64,000 bases of DNA from Xestospongia muta. Its lineage: Eukaryota; Porifera; Demospongiae; Haplosclerida; Petrosiidae. Shown here piece by piece: positions 1-64,000 of this stretch. A model generated the notes under the pieces. That model had not been told where the DNA came from and searched no databases. It saw nothing but the letters and a program-made list of their open reading frames with translations. How positions within the stretch are numbered: position 1 is the stretch's first letter; each line of letters starts with the position of its first letter. The position numbers and the translations under genes were made by a program. The stretch is taken from positions 3,822,932 to 3,886,931 of the forward strand of contig OY848925.1 in NCBI GenBank assembly GCA_963693285.1, read 5' to 3'.

Positions 1-1945
1 AGGTTGACATGTATTGTTGATTTTACTAAAATCTTTTCTGCATGTTATGTTTTGAAGGATAGAATTTGAAGATTGGTTTAGTAAAGACTCATTCTGATAA
101 TCAGTGTACAAATCAATGGATGCTATTGTAATGAGACAAAGTATGTATGCATTTCTTTACTAGTTATTAATTTTGTAATGAAATTATATTACATTGACAT
201 AAAATGAAATAATAGTCATTTAATAATGACTATTAATGAAAATATTATATTGATGCTATGATATTCATGATAACGTTGTTAATATATATTATATTTATTA
301 AATAATTCCTTCAAATATATAGGATCCTCACAAGATGGCAGTCCTTGACAGTTAGGTAATCTATTACCATAACCATAACTAATAGCCAGATTCCATAATG
401 AAGCACATATACCAGTACTGATGTCAATACAGTCTTCTCTTGATGCTGTATATATGTCTCCACTAGGACAGTCATGGAGTGGAAAATAATATTGGCAGAG
501 AAATGGAATAGCAACTTGCTGACAATCTTTGTGGTATACTATAGATACATATTTGACTAAATCATGCGATACATAATAATTACTAACCTAATACTGTGTC
601 CAAAAGTGATAAATCCTTTTCTCGTTGACTTTGAGTATGTTCTGTCTCATTAACATAAATACCTCCATCTTCAATAGTACACAAATGCCATGTAGTTAAA
701 ATGTCCCTACATTTTGTGCCCATATATGGATAGCTATTACAGTTTGAAGATGTTGTGTTCAGTCTACTCCAGGTCATGGACATTGTGGTACATCTGGTCA
801 TGTTATTAATAGCGATTGGCTCAGTAGTTTCCTTGATTCTGTTATCATTTAATGAGTCCTATAAATTGAGCAAATATTTTAATTAGGTATGGGGGTGTCA
901 TTTGTACCACAACTTATAAATTTTGATATTTATAATGGTTTATGACATTTATAAATATATTCCTTGCCATTTATATTATAATCTCTAATAACATTTAGAA
1001 ATAAATTGTATCTACACATACAAATCTCTTGTGACATTTATTAATGTTATGAGACATTTTTTAATGTCATGAGACATTTATAAACATCTAGTGATATTTA
1101 CAAATGTCATGAGACTTTTATAATGATAACATTTATAGTTTTATGGTGTAAATGATACCCCATAATTATTTCATGTAAATTACACACTGGAAGTTATTAC
1201 TATATAGCATATTTACAAAAGTAGCCGAGAAGTCAGTGTATTCTGTCAAAATGACCATACTATAAGAAAAATTGTAAGAACAAAATAAACTATTTATGTA
1301 TAGCTAATATATATGTAGAATATATTATAAAAGTTAAAATATATACATAAAACTTTAACAAAATTATGTAAAATTATTTGTTTTATTTGATTTGTGGACA
1401 TTTTGTTTCCTACAAAATACATTAAACATTTTCATACTAACATCAATTCCTCAACATTATAATTGTTTACAATAAAATACATTAAACATTTTCATACTAA
1501 CATCAATTGCCCAACATTATAGTTGTTTACAATAAACTATATCACTACAGTTTTAACAATTACATGAACATACAATTCCATAGTACATTAGTAGTAATAA
1601 GAGTATGTTGTTTACTATATTGGATCAAAACATTTGCTACAATATCATTTGGAATATAAAATTAGAATATATATAATATTGTAACACTTTTATTTATCAT
1701 TCATTTGTATTTATTTAGCCTGAAATCTCTTAAGGTAATTTTTCAATACAATTAAAGTATTTCTGCTAGTTAAATTTTACTGTACAGTCTAATAGTTAAT
1801 TATGGAAAATGACACTTACAGACACATAGTAAAATACAATAGGTAGAGAAAAAAGAGCCATCACAACAACTAGTGTAATAGCCAGGACAAAAATTTCGAT
1901 AAAACTTGCACGTAACTTTTTGTTTTCTTTACAGCCAAACACCAT
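1..1945 (-). CDS. Class F (Frizzled-like) receptor A, 5' part only
   Basis: Only the N-terminal half lies in the window. Exons in coding order are 1820..1945 (ATG at 1945), 588..858, 332..538 and 1..122 (continues off the left edge). All junctions are GT-AG and phases agree. Exon 1 encodes a short basic cytoplasmic segment and one hydrophobic helix without an obvious cleavage site, so a signal anchor is likely. Exons 2-3 carry a ten-cysteine Frizzled-type cysteine-rich domain, with PFLC, the CIDISTGIC helix and LPNC near its end. Exon 4 begins the Cys-rich linker before TM1. The predicted role is a plasma-membrane receptor for a secreted ligand, by family analogy only. It is a close tandem paralogue of receptor B and has an intact exon 1, where B has one extra base. 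Confidence 0.8.
1020..1125. repeat. Degenerate short tandem repeat
   Basis: Four to five imperfect units built on 'gagacatttataaatgtcat' lie in intron 1 of receptor A. The matching intron of receptor B (about 6440-6570) keeps only a faint trace. Confidence 0.5.
1413..1535. repeat. 62-bp tandem duplication in receptor A intron 1
   Basis: Two nearly identical units sit side by side, each running from 'aaaatacattaaacatttt' to 'gtttacaat'. The paralogous intron of receptor B (about 6697-6770) has one unit, so the doubling came after the A/B duplication. Confidence 0.7.
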
Positions 1946-3544
1946 CTTTATTAGCAATAGTTGAAGATCACTTAAAGTTGTAATGAAAGTTATATACAGA
2001 TGTCTTAATCGATATAAAGTATACGGAGTTTAAGTGTTCACGAGAAGGTCATTACTTTAAAGCTCCACCTTATAATTAACATAGTTTTGGTTTTGTGGTA
2101 TGTTAAATGATTTCATAATTGCATTTTAATTGCTCTACATAACCGTAGTTCACAAAAAATACAGACCATTATGAAAATATTGATGAGTAGTTTTTTAAGT
2201 ATGGAATTGTACACATGAATGCCCTAATAAAATAAAAATCTAGACATTCAACATCTTGGTAATTATATATGCATAAACACATGTAAATTATTCAATGCAT
2301 AATTACGTAGGATTATATAATAGTATGATTTTGTGTGTCTGTATTAGACTCCCTGACACATTATGGTACATAATTATGTCCACTTACATGTAGCCTCTAC
2401 CTTTATAATATACTATTATTGAAGATGGTAACATCCATGACCACTGACAATCACCTATGTATATCACAAATCTATTGTCTTGTAATATATATTTATAATA
2501 GGTATATCAGGCACGTGGTAGCAGTGCCTACATATGTATTGCCCAGATTGTCTATCAAAATGTGTTAGTGAAAAACAATAAATATTTCACTCAAATCTAA
2601 TCAAAATCTTTCAATTTTATGGGTTTTTCTTTCTATGATAATACCTTCATTATAACTTAGTTTTAAGTAAGACAGGGTTTCTAAGCATAATAGAAACAAT
2701 TGGTCAAATATTTGACTTGTTCATCTTTTTTCCTCTGTCTCTACATCTGCTAATTTATATATAGTTCACAATAACATAATAACCATAAACAGTTTGGACA
2801 CCAAATTTACAGAAGTAACAACTAACTACGATATATGACCAATAATGATTTATTAGTTTACTATCAAGAGATACTGTTAGTAAGACATTTTGTTACAATA
2901 AAGTAATATTATCGGAAAAGAAACACATGTCATAGGAGCTAAGTATAGACTATTCCCTGCTTTGATGCTTAGCTTAAAAGAAAATCCATGACCTTTATTG
3001 TATGACTGATATGGCAGTGACTGTAAGTCTAGCTACAATCTATGTCCAAAACGTATAATAGAATAATTCCAAGTCCACAGGTACTTTCCTGTCATTGCTT
3101 TATTTAATTAGTTGTGAGCAATAAGAATATCACAATATTTAAGAACTTTTTGTGAGCTGATTAAATGTAGAACTTTATTGACTGTACATTCGACCATCGA
3201 TATGAAAGAGATTAAACTTATACTCGTCAGACTATACAACTTTCTTCCACATATCCTATGTCCAGTCCCTAGTGATCCTTTGCCTATTGGAGACAATGTT
3301 GTTTGTGTCTTAGCAGTAGCAGTGGATTACCTCTCGAAATTCTACCATTTAATCCAGCATCTATCAGTCTTCTCTTCGCTGTACATTATCTTCCTCCTTC
3401 CATATATTTTTCAGAAGAGGTGCTGTTGGTTTACAATCTCTGATTGATTTTAACACGAGACTTCTATCTTCTCGTTTTGAAGACAATTTGGGATGTCCAG
3501 GTGAGTGGTTCATCAGTTACTGATTTATTTTTCTTGTATTTTTT
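1946..3544. other. Intergenic, no gene recognised
   Basis: AT-rich spacer upstream of receptor A. Short open frames at 3108-3447 exist on both strands but match no family I recognise and have no splice partners. The stretch 3180-3480 has somewhat higher GC and could be an old exon relic. I cannot identify it. Confidence 0.5.
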
Positions 3545-3785
3545 GATGATGTCATGATGAAGTTGAAAATGTTGTGGCAAACTAATTGGAGTCTAGTCTC
3601 TCTTTAGAAAGTTTCTCAGAAGTCCTGTAATGTAAAGTATACATGAAGAAATTTGATGATGACCACAGATGGCAAAACGTCAATTTCGACCATGTTGTAA
3701 TATCTGGTAAGCAGTATGAACTAACAGTTGTGTTACCAGTTTCAATGCCCTTATTTGAGTTGAATCAAGTTGGATGAAATATTCG
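3545..3785 (-). pseudogene. Relic of helicase exon 9
   Basis: This stretch is collinear with part of the second helicase module of the large minus-strand locus (about 35665-36060). Matching blocks include 'ttagaaagtttct', 'gtaatatctggtaagc' and 'atttgagttgaatcaagttgg'. About 80 nt of the parent is missing in the middle and no open frame survives. It is an unprocessed fragment within an exon, so its origin (DNA- or RNA-level copy) cannot be decided. Confidence 0.7.
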
Positions 3786-4127
3786 TGACGACCAGTAAAC
3801 TTTGTATGCGTATGGTAGTCGTTTCAATCAATTGAATTATTTTTGTCAATACTTAAACCTATTAACTAATTATACTCTACTTGCTTTGTACGAGGAATAG
3901 TTATGATATAAACAATCCTCCCACACACCTGATTAATGATTGATAGTAATAAAGTCAATTAATGACTGCACTAATAAAGTTAACTAAAATACTAAAGATA
4001 CAAACAAAATTTATACAAAAGTGTAACAAATGCAATAACATATTCAATGTGTAATAGACTAACACTTGTATAATTAATGTGTTTGTAATGTCAAATGACA
4101 TGGTCTGATATGTGTTGATATATCTTA

Positions 4128-7100
4128 CTATGATGGATCAGTATCATCTCCTTTATCACTTGATGATATATTTGTAGGGTTTGTGGCTGCTACTATTGTT
4201 TTAGTAGATCTCCTGAGACATTCAAAGAATATTTTCACTTTCTTTTGGACTGATCTCCATTTAACCACAAAGTTGAGAATACTTAAAGGAATAAGTCCCA
4301 TCAGAATATTTGATATTGCAGCTAGATATTGTTTGTTGTGCTGTTCAAAATTAGATCTAATACATTTTCCAGGAATATGACCAAAAGACTCACACTTGAT
4401 GTAATCAGTCAGAGCAGCTACAAATGTATCTAAAGTTGCAACTACAACACTATTATGTGCTAAAGAGAATACAGCAAAAAGTATAAATGAGCATAAAGCA
4501 ATGATTATCTTCTTTTCAGCTGTACTTAGTTTCCTCTTCTTGTTTGATGAAAACACAGAATTCTGAACAAATTAAAGTAAATATCATGTTTATGTATATA
4601 TATATATATATATATTACCCTTTTAATAATCCAAAAGACAATAATTAAAAGGTAGACTCCAATACCAACTAGTACATCAATAATGACATTAGTAGAATAG
4701 AAACACATAGCTCCACTACTTATACATATAGTTGGAGGGAAACAATATAATCTATAATGATGTTCTTCTACTGAAAGAGACACTATGACAGCTGGCAATG
4801 GCACAAACAATGCTATAGTATGATAATAATGACATACTTGGTAATGTGTATACATACCCAGGAATACAAACGTTGTAAAAATGTATTTATGTTGTCCCAT
4901 TTTTTCCATTCTATTGGCATGAAAAGGACAAACAACTTTATAAAAAAATATACATAGATGGAAGAACCACCAGAGTATGAAGTTTACCAGTAAATAATGA
5001 AAAACTGCTCCTACAAGGAAATGTATGTGACTATTGTATGGGATATGAAACAATAATAACCTGAGATTGTACAAAATAGAGTTGGATTATTGATACTGTC
5101 AATAACACTTGTTGAACTGCATAGTAAACCATTTCTGTCAATGGAAATAATCACAAACAAGGTAGCTGTAAAAGTAAAAAAAACGTTTAAAAATACTCAT
5201 TTTTTTTCAAAATACTTTTTTTTCTTACCTGCTACTGCACAATCAATGACTTCAAACAATATGATGATAGAGGGATAAACAAACCTGTAAACAATGAATA
5301 CTAACTTTTACAATTCTTTTGTAATACTTGTGAGCTCACATTGTTTTATAATTCTTGATTGATAATATCACAATTAGTATACAAAGTAACAAAGTAACAC
5401 AAGATGGTATTATTTCTGAGTATATCCTAATTTGAGTTCCAGTACGAGTGCCTTGCTCAAATCTATCACATCGAGGTTGACATATATTGTTGACTTTACT
5501 AAAATCATTGGCACATGTTACATTCGGAAGCATAAAATATGAAGACTGGTTTAGTAAAGATTCATTCTGATAATCAGTGTACAAGTCAATGGATGCTATT
5601 GTAATGAGACATAGTATGTATGCATTTTTTTTCTAATTATAAATTTGTAATGAAATGACATTCATATAAAATGACACAATGGTCATGCAATTAGCTATTA
5701 GTAATTTATTTTAATGAAACTATGATGGTTTGAAGGTCTTACATGTATGATAATATTGTATGTATATAATTATTAAAGAAACAATTTTATGCTATCCTCA
5801 CAAAATGGGAGTCCTTGACAGTTAGGTAATCTATCACCATAGCCATAACTAATAGCCAGATTCCATAATGAAGCACATATACCAGTACTGATGTCAATAC
5901 AGTCTTCTCTTGATGCTGTATATATGTCTCCATTAGGACAGTCATAAAGTGGGAAGTAATATTGACAGAGAAATGGAATAGCAACTTGTTGACAATCTTT
6001 GTGGTATACTAGATATGTATTTGACTAAATCATGTGATAAATTAATAATATTATTACTAACCTAATACTGTGTCCAACAGTGATAAATCCTTTTCTCGTT
6101 GACTTTGAGTATGCTCTGTCTCATTAACATAAATACCTCCATCTTCAATTGTACACAAATGCCATGTTGTTAGAATGTCCCTACATTTTGTACCCATATA
6201 TGGATAGCTATTACAGTTTGGAGATGTTGTATTGAGTCTACTCCAGGTCATGGACATTGCGGTACATCTGGTCTTGTTATTGATAGCACTTGGTTTGGTA
6301 GTTCCATTGATTCTGTTATCATTTAATAAGTCCTATAATTGAGCATAATGTGTTCATTAGGTATGGGGTGTCATTTGTGGCATAGACTAATAAATTTGGT
6401 ATTTATAATTGTTTACGACATTTTAATCATTCATTGGTATTTATATTATATCTCTTATAACATTAGAAATAATTGCATCTACAAATACAAAATCAATCAA
6501 TACATTTATAAATGTTTCATAATAATTACAAATGGTACTATGACATTTGTAAAGGTTATGAAAACTTATAGTTATAGAATTGACGGCTTTATTGTGCAAA
6601 TGGCACCCATAAATTAGCTCATATTAATTACACACTACAAAAATATGTAAAATTAATTGTTTGTTTTATTTGTTTTATGGACTTTTTGTTTCCTACAAAA
6701 TACATCAAACTGTATATATCAATTTCATACTAACATCAATTGTCCAACATTATAGTTGTTTACAATAAATTATATCACCACAGTTTTAATAATTACATGA
6801 ACATACAATTCCATAGTACATTAGTAGTAATAACAGTATGTTGTTTACTATATTGGATCAAAACATTTGCTACACTATTATTTTGGATATAAAATTAAAA
6901 TATATTTAGTAACAGTTCAGTTTATTGAAAGATATAACAGCTTCCTTCTGTACATTATATCATACATGAGTTATAATGTAACACTTTTATTTATCATTCA
7001 TTTGTTAGTTTTAATTTAGCCTGACATCTCTTAAGGTATTTTTCAATACAGTGAAAGGTATGATAGTTAATTATAATTTACAATCTATTTTTTAAATATA

Positions 7101-7242
7101 GAAAATGACACTTACAGACACATAGTAAAATACAATAGGTAGAGAAAAAAAGAGCCAACACAACAACTAGTGTAATAGCCAGGACAAAAATTTCGATAAA
7201 ACTTGCACGTAACTTTCTGTTTTCTTTGCAGCCAAACACCAT
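4128..7242 (-). CDS. Class F (Frizzled-like) receptor B
   Basis: Nine exons: 7116..7242, 6062..6332, 5802..6008, 5340..5595, 5229..5284, 5061..5165, 4858..5010, 4619..4812, 4128..4562. Phases agree from exon 2 to the stop, giving about 600 residues. Order of parts: N-terminal signal anchor, ten-Cys Frizzled-type CRD (exons 2-3), Cys linker and TM1 (exon 4), TM2 (5), extracellular loop 1 (6), TM3 with the FILWWFFH motif (7), TM4-TM5 (8), TM6-TM7 and tail (9). After TM7 the sequence reads NFVVKWRSVQKK, not KTxxxW. The final tail is rich in Ser, Thr and Asp. Exon 1 has seven T where receptor A has six, which shifts the frame within the signal anchor. This is either a real lesion or a homopolymer sequencing error. 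The rest is intact. Confidence 0.8.
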
Positions 7243-7775
7243 CTTTATTAGCAATAGATAGCTGTTGATCGCTTAAAGTTGTAATGACAGTTATATACAG
7301 ACGTCTTTATCGATATTAAGTATACGGAGTTGAAGAGTTCATGCACGATAAGGTTATTACTTTAAAACTCCACCTTATAATTAGCATAGTTTTGGTTTTG
7401 TTGTACGTTTAAATGATTTCATAGTTGCTCTTTAATTGAAGTCACTGTTTGATAACTAGAGTTCCAAGATATTCACAAGAAATATAGACCATTTATGTAA
7501 GTAAATAATGTATAAATTTGTTCAAGACACAATTTATTTAATTTACAAATACTTTAAAATTATCTGCCTGTAAAAACTGAGAGATACATTTGGTCCAGTA
7601 GTGAGTGAGCTATATGTCAAGTACACTTAATTAAACAGTATATAGACATTTAATACCATATATGTCATCAAAGTATTTAATATTTCTTTCACTATATCAA
7701 CTAATTCCTTATTCATGAATGTATATGTTACAAATCACTACATCTCTCTCTCTCTCTCAGCTCTCTTTCTCTCTC

Positions 7776-7853
<78 letters not shown>

Positions 7854-8802
7854 TTATCTATCTAGACCTGACACATTTTGTTACATACCACTTGGAAATT
7901 GACTTTACTGATTGCTATAAATTAATGAAGTATTATATATCTATGTTAATGTAATGACTAACAATTGGTATATTAGAGTAATTGATATTTATATTCATTG
8001 TTTATTTTTATATCATTATATATTAACTTCAAAATCATAATTATATAAGATGAACAAGCATTATTAATGTCTTTTGAAATTCAACGAAATATTGTTTTTG
8101 TCCACTCTGACTAATGGTCTGGAAATCTGTTGGATGGTTCCCACAGAAGAATAGGAACACACAATTCTTTACTTCTATTATCTTATCTCCTTGTTGCTTT
8201 AATGTGCCTGTTTGTTAAGTGTTTTTTACATTTATTGATGGTAGTATCATTCTTATTGCATGAAAAAATGTTTTTAGAGTAAGTATTAGCACTTCCAGTG
8301 GTAGTGCTCTTGCAATCTGTCCTCTTGAATGTAAAATCTTTTTAATTATGCATGCACTTTGTAATGAAGGATATACAATCATCTACGAATCTAAAATTAA
8401 AATTATTCATAAAATGTTCTGTATCCTTTTTGTTGAAGTGTTATGTTAAATTGTTGTGTATACACTTGACAGAAAAAAAGGAAAATTGAGAATTTTACTT
8501 AGTTATATGCTAAAAACAGACTTCATTATAATGATAAGTTTATGCTAAATTATAATTATACTAAACTAGAAGATTGATATATGAGGTTAGGGTATAGTAT
8601 AGCTATGTAGAGTAGGAAAAAAGGAAAGAATCAAAAGGTAAAATAAAACATATAGCAGTCAAGAAAAAAATAAGTAATAATGAAATAATATATTTGTTAT
8701 TACCAGGTTAAGAATGTATGTTCATGTCACTGTGCTTCAATGGACTTTTACAATTTAATTAAAAAATAGTAACCTCCTTTGTCTTCAAATCTTCACACCA
8801 AG
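7243..8802. other. Intergenic between receptor B and the kinase
   Basis: Apart from the (TC)n run I see no gene. The region should hold the receptor B promoter (minus) and possibly the 5' exons of the plus-strand kinase, whose signal-peptide exon I could not find. Confidence 0.4.
7741..7851. repeat. (TC)n microsatellite
   Basis: A nearly pure CT/TC dinucleotide run of about 110 bp. The Ser-Leu open frame across it is an artefact of the repeat. Confidence 0.95.
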
Positions 8803-11455
8803 AGACAATAATTCAGTCTACATTTGGACAGTCAGCTGTAATACTCAATTACTCACATTTTAGTAATGCATTTAATTTTCATCCCAGCAGTAGCGGTTAT
8901 TTAAATTTAGAATTTGTTGCATGTGAAAATGTCCATATTTCTTACAAAGCCATAACCAAATTTGGTGACAGTCTGTATTCTCCAATCAAAATTGAGACTA
9001 TCAGTAGACGTTCCTATACAGAAGGCTATCCTAGTCAGGTCCGTTATTCAGACATTCAAACTTACTTTAGAGAAGACTTCCGTGATGGGTATATTGGTCA
9101 TGCACTAGCTACCTTCTCATGGCCTAAACCAGAAAGTGAGATTAACTAGTGTTAATAAATTCTTGTGTTGAAAAACTAAATATTTTATATTTTCCAGATG
9201 CTTCATTCTTGTCAAACTATCGACTGCCTCTTTTTTCCCAGACTAATCATTGTGGTGGAATTGGAAAAACTTATGAATACTGTATTGATAAAGTAAGAAA
9301 ACAGCCATTAATTTGTACAACTCAGAACATTTTGAAATAAACATTTGAGCTCATTACAGCATATTGTTACTAATGTAGCAGTACTTTTAACAGATTCACT
9401 AATGACTATACTTTAATTTAAATATAATGTAAATGAGACTATACACAATACCTTATAATAAGTAAACTCCTTTTAGGATGCTACGAAGGTTACAATTATT
9501 GCTGATGCACCAAATAAACCACTATTTTTTCGATCCAAGTATTATATTAGAGTTAGTTTATAAAAACTATTTCATATAATTGTTATTTGATCTTCATTAG
9601 TTAATAAGTGAACCAACTACGCTGAGTGATGGACAAACTGCTGCCAAAATTGTCAATCCAGAGTGTAAGTATCTGGAAATAAGTATTAATATATATATTG
9701 TTTTTTTAACTTGAGTTCCAATGCAAATAAATTTAAAATGTAATTTATGTTTCTGTTCTAATAGCAGTGAGTGATCCTCCAACAATTAACTTGATTTGTA
9801 ATTGACAGTATCAATCAAATGGGAATTTGATGTATATGTTAAATGGACAATACTAAAGAGATCTCAAGGATTTTTAGAGGCTATTGATAGATTTATTCTA
9901 ACACCACAGTTGGTTGATACTAGTTTAGATACTGATGTTACTAAAGTATAGAACTCTTGCCGTAGTTTCTATAGTGATGTTACTAAAATGTGATGCTGCA
10001 TTACACGATAATTTCATAAATAATTAGAACAAAATAGGCACCAGGATCGTGTGATTTTTCTACTTAATATAAGTGTTGCAGGTGGTAAACAGTATTTAAA
10101 CTATAGGCATGACAAGTGCAAGTTTAACCATAATGGGTGTTGCAGTGACAATTACAGTCAAGAGGCAGTTTTGTAAGACTCAGTTTTTACTTGTGCATTT
10201 AGTAGACTTAGTCAACTTTATTAACAGTAATCTTATGACAGCATCAACTGTTTCTAGATGTATCTACCTACTGCTGCAACTGCTGGCAAAAAAAACTGTC
10301 AGGTTGAGTATAATCTACGATAACTTCAAAATGAAACACTTTTACAAAATGTCTTACCTTGTAGTTAGGTTTATTTGGTATCCATAGTAATTTATTGGAA
10401 AAACTCCTGTTCCATCTTTCTTATGCTTTTAAGGAAGTCTTTTTGACTTTTCTAACTTTATCTTCCGTTGACAATCTAACTGTATGCTTGTATTTAATGT
10501 TTGCTATGAAGTTTTGTAACTGTAGACACTTTCAATACCACGTTAGAGTTTTTCAAAGTGCATTGCCAGCTAACAGAGACCGACACAAAAACACACTATA
10601 ATAATCTCTCATGCATTGGGTGGCAAGGGTTAATAATATATGTTTGATTGATTGGATAGCATTCTGAAATGTTTATATATTCCTACTCCTCCTAGATACT
10701 GGCATCGTGGACATTATTGAAGGTGTAACAGGATCATTGATTGAATTGGTTCTTGTTGTACTGTTCAGTGCAACAGTAGTTTTACTGTATCAAAGATACC
10801 ATATAAGAAAACTATACTTGAAATCATTTAAGGTATGTTTAAACAAACTTTGTGCAATCTTTTAGATATTTTCAGGAGATCAATAGTATTCAAAATAGAG
10901 GAATAATGAGTCAAACTCTATGGCTGGATCTAAAGTTGACTATGAAAGGAGATGAGTGGGAAGTCCATGCTAGTCAAGTTATAATTGAAAAAAGATTAAG
11001 GGAAGGATTTTTTGGATATGTTTTTCAGGGAGTGATTGGGGGTCTAATCAGCAATCCCAAAGTACTACCTTCAATAAGGAATAATGTATGTCCCATTGTG
11101 GCAATCAAACAGTTGAAATGTGAGATCGTTTGCACTGAAACTTTACTGCCAGTGCAAGTGAGAGAGATGACTTTCTTAAGGAGATTAATACAATGAAAAA
11201 TATAGCTAAGGGAAGAAATCCTCATGTTGTAAATATGGTTGGGTGTGTGACTATTGAAGAACCTCTTTATCTTATTATGGAGTTTGTAAAACATGGTGAC
11301 CTTCTTTCTTATTTAAAATCCATCAGGAATGCAGTAAGCACTGTAAATTATAACACAGTGACAGTTATTGGGGAAATTTTTTAATTTGTCAGATAACTGA
11401 AAAACAAATAACTGCTGGTCAATATTCAAACTATGAAAAAGTTGAATCTCACATG
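8803..11455 (+). pseudogene. Receptor tyrosine kinase, ectodomain to N-lobe (interrupted)
   Basis: Likely exons: ~8803..9135, 9198..9292, 9477..9551, 9601..9664, 9809..9945, possibly one near 10097-10177, then 10696..10832, ~10872..11333 and 11393..11455. The ectodomain is not a family I can name. 10696..10832 encodes a single membrane helix (LVLVVLFSATVVLLYQRYH) followed by basic residues. The kinase N-lobe follows: a degenerate Gly loop REGFFGYVFQG (first Gly replaced by Arg), VAIKQLK with the ATP-site Lys, then NPHVVNMVGCVTIEEPLYLI and HGDLLSYL, typical of RTK hinge regions. A one-base frameshift lies near 11140-11160, between the VAIK block and the alpha-C block. The HRD and DFG exons are absent here. 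The C-lobe continues at 22043 beyond an inserted 10-kb segment. I read this as an inactivated RTK. Confidence 0.7.
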
Positions 11456-11504
11456 GTAAATACTTATAATAACTTCAATTACTTATTATTAACAGATATT
11501 TCTC

Positions 11505-11922
11505 TTATTTTTATTTCTCTTATTGGTAGACATTGTACTGTTGTTAATATGACAATATCATATTCATCACCTACATTATGAAAAAATATCTCTGTATTGT
11601 CAGTTCTGAAAAAATGCATACAATACTAACATTATTTCAGTTATGAAAACAAACACACAATAAAATTATATCTAACTTTGACTAGTTGTCACTTTAGGTC
11701 TTGATTGTTTACTGTTTTTAAATCATTTCTTATAATAAAATCCTTTTGAGCAGCATACTGAGTCAACACAGCCATATTTTGATATGGTATATTGTGCTTA
11801 AGATGTAACTCTTGTATAACTTCCAACTATAGTAAAATATCAACAATAAATGTTTAATTAGTACACAGACTAACAACTTTAAGAGCTTCAGTGTAGTTAG
11901 ATTTTCAATGGATGTCAAACTT
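11505..11922 (-). pseudogene. Relic of helicase exons 18-20
   Basis: This segment is collinear with 28855-29275 of the large helicase locus, including the intervening introns, so it is a genomic copy and not a retrocopy. Shared blocks include 'gttgttaatatgacaatatc', 'ccttttgagcagcat' and 'aagagcttcagtgtagttag'. Small deletions have destroyed the frame. It lies exactly between the last kinase N-lobe exon and the start of the segmental duplication at about 11925. Confidence 0.85.
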
Positions 11923-11924
11923 CC

Positions 11925-14900
11925 TATTATAATAATTTTTAAATCAAAATCACACATGATAATAAACTAGCTTTGTCAATATCTATCAAGTTTTAATCAT
12001 ATTGTTTATGTTACTAAGAAGATATCTTTAGTAGAAACCAAACGTTTTGGCTGTCTGTTGGCTTGCCTTGTCAGTCAGTGGTATAATAAAAATGCACATT
12101 CAATCTTTCAGAAAGAAAAAATATAGGTATAAATAATTGCAAAGTAGGTTGCATAAAATATATAACATGATCAGATAAATGTTAGACAATGTAACAGAAC
12201 AAAATAGCAATAATTTTACAAAACTAAAAAGTTGATACATGCAGTCGTATTGTATATTTATAAACTTATAGAGTTGGAAAAAATGAACTTTTTAAAAGTT
12301 AGAAAGGATTTTAGTTTCAATACCAAGTGAAAAAAAACATTTGTACATCCATGTACCTTAGTGGACTTTTACAGTAGATACAAGAGATAATGGTAATGAG
12401 GGTAAGGTTTTTTCAAGGTTTAGGGAGTGTTGTTTGTACAATAATGTGGCAGAATTTTATATAACTATACTAATATTACAAAATTACAATACAAAATATT
12501 GTGGTGCTTTGCAATTTTATGTACATTATTTAGATAAAATGAATATCTTAATGTTCATAACTTACTCTTATTAGCAAACCTGTGATAGATGTGAGTGATT
12601 ATTATATGATATGATATCATAGGTAGAGAAGACTTTACATTATTAGGCATACGTCCAATCACATTATAACACCTATCACACATTATGAATATAAAACACT
12701 TCATCCGAATGCATGAAGTATCTTATATTATAAGTCATGCTGAATGAACCACTGTAGCTAAATGACCCTATATACATACTCCAACTTGAGCATAGGACCA
12801 AGTTTAGGCCTAATTATAGTTCAACACATTCTGCTCACCTGTATGTCTCTACAACTGCTGTTAGTTCCATGCTACTAGGAGAGGATGAATTGTGCCAGAT
12901 AATGATAGATTCAACCACTTAGTTAGTCCTAGTAGTATTCTTATAATACTAGGGTACACTAGATACCATCACATAGGCGTTGGGTACACAATTTAGAGGG
13001 CAGCCAAAGTAGAAATTTTTGAACAGATATAACCAATTCTGAAGTTGTAGTTAATCATGCTGGAAAAGTGTCAATTCTTATGGGTGTTAAGTTCTGAGAG
13101 TGTTTTCTTAGTACATCAGAGAGAAACATTAGTTGCTGGATGGCTTTAGTATAAAAGAAGTAATAAATCAAGATATCAAGCACTAATTAGTTGGTATTTT
13201 CTGTGACAGTATTCACATTTCCTGTTAGAAATAATTTAGGATATTTGCCACGGTAAAGATAGGAAGAATCCTTATCAAGCATAAGTTATGACAAAATTAA
13301 TGATGCCAGTGTTGGACAGTTTTTTGATATCTATAGAAGGCAAGAAATGTTTATATCATTTCCATCAACAACATAGAATGGACCTGGTAAGTCATTTGTT
13401 TCAATAGAACAGGAAATTGAGGGAACTGACTTCGAGATATATGTCTTCTGTTAGTATGATGCCACAAGGCACTTAGCTATAGGTTGGATTTATCGAAAGT
13501 CTTGCAAAAAATTTGGCAAGGATCATCATTAAATACATATAGATACGCCAGATCCAGACTCAGACTTAAATACATTTTGAGTCGTGTGTATTATATATTC
13601 ATCTTTTATCATCCAATAAGAAACATTTGACTCAACACTTAAAAGTAATTTACCAAAACCCTATTTGTAGGAGCTAGCTTAAGATTTCATGTCAGATTTG
13701 ATTTCATTAAACAGTCATAACATCTTGCTATTAGCTTTTAGATGAATTCCACTTCGCCACAAAATCATGTACGTTCGGATTATTGTTTTCATACTATGAC
13801 CTTTATAACCATTCACGTTGGATTGTCAGTAATGAGTCATGTTGAGATGCTAAATGATAGCATCCTGTCAGCAATCATTACATAATAACGACAGAATTCA
13901 AATTAGATTTCTAAAATCTATCAACCTATTCAACAAAAGTTAGTTAAATTTGCTTTGTTGTTGAGTCTGACTGTCATTTGATTATTTTGATTCCTGAAAA
14001 TAATTCAATTATCTACAGAAAGCAAGCAAAACTAAAAATTTGTATATACAATACTTCACTCTGCCTCCTCAAACTCAGACAGCACTGTAGGTCTAATTCC
14101 AATTTCCTGTGTTTGAAAATACTATTGTATGGATAGCAGACAACTAAATTGCATTTTTCTAATCTGATGAGCTAACTAACAATTAATGTTTCCATTTTAT
14201 CAAGCATTGCTAGCTTTAATGATGCATCTTTTGCTAAATAAAAGCTGAAACACTTTCACAGATTAGAGACAAGGCAACAAACAATATGACACTAAAGTAT
14301 AGTACTTATTTTAGTAACTGAGGAATAAGTTCCTAAAACAACAGTGAGAAAATAACTAACCATAATATAAAATGTATTGTTACATTACATACCAACACTC
14401 ACAAAGCTAAAACATAATCTCAATGTCTTCATGTAATCATTTACTTTCTTCAAAGAGCTTCTAGGGTTAACAGTAGCTACATTTTGTTGTCTTGTAAGTG
14501 GCATCTTTATTTCATTTGTCATTTGTTAGTTGATTGCCATCTAGCTCAAAATTCATTCTGAGTATTCCATTACAACGTGATATAATGAATCAATGGCCGA
14601 ACGTTGAGAGTAATGTTGTTAGGATTGAGTTATATAGAAGAAAGAGGTAAAGTGTCATTTAATGTGTAAGTATAAGAAAGTGCTTTATTGTATTGGATCT
14701 CTAACTGGTACCATTTATTACTAATAACAATAATATTTACAATTTCTAATGTCTTCTTAAGTATTAAAATTCTTGTAACCACTGCATGCATTCAAAGTAT
14801 CAAGTACTGGTAACTTAGCTTACAAATTATCAAGTCACACAAAATGTATTTCCAAGTACAATTATTGTTGATTGGAAACAATCATAACAATTTCTAATGC

Positions 14901-15412
14901 TAAATGTAATAATTTTTTGAAGTAATAAATTTGTGGCATATAGTTGGATTACTCTAGACTTTAAAATTTATTCATATGAATTACTGTATACATATTATAA
15001 TTGATCTTTGAACATTCCAATATAATAAAGTGAATTTTACTTATTTATGCATGCTATATCATGTAAACTATACTTGCAGCTATATATATGGTTAGTTATT
15101 GTCTCAACACTTTAGCTCAGTGTGGCATAAATTTCAATAGAAAGAAAACATTTTTTTACCTTACTACCTTATAGGACATAATTATATAGTGCAGTTTTGT
15201 TTTTCCAGATTTATGTTAAATATAGACAATTGACATGTACATACTTAAAAGTAAATATATAACAAAATGTCTTATATAAATATAACAAAATATAACAAAA
15301 TAATGTCTTATCGAAAACACATTGCAGTAATTATTTGTCAGCAATAGTACTTATAGTAAGGCCACCATCAGCAAATGTGGCAGTGATAGCAGAAGATGAA
15401 TTCACTGGTGCT
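11925..15412. other. Non-coding part of duplication copy A
   Basis: No gene recognised. The sequence is AT-rich and paralogous to 46985-50227. 12960-13530 is unique to this copy and has no recognisable coding content. Confidence 0.5.
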
Positions 15413-18400
15413 TTAACAGATTTTCCTGTTTTCTGCTTTCCATTTTAACACAAAGTTAAGTATAGTTAAAGGCACTAACCCCAACAGAATATATGCAATG
15501 GCATTGACATAAGGATTATAGTACTGTTCAAACTCAGCTCTGTTACATTTTCCACTAACATAACCTAATGCTTCACATTTAAAATAATCTGTTAATGCAG
15601 AAACTTGTTTGTTTGTATTTGCTGTGTTGTAGCTAACGTTGACTAAAGTGAAGACACCAAAAACAATAATTGTACAAAATACTAAAATGATTTTCTTTTC
15701 TCCTGTACTTAAATGAGTCTTGCGATCATTCTTCTTACTTGTGTAGAGAGAGTACTACATTATAAAATTCCTAATAGTAGTATATTTAGATAGTAAGCTT
15801 ACCCTGTGAATTGTCCAGACGACCACTATCAATAAACACACTCCAGTAGCTAAAATAATATCAATGATAACAGAAGTATAAAACCACATATCTGAGTTGC
15901 TATTACAAAGTGCTGGTGGAAATCTGCTCAAATTATACTTGTATGTTTCAACAACAAGTGACACAATAACAGGAGGTAATGGCAATACCAAAGCTAATGA
16001 TTAAGACATATGCAATTATCCACGCATTATCATATATTTACCTAAAATGGTCATTATAGTAAACACACATTTCATCATTCCACGTTTTTCTATACGATTT
16101 GCATTGAAAGGAAATGTCACTTTAAAGAACAGGATTCCCACATGAAAAACCCACCAAAACATCATGTTTAAAGTACAGTAATTAAATAAAGTACCTATAA
16201 ATATAATAATAGTGGCTAGTACATAAACTGTAAAGATAAATTACCGGATAGTGTACAAAATGCTGTTGGGGTATTTAGACTGTCAAGAAGACTTACTGAA
16301 CTGCAAAGAAAATAATTCCTTCCTATTATCACAATCAGTAACAATATAGCTGTATAAAGGTAATAAATAGAATTAGAAATACATAAATCTTCTGTATAAC
16401 TTACCAATGATACTGATATCAATTGTGACAAATACCATAAGAATGGATGGATATGTCAGCCTTTATATAGTAGAAATAACATTATTGTCAGAGTAATTAA
16501 ATGAAATATCACTAACATAGTTTTATAATCCTTAATTGATAATCCTATTATCAGTATACAAACCAACAAACCAAAAACAGATGCAAATATTTCTGCTGAG
16601 ATCAGAACTTGAGTTCCTACATGACTGCTTTGCTCAAATTTGTCACATCTAGGTTGACATGTCAAGTTAATTTCAATGAAGTCCTCACGACAAGTTTTAG
16701 TGAAGTTAGACATATTTTGAGCTTTCTGAACGTGGGTGTAGTTGTAGCTTTGAGCTATGGAGAATAAAATGAAATAGGTTATATTGGATCATTCTTATTT
16801 AAATACCATATGATAAGTCCTGACAGTTTGGTAAGCTCTCCTCAAAGCCATAATTAATAGCCAGATTCCATAATGAAGCACATATACCAGTACTAATGTC
16901 AATACAGTCTTCTCTTGATGCTGTATATATGTCTTTATTACGACAGTCATAAAGTGGGAAGTAATATTGACAGAGAAATGGAATAGCAACTTGTTGACAA
17001 TCTTTTTGTTGTACTAAAAGTGAAAGTAAGTCAATGAAATTATATCTAATATAGATAATAAATATTGAAAAATGCACTATGGGGTTTCTCATATATCATA
17101 TGACCTTTATCATGATAATTATATCTAACACTGTTGTCATTATGTTAACATGTTCACATTACCTAATTTGATTACATATTTGTTGTGTATCTATATACAA
17201 ACATCGGCTTAAAATAAAAGATTAGCTATCTCTTTCACTTCTCACAGGTTAGAGATAATAGTTTTCCCAAATGTATAACATTCTAGTTGTTTACTGTTGT
17301 ATGTACTTTCAGTATTATTAAAATCACTAACCTAAAAATGTATTGACCATGATCAAGTTCTTTTCTTTTTGAAGCTGAGTTTGTTTAGATTGATTGATGT
17401 AAAGATGTCCATCTCCAACAGTACAGATATCCCATTTTGTGAGAAAATCCCTACATATTGTACCAATATATACATCATAGTTATAACAGCCTGGAGATGT
17501 TGTGTTGACTTGACCCCAGGCAACAGGGAGATAAGTACAGTTTGATGTACTGTTTGTATTGTTAGAACTGTGACTTCTCAACAGATCATTGTTATTCGTA
17601 GTCTATGAAGTGATAAAACTAAATATAATTCTGACATGAATGCCATGTTTTAATTTATAATCAATTGACCAATTATCCAATTACAAATTACATATTGTGC
17701 TATTTTTCATGAATATTATTTTAAAATGGTAGATTGATCATTAATCTAAGAAACTCATGATCATTTACATTGAATGTAATAGGACAGGATGGCATGCTAC
17801 AAAGGGTTAACATTATTCTGCTGTCATTGTTAAAAATGCTGATAGAAAGTCATGTAGTTTTCAATTGTCAGAGCATCGAAGATAGGTTCAATAGTTATTA
17901 TTTCTCTTGTGTATATACTGGCCGTGGGTTGTCAATATGTACAATGGTAGCTTTATTGTACCATTATGTGTGTAAAGCATTTTACTATAGAATTATAATG
18001 AGACATTCTTACATACTATATACATGACCTAGTATCATTTGTTTAAGTACACAAATTATACATTTCCTTAGAATTAGTAATCAAAACAATGTACATTGTA
18101 ATTGTTTTTTGAATAAATACTTTTAATGTATTTATTGGGGATGCATGCAAAATAAGTGAATTTGAATAAGTTAAAACCACCATTCTATTTTAATTGTGAT
18201 GTGTGCAGTAATTCCTATACCTGTAGTTATTATATATCCAATACACAAAAAAATAAATTATTAAACAACATAAACCTTACATAAACTCAATCATTAGCTG
18301 CAAATCATTACTTTAACTTCTTTGACATCGCTATCTACACACACATCATTGAATGTCCTTATTTTTTATTAATTATGGATAATGTTTATGGATTGTTATT

Positions 18401-19409
18401 TTAATACTACAGTTTTGTCAATGGCCAATGGAGATCAAATTTGTATAATTTACTTATAATATAAATGTAAAGGCATGCTATATAAGAGTGACAATTATAG
18501 ACGCTTTGAAAGTAAGAAATAGGGAAACAAGACTTTAAATTTATTGACCATACATGTGTATTATACAGACATGTGAGTCCAAGTTTAATAGATATAGTAC
18601 AAATACCAGTAACCACATATAGGATGCAATAGACCACATCTCTATTAGGTAATAGTCTAAGTGTTACATCAAAACAATAATTAGCAAAAAGCGTTTGGAC
18701 ACCAAAGTTAGTTGTATGTGTTTTATAAAATTGTGACCGTCCACATAGAAAGGGACCTAGTCATGCAAATTTACTTATTGAGAAAATGCAATTTTAGTGA
18801 TATATCGATCCACCCACGCGAAACGCGGTTATGACTTGTAGTGCCTCAAAAGACCTACATGAACGAAGCGTTTACAGCCCTAGCAACCTTCGTTTGCTTA
18901 CTATTTTGCTTTTTTGATGTCCAACAAGCTGTATACAGACCTATAACGCAATATGACAGTTCACATTTAACATTTAAAAATATTTTCATATACAAATTAG
19001 TAACTTCACTTAATTTGTCTTTTTAATTTGACTAAAATTAAAAACTATAAATACATGAACTGTTACATTTGATGACTCTACTGTTTATTTGTCATACTAA
19101 ACCTAAAAATAAATATATGAAAATATATACATATACAATTATATATTTTAATAACTTTCTTAAAGTGCTCAAACATATAAATTCGCTTTAATATGTACTC
19201 ACTGTACAATTCATATATTAAGTAACTTTCTATGAATAAAGATGTCAACTTACAAAAACAAAATGGAATACAATAGGTAAAGAAAAGAGAGACACTACAA
19301 TGCACAGAACAATAATCAGAACGGTAATTTCTATTATAGACTTTCGTGATCTACAGCATGATAATAATCTTTTCCGTGAGCAGGGTTGGCCATTCGCCTC
19401 AACTTCCAT
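15413..19409 (-). CDS. Class F (Frizzled-like) receptor C
   Basis: Nine exons: 19254..19409, 17332..17602, 16807..17013, 16517..16754, 16405..16460, 16245..16349, 16042..16194, 15803..15993, 15413..15754. They sum to 1,719 nt (572 residues) with every junction in phase. Exon 1 gives a cytoplasmic basic stretch plus a signal-anchor helix. The ectodomain has ten CRD cysteines (spread over exons 2-3) and three more in the linker (CQPRCDKFEQ). TM1-TM7 follow, with FWWVFH in TM3 and LPLPPVIVSLVVE in TM4. After TM7 the sequence is NFVLKWKAENRKIC then stop. Compared with receptor D, 44 nt are deleted just after TM7, which shifts the frame and removes about 42 tail residues. No KTxxxW is present. Dishevelled coupling by the classical motif is therefore not supported. 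Confidence 0.87.
17603..19253 (-). other. Receptor C intron 1
   Basis: A 1.65-kb intron between the signal-anchor exon and the CRD. The short open frames inside it (for example 18407-18637) are not supported by splice signals. The same intron in receptor D is about 1.4 kb; 18700-18950 of copy A is the main part missing there. Confidence 0.7.
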
Positions 19410-19899
19410 AATCGACTATTCTAAAATTAACGTTTACTTCTTTTTGCTTTAAGTTGTGATTTTTGTCGTAATCAAAACTTGTCACCCACGCCTAACGTCA
19501 ATGAATATCATGGACTCAATGTTGATTAGGTGTTTGAGGACAATAAGTCAATAATTGAGTTAGAGCCTCCTCTTTACTTCTGATGCAGCAAAGAGGAGTA
19601 TCAATCTTGAATGCGTCACATTTAATGTAGCCACCAAAAGAAAGCAGGGAGTGATGAAAAGTTAACGCAAGGTGCAAGTATTAGTTGCAGTGACGTACTA
19701 GGGAGGGGCTCTAGGTGGGCTGTGCCCACCCGTCATTTTTCAAGATTGAAAAATATGAATATTATTAGAATTGAATAATTAGTTTATTCAGAGGTGTGAA
19801 CTGTATTCTACATGCATGATGCATGTCAGTATACGTTTGCTAAGATGGCTTTCTAAAGAAAGAAATAATTTTTCAATTACTTCTGTTCCAAACCTGAGT

Positions 19900-20470
19900 A
19901 TGAAGCCAAGAAAATATGTTGTGATGATCAAACTGAAGCTCTAAGCACGAGTATGTGTATTACCATTGCAAGTACTAGTAGTGATAATGAACTTGAATTG
20001 AGTGATGATAATACTGGGTTCTCACAAACTCCTGTCACATCACTGATTATGGTTACCTCCACCCACTCCTCTGCTTCAAGTTCCACAGCATTGCCAAGTG
20101 ATATCACACTAACATCTGACTCTTTCCCAACTCAACCTGCAAATATATCATTTCCAGCAACAGTCATGGGAAGCAAGAAAAGATCCTTTAATCCCAAGAA
20201 ATACAGGCAATATAGCTGCTTAAATATTCTATTGAAAAGGATGCAGCTTTCTGTTTTCATGTAGGTTTTTTGGTTCAGCTAGTGTTTGTTGGAGTAGACT
20301 TGAACCAACCTATACATCAATTGGATTTTGGAATTGGAAGCATGCTACTGGTATAATAGGTGTTTGGTCAAGTACAACAATTCTGTCTCACACAGAGAAA
20401 GTATGCTGATTTGGCATCAATCAGCGATTAACTCTTCACAAAGAAAGTCAATACCAAAATGACTGCATGG
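19900..20470 (+). pseudogene. hAT-type transposase relic, N-terminal TTF zinc-finger part
   Basis: A Ser/Thr-rich leader is followed by the block that opens the TTF-type domain of hAT/ZMYM-like proteins (SFNPKKYRQYS). After a frameshift come YSIEKDAAFCFH, then SIGFWNWKHATG and a Ser-His-Arg-Glu block, all typical of that domain. Frameshifts and stops interrupt it, so it is a dead element. Only the last few dozen bases (from 'gattaactcttcacaaagaa') are shared with duplication copy B. Confidence 0.65.
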
Positions 20471-20929
20471 ATAGTTCTCGTGCTAAACCCTAAACCTTTG
20501 GAATAAGGAATTCCTTGTGTTGTACAAGTAGCCACTATTTGTAGGTTTTGCTGTTATAATAATTATGTTATCTTAGTAATTATGGTTATGTCGTCTATAT
20601 TTCTATCTCTATAATATATATTTGCTTCCTTTGTTCCAATTAATATTTATTATTTCATAGCCTTTTCAAAATGTAGTGATTTAAAATTGAATTTGGTTAT
20701 AAGCAAAAGGAGATGACTATAATTGATATAATATTATAATTAAATACACCACTAATCAGTGGCGTAGTTAGAAGTCAAGTGTTGGGTAGACCCAGTGTAT
20801 TTAACAATAATGATTATGATTATATAGATAAAATGTTATTTCAATATCAGATAGCTTTATGTGGCTACTGATACAACAGAAATCCAAAAATGATTGATCA
20901 TGATAAGATTATTCTTCTGTTGCCATCTT

Positions 20930-21860
20930 TAGCAATAAATGACTTTATAAATATGACTGTAATCAGGCGTTTTAGTAATGTCCTTTTCAATAGAAAGAAT
21001 GGCAATATGATTTAGTCTATGTTCTGCCATTGATGACCTGAGGTAGGTTTTTATCCCCTTCAAAGCGGAAAATGATCTTTCGCAGAAACAGTAGTGACGA
21101 TTATTGTAAGCTATATTTGTTGTATTTTAACGACATTTGGAAACGCAGCCTTAAGTTTTGAGAGCTCTTCTAGAGCTTCACTATAGAGTTGTATGTCTTT
21201 TCATCTTTTTCCGATATTTGCAGGGTCTTCTTTGCAGTGCATTAAGTTACAAGAACATTGATTTATTATTTATTTACTGATTTATCAATAGTAATAGTTT
21301 TGTTGGTTCCAAGAAAGATTCAGAACAAAGGTTAGAATAATTTCTCATAATTTCCAGTGCTTCATCAGAGAATCTTCTACTAAGCTCATTCAACAGTACA
21401 TCTAAAACAGGAAAGTAAAAAGACATCTTTAGCTGTTCACCACTGTTGTAAGCAGCATCGGAACAAAAATTAATGCTTGGAGTATCATGAAAAACTTTAT
21501 TGTCATCAAATCTTCTAGGAAGATTTCTGGTTCACTTTGGTCTCTGTTCAACATCATTAATTTTGTATACATTGGCTACATATTCCTTGCATATTGTTTA
21601 TCTTAGCCCACTCTGAATCTGACCTAAAATCCTTCAAAGTTTCCTCTGTTAGCTGATTCACTGGATTCATTGTGCCCATACATAGCTATTTCCTGATGAC
21701 AGCATAAGGATAAAACATCAATGAGTCCATGCATACATATAATGGTGATTTTTCTGGATAAGTTCAGCTTTAGTCTTACAAAAGTTTACTTTGCCAATAG
21801 TTTGCATGTTTAAAGATGTTGCTGGATAATTAAGAGTACTCTTCATTTTATTTTATTAGG
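20930..21860 (-). pseudogene. hAT-type transposase relic, C-terminal part (copy A)
   Basis: On the minus strand the hAT dimerisation-region signature is readable: CERSFSALK-like residues followed by IKTYLRSSMAEHRLNHIAIL near 21080-20960. Upstream of it are FYFPVLDVLLNELSRRFSDE-type sequences near 21430-21360. Stops and frameshifts abound. The strand is opposite to the TTF head at 19900-20470, so the two pieces are not one intact element. Confidence 0.65.
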
Positions 21861-22042
21861 CATTGTTGCATTTGTACACACCATTGAGGGCATGTTTTGA
21901 AAGGTAATATTCTCATCTCAAAAAAAATTCTGACAAAACTATAATATAGAATTACAGTGTAGTAGTCAACATTAGGTAATGTAGTATATTATCGAATTAA
22001 ATTGTATATTACGTTTGGTTTCTTGAATATTTATATACATAG

Positions 22043-22379
22043 ATCTCCTTATTTATTGATACCAAACAGTGAATTAATGGAAATTTTACAAAGTGGTCAG
22101 AGACTAGAGAAACCAGATAACTGTTCAGAAGATGTGTAAGTTGTATAGTTTAATGTAAAGTTTATTTATATCTATATATTAAACAGTTATGAAATCATGC
22201 TGGAATGCTGGTTGGCAGATCCACATAGCAGACCAACATTCATGTTACTATGAGCAAAATTTGTCAATCTTATTTCTTCTCAACAAGATCACACACCCTA
22301 CATTGATATGAACATTGACTCTAGCAAACTGTATTACACCAGTCTCATCAGTTCAGAAGTTGAAGAAGAGAAAGGATGA
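22043..22379 (+). pseudogene. Receptor tyrosine kinase, C-lobe end and tail
   Basis: Exons 22043..22135 and 22187..22379. They encode PNSELMEILQSGQRLEKP, NCSEDV, YEIMLECWLADPHSRPTF, the end of a tyrosine kinase C-lobe (subdomains X-XI). A short tail containing two candidate tyrosine sites (TPYIDM, LYYTSL) follows and ends at TGA 22377-22379. An in-frame TGA at 22251-22253, just after RPTF, would remove the tail. The strand and content fit the N-lobe exons at 10872-11455, and the catalytic-loop exons between them are missing. This is the severed 3' end of that gene. Confidence 0.75.
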
Positions 22380-24000
22380 AGATTTGATGCAAATAAAAAA
22401 TCAACAGAATTCTTTTTGATACTGTAAATTTTTTAAAGTTGCCAGTAATTAATACTAATAGTAAAATAGATTAAACCAGTCATTAAGTATTTGTTGAAAT
22501 ATGAAGTGATTCTTAATGATTTACAGTCATTAACAAAAAAACTTAAATAAAAGTGAATGAAAATACTTTTGTATGTTTTTGCAGTTAACAATTTATTTTA
22601 CAGTACTCACTGTTGTTGCTATGTACTACATTAAATATGTGAAAAATAAGTCAAACGATTGTCTCAGCTTCATCAGCAAAGCCATTCAGTATGGCTATGT
22701 CACATCCATTTTCATTTAATACTATATATTTGTAGTGTTTACTATAAAACAATGTCAGCATAAAATTTAAAGTTAATATTTAGCTCTCTTATCATAGAAA
22801 TAAACTGAGGTTGTAATTGTAGTTGCTATTTCACAGCTAGAATTCTTGGAACTTTGAGCTAAGTTTACAAAATGTATAAATTAGCTTTCCAGTATGAATT
22901 GAAGAGCAATTTTAATATTGAGAATTGTAGTACTGCAAAACATGAGATATAAGAATATCTCATAATGATTTGCTTTGCTTTAAATTATGTATCATAGATG
23001 GTAGGCAGCATTCTTTTATCTCTATATCTTTGGTTCATTTAGATTGTTAATTTTTGAATGATACAATGTAATTAGGTATTTGCAAATGAATTGAGTCTTG
23101 AACAGATTTCTGAATTATCTGAATTTCAATGGATCATTATTCATTTTTTTAATCCATAGGTCACCTACCTGTAGAAATAAAAAAATATTTGGTCTTGTAG
23201 TGACTTAGCTGTATGTCAAGTTGAGCAACTATGAACAATAATCATATACTTTATCATTAATATATTTTCATAGATTAGTCAAATAAATTTAAAATGCTTT
23301 AAAATAGTTTAAAATAGTTTGAAGGACAAATGTCTTTGTCAATAACAAAAGGGGTGATATCATAAACGACATAATTGCTTGTGATGGGATGTAATAAAGT
23401 TGCATTAGACAGTTGAGGCAAGTGTTAGGTACAGATTCTAAAAGACATAGAAAAAAGTGAGAACTTGAGAGATGACATTTTGGGTATGTAATGATCATAT
23501 TTGACCAAACATAAAACATGAATACTGGTGAAAAACCAAACTTCGACCTTACCAACAAAGTCTTCAAGTTTAGGTATGTCTTTAAAGTTAAAGTCCTTAC
23601 CAACGATTTTGAAGACTATGTTGCTAAGAAGAGTTTTTCAAATACAAATTAAATATTTGGGTCTGATTGTGGTGGCTAGATTGTATTCTAAAGCAGAATG
23701 AATTGATTTCAAAATTTATATCTCTACTAGCAAGAACTATGATTTAGGATTTGGAGATCTCAAAGAAGGCTTAGTCTAAACAAAATATAGTATTCTACAA
23801 ATGGACTTTGTTGGTAACAAGCGTTTTTTCAATAAAAAAACCAACCTTCGTTGGATATAGTAGAATTGTTGGAAATAGTTTTGAGAGTTGACATTCTGGG
23901 AAGTATCATATTTCTCAAGTATAACTTGTGATCTTGTGTTTCAATATAATCTTGTACAAATTATCTTTGAATCAACTAATATTAGAACATAAGAAATGTG
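22380..24000. other. No gene recognised
   Basis: AT-rich sequence. The longest open frame (23289-23603, minus) has no domain or splice context I recognise, and the opposite strand shows scattered short frames only. It may be old transposon sequence related to the next entry. Confidence 0.4.
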
Positions 24001-25400
24001 TTGGACTATCTTATGAATATGGGCAGACATATCTTGATATATGTCTGTCATTTATTCTAATCATAATCTTAGCTCAGATCTCTCTTCTGATCATAAATTC
24101 ATTATGTTATTGTTGTTACTTCTGTGTATTGTCAAAGAAAGAAGTCTCACTGTATTTCTAATTTCTCCAAAGGAAATCATGAATATGCTGTTAACAATTT
24201 TCTGCTGGACACTAACTTTGATTTCTTTTCTGACTACTCCTTAGATAATCCTGTATCCATATTAATGGTTTTAAATTTTTTATTCCTATATGTTTAAGTT
24301 AAAATCATACCAAACTACTGTTCTCTGTCATAAACTGAACTGTATTCATACATGAAACATATTGCCAAACTGTCTCCCACTCTTCATCTGATTGATAAAC
24401 TAGTAGACATGGGGCTACAGCTGTAATGCTTAATGCTGGATACCAAATATCAATATGAAGATAACCTAACTTTGCTATCTGCCAACTGCCAATAACATGA
24501 CTCAAATTTTTCATTATGTCCACTCTATCTCAAAATTCCACATTATGCTCATATAAAAGATCCATCTAATTTCTCATTTAGAGAAAAAGTGAACTAAATA
24601 AAGTTGACACTTTAGCTGAGTTGATCATTCAGTATCATCAAACCTATATACTCTCTCAATTTATCTGTGATAATCCATCTGCCTCAATGCTATAGTTGCA
24701 GGAGACAAAATTAATATTAATAAAGACGTAGTATATAAAGTTCTGTGTTCACTTGATTTCTTTAAAGCAATTGGTGTTGACGAAATTGGTACTATACTGC
24801 TCAATGAGTGCACTAAATTACTTTGCATTACTATTACTCAAATGTTTCAAAATACCTATTATCAACGACTATTCCACCAGAATAAAAAATCATTTAAAAC
24901 TTCCTATTTTAAAAAGTGGTAAAGAATCTAATACCTCTAAACTATCCCTCTATTATGCTCTATGTCTAAGGTTTTTGAAAAGTTAATGTCTAGAATTTAA
25001 GGTTTAGTGCTTCGGCTTTAAAGATATCATTTTTGAGGATGCAATTTCATTGAGGGTTCTATATTCCCATTTGGACTGGCCTCTCCTCTTTCAAATATAT
25101 AAAATGAACTATCTATTTCTTGCAACGACCTTCCCAACGTTTTATTTCAATCAAGTTGTTAGCATTTAGAATTTATCTCTTAGTTAGATAAGCATCTGTT
25201 TCTTTTTCTCAAGACCTTTTATGGAACCATTTTAATCAATATTACTCAAATCCTTGTACTTGGTAGTTTACTTGCCCATATCTATCAGTTCATCTAATGA
25301 TCTCAATTATGTAGATATACTAGATCACCTGGTGATGTATGAGAGTCTGATGATCAGATTTATTGCTTATATTGCTAAGACATTTTTGTAATCATTTTTG
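24000..25400 (+). mobile_element. Non-LTR retrotransposon relic
   Basis: Degenerate plus-strand remnants in the right order: an endonuclease end (LSSDHKF near 24070-24110), then a reverse-transcriptase N-terminal block (VLCSLDFFKAIGVDEI, then LLNECTKLLCITITQMF at about 24740-24850), then LPILKSGKES and a block equivalent to RPISLL..SKVFEKL (about 24900-24985). Several frameshifts and stops interrupt it, so it is non-functional. Confidence 0.6.
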
Positions 25401-25460
25401 GTGTACACACTGTTAATAACAGGAGTACTTCATACACTAGTTGTTTTTAGTATATAACCC

Positions 25461-25466
25461 TTTATT
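25461..25466 (-). promoter_or_regulatory. Candidate poly(A) signal after the CARD exon
   Basis: AATAAA on the minus strand, 78 nt past the stop at 25544. This is a good position for the 3' end of the ZU5-CARD (or fused) transcript, although AATAAA is common by chance in such AT-rich DNA. Confidence 0.45.
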
Positions 25467-25543
25467 ATCAACAATAATCAAGTAATCAACTACAAAAAGG
25501 ACTAAGTAATAAATAAAAGCACATAAATGTTTTAACTGAGTTG

Positions 25544-27774
25544 TTACTGTAAGTAGTCATGTCTTATTTTTTTAGCTAAAGGTACAAATCCTTCAACACT
25601 CTCAAGGGCAGTAATAAGTGTTTCAAATAACAGTGGCTGACTATGTATAGTGGACTTCAGTCCTCTCATTAGAGACAAACCTTTCTCAGTATCTGTTTTA
25701 TTGCTGTTATCGACAACCTCATCATAACAAGACTCTGTTATAAGGTAATCACTGTATAGTTTTGGGGCTAAAGATTGTCTATTAGTGGAGACAGACACAA
25801 GATTAGATAACTCAGCAAAGTGAGCACGAAAAATGGTTTTGATTTTGCTGTCATGTTGAGGTGGAAACGTAGTACCTATTGTATGAAGTGAATGGAATAC
25901 AATAACTGTACAATGAACTAAGCATAATTAAATTACCTCCTTCTGTTGGATGAGGAGAAATAATACTGCAATTACCACCTACAACAAATAAAAGGTTTCA
26001 TTAATTTTAAGTTGCATCATGCAAATTGATCATAAATAATGCTTCTTAATACTTCTTACCAGTGTTTTTAAAATATGTTCGGACGACACATATCTTTATG
26101 TTGTTTGGTTCTATTCCTTTTAAAGGAACACTATACTGTATCTTTCTAACAGTACTTGGACTGTCATCTACCGATATTGTGATAAGTAAAGTGGGAAAAT
26201 ATGGAGGAGTTTGAACACCAAATGTATCCACTTCAGTTTTATATATCTATATAATAAGTTCACAGTATAATAACAAAAACATTAAAATATATATGTACAT
26301 ATTATACCTGTGTAGGTTCTATATGAGGACGAAAAGTCCATCCATTAAAAGGATAGCTTTGTTCTTCCTTAAGAAGTAGTTCAATACAACCACTGTCATC
26401 TTGAAATGTGAAGGACAAGTAGATATCTATTTCAACATTACGTGGTAGAGAGGTCTTTATGAACTTTATGGAAAAAGATGTAAATGTTTATAGTAAATTG
26501 ATGTGTTACTTACTTCTAATAATGCATTGAGATGTTTAGCAACCATAAATCTCATTAACCACTCACTATCATGACGTTTAATTTCATATACCACCTGACC
26601 TACATACCTGTTATCTGGAGATGACTTATGAGACTGATCTACAAAGATAATAAGGACGTAATTATTATGATGATTAGTTAATAATGTTGTATACATTGAA
26701 CTGGAGTAGTTATAAAGACAGTTCATTAGATATTGCAAGAGAACATGTCAAAGTATGTTGATAATAAGGTTTATACTAGCCAAGATTGTTACATAAACAA
26801 ATGTTGTTTTAACATTAGTTATTAGTTAAACTATATAACAGTGATAATATGTAGTATAATTTACTTTTTGCAGAAATAATATTTTGAGACTCAAGTACAT
26901 CTTGTGTTGTAGGAGCATCTTCAAAGACTATTTCATCATCATTATCAGATGATCCAATCATTTCCTGAGACTCAGAATTAGACTGGTTGCCAGTAGTTGG
27001 TTGGTTATCTGCCTCCTCAGATGATGTATTGTCATATCCTAGAAACCACAACATTGGACGAATAATCGACTTAATTATAGCCTTTAAAGAGAATTGTGAC
27101 AGATAGATGCTGCCATATTGGTCTCCTGGTAAAAACTTTCCTCCTTCCTCTAACTGAAACTGGTATGGAAGAACATGTTGGTCAATAGAAGCTGTAGCAA
27201 AGCTCAGAAAACTACTGTGATCTTCAGTAACTAGATTTGCACAGTGTTGGATCTCTAATTTTACTGGTTTAAGTAGTGGTTTTGAGAGAGATATACAATA
27301 TACAATACTAATTAGTTCAGTGTTTTCTGGTAAAGCATACTGTCCACCAACCAGTGCACTCACAGATATTTCAATTCTCTCTCTTGGTGATAGAGTGTTT
27401 GGAGGAACACTAATTCTTAGACCATATTTATCCCAGTTGAAAGATTGACTATAGCATCCTTCAATTTGGAATAATGTTTTCCCTCCTATGAACACACCTG
27501 GAAGAGTATCTGTAAAATGGCAAATTAACAGAGCACTTAAAATAAAATTGTATGAGTGTACATGTACTACTATACATAACATATTTATTAATATTCTTTC
27601 TGTTAGACTGATATTAGCTATCTTTTTGTTTACTTCAATTTTAGAAAATGTTTTTATTTTCTTGTTTACTATAGATTTCACCCTTGCATTAAAACAACTC
27701 ATAGCAATGAAAGCCATAATAAGAAACAATTGTAATTCATAGATCAAAATTACTGGCATATTAACACACTTCAA
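25544..27774 (-). CDS. ZU5 - UPA-like - CARD protein (possibly the 3' end of the helicase gene)
   Basis: Exons 26865..27509 (open to an ATG at 27774 if unspliced), 26514..26638, 26308..26463, 26060..26246, 25937..25978, 25544..25875; phases agree to the TAA. Exon 1 is a ZU5 domain (GGKTLFQIEG, GLRISVPPNTLSPRERIEI, LLKPVKLEIQHC). It ends near QFS (27088-27096), where FIIND and UNC5/PIDD-type ZU5 domains carry an HFS autoproteolysis site, so here His is replaced by Gln. An acidic Ser-rich linker follows, then about 130 residues of beta-rich sequence in the position of a UPA domain. The last exon is a CARD-like helical bundle (LAPKLYSDYLITESCYDEVV to GFVPLAKKIRHDYLQ). The architecture resembles CARD8 and the NLRP1 C-terminus. 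Two start models exist: an independent gene beginning at 27774, whose N-terminus is hydrophobic, or in-frame splicing from helicase exons 21-22 (28500..28583, 28361..28417). The latter fits both phases and a strong GTGAGT donor. Confidence 0.75.
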
Positions 27775-28356
27775 CTGATAAACTGAAACAATACGTTACA
27801 TACATCTCCATTATAAAGAACATTGTACTCATGAGGTGCAGTAAGAATATCAAAAATAGTGATTAGCATGCTTTAGTTTGACGAAAGTATTTCACTATTT
27901 AGTAGTTTTTAGTGTAATTCTTATAGACTATCCATGAACTTGTGACTTAGTCATTACTGAAGTATTATAATAGAAAGAAACACTACAGATATTGAAAGTT
28001 TTGATCAGCTATATTGATATGACATTTCATGTTTTCTGCCAATACATATCAATGAACAATCCTGGCCATTCCTTGATAAGCAGTACTACCATCTGCCTAA
28101 TTACAACTATAGCATCAAAATATTATTACAGATGGTATATATATTTATAGTATGTGGCATGGGTATGCCATATTGAGTACACTCTGATGTATAAAAACTG
28201 AAGCATGACTCATCATAGATATGGGGATTTTTGTCATTGACTTGTTGTTTTGTATCACTTACAACTAACATGAACAATTAAAAGAATTATCACACTTGTC
28301 TGCAACTTAATATTTTACACTCTGTGTTCAGTCTTGATGTTCATACAGCACTCAAC

Positions 28357-31300
28357 TCACCTCGTGTTGTATGAGCATCTTGACCACAACTGTATAGTAC
28401 AACTGTATAGAATGATGCTATAAGTATTGCATTGACATACTTGATGATCGCCAAATATAGCTAGATAAACTGCATTACCTGCAGCTATAGAATATTTACC
28501 TCTATCTTTAATACATCCATATTTATCATAGATTTCAAGTAGCTTCTTCCATGTTTTATCATACCCCAGCAAAGTAGTATTTCCTACAAGTTTGATATTA
28601 AAGAGATTAACTTAAGCAAGCAATATATTGATACAATATACAATATGTAATACTGTAGCAAAATATAAGGACAATGTATAATTATAAGTAAAATATGAAT
28701 TGTTATAAAGTGTTCTTACCAATAATAATTAATCCATGTTTAGCACGAGTAATTCCAACATTTATTTGATGCTCATCTATGAGGAATCCTAAATTTTCTG
28801 TCATCCAATTGGAATCAGCTTGAACAAATTTAGGATTTTTTATTTCTCTCATTGGTAGAGATCGTACTGTTGTTAATATGACAATATCATATTCATCACC
28901 TACATTATGAAAAAACGCTATATTTTCAGTTCTGAAAAAAAGCATACAATAATAACATTATTTCAATTATGAAAGCAAACGTACAATAAAAATATATCTA
29001 ACCTTGACTTTCAACAATAGTTGTTACTTTTGGTTTTGATTCTTTACTGTGTTTTAAATCACTTCTTATCATTTGAATAATAAGATCCTTTTGAGCAGCA
29101 TAAGGAGTCAACACAGCTATACTTTGATATGATATATTGTGCTTAATATGTAATTCTTGTATAACTTCCAACTACAGTTAAAACCAACAATAAATGTTTC
29201 ATTTCGTACACAGACTTACAACTTTAAGAGCTTCAGTGTAGTTAGATTTTGAATGGATGTCAAACTTCCCTGTGAAAATTTTGTCACTGGTTTTATTGAT
29301 TTCAATAATATCAAACACAACAATAGGATGTATAGAAGGCCAAAATTGGCTGATAGTTGGACTCAGAGCATCTCTACTACGACATTTGACAGTGATATCT
29401 GTTTGTAGCTTGTTGTCATAAAAAACTTGTGAAGGTGCACTACAAATAATCTCATGCTATACAACAAAATGGTAAATGTGAATCTGTTAACAATATTTGA
29501 AAATATGAACCTATGTAATAAACAAAGAGGCCCAGTAATCAATTAACTAACAAGTCAATATAAAGTACATTCATTCCTTCGATATTTCTAAAATGATTAT
29601 ATTAAGTACCAAAGTGTTAATATTATGCTTTATATAACATTTTTATTGCTGTACAATAATAACTCCTTCTATGGACTCATGAACATCAATGAAAAAATAA
29701 AACTTACCATTCTATATTGTGTGTGTAAGGTGATTAGTAAATCTGGTCTTAATTCTGCATATCTTTCAAAAAGAGATACTCCCATTCCACATTCTCTAGC
29801 CATGTGATATTTGATTATTGGTTGAAGTTGTTTATGATCTCCAATAAGTACTACATGATCACATAGACTGGCTGCTGCTATAGTCTCAGGTTCATTGGCC
29901 ATACCACACTCATCTACTATACATTGAGCTATTCTACCATCTCCTGCTAATTTGAGAAGTCTTCCACTGCAAGTTTCATTACAAGTACATAAAATAACAT
30001 CATATTGTCTTCGTAATAATGCTACCTCTGCTTCTTTGATGGCTTTCTTGTATCTACATATAAATAATAACTTATATAGAGTATGATTGCTTTCATTATA
30101 CCTATTTCTTTGTGATAAAGAAAGAATTATATTTTCTTCTTTGATGAGATTTTCATATTCTAATCTCATCGCTTCAATATCAGGATTGATTTGTCTTATT
30201 TTAAAGTGTAGAGCATCTTCTTTGAGTTCTGGTAAACAACGACCCTCGACATCTTGTTTGTGATTGTCTTCACTGAGTTCAACATTGACATCTGGATTTG
30301 AATGATTTTCAAATTTTGTCTTGTGGGCTGATTGCATTCTTAAGTCATCACAAGGATCTGGATAATCCACTCTTTCATGAGTTGTACCATAAAGACGAAT
30401 AATCCGAAGTTGTTTACTTACAGGGAGATTATTTTTATTCAAAAATCTCAGTTTTTCTAAGTAATATGGAATCAATTTTATTTGTATATAAATAACCATG
30501 CTTACTGTGAACAACATCAACTGCTTTGTTTGAAGGACAACAATAGAGAACACACTTTTTTGAGTCAGTATTTATTTTGGAAAAAATGTATGTTAAATGC
30601 GCTCCAACTACACTTTTGCCTGTTCCTTTAATATATTGAATAAAATACAATTGTACAAGTATATGTTTACCTGGTGGTCCTTGAATCAGTTGAAAGTTAT
30701 GTTGAAGTGCAAGATATATTGCGTCTATTTGAGTCTGATTCAATGAAATGTGATTGTTTTCCCAAAGTCTCAAAGCCAAAATATCTTGGTGAATGTTCAA
30801 TTTATCAGTGTTCACTAGAAGTTTATCTGCAATATTTTTATCAAGTTACCAAAAGGACTGACCTCCAGTTGAAGTAAGGTTATCACAATGCTTTAATCCA
30901 ATTGCTACTTTCTTTGTAAGTTCAGACCAGCATTTCTTTTTGCTAGAATTTTCATCATTAGAATCATTACTGTCCTTTATCAAACCAGATTGTAAACGAT
31001 TAAACACTCGGCTATAAAGCAAAAGAAAATATAATATTATCGTAACTATAATGGTATCATACTTGAAAGAAATAGGCATTGCAATGATTTGCATTTCACA
31101 ACATGGCCATCGATCCAAATATGACTTTAATTTTTCTGATATCCAACAATGACTTCCCATGGCTTTCATTGACAACTGAACTGCTTTGACATTTTTAGTA
31201 TCCTTTTCCATCACTTTCTGCTTTTTGGTTATAACAAAATGAAATACAGCAGTAACAGACTCTTCTGTGTGATCTATGATATCATCTTCATTACTATCAC

Positions 31301-34300
31301 ATGTTAAGTCATATCGGACACATACTAGGTCACCAACTTTGACTTTTATGAAGTCAAAAATGTTGAGTTTTTCTGATGGAATCTTTAGTGTCAGCTCACT
31401 TTCTGGTTTATAGTGCTTGTCATCAATACAATTATCTACACTAACCAACTTTTTAGGCCATTCCAGACGAGCATTTTTAATCATAGTTATCACCTGAGTG
31501 TTTATACCTTCATATGCTGCTTCAGCAACTAGTACTTTGCTCCAAAGTTGAACATATTCATCGATAGAATGATATTGTTCAAGAGATGCTTTTGGTAGTT
31601 GAACATCAGAAAAGCACAAAGCTGGATTTTGATTGTGTTGTACACAAACTCTAAAAGTGGGAGCTATTTCCATTAGCTGTAATTCAGGAGATGGCAGGGG
31701 TTGTTTCAATGAGTTTCCTAACCACACAGTAATGGCCTCACCTGGTTGGAAAGACCTTGTGATGTCATATATAACAACAGGACTCTTTGAGAATTTAGAA
31801 TATGATGATTGCTTACTTGCACTATTTGGGAGTGGTACATTTGGAAGCTTTTGTATTAAATTAGTGATATACTCTTGAGAAGATGATTTAAGATATTGAT
31901 GAGCTAAATCCCATACACCTGATGACACTTCAATTGTAGTGTTAATAGCTGAAGCTCTGTATTTGACACGTTTCATTTGCTTTTGATCATCCTTCATCTC
32001 TTCAGTTGCCTCAAGATAACTGAATACACTAGCTTCAATGCAACAATATATACCACTTGTCTCTTCTATTGGTAATGGGTTGTTTGTGAAGTTATTAATT
32101 CGAGGATCACAAAGTAGGTCATTGAGACTATTATCCAGTGAAGCTAAAACAATACGCCATTTTGGTTCTTTATCATTATCGTATTGGTTTATGTTTAGGT
32201 CAGTATATTCAAATTGAGTGTCTTCAGCTAAGATCGACTTAAAATCAAGAGAAGGGATGCAAAGTTGATACTTGTGCTCTTTGACTGTTGGGAATGATTG
32301 TGACACAAATGCTTGAACACATTTTAATCCAGTTTCACATTCTCTTGCTAAGAGAACTTTACTAATGCTATGTTCATATCTCTTAGCCATTTTTGCTTTC
32401 ATGTTAAGATGATTGCAAATCTTTTGTAACTCTTCTTGTTTATATGGGATATCATCACTATCAAGTAATGCTATAACAAGCCTCTGTACTAGTATGTCAA
32501 AGTATCGTCGAATTGGAGATGTAAAATGAGTGTAGGCATCAAGTTGTAAACTGTGATGTGCTAAAATAAAGCTATTATTGTCATCCTGGTTTGGAGACTC
32601 TTCCAATTCGGCTGCAACATATTCAGCACGTTGACTTATCATTTTCAGTGCAGCACATGCTCTAGCTAATTGTGGGTATAAACTATCATTAGATAAGAGC
32701 CAGAGAATCTTTCTTTGCTCACCAATTTCAAAGGCTGTTTTTAAACATTGGAGTAAAGTATCTGTGATAATCAAAGGAATTACATTTTCTTCGTCTAATT
32801 CATCTGGTTTAGAATATAATTTTAGTGCTAGGGAATAACAGAATGTTTGTTGAAAGATTTCCCTAAATTTAGCTAGATTTTCCAATTGGGGTGGGGCTTG
32901 TCTGCGCAGTAGTATCATTTGTGTAAGATTTTGGTGCAAGTAACTCGCTATATTTGAATTAGCCCAAATCATCAATTCTGAAACAAGTAGATGGGACTGC
33001 CAACAGTCATCCTCTTTCTCATCCTGGTCTGACACAATACAGAATGCAGCCTCCTTTAGACGTTTTTCTCGCAAATGCATCACAATTTTAAACAGGAACT
33101 TCATAGTGTTAGCCATGCACTTGTCTCCATTTTTAATCTCATACTCTCTCACTTGCTTATGTGATTCTTCATCTTTAATTGGCTTTCCATCTAACATATC
33201 TTGTGCTGCTTCATATGTTAATCGAGCTTGAGATGTCACTTGGGCTTTCTCAGGGTCATTACACAATACTTCTAATATCTTTCCTTCCTTCACCACTACA
33301 GTGGCTGTTACTGCTAATACATCACGAGTTGTATTATAGTTGAGACTAAAGATTTGATTTGTTAATTTAAGTGGTAACATATGCTTGACTTCACATCCAC
33401 CATAAACTGAAGTTCCTCTTTGTCTAGCTAATTTATCAAGATCATGATCCTTGGGAATGTATTTGGCAACATTAGTAATGAGTATAGCTAATTTGTACAT
33501 GCCATCATCTTGAAAGGATTGGAGGGGTTCAATGGGAACTAAACTAATTGCATCATCAATATTAATAGAATCTGGAGGATCAATTGTAAATGCTTGATCA
33601 TAATGTGGAACTGCAGTATCTCTATTTGGTGCTTGAAGTGTTATATCAATGTTGGTGATCTCGTTGTTTGATTCAACATTGTGAACAATAGTTAAAAGCC
33701 TTTCAGTAAAAAAGAGGTTGGTTGTACGAGGCAAGGCTTCTACTACAGCTCCTAGTGGTTTCCTATATTTTGGTGCCCAGCCAAGAACTTCAACAACAAA
33801 CAAGAGGTTTTGTGCCAGATCAAATGGAATTAATTCTTTAGTTTGTGGAAGTTGATCATCATTTTCATGTACAAACTTCAAAGATGATTCTTTGAAAACA
33901 GTAATGTAATCAACATGCATATCATGATCCTGATATCTCAAAAGCTTTCGTGAGATTTTTGGCAAGTTGACAATAGCTGGGACAGATTTATCCAGAGGAT
34001 AGAAATTGATAATATTGTGTTGGTCAGCTCTACAAACATATTTAGTAGGGTGTCTTGCTTCTCTTAGAAAAATAACTCTTCCATGCTCCTCGTTGATGTT
34101 GTCTGGACGTGTACCAAACACATGTACATCAACTATATCCCCATCAAATGCACCCCTCCTATGATTATAACCATTAATTACTATTGGATTAGGATGCTTT
34201 GCTGCATTAATAGGAAAAGCTTTGGCTTGACGCTTATTTATAATTGATAATTCACAAACAACTACTTTGTTTGTAGCATCATGTTTAATATCTTCAATGT

Positions 34301-37300
34301 CATTATCATCATCTGAACTTTGGTCAACTCTGCCTTCAATTTTAACAATATCCCACCTGGTATCACTATGTTCCTCAGCAATTTGGAGCTTGCAATATTT
34401 ATATCTGGGTGTCTCCTGAATTGCTTGTTGGTAAGACTTCAAAATGCTGTCTTTAGTAACTAACTCATCAATATCATCATTGATATCACTGGTCTGAAAG
34501 ATCTCCACTTGGAGACACTGCAATGATTCTTGAACAGTTTTCATACCTGCTGATACCTTGGGTGGTATATGAAATGTTTTAGATAGCACACATCGTCTGA
34601 TGTAATCCTTCCAACAGGAACACTCATTTTTCATGTATTCCTCTATTTTCATTAAGAGGAATGGATTACCAGCACATACTACAAGTGACTTAGCACGTGT
34701 TAAAGCAGTATTAAAAACATATTGACTACATGGAGTCTTAGTGGGATTTTCTGACCTTCCTTCAGTTGTAGTGGACTCAACTGTACTCAAAAATACAGCC
34801 TCAAATTCTCGACCTAAATGTAAATAGATTTTTTTAATATTTATGCTTTTTTATTATATGTTTAATTTTTTAATATATATTTTAAATTTATATTTTTGAT
34901 TGTGAGTCACCTTGAATGTCATAAGCTGTTAGTACTTCTATTCCTGATAGTTGTCTGTATTTTCCTTTACGAAGTTCTTTAATAAAATGATATTTCTGTG
35001 AGACTTAAACTAAATAAGTCACATGAATGGCTTCTGTTTTTACCTGATTGGCTGTTGCTGCGATTATACAAATGTTTCGTATGTCTTTATCTTCCCACTC
35101 TAATGTCGGCCATTCATCAATATATTTCAATGCCTCCTTTAAAAGTAAAGAAGCTTCTAATTCATTTTTTCCATCTCTTATTTCCCAAATGTCATCTACT
35201 AAACTTGAACATATGAAATGAAGTGGAAATCTAGCTTTTGGATGCAAACAAGTTGCTGACTTAGCTGCTGTTATAAGTGCTGAATCATAAAAAAGATAAG
35301 ATGGTAGAGATAGCAATGCATGATGACATCGATAATTAGTGAGAAGCGAGGCAGTATGTTTCATTGAAAACTCTGCTAATTTTTCATCTCTGTATCTCTG
35401 GTGTAGTCTCTCTAGGAGTGACAGTTTTAATCCATGTTCTCTTGGTATATCACCTAAGACAAGCAATGAAGGACCAACCTAGAGAAAAAGTAAATTAGTT
35501 ATAAGATCTTTGTTTATAACAACTCACTTGTTTGTGGTCTCCTGCAATAACAATCTTAGTGTTCCTATCAGCCAAACATAATGGAGCAATAGATTCTGGC
35601 TCACGAGACTGTGCACCTTCATCAAGTAGAATGTGAGTAAAGAATCCTTTATGAACATTACCCAAGAGGTGAAGAGAAGTTGAAAATGTAGTGACAACTA
35701 AGTGGACTTTCTCCAGTCTTTCTTTAGAAAGTTTCTTAGAAGTGCTGTAATGCAATGCATGCACTGGGTTACAGTTGTAATTTTGATTGGGAACAAGACG
35801 AAGGGCTTTAGTGTACCATCCATTGGCATGCATCTTTCCAAAGTAATTCTCAATAAATGCGTCAGCAGAAGATTGATGATGAGCACAGATGAGGACACGT
35901 GAATTTCGATCACATTGTAATATCTGGTAAGCTGTACGAGCTAACAGTCGAGTTTTACCTGTTCCAAAAGAACCAATGACAAGAACAGGAGCTTTATCAC
36001 ATTCACAATTGATAATTGTTGTTAGTGCCCTCATTTGAGTTGAATCAAGTTGGATCAAATCAGAAACACAACGTATTGGATGCTTTAATGTCAAATGATT
36101 TTCAAAAACGAAAGCATCTGTAAACTCATTTGCATCTACTGGCATAATCCTTTCTAGAACTTCAGTAGATAATTTATTAAGTGCATCATGAAGACGATCA
36201 AAGTAAGACCATTTAAGTGTGAAACTAACACAGACATCCTCCAGTTCAACTTCAGATTTTTTGGCTCTATAATCTTGCTTTATTAGCTTAGATAATTCTT
36301 CTTTTGTGAATGATATCAATATCACATCCACCTCTCTTCGCTTTGGACTGCTTCCATTTACTATATCAGCCTTTACTGTTGTTGAATGTGAAAAGTGTAA
36401 AACAATGTTTTCTCTCTCTGCAGTTGCTTGTTTGATATACGATATTGTGTCACCTTTAAGATTGTCACCAGAAATCAACCCAAATCGTACATGCTCTTCT
36501 TCATAACGATCCCTCAGCTGAAAAGGCTTTAAACCAGGGTGAAAGATAGTCACATTGTAATGACCATCGCATCTAAATTAATTAACATTATAATAATCAA
36601 TATGATTAGGATAATAAAAACCTTTTTTTAAGAATTTTGTTATGTTCTTCCTCTTCTTGACACAATAGTTGGTGAAATTTTGTTTTATAGTTGTCTCGAC
36701 TAAGATCTGCTTTCAACAAACCTTTACCTAGAGGTTTATGTTCATGTCTAAATGCATTGCCTTGTAAATCACAAATTGAAGAAGTCTTTAAAATTAGCTT
36801 TTCTGTCCCTCTCTTCAAAGTGGATGAACATGGGATAGCCTCGACAAGTGTCTAAAAAAGGGAAAAATTAATAGGGACTTTTTGATTAAAAATGCTTACT
36901 ATTGCAGGTCTTGTATTGACAATAGTATTTTTGATGGTTTCTTGCCTAGACCTCTTGTAATTATGAGAAAGCTGTCTCTTTGTTGTATGAGGAAATGAGA
37001 TACTTTTGTGTTGTGTTATAGGACTTTGTAATTTGGGTTTATCTTTCTCTGCTTCCTTTGTAGGTTCCTTAGAAGGTGGAATATAGTTCATTGGAGTTTG
37101 TTGACTCATGGTGTGAGTAAATACATCCTTTAATTGTGACTTGTCTTTTTTTGACCTCTTTTGATTTTTAGTTTGCTTACTACAATCTTGTTCATGTATT
37201 TTGACCATCATTGAAGTCACCTTATCAGGATTGTAGGTTGATTTCTTTTGTGCTACACTTAAAGTATCATTTGTAGTTAGCGTCTTTTGAGTTTCAGGCA

Positions 37301-40300
37301 ATGATAGTGGTTTTGAAGCAGGTAGCCTCTTTTTCAGAAGTGGTTCATTTTGTCTTGTGTCAATAATGTGTACTGGTTCTTTAGTCTCACATACAAGACC
37401 CATTTGAGAGACTACTTTTGGCGAATAATGACTTGAAGCTGTTTCTTTTCTTTTTGTTTGCACATCAAATATAGGCCATGGATTATACTCTTCATTTGGT
37501 CCTAGTCTTTCATTAGATGGTGGCTGTATTGATGATATTGATGGTTTTAACCGTAGTTCACTTTGAACTTTTGATACTTTTGTTTCCATTGTTATACTCT
37601 GACTTTGAAATAAAGCCATTATTTCTAAACAATTAAATGACAATTACATTAATAAAGATATTCATTTAAAAATTTACCATTGCATTGTCGGTTTTTACGA
37701 ATTTTATGAAGTAGACTTATAACTTTGGAATATTTATTTTTAAGGCAATCTGGAACAACAAAGGCACTATTACATAGGCACCAGGTAATAAATTCTCTCC
37801 AACACCATTTTGGTTTATCCATTGTAGCTTCAGACATCATCAGAACTAAAGGATTACCAACAGCTACAACTAGAGATCTTGCTCTTGTAATTGCTGTGTT
37901 AAATACAGCAGGATGACAGAAACTCTTTAGTAAGTCAAATGGTCTTCCAGATGACTCTAAACTCTCTGAAGCACTAATGAGCAAAAGTGAATACTCTTGA
38001 CCTACATGGATGTTTTTAATAATTAAAAAAACACTAAATTTGACTAAATTAACCTTGCATTTGATAGCTAGTACAAAAATTAACCCCCCTTAAACACTCA
38101 TAGTCTCTAGTTTCATAAATTCCTCTGCGAATACAATTGGCCTATGAAAGATACATGCAATTTTTTGAGAATGAATTATGTGCCACATTACCTGATTTAA
38201 ACTAGCTGTCATAATACAGACATCTTCAATGTCCCATCCTTCATACTTTAATAATTCATTTACTTCATGAAGAATTAATGAGGCTTCATATGGATTTTCT
38301 GGATTAATAGGAATGTCATTATCAAAACTAGAACAAATAAATTTAAGAGGATATGAGCAAGCAGGATGACATTCAGTAACAGCTCGTGGTACTAAAGCTG
38401 ATTTATAGAACAAAGTTGAAGGTAGTTCCAGAAGATCAGGATGACAACGATAATTACATGTTAATGAGACAGCATAGTTGAGTGCTGAGCCACCAAATCT
38501 CTCATATTGATTGTGTAGTCTCTCAAGTAATGACACTCCTAAACCATACTGTTGAGGCCCATCACCAAGTACAACAAGTTTGGGACCAACCTAATATAAT
38601 TATTAAAATTTCACAATTATGAATAAAACATTCAATTATTATCCACTTACCTGTTGACTGTCACCAGCTATTATAATACGTGTATCTTTATTTGCCATAA
38701 GAAGTGGCGCAATAGTCTCTGGTTCTCTTGTTTGCGCTCCTTCATCAATGAGAATATGTGTAAAATAATCTTTAGGAACAGTTCCAGACATTCTCAATGC
38801 ACCACCACATGTAGTAACAATTACAAGATACTGCTTACTTCGGTATTTCTCGAAATGTTCTTTAAAGTCAAAAGCATTAACAACATACCTATCTTCCCTC
38901 AGCTTAGCTTGGCGACGTTGACTGGTAACACGAATAACTTCAACATCCCATGGATTTTGTTTATCTTTAATCATTTTCATAAAGTAGTCATTCATGAAGA
39001 TATCAGCAGAGTCTTGTTGATAACAACAAATAAGAATACGACCTGCTATATGTTTGTCTTTACAGTTATGAATAACATATTCTGTGGCAACAGCTAAGAG
39101 ACGAGTCTTGCCACAACCAAATGGACCAGGTATTAAAACAGGAGCTGATGGTCGACTAAAGAGCATTGTTTGAAGACCATGAAATTGATCGCTTTCCAAT
39201 TCAAGTTGAGGGTATGTTGGTTTTGGTACCCGACTGAGGTCAAGGTCTTCACTGAAGTCTTCTTGAGTAGGAACAATTCTTTTTAAGGCATTGTCATCTA
39301 TTCGACTGACGACAATATTTAAATCATTAAAATAGGAGTGCTTAACTTCAAACCTTACAGCTAGAATTAAACCATTCAATTTAGCAAGAAAAATCTCTGC
39401 ATTTCTATCATCAAATCCAATGTACAACTTTTCATTAACTGTATTGTAATTGCAGCTCAGTAACATAGCTGTGCATTTAATGAAAGCCTTATCAGGTCTT
39501 GTAATATTTGCATGACTACTGGCCTGGAGAGCATATGCTATTTGACTTGTACTCATTCCCTCAATGTAAGCATATAAGCTGTAGTCTTCAATAGGTTTTC
39601 TGTGTGATGATGGGATGTCTTGTTTCGTAATAGTAACAACTCTGTATTGACCATCACATCTATAAGAGTATGCATGTTATTATAGAGACTATATAATAAA
39701 TGACATACTTTGCTTTGAGGACTTCAACATGTTCTTCTTCTTCATAATAAAGCAAAGCTCTATATTTTCGTCTGTAGTTTTCCAAAGTAACTGGCAGCAT
39801 CATGTCTTCTTCGGGTGGAGGATGTTTCTGTCTCTCCCAATATGTATCCCAAACTGGAAAAGTCTGTGGTGAATGCTGGACAGTGTGATGACTGGGTTGG
39901 CTGGAGTTCACTTTGGCTAGTGATGATGTGGCCTGCAATAAGACGGTATTTTCCTAATAATTGATATTAATAATATTCATGACAGGATATAATATGCAAT
40001 GAATATTCGTAGTGTCTATTCGTCCAGCAGGAAATGTATACTTTGTTGTATAAAGGTTTAGGGGGTGGGGATCAGTTTAATACACAACAAAGTATACATT
40101 TCCTGCCGGACGAATAGACACTGCTATGAATATTGGCAATATTAAACAAGATGACAGTATACTTACTTGAAGTTTTGAATATTTTGGCAATTTAACAATA
40201 TCTGGCTCTAGTCTTCTATAGCTAGCAGAAGTGTTCACACGAACATCACTATCAAAAGAACTGTGCTGCAGCTGTCTTTGTCTTCCTCCAGGTGGATACC

Positions 40301-40607
40301 GTTCATCTCTTAAAAGTGTATTCCAAACATTTTTCTCGGCTTCACTATGAGCATAAGTACATTTTGGATAGAACCTACATGTGCCACCATCATAGCATTT
40401 TCGAAAAAATCTTGGAGGACGGAACTCAACTGGCATAGGTCTGATTTTGACCAAAGTACCACAATCTTCAGTTACTAGTACATTCTCGTGTTGTCTGTGC
40501 TCTAGTTTTGACCTGCACTTCAATATTAACAGTGAAACATCACTAGGATTCCTTTCGTGGCAGCGGCGACAAACTGCAGTTGATATTTGTCTCGGACTAG
40601 TAGCCAT
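28357..40607 (-). CDS. HELZ2-like multi-helicase with CCCH finger and RNB nuclease domain
   Basis: Exons: 40167..40607, 39709..39932, 38651..39659, 38192..38590, 38054..38141, 37678..38001, 36900..37624, 36622..36851, 35528..36572, 35044..35478, 34911..34995, 31063..34813, 30863..31011, 30671..30826, 30506..30625, 30102..30456, 29708..30053, 29220..29456, 29003..29171, 28720..28899, 28500..28583 (or read on to a TGA at 28357). An in-frame TGA 15 nt upstream fixes the ATG. Residues: CCCH finger 71-87; UPF1-type SF1 helicase A (Walker A GPFGCGKT ~400, DEGAQ, GDSQQ); disordered basic linker 829-1070; helicase B (GSFGTGKT ~1346, DEGAQ); RNB domain (DPPDSINIDD ~2077, SPIRRYFD ~2438); helicase C (GPPGTGKS ~3017, DECG, GDHKQLQP, QYRM). 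This is the HELZ2 domain set with one extra helicase. The RNB position normally held by the second catalytic Asp is Asn. By family it should be an RNA helicase/3'-5' exoribonuclease, cytosolic or nuclear. Confidence 0.85.
31012..31062 (-). other. 51-nt frame-preserving intron
   Basis: GTATGA...TTATAG between the 3.75-kb RNB exon and the next. Its length is a multiple of three and it contains no stop, so retention would add 17 mostly hydrophobic residues and keep the frame. Confidence 0.6.
40011..40122. mobile_element. 112-bp foldback (MITE-like) element in helicase intron 1
   Basis: Arms 40011-40050 and 40081-40122 are inverted repeats of about 40 nt ('agtgtctattcgtcc' against 'ggacgaatagacact') with one clear mismatch plus a small end difference, around a 30-nt G-rich loop. 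The duplicated 5' fragment of this gene at 44930-45510 lacks it at the matching place (about 45040). Confidence 0.8.
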
Positions 40608-41002
40608 TGCCAGAGAAACTCACGCATTTATTTGTAACCCCTTTTTAGCGGCTCACGCGTCATACATCACGTGATAAACATCCGTCTATATCCAGCACAT
40701 ATCCAGCATGTGTCGGCAAACAGACAAAGAAACACTTCTTGTGGCACTTACTAGACTCCAGTTGTATAGGTAAGCCTTAAAGTTAGTTTCATTAACACTT
40801 GTTTTTTGTAATATGAAGTGTTACAAATTTATATGACATGATGACTGATGTATTACTACAATATGTATGATTTAGTCTTTATTATAATAGCTAATCAGAG
40901 TTCATAAGTGTTTCCTAGTTACAGAAGTGACATGTATAATTCACAGGTGAGTGTGTAAGTTTTGGTAATGTTCATGATAAATGAAGCCACATAGAACAGA
41001 TA
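40608..41002. promoter_or_regulatory. Upstream region of the helicase gene
   Basis: A 395-bp spacer between the helicase ATG and the next relic. It contains the ten-base palindrome 'atcacgtgat' (40666-40675), an E-box (CACGTG) 60 bp upstream of the ATG, plus a CACGCG 11 bp nearer. It is a candidate promoter by position only. Confidence 0.4.
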
Positions 41003-42090
41003 CTTCACTGAATCAAACTGATTTCAATATTGGTGTGATTGCTGTCATTCTCTTTAAAACAAGCACCACAAAATAGAGGTTCTCCTTGCACAATCTTTGA
41101 TTTACATAGGTTGCTATCCTGTCCCGATGGCTTTGATAATGTTGTTAGTATTTCTCTTCGCTTTTTTGTAGATAAGAACGTTGTTTGTTTGTCTTCCCTT
41201 TTTTGTAAAAAAGAATGTTGTTTGCCTTTCACTGTTTGCATTTGGCGAGATGTTCTTAACAGGAAGTATATTGTCACTGTCTTTGAGTGCATTGCTATAG
41301 CTGCTTACACATGTTTATTGACTGCCTGTATAGCATTTACTGTATTGCAATCTCTAATTGCCATTTCTAATGAATGTACTTTCAATAACAGTGATGCTTT
41401 TGCTGTCTCCAGGTCTGTTTTCTTCCTTTTTGAAGAGAGTAACATTAGAAAAGTATAAATAATCAGTGTCTGATGATGTTCTTTCATTTGAGACAAAGTG
41501 GTCGCTGGTATTCATATGTACTAAATGTACATGTTTACATATAGTAGCATCTAGAGTAGCATCCAAACATGTACATGTGTAAGCACGTGGACAAATTTGG
41601 CATTCATGGCATATAACTTTACAATCACAGCTTTCCTCTAACTTTTCAACAGCATAATGTGTATCTTGTACATTCTGAGAGTTAACATTCTATTTCTTGT
41701 TATTTATATGTGTAATTGAAGTTGATGATAGTTTGTTGGCTGATTGATGGTGCTACATGATTTCACATATCATGTGACTGTTTTTCCCATTTCCAACTTC
41801 ATCATCCTTTCAAATGCCGTGTTTCTTGCTATTTCAATAAAGGCTACAAGAAGACTATCCACACATCTATTCTGTTTATGATGTAAGTATACTATCTTTA
41901 AAACTCTATGAAAAGCCTCTAAAAACACATATGTATTTACAGTGGATCCCACTCTATAGCAAGTAGCCCAATCATGTAACCTTGTACAATAGTTTGGGTT
42001 AAAATAAACATGAAATCTCTCGTGATTGTTAAAAATATAAGTTAAAAATTCTTGTAATAAAGTACGAAACATAGCCTCCTCACATTCCAT
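41003..42090 (-). pseudogene. ZSWIM/MULE-like transposase-derived protein, C-terminal half
   Basis: From 42090 downward: NTYVFLEAFHRVLKIVYLHH followed by KQNRCVDSLL, typical of the post-catalytic region of ZSWIM3/MULE-like proteins. Then a SWIM zinc finger (CTCLDATLDATICKHVH, pattern CxC...CxH, near 41590-41530), preceded by a Cys-rich run. A tail with FLSTKKRREILTTLSKPSGQ and LFCGACFKE follows (41200-41030). The order is right but several frame changes separate the blocks, and the N-terminal half is absent. SWIM and MULE-derived proteins descend from Mutator-type DNA transposases. I take it as a relic. Confidence 0.65.
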
Positions 42091-43088
42091 AATTAATTGA
42101 CCTGTAACTACTATTTATGTCTTGTCTTACACACGTTCACTTCACCTTGTGATACCACCTTGACACTGCTTGATAGTCGTTTTGGCAAAATTTTGCAAAA
42201 AACTGAGAACCTAAGCTAAAGACTTTTCTATTATATAATTGGATAAAAGTATATATGTGTTTGTGTATTATTTTATAGCACCTTCGATGCTTCATAGCAG
42301 AGAATATTCATGTATGGAAGTATAACCTGAAATGTTTATGTTTAGCAATAATCATTAGCTGTATACAGTACCTAATGTGTAAGATAGGCTGCTGTGGATA
42401 GACATTGAATGTCACAAACCTTGATACGTGAGTAAATAGTTTCACCTAATGAAGTAGTGTTACACATAGTTAATGTGTTAGATCTCTCACAATACATACC
42501 TTTATTTAATTTATAAAACAGCATGAATGGGTAACTGTACTAACTGGAATTACCGTGATTGTACCAGTGGTATCTTATGGACATGGTTATATTGATAGTA
42601 TACATACAGAGCTGTCATTGATGTAGAACCACTGACTGTTGTCACATTTAGAACTAATGAAGCAAGTATAATGCCTTCCAACTGGTAAATAATTGATCAC
42701 CCTTGTGAGTCTGTAGACTGTAGTAGCTGTTGCCTACTTTCAAAGTTGTTTGCTAAATTGATAATAATCAATTTCGTTTTATTTTGTATTATATATATGA
42801 AATGTACCTGCACTTGGACAGTTGGGAAGGCAGTGCTAAGATATAATGTATATAAAGTAATGATGTGTGTACATGTATATCTAACTGTGTTAAATTAGTT
42901 GATTTTTTAGTAATATGAATGCAAAGAAACTCTGGATATCTCGATATCTCTAATGATTTTGTACACTCTTCATGACTTCCACATCTATAATATATATTAA
43001 ATCACTATATACATGAGCTGGATAAATACATCTATCAGACATACCCTCCACATGTGTAATCATGATTGCCTTCACAGGTTGTCTGTTC
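42091..43088. other. No gene recognised
   Basis: About 1 kb of AT-rich sequence between the SWIM relic and the USP-like fragment. I saw no C-terminal USP exons here (no His-box such as GHY) and no repeats. Confidence 0.5.
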
Positions 43089-43886
43089 ATCAATTACTAA
43101 ACCTTGCAAGTGGAGATTCTTCTTTTCCTTCATATATTACAACGAATGTACAGTTAATTGATTTGCTTATGTTTACTTTAAGTTCCAAAACACTTGATGA
43201 TTGTAGTATATCACATTTATAGCCACATTTGTTACATAGTACTAATATATTTAGTAATAATACCAATACATGTATGCAAATAAGTTACCTCGACGACAGT
43301 TCTGTTAATTTATCCATGAAATAAATAAAGTACTCATGAGCATCCTGATATTCACCAGAATGAAATGATTGACGAACCACTGTTGTGGTTAACAATTTTA
43401 TATGTTTTAATCCTTTTTATTATCTTACTTTGTAGACTTTGAATGATCATGTAACAAGAAATAACTGTTTGTGACTTGTGAGCTGTTGTACTTATATGAA
43501 GTACACAATGAACAAAGATATTTATACGGACATAACTCTGAGTATACTGAAATGTTCATTACTATGAAATTCTAGCTGTTAAATATATGTTTGTTTTATT
43601 TGTTATACTGATGTTGCTACAGATCTTATTGTATATGTTTCTTACCTGACTTCATACATTTCTCATGTACATCGTGTTCTTCATTTATTTCCTCTGAAGT
43701 AGACAGAAAAACAGAAAGATTCAGAAGGCACTGAATTACACTGCTAGTATAGCAAATGTTTGCTGAAGTTGTTATCCCTGGTGGCAATAATGCCTCAAAA
43801 TTGTACAAAGAATTGTTTTCCATTTTTCTTAAAGAAAAACGTGAATACAAGCGTTCATAACATTCTGCGCATGCATAGTCTGCCAA
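43089..43886 (-). pseudogene. USP-type deubiquitinase fragment
   Basis: Exon 43646..43886 starts with an ATG and contains PPGITTSANICYTSSVIQCL, aligning with the USP catalytic Cys box (GLxNxGNTCYxNSxxQxL), with the nucleophile Cys kept but the Gly-Asn-Thr part changed. Exon 43289..43412 joins in phase and has FHSGEYQDAHEYFIYFMDKL, the USP 'QQDAHEF' block. A third block (about 43089-43243) has CNKCGYKCDILQ, like the USP zinc ribbon, but I could not join it in frame. The catalytic His/Asp region is missing. By family it would cleave ubiquitin chains. The fragment is probably dead or at best partial. Confidence 0.65.
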
Positions 43887-44829
43887 CGTGGTGAATGAGG
43901 GTTAAAAATTTATGAATAACTTTCTCCGGCTAATGGCATTACTTGGACTGCCATACGCCATTTTCAGTGTAATTACTGCGTAAGTTGAAGATCGTACAAT
44001 TATAAACGCTAAATTGATTATGAATATAATCTTCCGTACGAAGAATGTCACACTATCGTTCCTGGAGAAAACCTATCTCCCAGTAAGACTGTCTTCTTAG
44101 TGTCACGTTCCTTCTTGGGCATTCAGTTGTGAATACTCAGGTTTATTTCTCTAATCCTTCTTATAAACTTAAAGTGCTGACTATTGCTGTACTGTCATAT
44201 TATAATGTACACTATACGTTTATATACAGGTATATATGAAGGTACATTGTCTGTTTTACTATCCTGTCATGTGATAGGTGGGCCAAACAATCAAGAATTA
44301 ATTACTAAGTATCTAATTACATTACTGATGTCAGAGTATTATCAGACAGTCACTACCCTCATGAGCATCTGACCATATAGTGACAACCTTATAGGTAAGA
44401 CATGTTGTACTAACATACTGGCTAATAGTTTGTATGTTTACAGCAATGAGGTCACTGTACAAGATTATTCATTGCTTACAGGAAATATCATAGCCAGCCT
44501 TAAAATCATGAATGCTGGAGAGGGTGGGGCTAAGTTTGCAGGTGGTGATTCAAAATGGCTAAACATATATTTTCAATGTCTTTACAATCACCTACTTCAG
44601 TAGCTCAGAGGGGGTACCTTCAACCACAGACAACATGGTATGCCATATCAATTTCTTTAGCAAGTGTTAAATGTCTTTTACTCTATACATCTATTTGTTA
44701 ATTTAGTTTTACAGAGACTGATGTGTTCTGTTGGAGATGTGATAGCTTCTTCACTCTCAGATGGATCAGTTATGGTGTGTTCATGTATTTATAGTCAAAT
44801 ATAGTACATAGTACAAAAAATATGAGGTC
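43887..44829. other. No gene recognised
   Basis: Mixed-composition sequence with a few short plus-strand frames (for example 44184-44372) that match nothing I know. It could include the USP fragment's promoter. Confidence 0.4.
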
Positions 44830-45510
44830 AAACCCCACCCCCAAAGTTTCCACTGTCTTATGATCTCTTTTGGTATTTGACTTTGCTTGTCTCATAGTTA
44901 ATATACCTCATTAGGATTATAGGTTGATTTTAGAAACGTCTGTGGTAGATGCTTGACAGTGTGATGACTAAATTGGCTGGCAATGAGGTGGGCTGAATAA
45001 GAGGGTATTGCCCTAATAATTGTTATTAATAATATTCATGAATCATGAATATTGGTAACATCAAACAATACAGTATATACTTACTTGAAGTTTTGAATAT
45101 TTTGGCAATTTAACAATATCTGGCTCTTGTCTTCTATAGCTAGCAGAAGCATCAACACAAATGCTACTATCAAAAGAACTGTGCTGGTGTGATCTTTGTC
45201 TTTCTCTAGGTGGATATCATTCATCTGTTAAAAGTGTATTCCAAACACTTTCAGCCTCACTATGAACATTAGTACATTTTGGATAGAACCTACAGGTGCT
45301 TCCATCGTAACATTTTCGAAAAAATCTTGGAGGCTGGAACTTATATTTCTGGCATAGGTCTGATTTTGACCAAAGTACCACAATCTTCAGTTACTAGTAC
45401 TTTGTCGTCATTAATGTGCTCACGTTTTGATCTGCACTTTAATATTAACAGTAAAACATCACTAGGACTTCTTTTGTAGCAGCGGTGACAAACTGCAGTT
45501 GCATGCTATT
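44830..45510 (-). pseudogene. Duplicated 5' end of the helicase gene
   Basis: 45070-45510 copies exon 1 (CCCH finger) and its donor from 40160-40610. 44935-45060 copies intron 1 and the start of exon 2. 44830-44935 resembles part of the linker exon 7 (about 37150-37240). An in-frame TGA replaces an Arg codon after the finger, and small indels occur, so it is not coding. Intron sequence is kept, so this is a DNA-level copy with internal deletions. Confidence 0.85.
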
Positions 45511-46984
45511 TTTCTTCGACCGACATACGCCATTTTCAATGTAATTATTGTGTCTCAGTTATTGTGTCTCAGAAATACTGGGATCCATGGCAACACGAAG
45601 AGTTCAGTATGAAAGGCACATGATATGCTCGGCATGAATATTGTAGACAAGATAATACTCATCCTGCATGTAAATATTTTGGTACAACTACAGCGACTAT
45701 ATAATCAGCAATGTCTATGGAAGACTATAGTTAGAGAATGTTAGAATTATAAGCTAAAGAGAAGGTTCAAGGACCACCAGTTGGTCACATAGTCTCAATA
45801 GCAGGTGTAACGCTGGCGTTTAGGCTGTATGTGTGCCCAGCCATTTAAAATTGGATGGCCTGATTTTTAAACTAGCCCCATGTAAGTAAAATTGTTATAC
45901 ATTATTTTAACTACTCACTTTTAAGGACAAAGTTTTATGTTAGGTATAACTCAACTTTGGTTGATTTCTACCATTAGTTTGATCATGTTAAAAGAATTGC
46001 GTGTGTGTATGATGCATACATACATTCATACAACAAAAGAAGTTCATACTTCAAAAAAATTAACTTATACCTTAGACCCTAAAATCTAAACCTTTAATTT
46101 GAACATATCTTGTATTTATTTCACATTAGAGTGTGATTCCTGTGACATATGTCAATCACTACATTTTTATACTACTTACTTAAATATAATGCGCTTAAAA
46201 TTATAAACTTATCTGTGGCACATTACTACCTGTACACAAAACTCTAAATGACATGTTATAGATGTGGGAAAGGATGACATACCTCATGCAACTGCTGATT
46301 TAAACAAGCCAATTTTTTAGCTATGGCTGCATTCCAAATAGTTTCAATGATTCCCAAATGTCTGGCTGGACTGCCCTGTTGATTAAGGTTTCTCTTGAAC
46401 AAAACAAGATTGATTTTGTCTTCAACTAAATCATTTATTAAGAATTCAATAGTTTCCTCCACTATTGATCTCAGAAAGTTGTTTTATAGGTATAGGTTTG
46501 TGGTCATGTGGTTTCTTATAACTAGGGACAGTAAGGTAAATGGTTGTAAGTTGTATTTGCATGAAGTTCATTATTTTTCTAGCAATATTCAGTGTTAATG
46601 TTAAGAATTTTATTGTTGTGTAAAGTGTCCATCTCAGAACTAGATCATTGCACATCTCATTTACTTGACAATGTTTAAAATCAATGCCTTATCACTACTA
46701 AGTAGAAATATGAAAACAGGTGAACAATAGTATGGTTTTATCCAATATCAGGATGCGTTACTTTATGAGGATATGCATAAAAGGATTGGAAATAGTATTC
46801 CCCCTTCCATCTCTTTCTCTACACCACTTAAAATGTTTGGCTTTACTGGTTGGTATAAAGAATAGTTACTTATCTATCATAAATTGACTACCAATTAAAT
46901 AATAGAATAGTTGATAATTGAAATTCTATATTCGTTATTATTAGTTGTTTTTTCGGTTATAAATTATTATTTGATGTTTGTCAC
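45511..46984. other. No gene recognised
   Basis: Spacer between the helicase 5' relic and duplication copy B. The small minus-strand frame at 46256-46462 looks protein-like (IIETIWNAAIAKKLACLNQQ) but has no partner exons and no family I recognise. Confidence 0.4.
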
Positions 46985-48788
46985 ATTATAATAATTTTTA
47001 AAATCAAAATCACACATGATAATAAAATAGCTTTGTCAATATCTATCAAGTTTTACTCATAATTATATTGTTTATGCTACTAAGAAGAAATTTTAGTAGA
47101 AACCAAACGTTTTAGCACCTGTTGGCTTGCTTTGTCAGTCAGTGGTATAGTAAAAAATGCATATTCAGTCTGCAGGAAGAACAAATATATATAAATAATT
47201 GTAAAATAGATTGCATAAAATATATAATATGATCAGATGAAAGTTAGATAATGTAACAGAACATAATGGCAAAAAAATTACTACACTAAAAAGTTGATAC
47301 ATGCAGTCATAGTATAGTATATCTATAAATATGTAGAGTTGGAAAAAATGAACTTGTTAAAAGTTAGAATATGTAGCAATTCAATGAAGAAATAAAATAT
47401 TGATGAAAGGATATTAGTGTTATTACCAGGTGAAGAAAGCATTTGTACCTCAGTGGACTTTTACAGTAGATACAAAGATAATAGAAATGAGGATAAGGTT
47501 TTTTCATGGTTTAGGGAGTGTTGTTTGTACATGGCAGAATTTTATATAACTATACTAATATTACAAAATTATAATACAAAATATTGCTGTACTTTGTAAT
47601 TTTATGTACATTATTTAGATAAATTGAATATCTCAATGTTAATAACTTACCCTTATTATCATACCTGTGGTTGATGTGCATGAGTGGTTATTATATGATA
47701 TGATGTCATAGGTAGTAAAGACTTTACATTATTAGCCATACTTCAATCACAGTATCACACCTATCACACATTATTAATATAAAATACTTCATCCAAATGC
47801 ATGAAGTGTCTTAAATTATAAGACCTGCTAGTGAACCACTGTTTCTAAATGACCCTATATACTTACTACAACTTGAGCATAGGACAGAAGCAGGGCTGGG
47901 AGTTTAGGCCTAATTACAGTTCAACACATTTGGCTCACCTGTATGTCTCTCCAACTGCCATTAGTCTATGTTATTGATATTTTTCTTCTTTAAGTTTGTA
48001 TATGCAGCTCCATGTATTCATGCTACTAGGAGAGGATGTGTGGCAGATAATGATAGATTCAACCACTTAGTTAGCCCTAGTGCATTCTTATAATGCTAGG
48101 GTAACCAGACAGAGACTTAAATAATTCCAGTCATGTGTATTATATATTCATCTTTTATCCTTCAATAAGAAACATTCGACTCAATACTTAAAAGTAATTT
48201 ACCAAAACTTTGATATTGGTAGGAGCTAGCTTAAGATTTCATGTCAAATTTTAACTCACTAGATAGTCATAACATCTTGCTATTAGCTTTTAGGTGAGCT
48301 CCACTACGCCACCAAATTATGTATGTAAAGATTGTGGTTTTGAAAGTAAGTTAAATTTGGTTTGTTGTTGGGTCTGACTTTCCGTTTGATTATTTTGATT
48401 GGTCAGACAATATTTCAATTATCATCAGAATGCAAGCAAAACTAAAATTTTGTATATACAATACTTCACTCTGCCTCCACAAACTCAGACAGCACAGTAG
48501 CTCTAATTGCAACTTTCTGTGGTTTGAAGATACTGCTGTATAGATAGCAGACGCCTAAATTGCATTTTTCTAATCTGATGAGCTAACTAACAATAATTAA
48601 TGTCTCCATTTTATCAAGCATTGCTTGCTTTATTGATGCATCTCTCACTAAATAAAAGCTGGAAGACTTTCACTGATTAGACTAGAGACAAGACAACAAA
48701 CAATATGACACTGAAGTATAGTACTCATTTTAATAACTGAGGAATAAGTTCCTAAAACAACAGTGAAAATTAACAAACCATAATGTAA
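46985..48788. other. Non-coding part of duplication copy B
   Basis: Paralogous to 11925-14380. The plus-strand frame at 47417-47599 is not supported by its copy A counterpart. No gene recognised. Confidence 0.5.
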
Positions 48789-49359
48789 ACGCTGTGGCTA
48801 ACCTACCGGTACCCGGACCGAAACTTTTTTTCTTATATTACCGGTAACGAAGAATAAATGGTTAAATATGACCGTTGCCTAGCAACATTGGTGCATGTGA
48901 TTGAGATTTGCTGTATCTTTTAATGTTGGTGATCTATTCTACAGTTTTGCAGAACTGGAGACCAAACTGAACGATTATAAATCGGTAGAATATGTGGAAT
49001 TTTGAAACGAGACGCAAGAACTATTATAGCGGCAAATAAAAGGTTAGAAAAAGAACTCAAGACCGAACTTAGATATTACGAGATAAAGTACTGCTGTATA
49101 CACGGAGGGCAGTCCTTCAAGGCTACAAGAAAGGGGATTAGATTAACTTAGTAAGGGCAATTGTCACATCTGCTGATGATAATGATTTTTATTCACAGTA
49201 CATTTAAACGTGACTGCCCAGCACACATTACCCTTCGTATTAATGTAAGTAGTACTGCCTTAGAAGTGAAGAGTGTTTCAACTGAGCATAACCACGAAAT
49301 ATTACAGGTAAGCGTTGGAATGGTGTCAGTTTTAACATGACTTGTGGTAATATAAAATG
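48789..49359 (+). pseudogene. Inserted ZSWIM/MULE-like N-terminal exons
   Basis: This block interrupts the copy A/copy B alignment (junctions at 'ccataatgtaaa' and 'gtagtattacattaaa'). It holds a plus-strand exon with a one-base deletion, then ELRYYEIKYCCIHGGQSFK up to about 49140. A second exon, about 49200..49309, has CPAHITLRINVSS and EHNHEILQ with a GTAAGC donor. These are the typical N-terminal blocks of ZSWIM3-like/MULE-derived proteins. The intron between them is retained, so it moved as DNA. Confidence 0.7.
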
Positions 49360-50227
49360 TAGTATTACATTAAATACCGAAACTCAGAAGGCCAAAGCAT
49401 AATCTCAATGTCTTCATGTACTCATTTATCCTCTTCAAAGAGCTTTAGGGTTAGCAGTAAGTGACATCTTTGTTTCGTTTGTTAGTTGATTGTTACATTT
49501 CGAATATTCCATTACAATTGATTGAATTGTATAGGGGAAAGAGGTAAAGTGTCACTTAATGTGTAAGTATAAGAACATGTTTTATTGGACTGGATCCCTA
49601 ACTGGTAGCATTTATTACTAATAACAATAATATTTACAATTTCTAATATCGTCTTAAGTATTAAAATTTTTGTAACCATTGCATAGATTCAAAGTATCAT
49701 GTACTGGTAACTTAGCTTACAAATTATCATGTCACACAAAATGTATTTCCAAATACAATTATTGTTGATTGAAAACAATCATAACAAATTCTAATGCTAA
49801 ATGTAATAATTTTTTGAAGTAATGAATTTGTGGCATATAGTTGGATTACTCTAGACTTTAAAATTTATTCATATGAATTACTGTATACATATTATAATTG
49901 ATTTTTGAACATTCCAATATAATAAAGTGAATTTTACTTATTTATGCATGCTATATCATGTAAACTATACTTGCAGCTATATATATGGTTAGTTATTGTC
50001 TCAACACTTTAGCTCAGTGTGGCATAAATTTCAATAGAAAGAAAACATTTTTTTACCTTACTACCTTATAGGACATAATTATATAATGCAGTTTTTTTTC
50101 CAGATTTATGTTAAATATAGACAATTGACATGTACATACTTAAAAGTAAATATATAACAAAATGTCTTATATAAATATAACAAAATATATAACAAAATAA
50201 CGTCTTATCGAAAACACATTGCAGTAA
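49360..50227. other. 3' flank of receptor D
   Basis: Closely matches 14380-15340 of copy A. No coding content. Confidence 0.6.
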
Positions 50228-53200
50228 TTATTTGTCAGCAATAGTACTTATAGTAAGGCCACCATCAGCAAACGTGGCAGTGATAGCGGAAGATGAATTC
50301 ACTGGTGCTTTATCAGATTTTCCTGTTTTTCTTGTTCTAAGTTTTTGCAGTATTTTTTTAGAAAATTGTTGAACTGCTTTCCATTTTAACACAAAGTTAA
50401 GTATAGTTAAAGGCACTAACCCCAACAGAATATATGCAATGGCATTGACATAAGGATTATAGTACTGTTCAAACTCAGCTCTGTTACATTTTCCACTAAC
50501 ATAACCTAATGCTTCACATTTAAAATAATCTGTTATTGCAGTAACTTGTTTGTTTGTATTTGCTGTGTTGTAGCTGACATTGACTAAAGTGAAAACACCA
50601 AAAACAATAATTGTACAAAATACTAAAATGATTTTCTTTTCTCCTGTACTTAAATGAGTCTTGCGATCATCCTTCTTACTTGTGTAGAGAGAGTACTACA
50701 TTATAAAATTCCTAATGGTAGTATATTTAGATAGTAAGCTTACCCTGTGAATTGTCCAGACAACTACTATCAATAAACACACTCCAGTAGCTAAAATAAC
50801 ATCAATGATAACAGAAGTGTAAAACCACATATCTGAGTTGCTATTACAAAGTGTTGGTGGAAATCTTCTCAAATTATACTTGTATGTTTCAACAACAAGT
50901 GACACAATAACAGGAGGTAATGGCAATACCAAAGCTAATGATTAAGACATATGAAATTATTCATACATTATCGTATGTTTACCTAGAATTGTCATTATAG
51001 CAAACACACATTTCATCATTCCATGTTTTTCTATACGATTTGCTTTGAAAGGAAATGTCACTTTAAAGAACAGGGTTCCCACATGAAAAACCCACCAAAA
51101 CATCATGTTTAAAGTACAGTAATTAAATAAAGTACCTATAAATATAATAATAGTGGCTAGTACATAAATTGTTAAGATAAATTACCGGATAGTGTACAAA
51201 ATGCTGTTGGAGTATTTAGACTGTCAAAAAGACTTACTGAACTGCAAAGAAAAAAATTCCTTCCTATTATCACAATCAGTAACAATATAGCTGTATAAAG
51301 ATAATAAATAGAGTTTGAAATACATAAATCTTCTATATAACATACCAATGATACTGATATCAATTGTGACAAATACCACAAAAATGGATGGATATGTCAG
51401 CCTTTACATAGTAGAAATAACATTATTGTCAGAGTAATTAAATGAAATATCACTAACATTGTTTTATAATCCTTAATTGATAATCCTATTATCAGTATGC
51501 AAACCAACAAACCAAAAACAGATGCAAATATTTCTGCTGAGATCAGAACTTGAGTTCCTACATGACTGCTTTGCTCAAATTTGTCACATCTAGGTTGACA
51601 TGTCAAGTTAATTTCAATAAAGTCCTCACGACAAGTTTTAGTGAAGTTAGACATATTTTGAGCTTTCTGAACGTGGGTGTAGTTGTAGCTTTGAGCTATG
51701 AAGAATAAAATGAAATATGATATATTGGATCATTCTTATTTAAATACCATATGATAAGTCCTGACAGTTGGGTAAGCTCTTCTCAAAGCCATTATTAACA
51801 GCCCAATTCCATAATGAAGCACATACTCCAGTACTAATGTCAATACAGTCTTCTCTTGATGCTGTATATATGTTTCTATTACGACAGTCATAAAGTGGGA
51901 AGTAATTTTGACAGAGAAAAGGAAGTGCAATTTCTTGGCAATCTTTTTGTTGCACTAAAAGTGAAAGTATGTCAATGAAAACATAATCATTTATTAATAT
52001 AGATAATAAATATTAAAAAATGCACTATGGGGTTTCTCATCATATTACCTTTATCATGAAAATTATATCTAACATTGTTGTCATTATGTTAACATGTTCA
52101 CATTACCTAATTTGATTACATATTTGTTGTGTATCTATATACAAACATCGGCTTACAATAAAAGATTAGCTATCTCTTTCACTTCTCACAGGTTAGAGAT
52201 AATAGTTTTCCCAAATGTATAACATTCTAGTTGTGTACTGTTGTATGTACTTTCAGTACTATTAAAATCACTAACTTAAAAATGTATTGACCACGATCAA
52301 GTTCTTCTCTTTTTGAAGCTGAGTTTGTTTAGATTGATTGATGTAAAGATGTCCATCTCCAACAGTACAGATATCCCATTTTGTGAGAAAATCCCTACAT
52401 ATTGTACCAATATATACATCATAGTTATAACAGCCTGGTGATGTTGTGTTGAGTTGACCCCAGGCAACAGGGAGATAAGTACAGTTTGATGTACTGTTTG
52501 TATTGTTAAAACTGATACTTCTCAACAGATCATTGTTATTCGTAGTCTGTGAAGTGACAAAAGTAAATATAATTCTGACATGAATACTATGTTTTAATTT
52601 ATAATCAACTGACTAATTATCCAATTACAAATTACATATTGTACTATTTTTTATGAATATTATTGTAAAATGGTAGATTGATCATTGATCTAAGAAATTT
52701 ATGATCATTTATATCGAATGTAATAGAACAGGATGGCATGCTACAAAGGGTTAACATCATTCTGCTGTCATTGTTAAAAAATGCTGATAGAAAGTCATGT
52801 AGTTTTTAATTGTCAGAGCATTAAGATGTGTTCAATAGTTATTATTTCTTTTGTGTATATACTGGCCATGGGTTGTCAATATGTACAATGGTAGCTTTAT
52901 TGTACCATTATATGTGTAAAGCATTTTACTATAGAATTATAATAAGACATTCTTACATACTATATATGTGACCTAATTGAGATATCATTTGTTTAAGTAC
53001 ACAAACTATACATTTCCTTAGAATTAGTAATCAAAACAATGTACATTGAAAATGTTTTTGAATAAATACTTTTAATGTATTTATTGGGGATGCATGCAAA
53101 ATAAGTGAATTTGAATAAGTTAAAACCACCATTCATATTTAATTGTAGTTACTATATATCCAATATACAAAAAAAATAAATTATTAAACAACATAAACCT

Positions 53201-54096
53201 TACATTAACTCAATCATTAGCTACAAATCATTACTTTAACTTCTCTGACATCGCTATTTACACACGCATCATTAAATATCTTTATTTTTTATTTATTATG
53301 GATAATGTTTATGGATTGTTATTTTAATACTACAGTTTTGTCAATGCCCAATGGATATCAAATTTGTATAATTTACTTATAATATAAATGTAAAGGCATG
53401 CTATATAAAAGCGACAATTATACATGCTTTGAAAGTAAAAAATAGGGAAACAAGACTTTAAATTTATTGACCATGCGCGTGTATTATACAGACATGTGAG
53501 TCCAAGTTTAATAGATATAGTACAAATACCAGTAACAGTATATAGAATGCAATAGACCACATCTCTATTAGGTACTAGTCTAAGTGTTACATCAAAATAA
53601 TAATTAGCAAAAAGCGTTTGGAAACTAAAGGTAGTTCACATTTACCATTAAACATTTTAAAATATTATCATATACAAATTAGCTAACTTCACTTAATTGT
53701 CTTTTAATTTGACTAAAATTAAAAACTATAAATACATGAACTGTTACATTTTATGACTCTACTGTTTATTTGTCATATCAAATCTAAATATATGAAAATA
53801 TATACATATCTTAATAATAAACAATTATATATTTTAATAATTTTCTTAAAGTGGCTCAAACATATAAATTTGCTTTAATATGTACTCACTGTACAATTCA
53901 TATATTAAGTAACTTTCTATGAATGAAAATGTCAACTTACAAAAGCAAAATGGAATACAATAGGTAAAGAAAAGAGAGACACTACAATGCACAGAACAAT
54001 AATCAGAATGGTAATCTCTATTATAGACTTTCGTGATCTACAGCATAATAATAATCTTTTCCGTGAGCAGAATTGGCCATTCGCCTCAACTTCCAT
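50228..54096 (-). CDS. Class F (Frizzled-like) receptor D
   Basis: Nine exons: 53941..54096, 52276..52546, 51748..51954, 51458..51695, 51346..51401, 51186..51290, 50983..51135, 50744..50934, 50228..50695. They sum to 1,845 nt (614 residues), all in phase with GT-AG sites. Same plan as receptor C: signal-anchor exon, ten-Cys Frizzled-type CRD, CQPRCDKFEQ linker, seven TM helices. The tail is complete, with NFVLKWKAVQQFSKK, a basic RTRKTGKSDK stretch and a Ser/Thr-rich end. It still has no KTxxxW. Near-identical to C in exons and introns. D is the best full-length reference for this family in the window. Expected at the plasma membrane; ligand unknown. Confidence 0.9.
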
Positions 54097-54110
54097 AATC
54101 GATTATTCTA

Positions 54111-54368
54111 AAATTAACGCTAGAATTTACTTCTTCTTGTTTAAAGTTGTTCGTAGAGGGAATTCGTTCACTATTCTTCTCTTAGTCTAGCTAGCTAGAC
54201 CTTCTTCCTTTTCGATAAGCTGACGGGCTGAGGAGGGTATAGAAGCGAACTGGCCTTACTGCCCCATTGGAATGTATGGAATATGGGGCAGTACCGCAAT
54301 GTTTATATAGTGGTTATAAACTGTTATTAACCTCGCTGTGCGTGGGCGCATAGCGAGGGTACTGTAGT

Positions 54369-54400
<32 letters not shown>

Positions 54401-55522
54401 CTGTTACCAGAGTTGTTTTTTTTGAACTGCTATAACTTGGCAACCGAATCATTAGCAGCTACCAACGTTTAGCAACGAATAGAAAAGCATGTGGACTTTA
54501 CAACAGTAGTGTCAAGAACATCGTCAAGGAAAACATAAGCTTAAAACTCGCAAAAGAATTTTCAGGCTGCAGAGGTCAAGTGCCGTTTCTCGAAAAGTAA
54601 AAAACTTAACGTGGAGATTTTTTAGCATGTTGTAAATAATCTCAGAGGAATACGGATCAGCAAGACAGAAGGCCGTTGGTCGAAGTAATCGTTAGAAAAG
54701 TTTTGAAAAATGTTTTGTGGACTTGGAGCGAAGTAACGCATTCAGGAAACGTCTCCAAGCACTGAAAAGACTGCTACTAATAGATAATATATCGATTTAT
54801 ATTTGTACCACGGGACGTTTCCAAAGAAGGTTTCATCTTCAAGTTACAATAAATTTTGTATATGAAATATTGATAGATTTTAAAGGGTCATGTAAAGACT
54901 CAGAGAAACTTTTCATCACGAAAGTAGCACTTAATCTTGCTTGGGAATTGAATGATATTATCACTTATTCAGTTACTGCTTCACAAACATGGCAAAGCTA
55001 GAAATCAAGCAACAATTAATGAGCATATACAGAATGACAAAGCTTGCCATTTTATAACCACACCTTCTGGAATGTTAATAAATTTTCTTGCAATAACAAC
55101 ATCATAGCTGGGCCTAAGCTGGCATAGAATTTATAAATAACTTAGAAACTACAGCGAGGTTCGGCACTTTAGTGCCTTTCATTACAATTGTATGTGACCC
55201 TTGAGTTCTTTTATCTCTGTTGTCCTTCCAAATTTGGAAGTTGTTATGCCAAGCTAATATATAACTGAAACCCAGGGACATGTTATTGCTGTACTAAATA
55301 AATTTGTCAAAGAAATGTTGTTGAGAAAATTCCAGGTTGTTACCATAATGCCTATAAACTCTTTGAGAGGTCATCCTTTCAAAAAAACAAATGCAAATAT
55401 CATATGGTTTACAAGTTGCTTACTAGAAAACGAAAACAACTAACAAATTATCAGATATATGATATATTTTTTTTCAAATCACTTAATTGTCAAAATTAAT
55501 GCTAGAGTTTACTTCTTCTTGT
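54111..55522. repeat. Direct repeats flanking a 1.4-kb insertion in copy B
   Basis: A 30-nt sequence just upstream of the receptor D start (54111-54140, 'aaattaacgctagaattta...') recurs with two changes at 55493-55522. The sequence between them is absent from copy A. Confidence 0.7.
54329..55161. mobile_element. Candidate DNA element with 11-bp terminal inverted repeats
   Basis: 'aacctcgctgt' at 54329-54339 and its exact reverse complement at 55151-55161 bound 833 bp. The left end also has a short hairpin (cctcgct...agcgagg) and a (TG)n run at 54373-54402. An open frame at 54717-55001 (plus, 94 residues) matches no transposase I know. No clear target-site duplication is visible, so the assignment is tentative. 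Confidence 0.4.
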
Positions 55523-55989
55523 AACCAGTGATTAACTCTTCACAAAGAAAGTCAATACCAGAATGACTGCATGCATAGTCCTTGTCCTAAACCCTAAACC
55601 TTTGGAATAAGGAATTCCTTGTGCTGTACAAGTAGCTGCTATTTGTAGATTTTGTTGCTATAATAATTATGTTATCTTAGTAATTATGGTTATGTCATCT
55701 ATATTTCTATCTCTATAATATATATTTGCTTCCTTTGTTCCAATTAATACTTATTATTTCATAGCCTTTTCAAAATGTAGTGATTTAAATTGAATTAGGT
55801 TATAGGCAAAAGGAGATGACTATGATTTATATAATATTATAATTAAATACACAATTAATCAGAGGCGTAGCTAGAAGTCAAGTGTTGGGTAGACCCAGTG
55901 TATTTAACAATAATGATTATGATTATATAGATAAAATGTTATTTTAATATCAGATAGCTTTATGTGGCTACTGATACAACAGAAATCCA

Positions 55990-57015
55990 AAAATGATTGA
56001 TCATGATAAGATTATTCTTCTGTTGCCATCTTCAGCAATAAATGACTTTATAAATATGACTGTAATCAAGCGTTTTAGTAATGTCCTTTTCAATAGAAAG
56101 AATGGCAATATGATTTAGTCTATGTTCAGTCATTGTTGACCTGAGGTAGGTTTTTATCCCCTTCAAAGCGGAAAATGATCTTTCGCAGAAGCAGTAGTGA
56201 CGATTATGGTAAGCTATATTTGTAGTATTTTAACGACATTTGGAAACGAAGCCTTAAGTTTTGAGAGTTCTTCTAGAGCTTCACTATAGAGTTGTATGTC
56301 TTTTCATCTTTTTCCGATATTTTCAGGGTCTACTTTTCTGAGTGCATTAAGTAACAACAACATTGATTTATTATTTATTTACTGATTTATCAATGGTAAT
56401 AGTTCTGTTGGTTCCAAGAAAGATTCAGAACAAGGGTTACAACTTTGAACTGCTCTCGTAATTTCCAGTGCTTCATCAGAGAATCTTCTACTAAGCTTAT
56501 TCAACAGTATGTCTAAAACAGGAAAGTAAAAAGACATCTTTAGCTGTTCACCACTGTTGTAAGCAGCATTGGAACAAAAATTAATGCTTGGAGTATCATG
56601 AAAAACTTTATTGTCATCAAATCTTCTAGGAAGATTTCTGGTTCACTTTGGTCTCTGTTCAACATCATCAATTTTGTATACATTGGCTACATATCCCTTG
56701 CATATTGTTTATCTTAGCCCACTCTGAATCTAACCTAAAATCCTTCAAAGTTTCCTCTGTTAGCTGATTCACTGGATTCATTGTGCCCATACATAGCTAT
56801 TTCCTGATGACAGCATAAGGATAAAACATCAATGAGTCCATGCATGCATATAATGGCGATTTTTCTGGATAAGTTCAGCTTTAGTCTTATGAGTCCATGC
56901 ATGCATATAATGGCGATTTTTCTGGATAAGTTCAGCTTTAGTCTTACAAAAGTTTACTTTGCCAATAGTTTGCATGTTTAAAGATGTTGCTAGATAATTA
57001 AGAGTACTCTTCATT
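55990..57015 (-). pseudogene. hAT-type transposase relic, C-terminal part (copy B)
   Basis: Same relic as 20930-21860, with the dimerisation-region block (near 56220-56060) and the upstream LLNELSRRF-like block. It is as degenerate as its copy, so it was dead before the segment duplicated. Confidence 0.65.
56833..56946. repeat. 57-bp perfect tandem duplication
   Basis: Two identical units, 56833-56889 and 56890-56946, each beginning 'tgagtccatgcatgcatata'. Copy A has one unit (about 21723-21778), so this postdates the segmental duplication. Confidence 0.9.
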
Positions 57016-57299
57016 TTATTCACATAATTCCTGACAAAATACAGTGAATGGTATATTTGGATATGGTTTCTATACTTGTTCATGGGCAGTTTAAAATAAT
57101 TTGTTATAATGGAATGAATTTTAAACTAAGAAAAACAGGAATATGTACTTGATGTAATGTTTTATATTGTTGGTTAATGATCTTACCAGTTGTAATATGT
57201 GTTCATATATTTATAGAGTTTACTGGACATTGTGCTTTTGTTTCAATGGTCTATACTTTGTTTAGTCTGAATTATGTGAATGTAATAATAAATATGAGT

Positions 57300-57500
57300 C
57301 AAGAGTTGATGAAAATCTTTTAATACGTTTTCATATCCATCTATCTTGATCATATTTGAATTGTTGATTGTACAGTAATAGGTATGTTATAATGATATAA
57401 TGATATAATAACAACTGGACAAGGTTTTAATCCTTTATATAGCCTCTTGGTCATCATCATTTCCATTAACAGAAGTGATTTACTCTACAGTTCAACAAGT
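57300..57500 (+). pseudogene. Receptor relic, exons 5-6 (plus strand)
   Basis: Plus-strand traces of the TM2 exon (YPSILIIFELLI-like, near 57335-57385) and the following loop exon (acceptor-like 'ccattaacag' then 'aagtgatttactctacagttc'). The same pair recurs at 58395-58620. Confidence 0.55.
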
Positions 57501-57507
57501 CTTATGC

Positions 57508-57663
57508 AAAATTAAATACTATAGGTAGAGAAAAGAGAGACGCTAAAATGCACAGAACAATAATAGGAACAATAATCTCTATTATATTGAGAGACCTTCA
57601 TGAAATACAGCATAATAATAATCTTTTCCGTGAGCAGAGTTGGCCATTCTCCTCAACTTCCAT
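57508..57663 (-). pseudogene. Orphan receptor exon 1
   Basis: Matches exon 1 of receptors C and D (ATG at 57663; MEVEENGQLCSRKRLL) and its 5' flank to about 57960, but has an in-frame TGA and no intact downstream exons. Confidence 0.75.
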
Positions 57664-57984
57664 AATTGATTATTCTAAAATTAACACTAGAGTTTACTTC
57701 TTGTTTAAAATTGTGCTTTTGTCGTAGAGGGAATTCGTTTACTATTCTTCTCTATAATCAAAACTTGTCACCCACGACTAACGTCAATGAATATTATTGA
57801 ACCCAACTGTCGATTTGGTGTTTGAAAACAATAAGTAAATTGAGTTAGAGCTTCCTCTTTACTTCTCATGCAGCAAAGAGGAGTGTGTATTTTGAATGCA
57901 TCTCATTTAATATAGCCACTAAAAGAAAGCAGGGAGTTAACGCAAAGTGCAAGTATTAGTGAAAAGGCCAATGAACTAATAAAT

Positions 57985-58075
57985 ATTGATTGGAAGAAAG
58001 GAAGCAAATATATACTATAGATATAGAAAAAACAGATGACATAACTATAATGACTAAGATAACATAACTATTATA
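57985..58075. repeat. Inverted copy of hAT-relic flank
   Basis: Reverse complement of about 20560-20650 (and 55670-55750), recognisable by 'gaagcaaatatata'. It shows that this region was rearranged by inversion. Confidence 0.65.
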
Positions 58076-58147
58076 GCAACATGTTCTAATTTAGAGTTAT
58101 GTGCTAAAGTAAATAAAGCAAAGATAATAAATCATCACATTGAAATA

Positions 58148-58400
58148 ATAATTTTCTTCTCAGCTGTACTCAGCCGTCTTTTCTTCTTATTGTTAGACCT
58201 CGAAAGAAAACATGGTTTTTACATATTATAAATTATGAAATTCACCAATATTTCTACATTACCTAAACATTAATTCAAAATATGACAAAGAGTAGGTAAG
58301 TTGCAATAACAACAAGTATATATATCAAAAATGACTAACAGAATGGAACCACATGGCTTCATTACTGATACAAAGTGTTGATGGAAATATATTGTTAGGT
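58148..58400 (-). pseudogene. Receptor relic, exons 8-9 (minus strand)
   Basis: Minus-strand traces: the TM4-5 exon with CISNEAMWFHSV and a stop soon after, then KKRRLSTAEKKIII from the start of the last exon. The rest of the tail exon is lost. Confidence 0.65.
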
Positions 58401-58720
58401 TTTCATATTCATCTATCTTGTTTATATTTGAAGTTGTTGATTGTACAGTAATAGGTATGTTATAATGATATATAATAACAACTGGGCAAGGTTTTAATTC
58501 TTTATATAGTACTCTTAGTCTTCATTATTTCCATTAACAGAAGTGATTTACTCTGCAGTTCAACAAGTCTTATTGATGGCCTCAATAATTAACACCATTT
58601 TGTACACTACCAGATTTAATGATATTATTTTACATCAGAAATATCTATGGTTCCTTCATATAGGAGTTGTTTTATATTATGTTAATAATAACATAGTATT
58701 GATGTGGTCCATCAGTTGGT
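58395..58720 (+). pseudogene. Receptor relic, exons 5-7 (plus strand)
   Basis: TM2-like block with donor near 58455, a loop exon from about 58543 (equivalent to SDLLCSSTSLID), and the start of the TM3 exon (VLYYVNNNIVLMW near 58668-58708). Frameshifted. Confidence 0.6.
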
Positions 58721-59399
58721 GTTGCCTTTCTCAATAATTTCCAAATTCTTAAACTTTACTCTATTTGATGAGTACTTGATCTAACAATAATTTTATCTGT
58801 TAGTTAAATATTGTCTAATAAATGCACACATGCACACATACAAGAGTATTATGTTTCTTAGATTACATAAACTCTTGTACTATAATCTTCTGAGCAGAAT
58901 CATCCTATATTGCTCTAATTAGAGCTAATATCTCTCCATTAACTCATGGTAATAATGATATTGCTACATCACTAACTCCTCCTCTAATTTCATAACACAA
59001 GACTCTCAAGCGATCATACAAATTTCAAAAGAGTTATATTAGATTCTGATCTTTCTTGTGCCAGTTTGACAACGTCTACTTATGTCCATTTTCTTATTTT
59101 AATGCCTTTCATGAGTTAATCTTCTAAATTAATTCTTGATACTGCTTCTGTTTTATGAGTATATGATTGTTAAATTAATTTTATGTATTATTTATATATT
59201 GTTCAATGTTATATTAATATTAATATATTAATATGTATTAACATGTACATGGATATAATGCACTACAGGTATATAGTGTATCCTCTATTCCGGACACCAC
59301 TTACACTAGTTAAGTTAGCACAAGTAATTATACATCATAACAGGCACAACAAAACCATGTTTTAGCTTTTCGAGGGTTTTTGAGATTTAAATATTTGAA
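58721..59399. other. No gene; dispersed repeat
   Basis: 58960-59170 is similar to 63585-63830 ('ttctgatc.tt.ttgtgcca' core), which marks a dispersed repeat of unknown type. The rest is AT-rich spacer. Confidence 0.45.
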
Positions 59400-61160
59400 G
59401 TGAAAATCAATTTAAACAACAGTCGCACACTACTGATGACTGCATTTGATTATCATTCAGGCACGTGTATCTCCCACAATAGTAAACAGCATTTTTTTGA
59501 AGTGTGTCCACAAAACTCTTTACTGCCATCCATGCATCTTTACTACAATACTTTGCTGTGCTTTTCAAGCACACATTCTCATCTAAACAGGAAGCCGAAA
59601 ATTTTTTGGGACAAATCTCAACTTCCTCTTCTTGTACAATCCTGTCACCATTCACAGCATCAACATCTATTTCAGGATCAACAAACCAAGCAAGAAGTAT
59701 TGAAATAACAATATACAAGTAAAAAGACAACATCAAAGTAACTTTTTTTTTCTTTATGAGTTTTCTTAAGAAATGGTACAGGTTTGTTCTCTTGGCTACA
59801 TTTTCTTTTCTTAGGTATTCCAATCACTGTTTTATCTGCCCCTTTGGGCCTACCATGTTTCTTAATTTTTGGAGGCATTGTTATGTCAGCAAGGTCTGTG
59901 GTATAAAGAAGTTAAATCAGTTATGAGTAACAAAATAAGTCTCAACTTGATTGTGTAGTGTGTGGAACAAGCATATTTGTAAAGATGCTTGTGGAAATTC
60001 CTTTTTGAACATTTATTAAAATCCTTGTCACTCATCACAACTTTAGTATCAACCTGCATAGGATTTACACTCTTGAATGCTTGAACCATTTTGGTAATGA
60101 CTGACTCTGTTTCCAGTGTAGTTAAAATACCAATACAATTTCACCTTGGCCATTACCATCAATGGACATCATTAAGTAAACTGGCATTCTCAAATTAGTG
60201 AGTTTATATGTTTCATCAACAAGGACAACTTTGGGATATGAAGAGAATATAGCTTTCATTGTACCATCCTGAAACATAAAGCTAGAGAAAGTATCACTGG
60301 TGAAAACCTCAACAGTAGAACCTATTATATACATGCATAAGTTTACAAATATATGTTATATGACAATTATCACCTTCCACTTTCCTTAATTTGCTTACTA
60401 GCAACTCCAAATTGTTTCCATCCTCATTTTTACTTGATCCTACTTGAATGTTAGTGATGTCTCTCAGTGTTATAATTTTTCTTGTTGTTTCACTTAGGTA
60501 TTGGTAAAGGATTTTTTTTGACTTTCATTTTCTATAAACCTTCTGCTTCTTTTATAACTTTGACATCCAATATCCTTTGTCGAGGAAGATGATCATATAT
60601 TGCCTAACATGAGTGAAAATAATTTGTTGTTTTGTACATCGATCATTGAATTACTTTATTAATATCATAGCTATGATTTTCATTTACTTCAGTCACTACT
60701 AAGGATTGTCCATCATCACTTAAGGATAACTTGATCAGTGCTTTACACTCCTGTTTAATAGTGTTATGCAAATTAGTGAAACCACGCCCAACTCACATGT
60801 TATAACATGTACATGTGTAAACTTACCTCTGATGAGGTCTTTTTCCATTACCTTTACTATGGTACTTTCTGCCACCAAAACACAGGAGAAATTGATGTAA
60901 TAATAAATCAACGACTGATTCGCCTGAGCTACTTTACAGGGAACTATCTTTTTCGACGCCTTCAGTGTCCTTGAGTCACTATGACACAGTTCCACATACT
61001 TGGTGCTCTCATATGCTGATATCTTATCTTTAAGTATATCATAAGATGAAAATTTGTCTCCAACAACAAAAGACACGGCTACATGCGAGTCATTACAAGA
61101 AACGTCGTCTTCAGTTTCCATCTCGGTTTCTAGTTGGCTCTCAATTAAATTATTATACAT
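59400..61160 (-). pseudogene. ZSWIM/MULE-like transposase-derived gene, broken
   Basis: N-terminal exon 60827..61160 (ATG at 61160) has FSSYDILKDKISAYE and SDSRTLKASKK, then loses frame by one base before the GG-basic block; donor GTAAGT at about 60821-60826. Next come short exons near 60690-60750 (KALIKLSLSDDGQ), 60540-60600 (HLPRQRIL) and 60376-60520 (a LEAVV-like helix). Then 60122..60334 has FSSYPKVVLVDETYKLTNLR and MSIDGNGQGEIV, the first part of the MULE-type catalytic core, followed by VVMSDKD at about 60030. The SWIM finger is missing. The sequence jumps to a basic KKHGRPKGADKTVIGIPKKR block (59880-59800) and a Cys-rich end (59600-59407). The block order matches the family, but the frameshift and missing middle indicate inactivity. 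Confidence 0.65.
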
Positions 61161-61930
61161 TTACTGTCATTTAGCTCAATTTTTCTATCGTCTGCGCATG
61201 CGCAAATGATTGTCGGATCTATAGCCACACAATTCACGTCCGGCAGCCGGATCTGTAAACACTGCGGAACATAAAAGTATATATTTTTGCATTAATGTAT
61301 GGTGTTTAATTATGGACTTTCTAGACACTGTCATTTATCAATAGATCGAATGATGTATTAGATCCATAATACAATTTTAATGCTTGCACCAATTTCTTCA
61401 ATCTAACTGCAGAGACATTGCTAAGAAAACTCTTTTGAGAGACTCCTAGGTTGTTAATATGCTGCTTGTACACAATTTGAAAGTTTTTTATTAATATATA
61501 ACAAATGTAAATACCATATGGTTTTATAAAAGCTTACTAGATAACAAAAGAACTGTCTAAGTTGTCAGATGTGTGATACAAGCAATAATTTTTGAATATC
61601 ATGTAATCATCTGATATCCAAAAATCATTGTTGTCATAATCTTCTTTGTCTTCTGAATTGGTAGATTAGTACAGTTTTTAAACATGCCAAATATTAATTG
61701 TTCAATAATCGTATCTGTTATTTATATATTAACTAATAAATGAAACAATAACCTGTGTATAATCTATACTTAATATGTATTTACAAGTACATGGATATTT
61801 AATGCATGTACAAGTATATAGCAGATCCTCTCTCCTATGTATATATAACTGAATGAGCAATGATAGTATATTATCTATTACTGGAATTTTTCAGATCTAT
61901 GATAATTACTTCTGTTACTTCATATAGGAG
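61161..61930. other. Spacer with a dispersed repeat
   Basis: 61415-61590 resembles 55295-55480 (shared 'ctaggttgtta'-like and 'accatatggttt' blocks). No gene. Confidence 0.45.
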
Positions 61931-62690
61931 TAAGTTTTCATTGTGCTAGTGTGAACATGGCATTTATGTTGTTATTTCATGTCACTATATTCATTTATAA
62001 AGTTTTTTTCCCTTTCATGCTAATAAAATGGAAAAGAATAGGATGGAACAAATTCATTAAAGCTGTGATGATACTTCTTGGTATGTAATAATGAATTATC
62101 ATTAACTTCACAGGTCTATTCATACTATTACCGGCTGTTATAGTACCTCTTTCTGTTGAAGATTATATCTATAAAATATGACGTTTTCCTCCAAATATTT
62201 GTGCGAACAATAATGTTATGTGGTTCTATTCAATTTCTGTCATTATTATTTATATCGGTGTGGGTATTGGAATATATCTTCTGTTTGTCATTTTTGGATT
62301 ATACACAGGGTAAGTCTACTTTATAATATAGCTTACAATTATTATGACTCTTTTAGAAATCTATTTCCAATCAAAGATTACCAAAAATAAAAGACAGATG
62401 GATAAAAGCTTGGAAGAAAGTCCTTATTGCAATATGTTTATTTATAGTCTTTGCTGTTTTTAGTTTAGTATATACTGCCATTGTTATGGCCAAGTCAAAC
62501 AAGTTTATTGCTGCACTGACAAATTATTTCAAATGTGAGGCTTTGGAAAATGTAACAGATCTGAGTTTGAACAATACAACAACCCCTACATGAGTGCAAT
62601 ATCATACACTTTTATAGGACTAGTTCCATTTGGTATTCTCAAAGTTGTGTTGAAGTGAAGGTCAGAGTAGCAGTGAAATCATTTCATTGG
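61930..62690 (+). pseudogene. Receptor relic, exons 7-9 (plus strand)
   Basis: Three exons in the right order and spacing: about 61935-62080 (TM3; frameshifted inside the FYKVxxPFHAN block), 62113-62309 (TM4-5: LPAVIVPLSVEDY, an in-frame TGA before RFPP, then MWFYSISVIIIYIGVGIGIY) and 62357-62690 (TM6-7, frameshifted after the NYFKCEAL block). Together with exons 5-6 at 58395-58620 it could be one gene split by the ZSWIM-type insertion. Confidence 0.75.
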
Positions 62691-64000
62691 CTCTCAAGTA
62701 AATCTTCTTATTTTACAAACGTTTCAAGTTTGTCATCATCGTGTTAGTAAACGTCCCAGTATAATTTCTGTTAAAACTTATACTGACGTGTGTGTAATTT
62801 TATAACTCATTATGCTATTTTAATTTTAACAAAAAAATATTTTGTGAATGAATAATTAAAATAGATATTTTTGTAAACTATTGTAATTTGTTAACGATAT
62901 GCTTTTGAGTTAACACACTTTCTTTTTAACTAATTTATACATACTGCTACAAACAAACTGTTACACAGTAACAATGTCAAAATTTGTTTTATACATATAA
63001 AATATATTGTAAAATATTGTTATAGTGCTATACTGATGGTATAGGTAGAGTATTGTAAGTATACATCCAGTTTATACATATTGAAAAATCAAAGATTTTT
63101 TTTCACCATTTATTCACAAAGTTGATAAAATAATTAGTAATGCTAAGATACAAGACAGCTACAATATATCACATGTACTCTTTTTCATCTCACTATACTA
63201 TTTTATCAATTATATCCACACTTTCTCTCATACCTTACAAAACAAAAAATGACTATTATGAACTTACATTTGAAGTAACATTTTTAGACAGTCAATTTGG
63301 ATGTAACTTTAGGAGAAATAGCACATTGACTCTAAGTAATCTAGTGTATTAATTATGTGAAACATCTTGATAAACTGCTCATATATCATCATATTTGGCA
63401 AGCTATCTCTACCACTTAGAATATTTGTCTTATTGTTTGGGTTATGGTTTAATAAACTTTAGCTCTAGTTGTTTCAATAATGTCATCATCGTATACAGTG
63501 CTTATTATTGTCACAATATAACTGTATGAACCTATCATTTAGGTACATATAAAATTGACAGGTTTTCCATTCCTTCCAGCACTTATTAAGGTGGTAATAC
63601 ATAACCCTCAAGCCCGTCACACAAGTTTTTGAAAGAGTTATGTCAAATTCTGATCCTTTTTGTGCCAAGTTCACAACTAGTACCTATGACAATGATTATT
63701 AGCATTTTCTCATTTAATACATTTTATTGCAGACTCCCCATTTCCTGAGATGTTATCTCTTCCTTGACTTTAGTAGCTTATAATCCTTCTAACTTAATAT
63801 ATCAACGAGTTAATTACACAAGTTCTAAGTCACCCATAAACACTTAATAGCAATAATCAAAAATTAAGAAAGGTGTTATCTTCTCATGCCAAAGATTTAC
63901 CAAATGCTTATAAAATTAGTAAGAACCCATTAATCTGATTTTTAGCAAAAATTAAAATACTTACAAGAATTCAGAGATTCATAATGAAATTGATGAGATT
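62691..64000. other. No gene recognised
   Basis: AT-rich sequence to the right edge. It includes the second copy of a dispersed repeat (63585-63830, compare 58960-59170). Short frames at 63140-63352 and 63486-63674 match nothing I recognise. Confidence 0.45.

What the first reader, a model, noticed from the sequence alone, without database searches (positions are those of the whole stretch)
25544..40607. Possible single gene fusing a HELZ2-like helicase/RNB nuclease to a ZU5-UPA-CARD (FIIND-CARD-like) tail
Seen: the last conserved helicase C exon has a donor (G|GTAAAT at 28499/28500) leaving one base. A 57-nt exon at 28361..28417 accepts that phase, ends with a strong GTGAGT donor in the same phase, and splices in frame to the ZU5 exon at 27509. 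The whole chain of 28 exons sums to 12,096 nt with no stop until after the CARD. Known: HELZ2 carries helicases plus RNB; CARD8 and NLRP1 end in ZU5-UPA-CARD; RIG-I-like sensors join CARDs to a helicase. Inference: this would be a separate combination of nucleic-acid helicase, nuclease and CARD signalling in one polypeptide. I know of no described protein with this order.
Basis: partly seen in the sequence, partly recalled or inferred. Interest (0 to 1): 0.92.

Follow-up and report, generated by a model that had tools for sequence, protein, structure and literature searches.

The report
Sponge antiviral helicase beside death-signal tail
A sponge gene for a large RNA-unwinding and RNA-cutting protein sits in frame just ahead of a truncated cell-death signalling module, and the two may be read as one protein, but only transcripts can tell.

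Summary
The 28-exon chain is real as DNA: 12,096 nt, all GT-AG, one stop after the CARD. Exons 1-21 are a sponge HELZ2-like gene. The last six encode ZU5, a UPA-like stretch and a CARD fold. Whether this is one gene is undecided. For: a strong phase-1 donor where the conserved helicase ends; the ZU5 copy lacks the 5' exon found with 19 of 20 relatives, yet dN/dS is about 0.4; no poly(A) hexamer in the next 840 nt. Against: the linking intron is the longest (851 nt, others at most 251); the 57-nt exon is partly repeat-derived with a weak acceptor; 96 codons open directly upstream of ZU5 fit a separate start at 27759; no paralogue tail or database protein examined is fused. Coral and amphioxus HELZ2 models carry an N-terminal TRADD-like adaptor, so HELZ2 plus death signalling has precedent.

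The parts
40167..40607 (-). Exon 1, start codon at 40607; cysteine/histidine-rich stretch resembling a CCCH zinc finger
   Evidence: Frame and splice sites; Pfam zf-CCCH_2 only 11.1 bits against a cut-off of 25.8
37678..39932 (-). Exons 2-6: first SF1 helicase unit (AAA_11/AAA_12)
34911..37624 (-). Exons 7-11: linker and most of the second SF1 helicase unit
31063..34813 (-). Exon 12: end of helicase 2, OB_HELZ2, RNB nuclease
   Evidence: RNB 7e-57; OB_HELZ2 29.9 bits against 29.3
28500..31011 (-). Exons 13-21: third SF1 helicase unit, end of the conserved HELZ2-like protein
   Evidence: nine relatives read end between 9 residues before and 12 after this point
28357..28500 (-). Read-through frame after the donor: 47 codons, then a stop at 28357 (end of the helicase gene if it is not spliced on)
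28361..28417 (-).
27510..28499 (-). Spacer, intron or intergenic; holds dispersed repeats at about 28101-27891 and 27678-27562 and a two-copy stretch at 28386-28184
27508..27795 (-). 96 open codons directly upstream of and in frame with the ZU5 exon, first ATG at 27759: possible separate start
   Evidence: same frame in P0003
26865..27509 (-). ZU5 exon, with a Phe-Ser (QF/S) motif at the end of the domain
   Evidence: ZU5 27.1 bits against 21; motif
25937..26638 (-). Exons 24-27: UPA-like region
   Evidence: Alignment to A. queenslandica ZU5 proteins; not found by Pfam
25544..25875 (-). Exon 28: CARD and stop codon

Best explanation
A HELZ2-like gene has acquired a 5'-truncated copy of a ZU5-UPA-CARD module at its 3' end and is read into it by splicing, most simply from 28500 straight to 27509, with the 57-nt exon skipped or used as a minor form. 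By inference from NLRP1, CARD8 and PIDD, the protein would fold its ZU5, cut itself at Phe|Ser (QF/S), and hold the UPA-CARD piece on the helicase-nuclease until RNA engagement or destruction of the N-terminal part frees it to nucleate CARD signalling. Shown here: frame, splice signals, ZU5 and CARD, truncation, a selection signal on the ZU5 exon, the conserved Phe-Ser motif. Inferred: the spanning transcript, cleavage, release and CARD output.
For: Strong phase-1 donor where the conserved helicase ends; the two own-genome paralogues read end 4 residues past that place with a stop. In-frame chain with or without exon 22. The ZU5 copy lacks the upstream exon motif (..KDVSVQFNYL..) found next to 19 of 20 related ZU5 exons, and no ATG-led first exon with a phase-1 donor of at least 4.5 bits was found in the spacer (none printed). 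Branch dN/dS about 0.41 over 146 codons, 5-95% bootstrap 0.22-0.67, 0 of 60 bootstraps at or above 1. No AATAAA or ATTAAA in the first 840 nt downstream of the donor, but AATAAA 78 nt after the CARD stop. F-S in 18 of 21 ZU5 exons read, ours included; the other 3 have F-C. Precedents: A. queenslandica sacsin-like protein whose end matches the whole ZU5-CARD region; coral and amphioxus HELZ2 models with TRADD-like_N.
Against: The linking intron is 851 nt (990 nt if exon 22 is skipped) against 36-251 for the other 26, and the spacer holds dispersed repeats. 96 codons are open upstream of ZU5 in its own frame: 0 of 5,000 whole-spacer shuffles, 0 of 5,000 local shuffles, 0.26-1.0% of codon positions in four other stretches of the window; in any sense frame a run of at least 95 codons arises in 22 of 1,000 shuffles. 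597 nt between the helicase stop and ATG 27759 is close to the 587-bp median intergenic distance of A. queenslandica (PMC4773876, passages). No fused relative: 0 of 2 paralogue tails read (of 6 paralogues), 0 of 7 fetched HELZ2-like homologues, and of 2 matches among proteins of 1,586-5,047 aa neither has RNB. The selection signal may partly predate the move to this locus, and the tree does not resolve the place of our ZU5 exon.
Confidence: 0.45

Rival explanations
1. Two neighbouring genes. The HELZ2-like gene reads through to the stop at 28357 with a tail of about 47 residues; a separate ZU5-UPA-CARD gene starts at ATG 27759 and reads unspliced into the ZU5 exon, with a new N-terminus made from former intron and repeat DNA. 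The CARD module then works without the helicase.
For: 96-codon in-frame extension, improbable by chance; the same open frame in another assembly, P0003, with no change over that stretch but four in the ZU5 part, as read by eye; 8 of 8 other copies read of the repeat inside it have a stop in this frame where ours is open; spacing typical of a compact sponge genome; homologues of both halves occur apart.
Against: Codon score of the extension is noncoding-like: -0.11, against +0.10 for the ZU5 exon and -0.18 to -0.21 for spacer frames; shuffles of it average -0.19 with 95% at -0.10. Part of it is a dispersed repeat. The helicase tail of 47 open codons is uncommon, 4-7% of codon positions in four other stretches of the window, and a strong donor would be left unused.
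Confidence: 0.35
2. The ZU5-UPA-CARD stretch is a 5'-truncated relic that is not translated; the helicase gene ends at 28357 or uses an unseen terminal exon.
For: The native upstream exon is missing; the spacer holds repeats.
Against: Six exons keep an open frame and GT-AG sites; branch dN/dS is below 1 for the ZU5 exon (exons 24-28 were not tested).
Confidence: 0.15

Closest known systems
HELZ2 (helicase with zinc finger 2)
   Same: SF1 helicase units, OB_HELZ2 and RNB; many of the 120 listed of 1,208 matches to the last helicase region are named HELZ2-like
   Different: If fused, carries a ZU5-UPA-CARD tail; the relatives' tails read here end near the place of our donor. Human HELZ2 lowers LINE-1 RNA, and its overexpression abrogates the interferon induced by it (PMC9839780, abstract)
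CARD8 / NLRP1 (FIIND-CARD) and PIDD
   Same: ZU5 with a Phe-Ser motif at its end, and in CARD8 and NLRP1 a C-terminal CARD; PIDD cuts at HF/S, CARD8 and NLRP1 at SF/S (PMC3210808, passages)
   Different: Residue before Phe is Gln here; the partner would be a helicase-nuclease; cleavage not tested; UPA not recognised by Pfam
ZU5 genes of the own-genome cluster C9:1.16-1.30 Mb
   Same: ZU5 exon up to 76% identical; similarity runs on through the later exons, most fully in L014
   Different: Those read have a conserved upstream exon motif and, in L009, a Death-domain exon; ours has neither
GT4-conflict + TRADD-like_N + HELZ2 models of Oculina patagonica (P0108) and Branchiostoma lanceolatum (P0113)
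   Same: HELZ2 core in one predicted protein with a cell-death adaptor
   Different: Adaptor is N-terminal and of another family; gene models only
A. queenslandica sacsin-like protein (P0001)
   Same: ZU5-CARD-like region in a giant protein (35% identity over the whole region)
   Different: Partner is Death-sacsin-HEPN, not a helicase-nuclease; Pfam does not flag its ZU5 at E <= 1e-4
RIG-I-like receptors
   Same: Idea of joining an RNA helicase to a CARD
   Different: From knowledge: RLRs have N-terminal CARDs and SF2 helicases; here AAA_11/AAA_12 (SF1 type) and a C-terminal CARD behind ZU5

Membership tests
HELZ2 | RNB nuclease domain | tested here: met
   PF00773 E 7e-57
HELZ2 | OB_HELZ2 domain | tested here: met
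   PF25049 29.9 bits, cut-off 29.3, marginal
HELZ2 | SF1 helicase units on both sides of RNB | tested here: met
   AAA_11 and AAA_12 over cut-off before and after RNB
HELZ2 | CCCH zinc finger near the N-terminus | tested here: inconclusive
   zf-CCCH_2 11.1 bits against 25.8
FIIND-CARD (CARD8/NLRP1) | ZU5 domain | tested here: met
   PF00791 27.1 bits against 21
FIIND-CARD (CARD8/NLRP1) | UPA domain after ZU5 | tested here: inconclusive
   Aligns with A. queenslandica relatives; no Pfam hit at E <= 1; proxy model P0004 below pLDDT 50 over most of that part
FIIND-CARD (CARD8/NLRP1) | Phe-Ser self-cleavage motif at the end of ZU5 | tested here: met
   QF-S in ours; F-S in 18 of 21 exons; the residue before Phe differs from SF/S and HF/S
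FIIND-CARD (CARD8/NLRP1) | Actual self-cleavage | not testable with these tools
   Needs expression
FIIND-CARD (CARD8/NLRP1) | C-terminal CARD | tested here: met
Single fused HELZ2-ZU5-CARD gene | Continuous in-frame chain with usable splice sites | tested here: met
Single fused HELZ2-ZU5-CARD gene | Transcript spanning the junction | not testable with these tools
   No reads available
Single fused HELZ2-ZU5-CARD gene | Same order in a paralogue or another species | tested here: not met
   0 of 2 paralogue tails read, of 6 paralogues; 0 of 7 fetched homologues; neither of the 2 matches among proteins of 1,586-5,047 aa. The search reaches only relatives that share short exact words
RIG-I-like receptor | SF2 DExD/H helicase with N-terminal CARDs | tested here: not met
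   Helicases match AAA_11/AAA_12 best; the CARD is C-terminal

The most novel reading that the evidence does not exclude
One polypeptide of about 4,000 residues joins a helicase-RNB-helicase antiviral-type enzyme to a self-cleaving ZU5-UPA-CARD release module, so that disturbance of the nuclease itself (bait or guard) fires a CARD signal. With the TRADD-like-adaptor HELZ2 models of coral and amphioxus, this would mean that animals have wired HELZ2 to cell-death signalling more than once, at opposite ends of the protein.
Probability: 0.4. Interest if true: 0.77.

Novelty: new variant of a known kind. Interest (0 to 1): 0.5.

Why it matters
If one gene, it would couple a HELZ2-type RNA nuclease-helicase to inflammasome-type output in a sponge, and offer a natural sensor in which the effector enzyme is its own bait. 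It would bring together how HELZ2 connects to immunity and how FIIND-type release spread among animal proteins. If two genes, it is an ordinary neighbourhood in a compact sponge genome, though still with an unusual truncated ZU5-CARD gene.

Tried and rejected
Rejected: A. queenslandica as the source. Its HELZ2-like protein P0037 matches the 7 HELZ2-like RNB loci of this genome at 39-44%. Rejected: exon 22 as a conserved exon, although its codon score is coding-like. Rejected as support: P0003, a 97% identical ORF, because it begins at ATG 27759 and runs from the former intron through ZU5 into the next intron, as an unspliced genomic ORF call would; it says nothing on splicing. Considered and kept as weak: an acceptor at 27782 that would join an extended ZU5 exon to the helicase in phase; it scores 2.4, below all 25 training acceptors. 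That script's test junction used 27781, one base off, and was discarded.

Limits: one search scored 150 of 182 ZU5 candidates and 150 of 399, so absence of ZU5 near other HELZ2-like loci is not complete; I compared positions by eye. Of 1,208 hits the best 120 were listed and 7 were fetched; the listed Pfam accessions were read by eye: none names ZU5 (PF00791) or CARD (PF00619), two name PF20694. The four JGI homologues may be incomplete at their ends. 19 of 20 for the upstream exon motif is 13 by pattern, 5 by a looser pattern and 1 by eye (L021); L027 is unclear. In one search four or more plus-strand loci were read on the wrong strand and redone. The first tail count used a wrong frame and was redone. 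dN/dS covers 146 codons of the ZU5 exon only, with sister and outgroup sets chosen by me. The comparison stretches contain real exons, so their rates are upper estimates for non-coding DNA. The exon-22/linker similarity (0 of 1,000 shuffles as good) is also seen in the repeat copy L032, so I did not build on it.

Full report

Where it lives. The window lies in a held genome of 158 Mb in 28 contigs. It has 7 long-frame HELZ2-like RNB loci including ours (the seven that P0037 matches) and a large ZU5 family: 149 matches at E <= 1 from 150 scored of 182 candidates. The organism is apparently not A. queenslandica, because P0037 matches the seven loci at only 39-44%. By position lists compared by eye, only our HELZ2-like locus has a ZU5 exon next to it; the ZU5 lists are incomplete.

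The end of the helicase. In the two paralogues read, L029 and L030, the protein stops 4 residues past the place where ours has its donor. Seven fetched homologues end between 9 residues before and 12 after it (the JGI ones may be incomplete). Ours has no stop there: the frame runs 47 more codons to 28357, a length seen at 4-7% of codon positions in four other stretches of the window. At 28500 it has a donor of 9.7 bits, a strength found 0.17-0.42 times per kb. No AATAAA or ATTAAA follows until 27658, while AATAAA lies 78 nt behind the CARD stop.

The start of the ZU5 module. Similarity to the related ZU5 genes fetched breaks off at the ZU5 acceptor, 27518-27525 at the furthest. Next to 19 of 20 related ZU5 exons a motif like KDVSVQF(D/N)YL, taken to be the preceding exon, lies about 80-100 nt upstream, and L009 has a Death-domain exon further up. 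Ours lacks the motif within 3 kb, and L009's upstream frames match nothing in the window at E <= 0.01. It is therefore a 5'-truncated copy. It is nonetheless open over six exons, and the ZU5 exon shows dN/dS about 0.41 on its own branch by three-point distances over 146 codons (0 of 60 bootstraps at or above 1). The tree does not resolve its place, and some of that branch may predate the truncation.

The spacer. 28499-27510 holds dispersed repeats. 26 of the 57 nt of exon 22, and its donor, overlap a stretch whose other copy lies in apparently non-coding, microsatellite-rich DNA. An equally good open phase-1 exon appears in 19 of 400 shuffles and 2 of 64 plus-strand stretches. Its codon score is coding-like, +0.15 over 18 codons, too short to weigh. 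The chain stays in frame without it, so the fusion idea does not depend on it.

The main objection. Directly upstream of ZU5, in its frame, 96 codons are open with an ATG at 27759. Neither 5,000 whole-spacer shuffles nor 5,000 local shuffles reached this; four other stretches of the window show it at 0.26-1.0% of codon positions. In any of the three sense frames a run of 95 codons arises in 22 of 1,000 shuffles. 8 of 8 other copies read of the repeat inside it have a stop in this frame. This favours a coding extension, either as the start of a separate gene or, less likely, as a longer exon spliced to the helicase through a weak acceptor at 27782 (2.4 bits). Its codon score is noncoding-like (-0.11). 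The helicase stop and this ATG are 597 nt apart; the A. queenslandica median intergenic distance is 587 bp, and its mean intron size reads as 326 bp in the table passage, the column being inferred from its 9 genes per 50 kb (PMC4773876, passages).

Mechanism. CARD8 and NLRP1 cut themselves at SF/S and PIDD at HF/S at the end of ZU5, and the CARD8 pieces stay together (PMC3210808, passages). Ours has QF-S, and F-S is present in 18 of 21 exons. If fused, the likeliest working is release: the helicase-nuclease with ZU5 holds UPA-CARD until RNA engagement or degradation frees it. Everything from transcript to release is inferred. Human HELZ2 lowers LINE-1 RNA, and its overexpression abrogates the interferon induced by LINE-1 (PMC9839780, abstract), which makes an RNA-guarding role reasonable.

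Precedent and novelty. Among proteins of 1,586-5,047 aa only two matched the ZU5-CARD region, a sacsin-like A. queenslandica protein over all of it and an ankyrin protein over 28%. HELZ2-like models of Oculina patagonica and Branchiostoma lanceolatum carry GT4-conflict and TRADD-like_N at the N-terminus; a Montipora capricornis model carries GT4-conflict. A published survey describes TRADD-N fusions to DDX60, Mov10, RLR-like proteins, sacsin, FIIND and UPA-ZU5, and a word search of its main text finds no HELZ, RNB or UPF1 (PMC8195603, passages). HELZ2 with a C-terminal ZU5-CARD would thus be a new variant of a known habit. My paper searches found no description of it.

Verdict. Observation confirmed. 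Single gene: open, 0.45. Two genes: 0.35. Untranslated relic: 0.15. These weights are judgement, not computation.

Noticed in passing
Own genome C9:1163491-1302414 (L009-L017 cover part): 15 ZU5 matches on one strand, several spaced about 9 kb and over 90% alike in parts; L009 has a Death-domain exon upstream of ZU5.
   Followed up: partly
P0108 (Oculina patagonica), P0113 (Branchiostoma lanceolatum), P0072 (Montipora capricornis): HELZ2-like gene models with GT4-conflict, and in the first two TRADD-like_N, ahead of the helicase-RNB-helicase core.
   Followed up: partly
P0001 (A. queenslandica, 4,979 aa): Death-sacsin-HEPN protein with a ZU5-CARD-like region: another giant protein with this module.
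   Followed up: partly
window 26889-26921 and 28350-28381: A stretch of the ZU5 linker resembles the 3' part of the 57-nt exon and its donor (0 of 1,000 shuffles as good), and also the repeat copy in L032; origin unexplained.
   Followed up: partly
window 15416-16788 and 50231-51729, minus strand: Two nearly identical sets of membrane-protein-like open frames 35 kb apart on either side of the helicase gene, with a more distant one at 4131-4571, suggesting a duplicated neighbour gene (by eye).
   Followed up: no
window 10843-11193, plus strand: Open frame resembling the start of a protein kinase domain (by eye).
   Followed up: no
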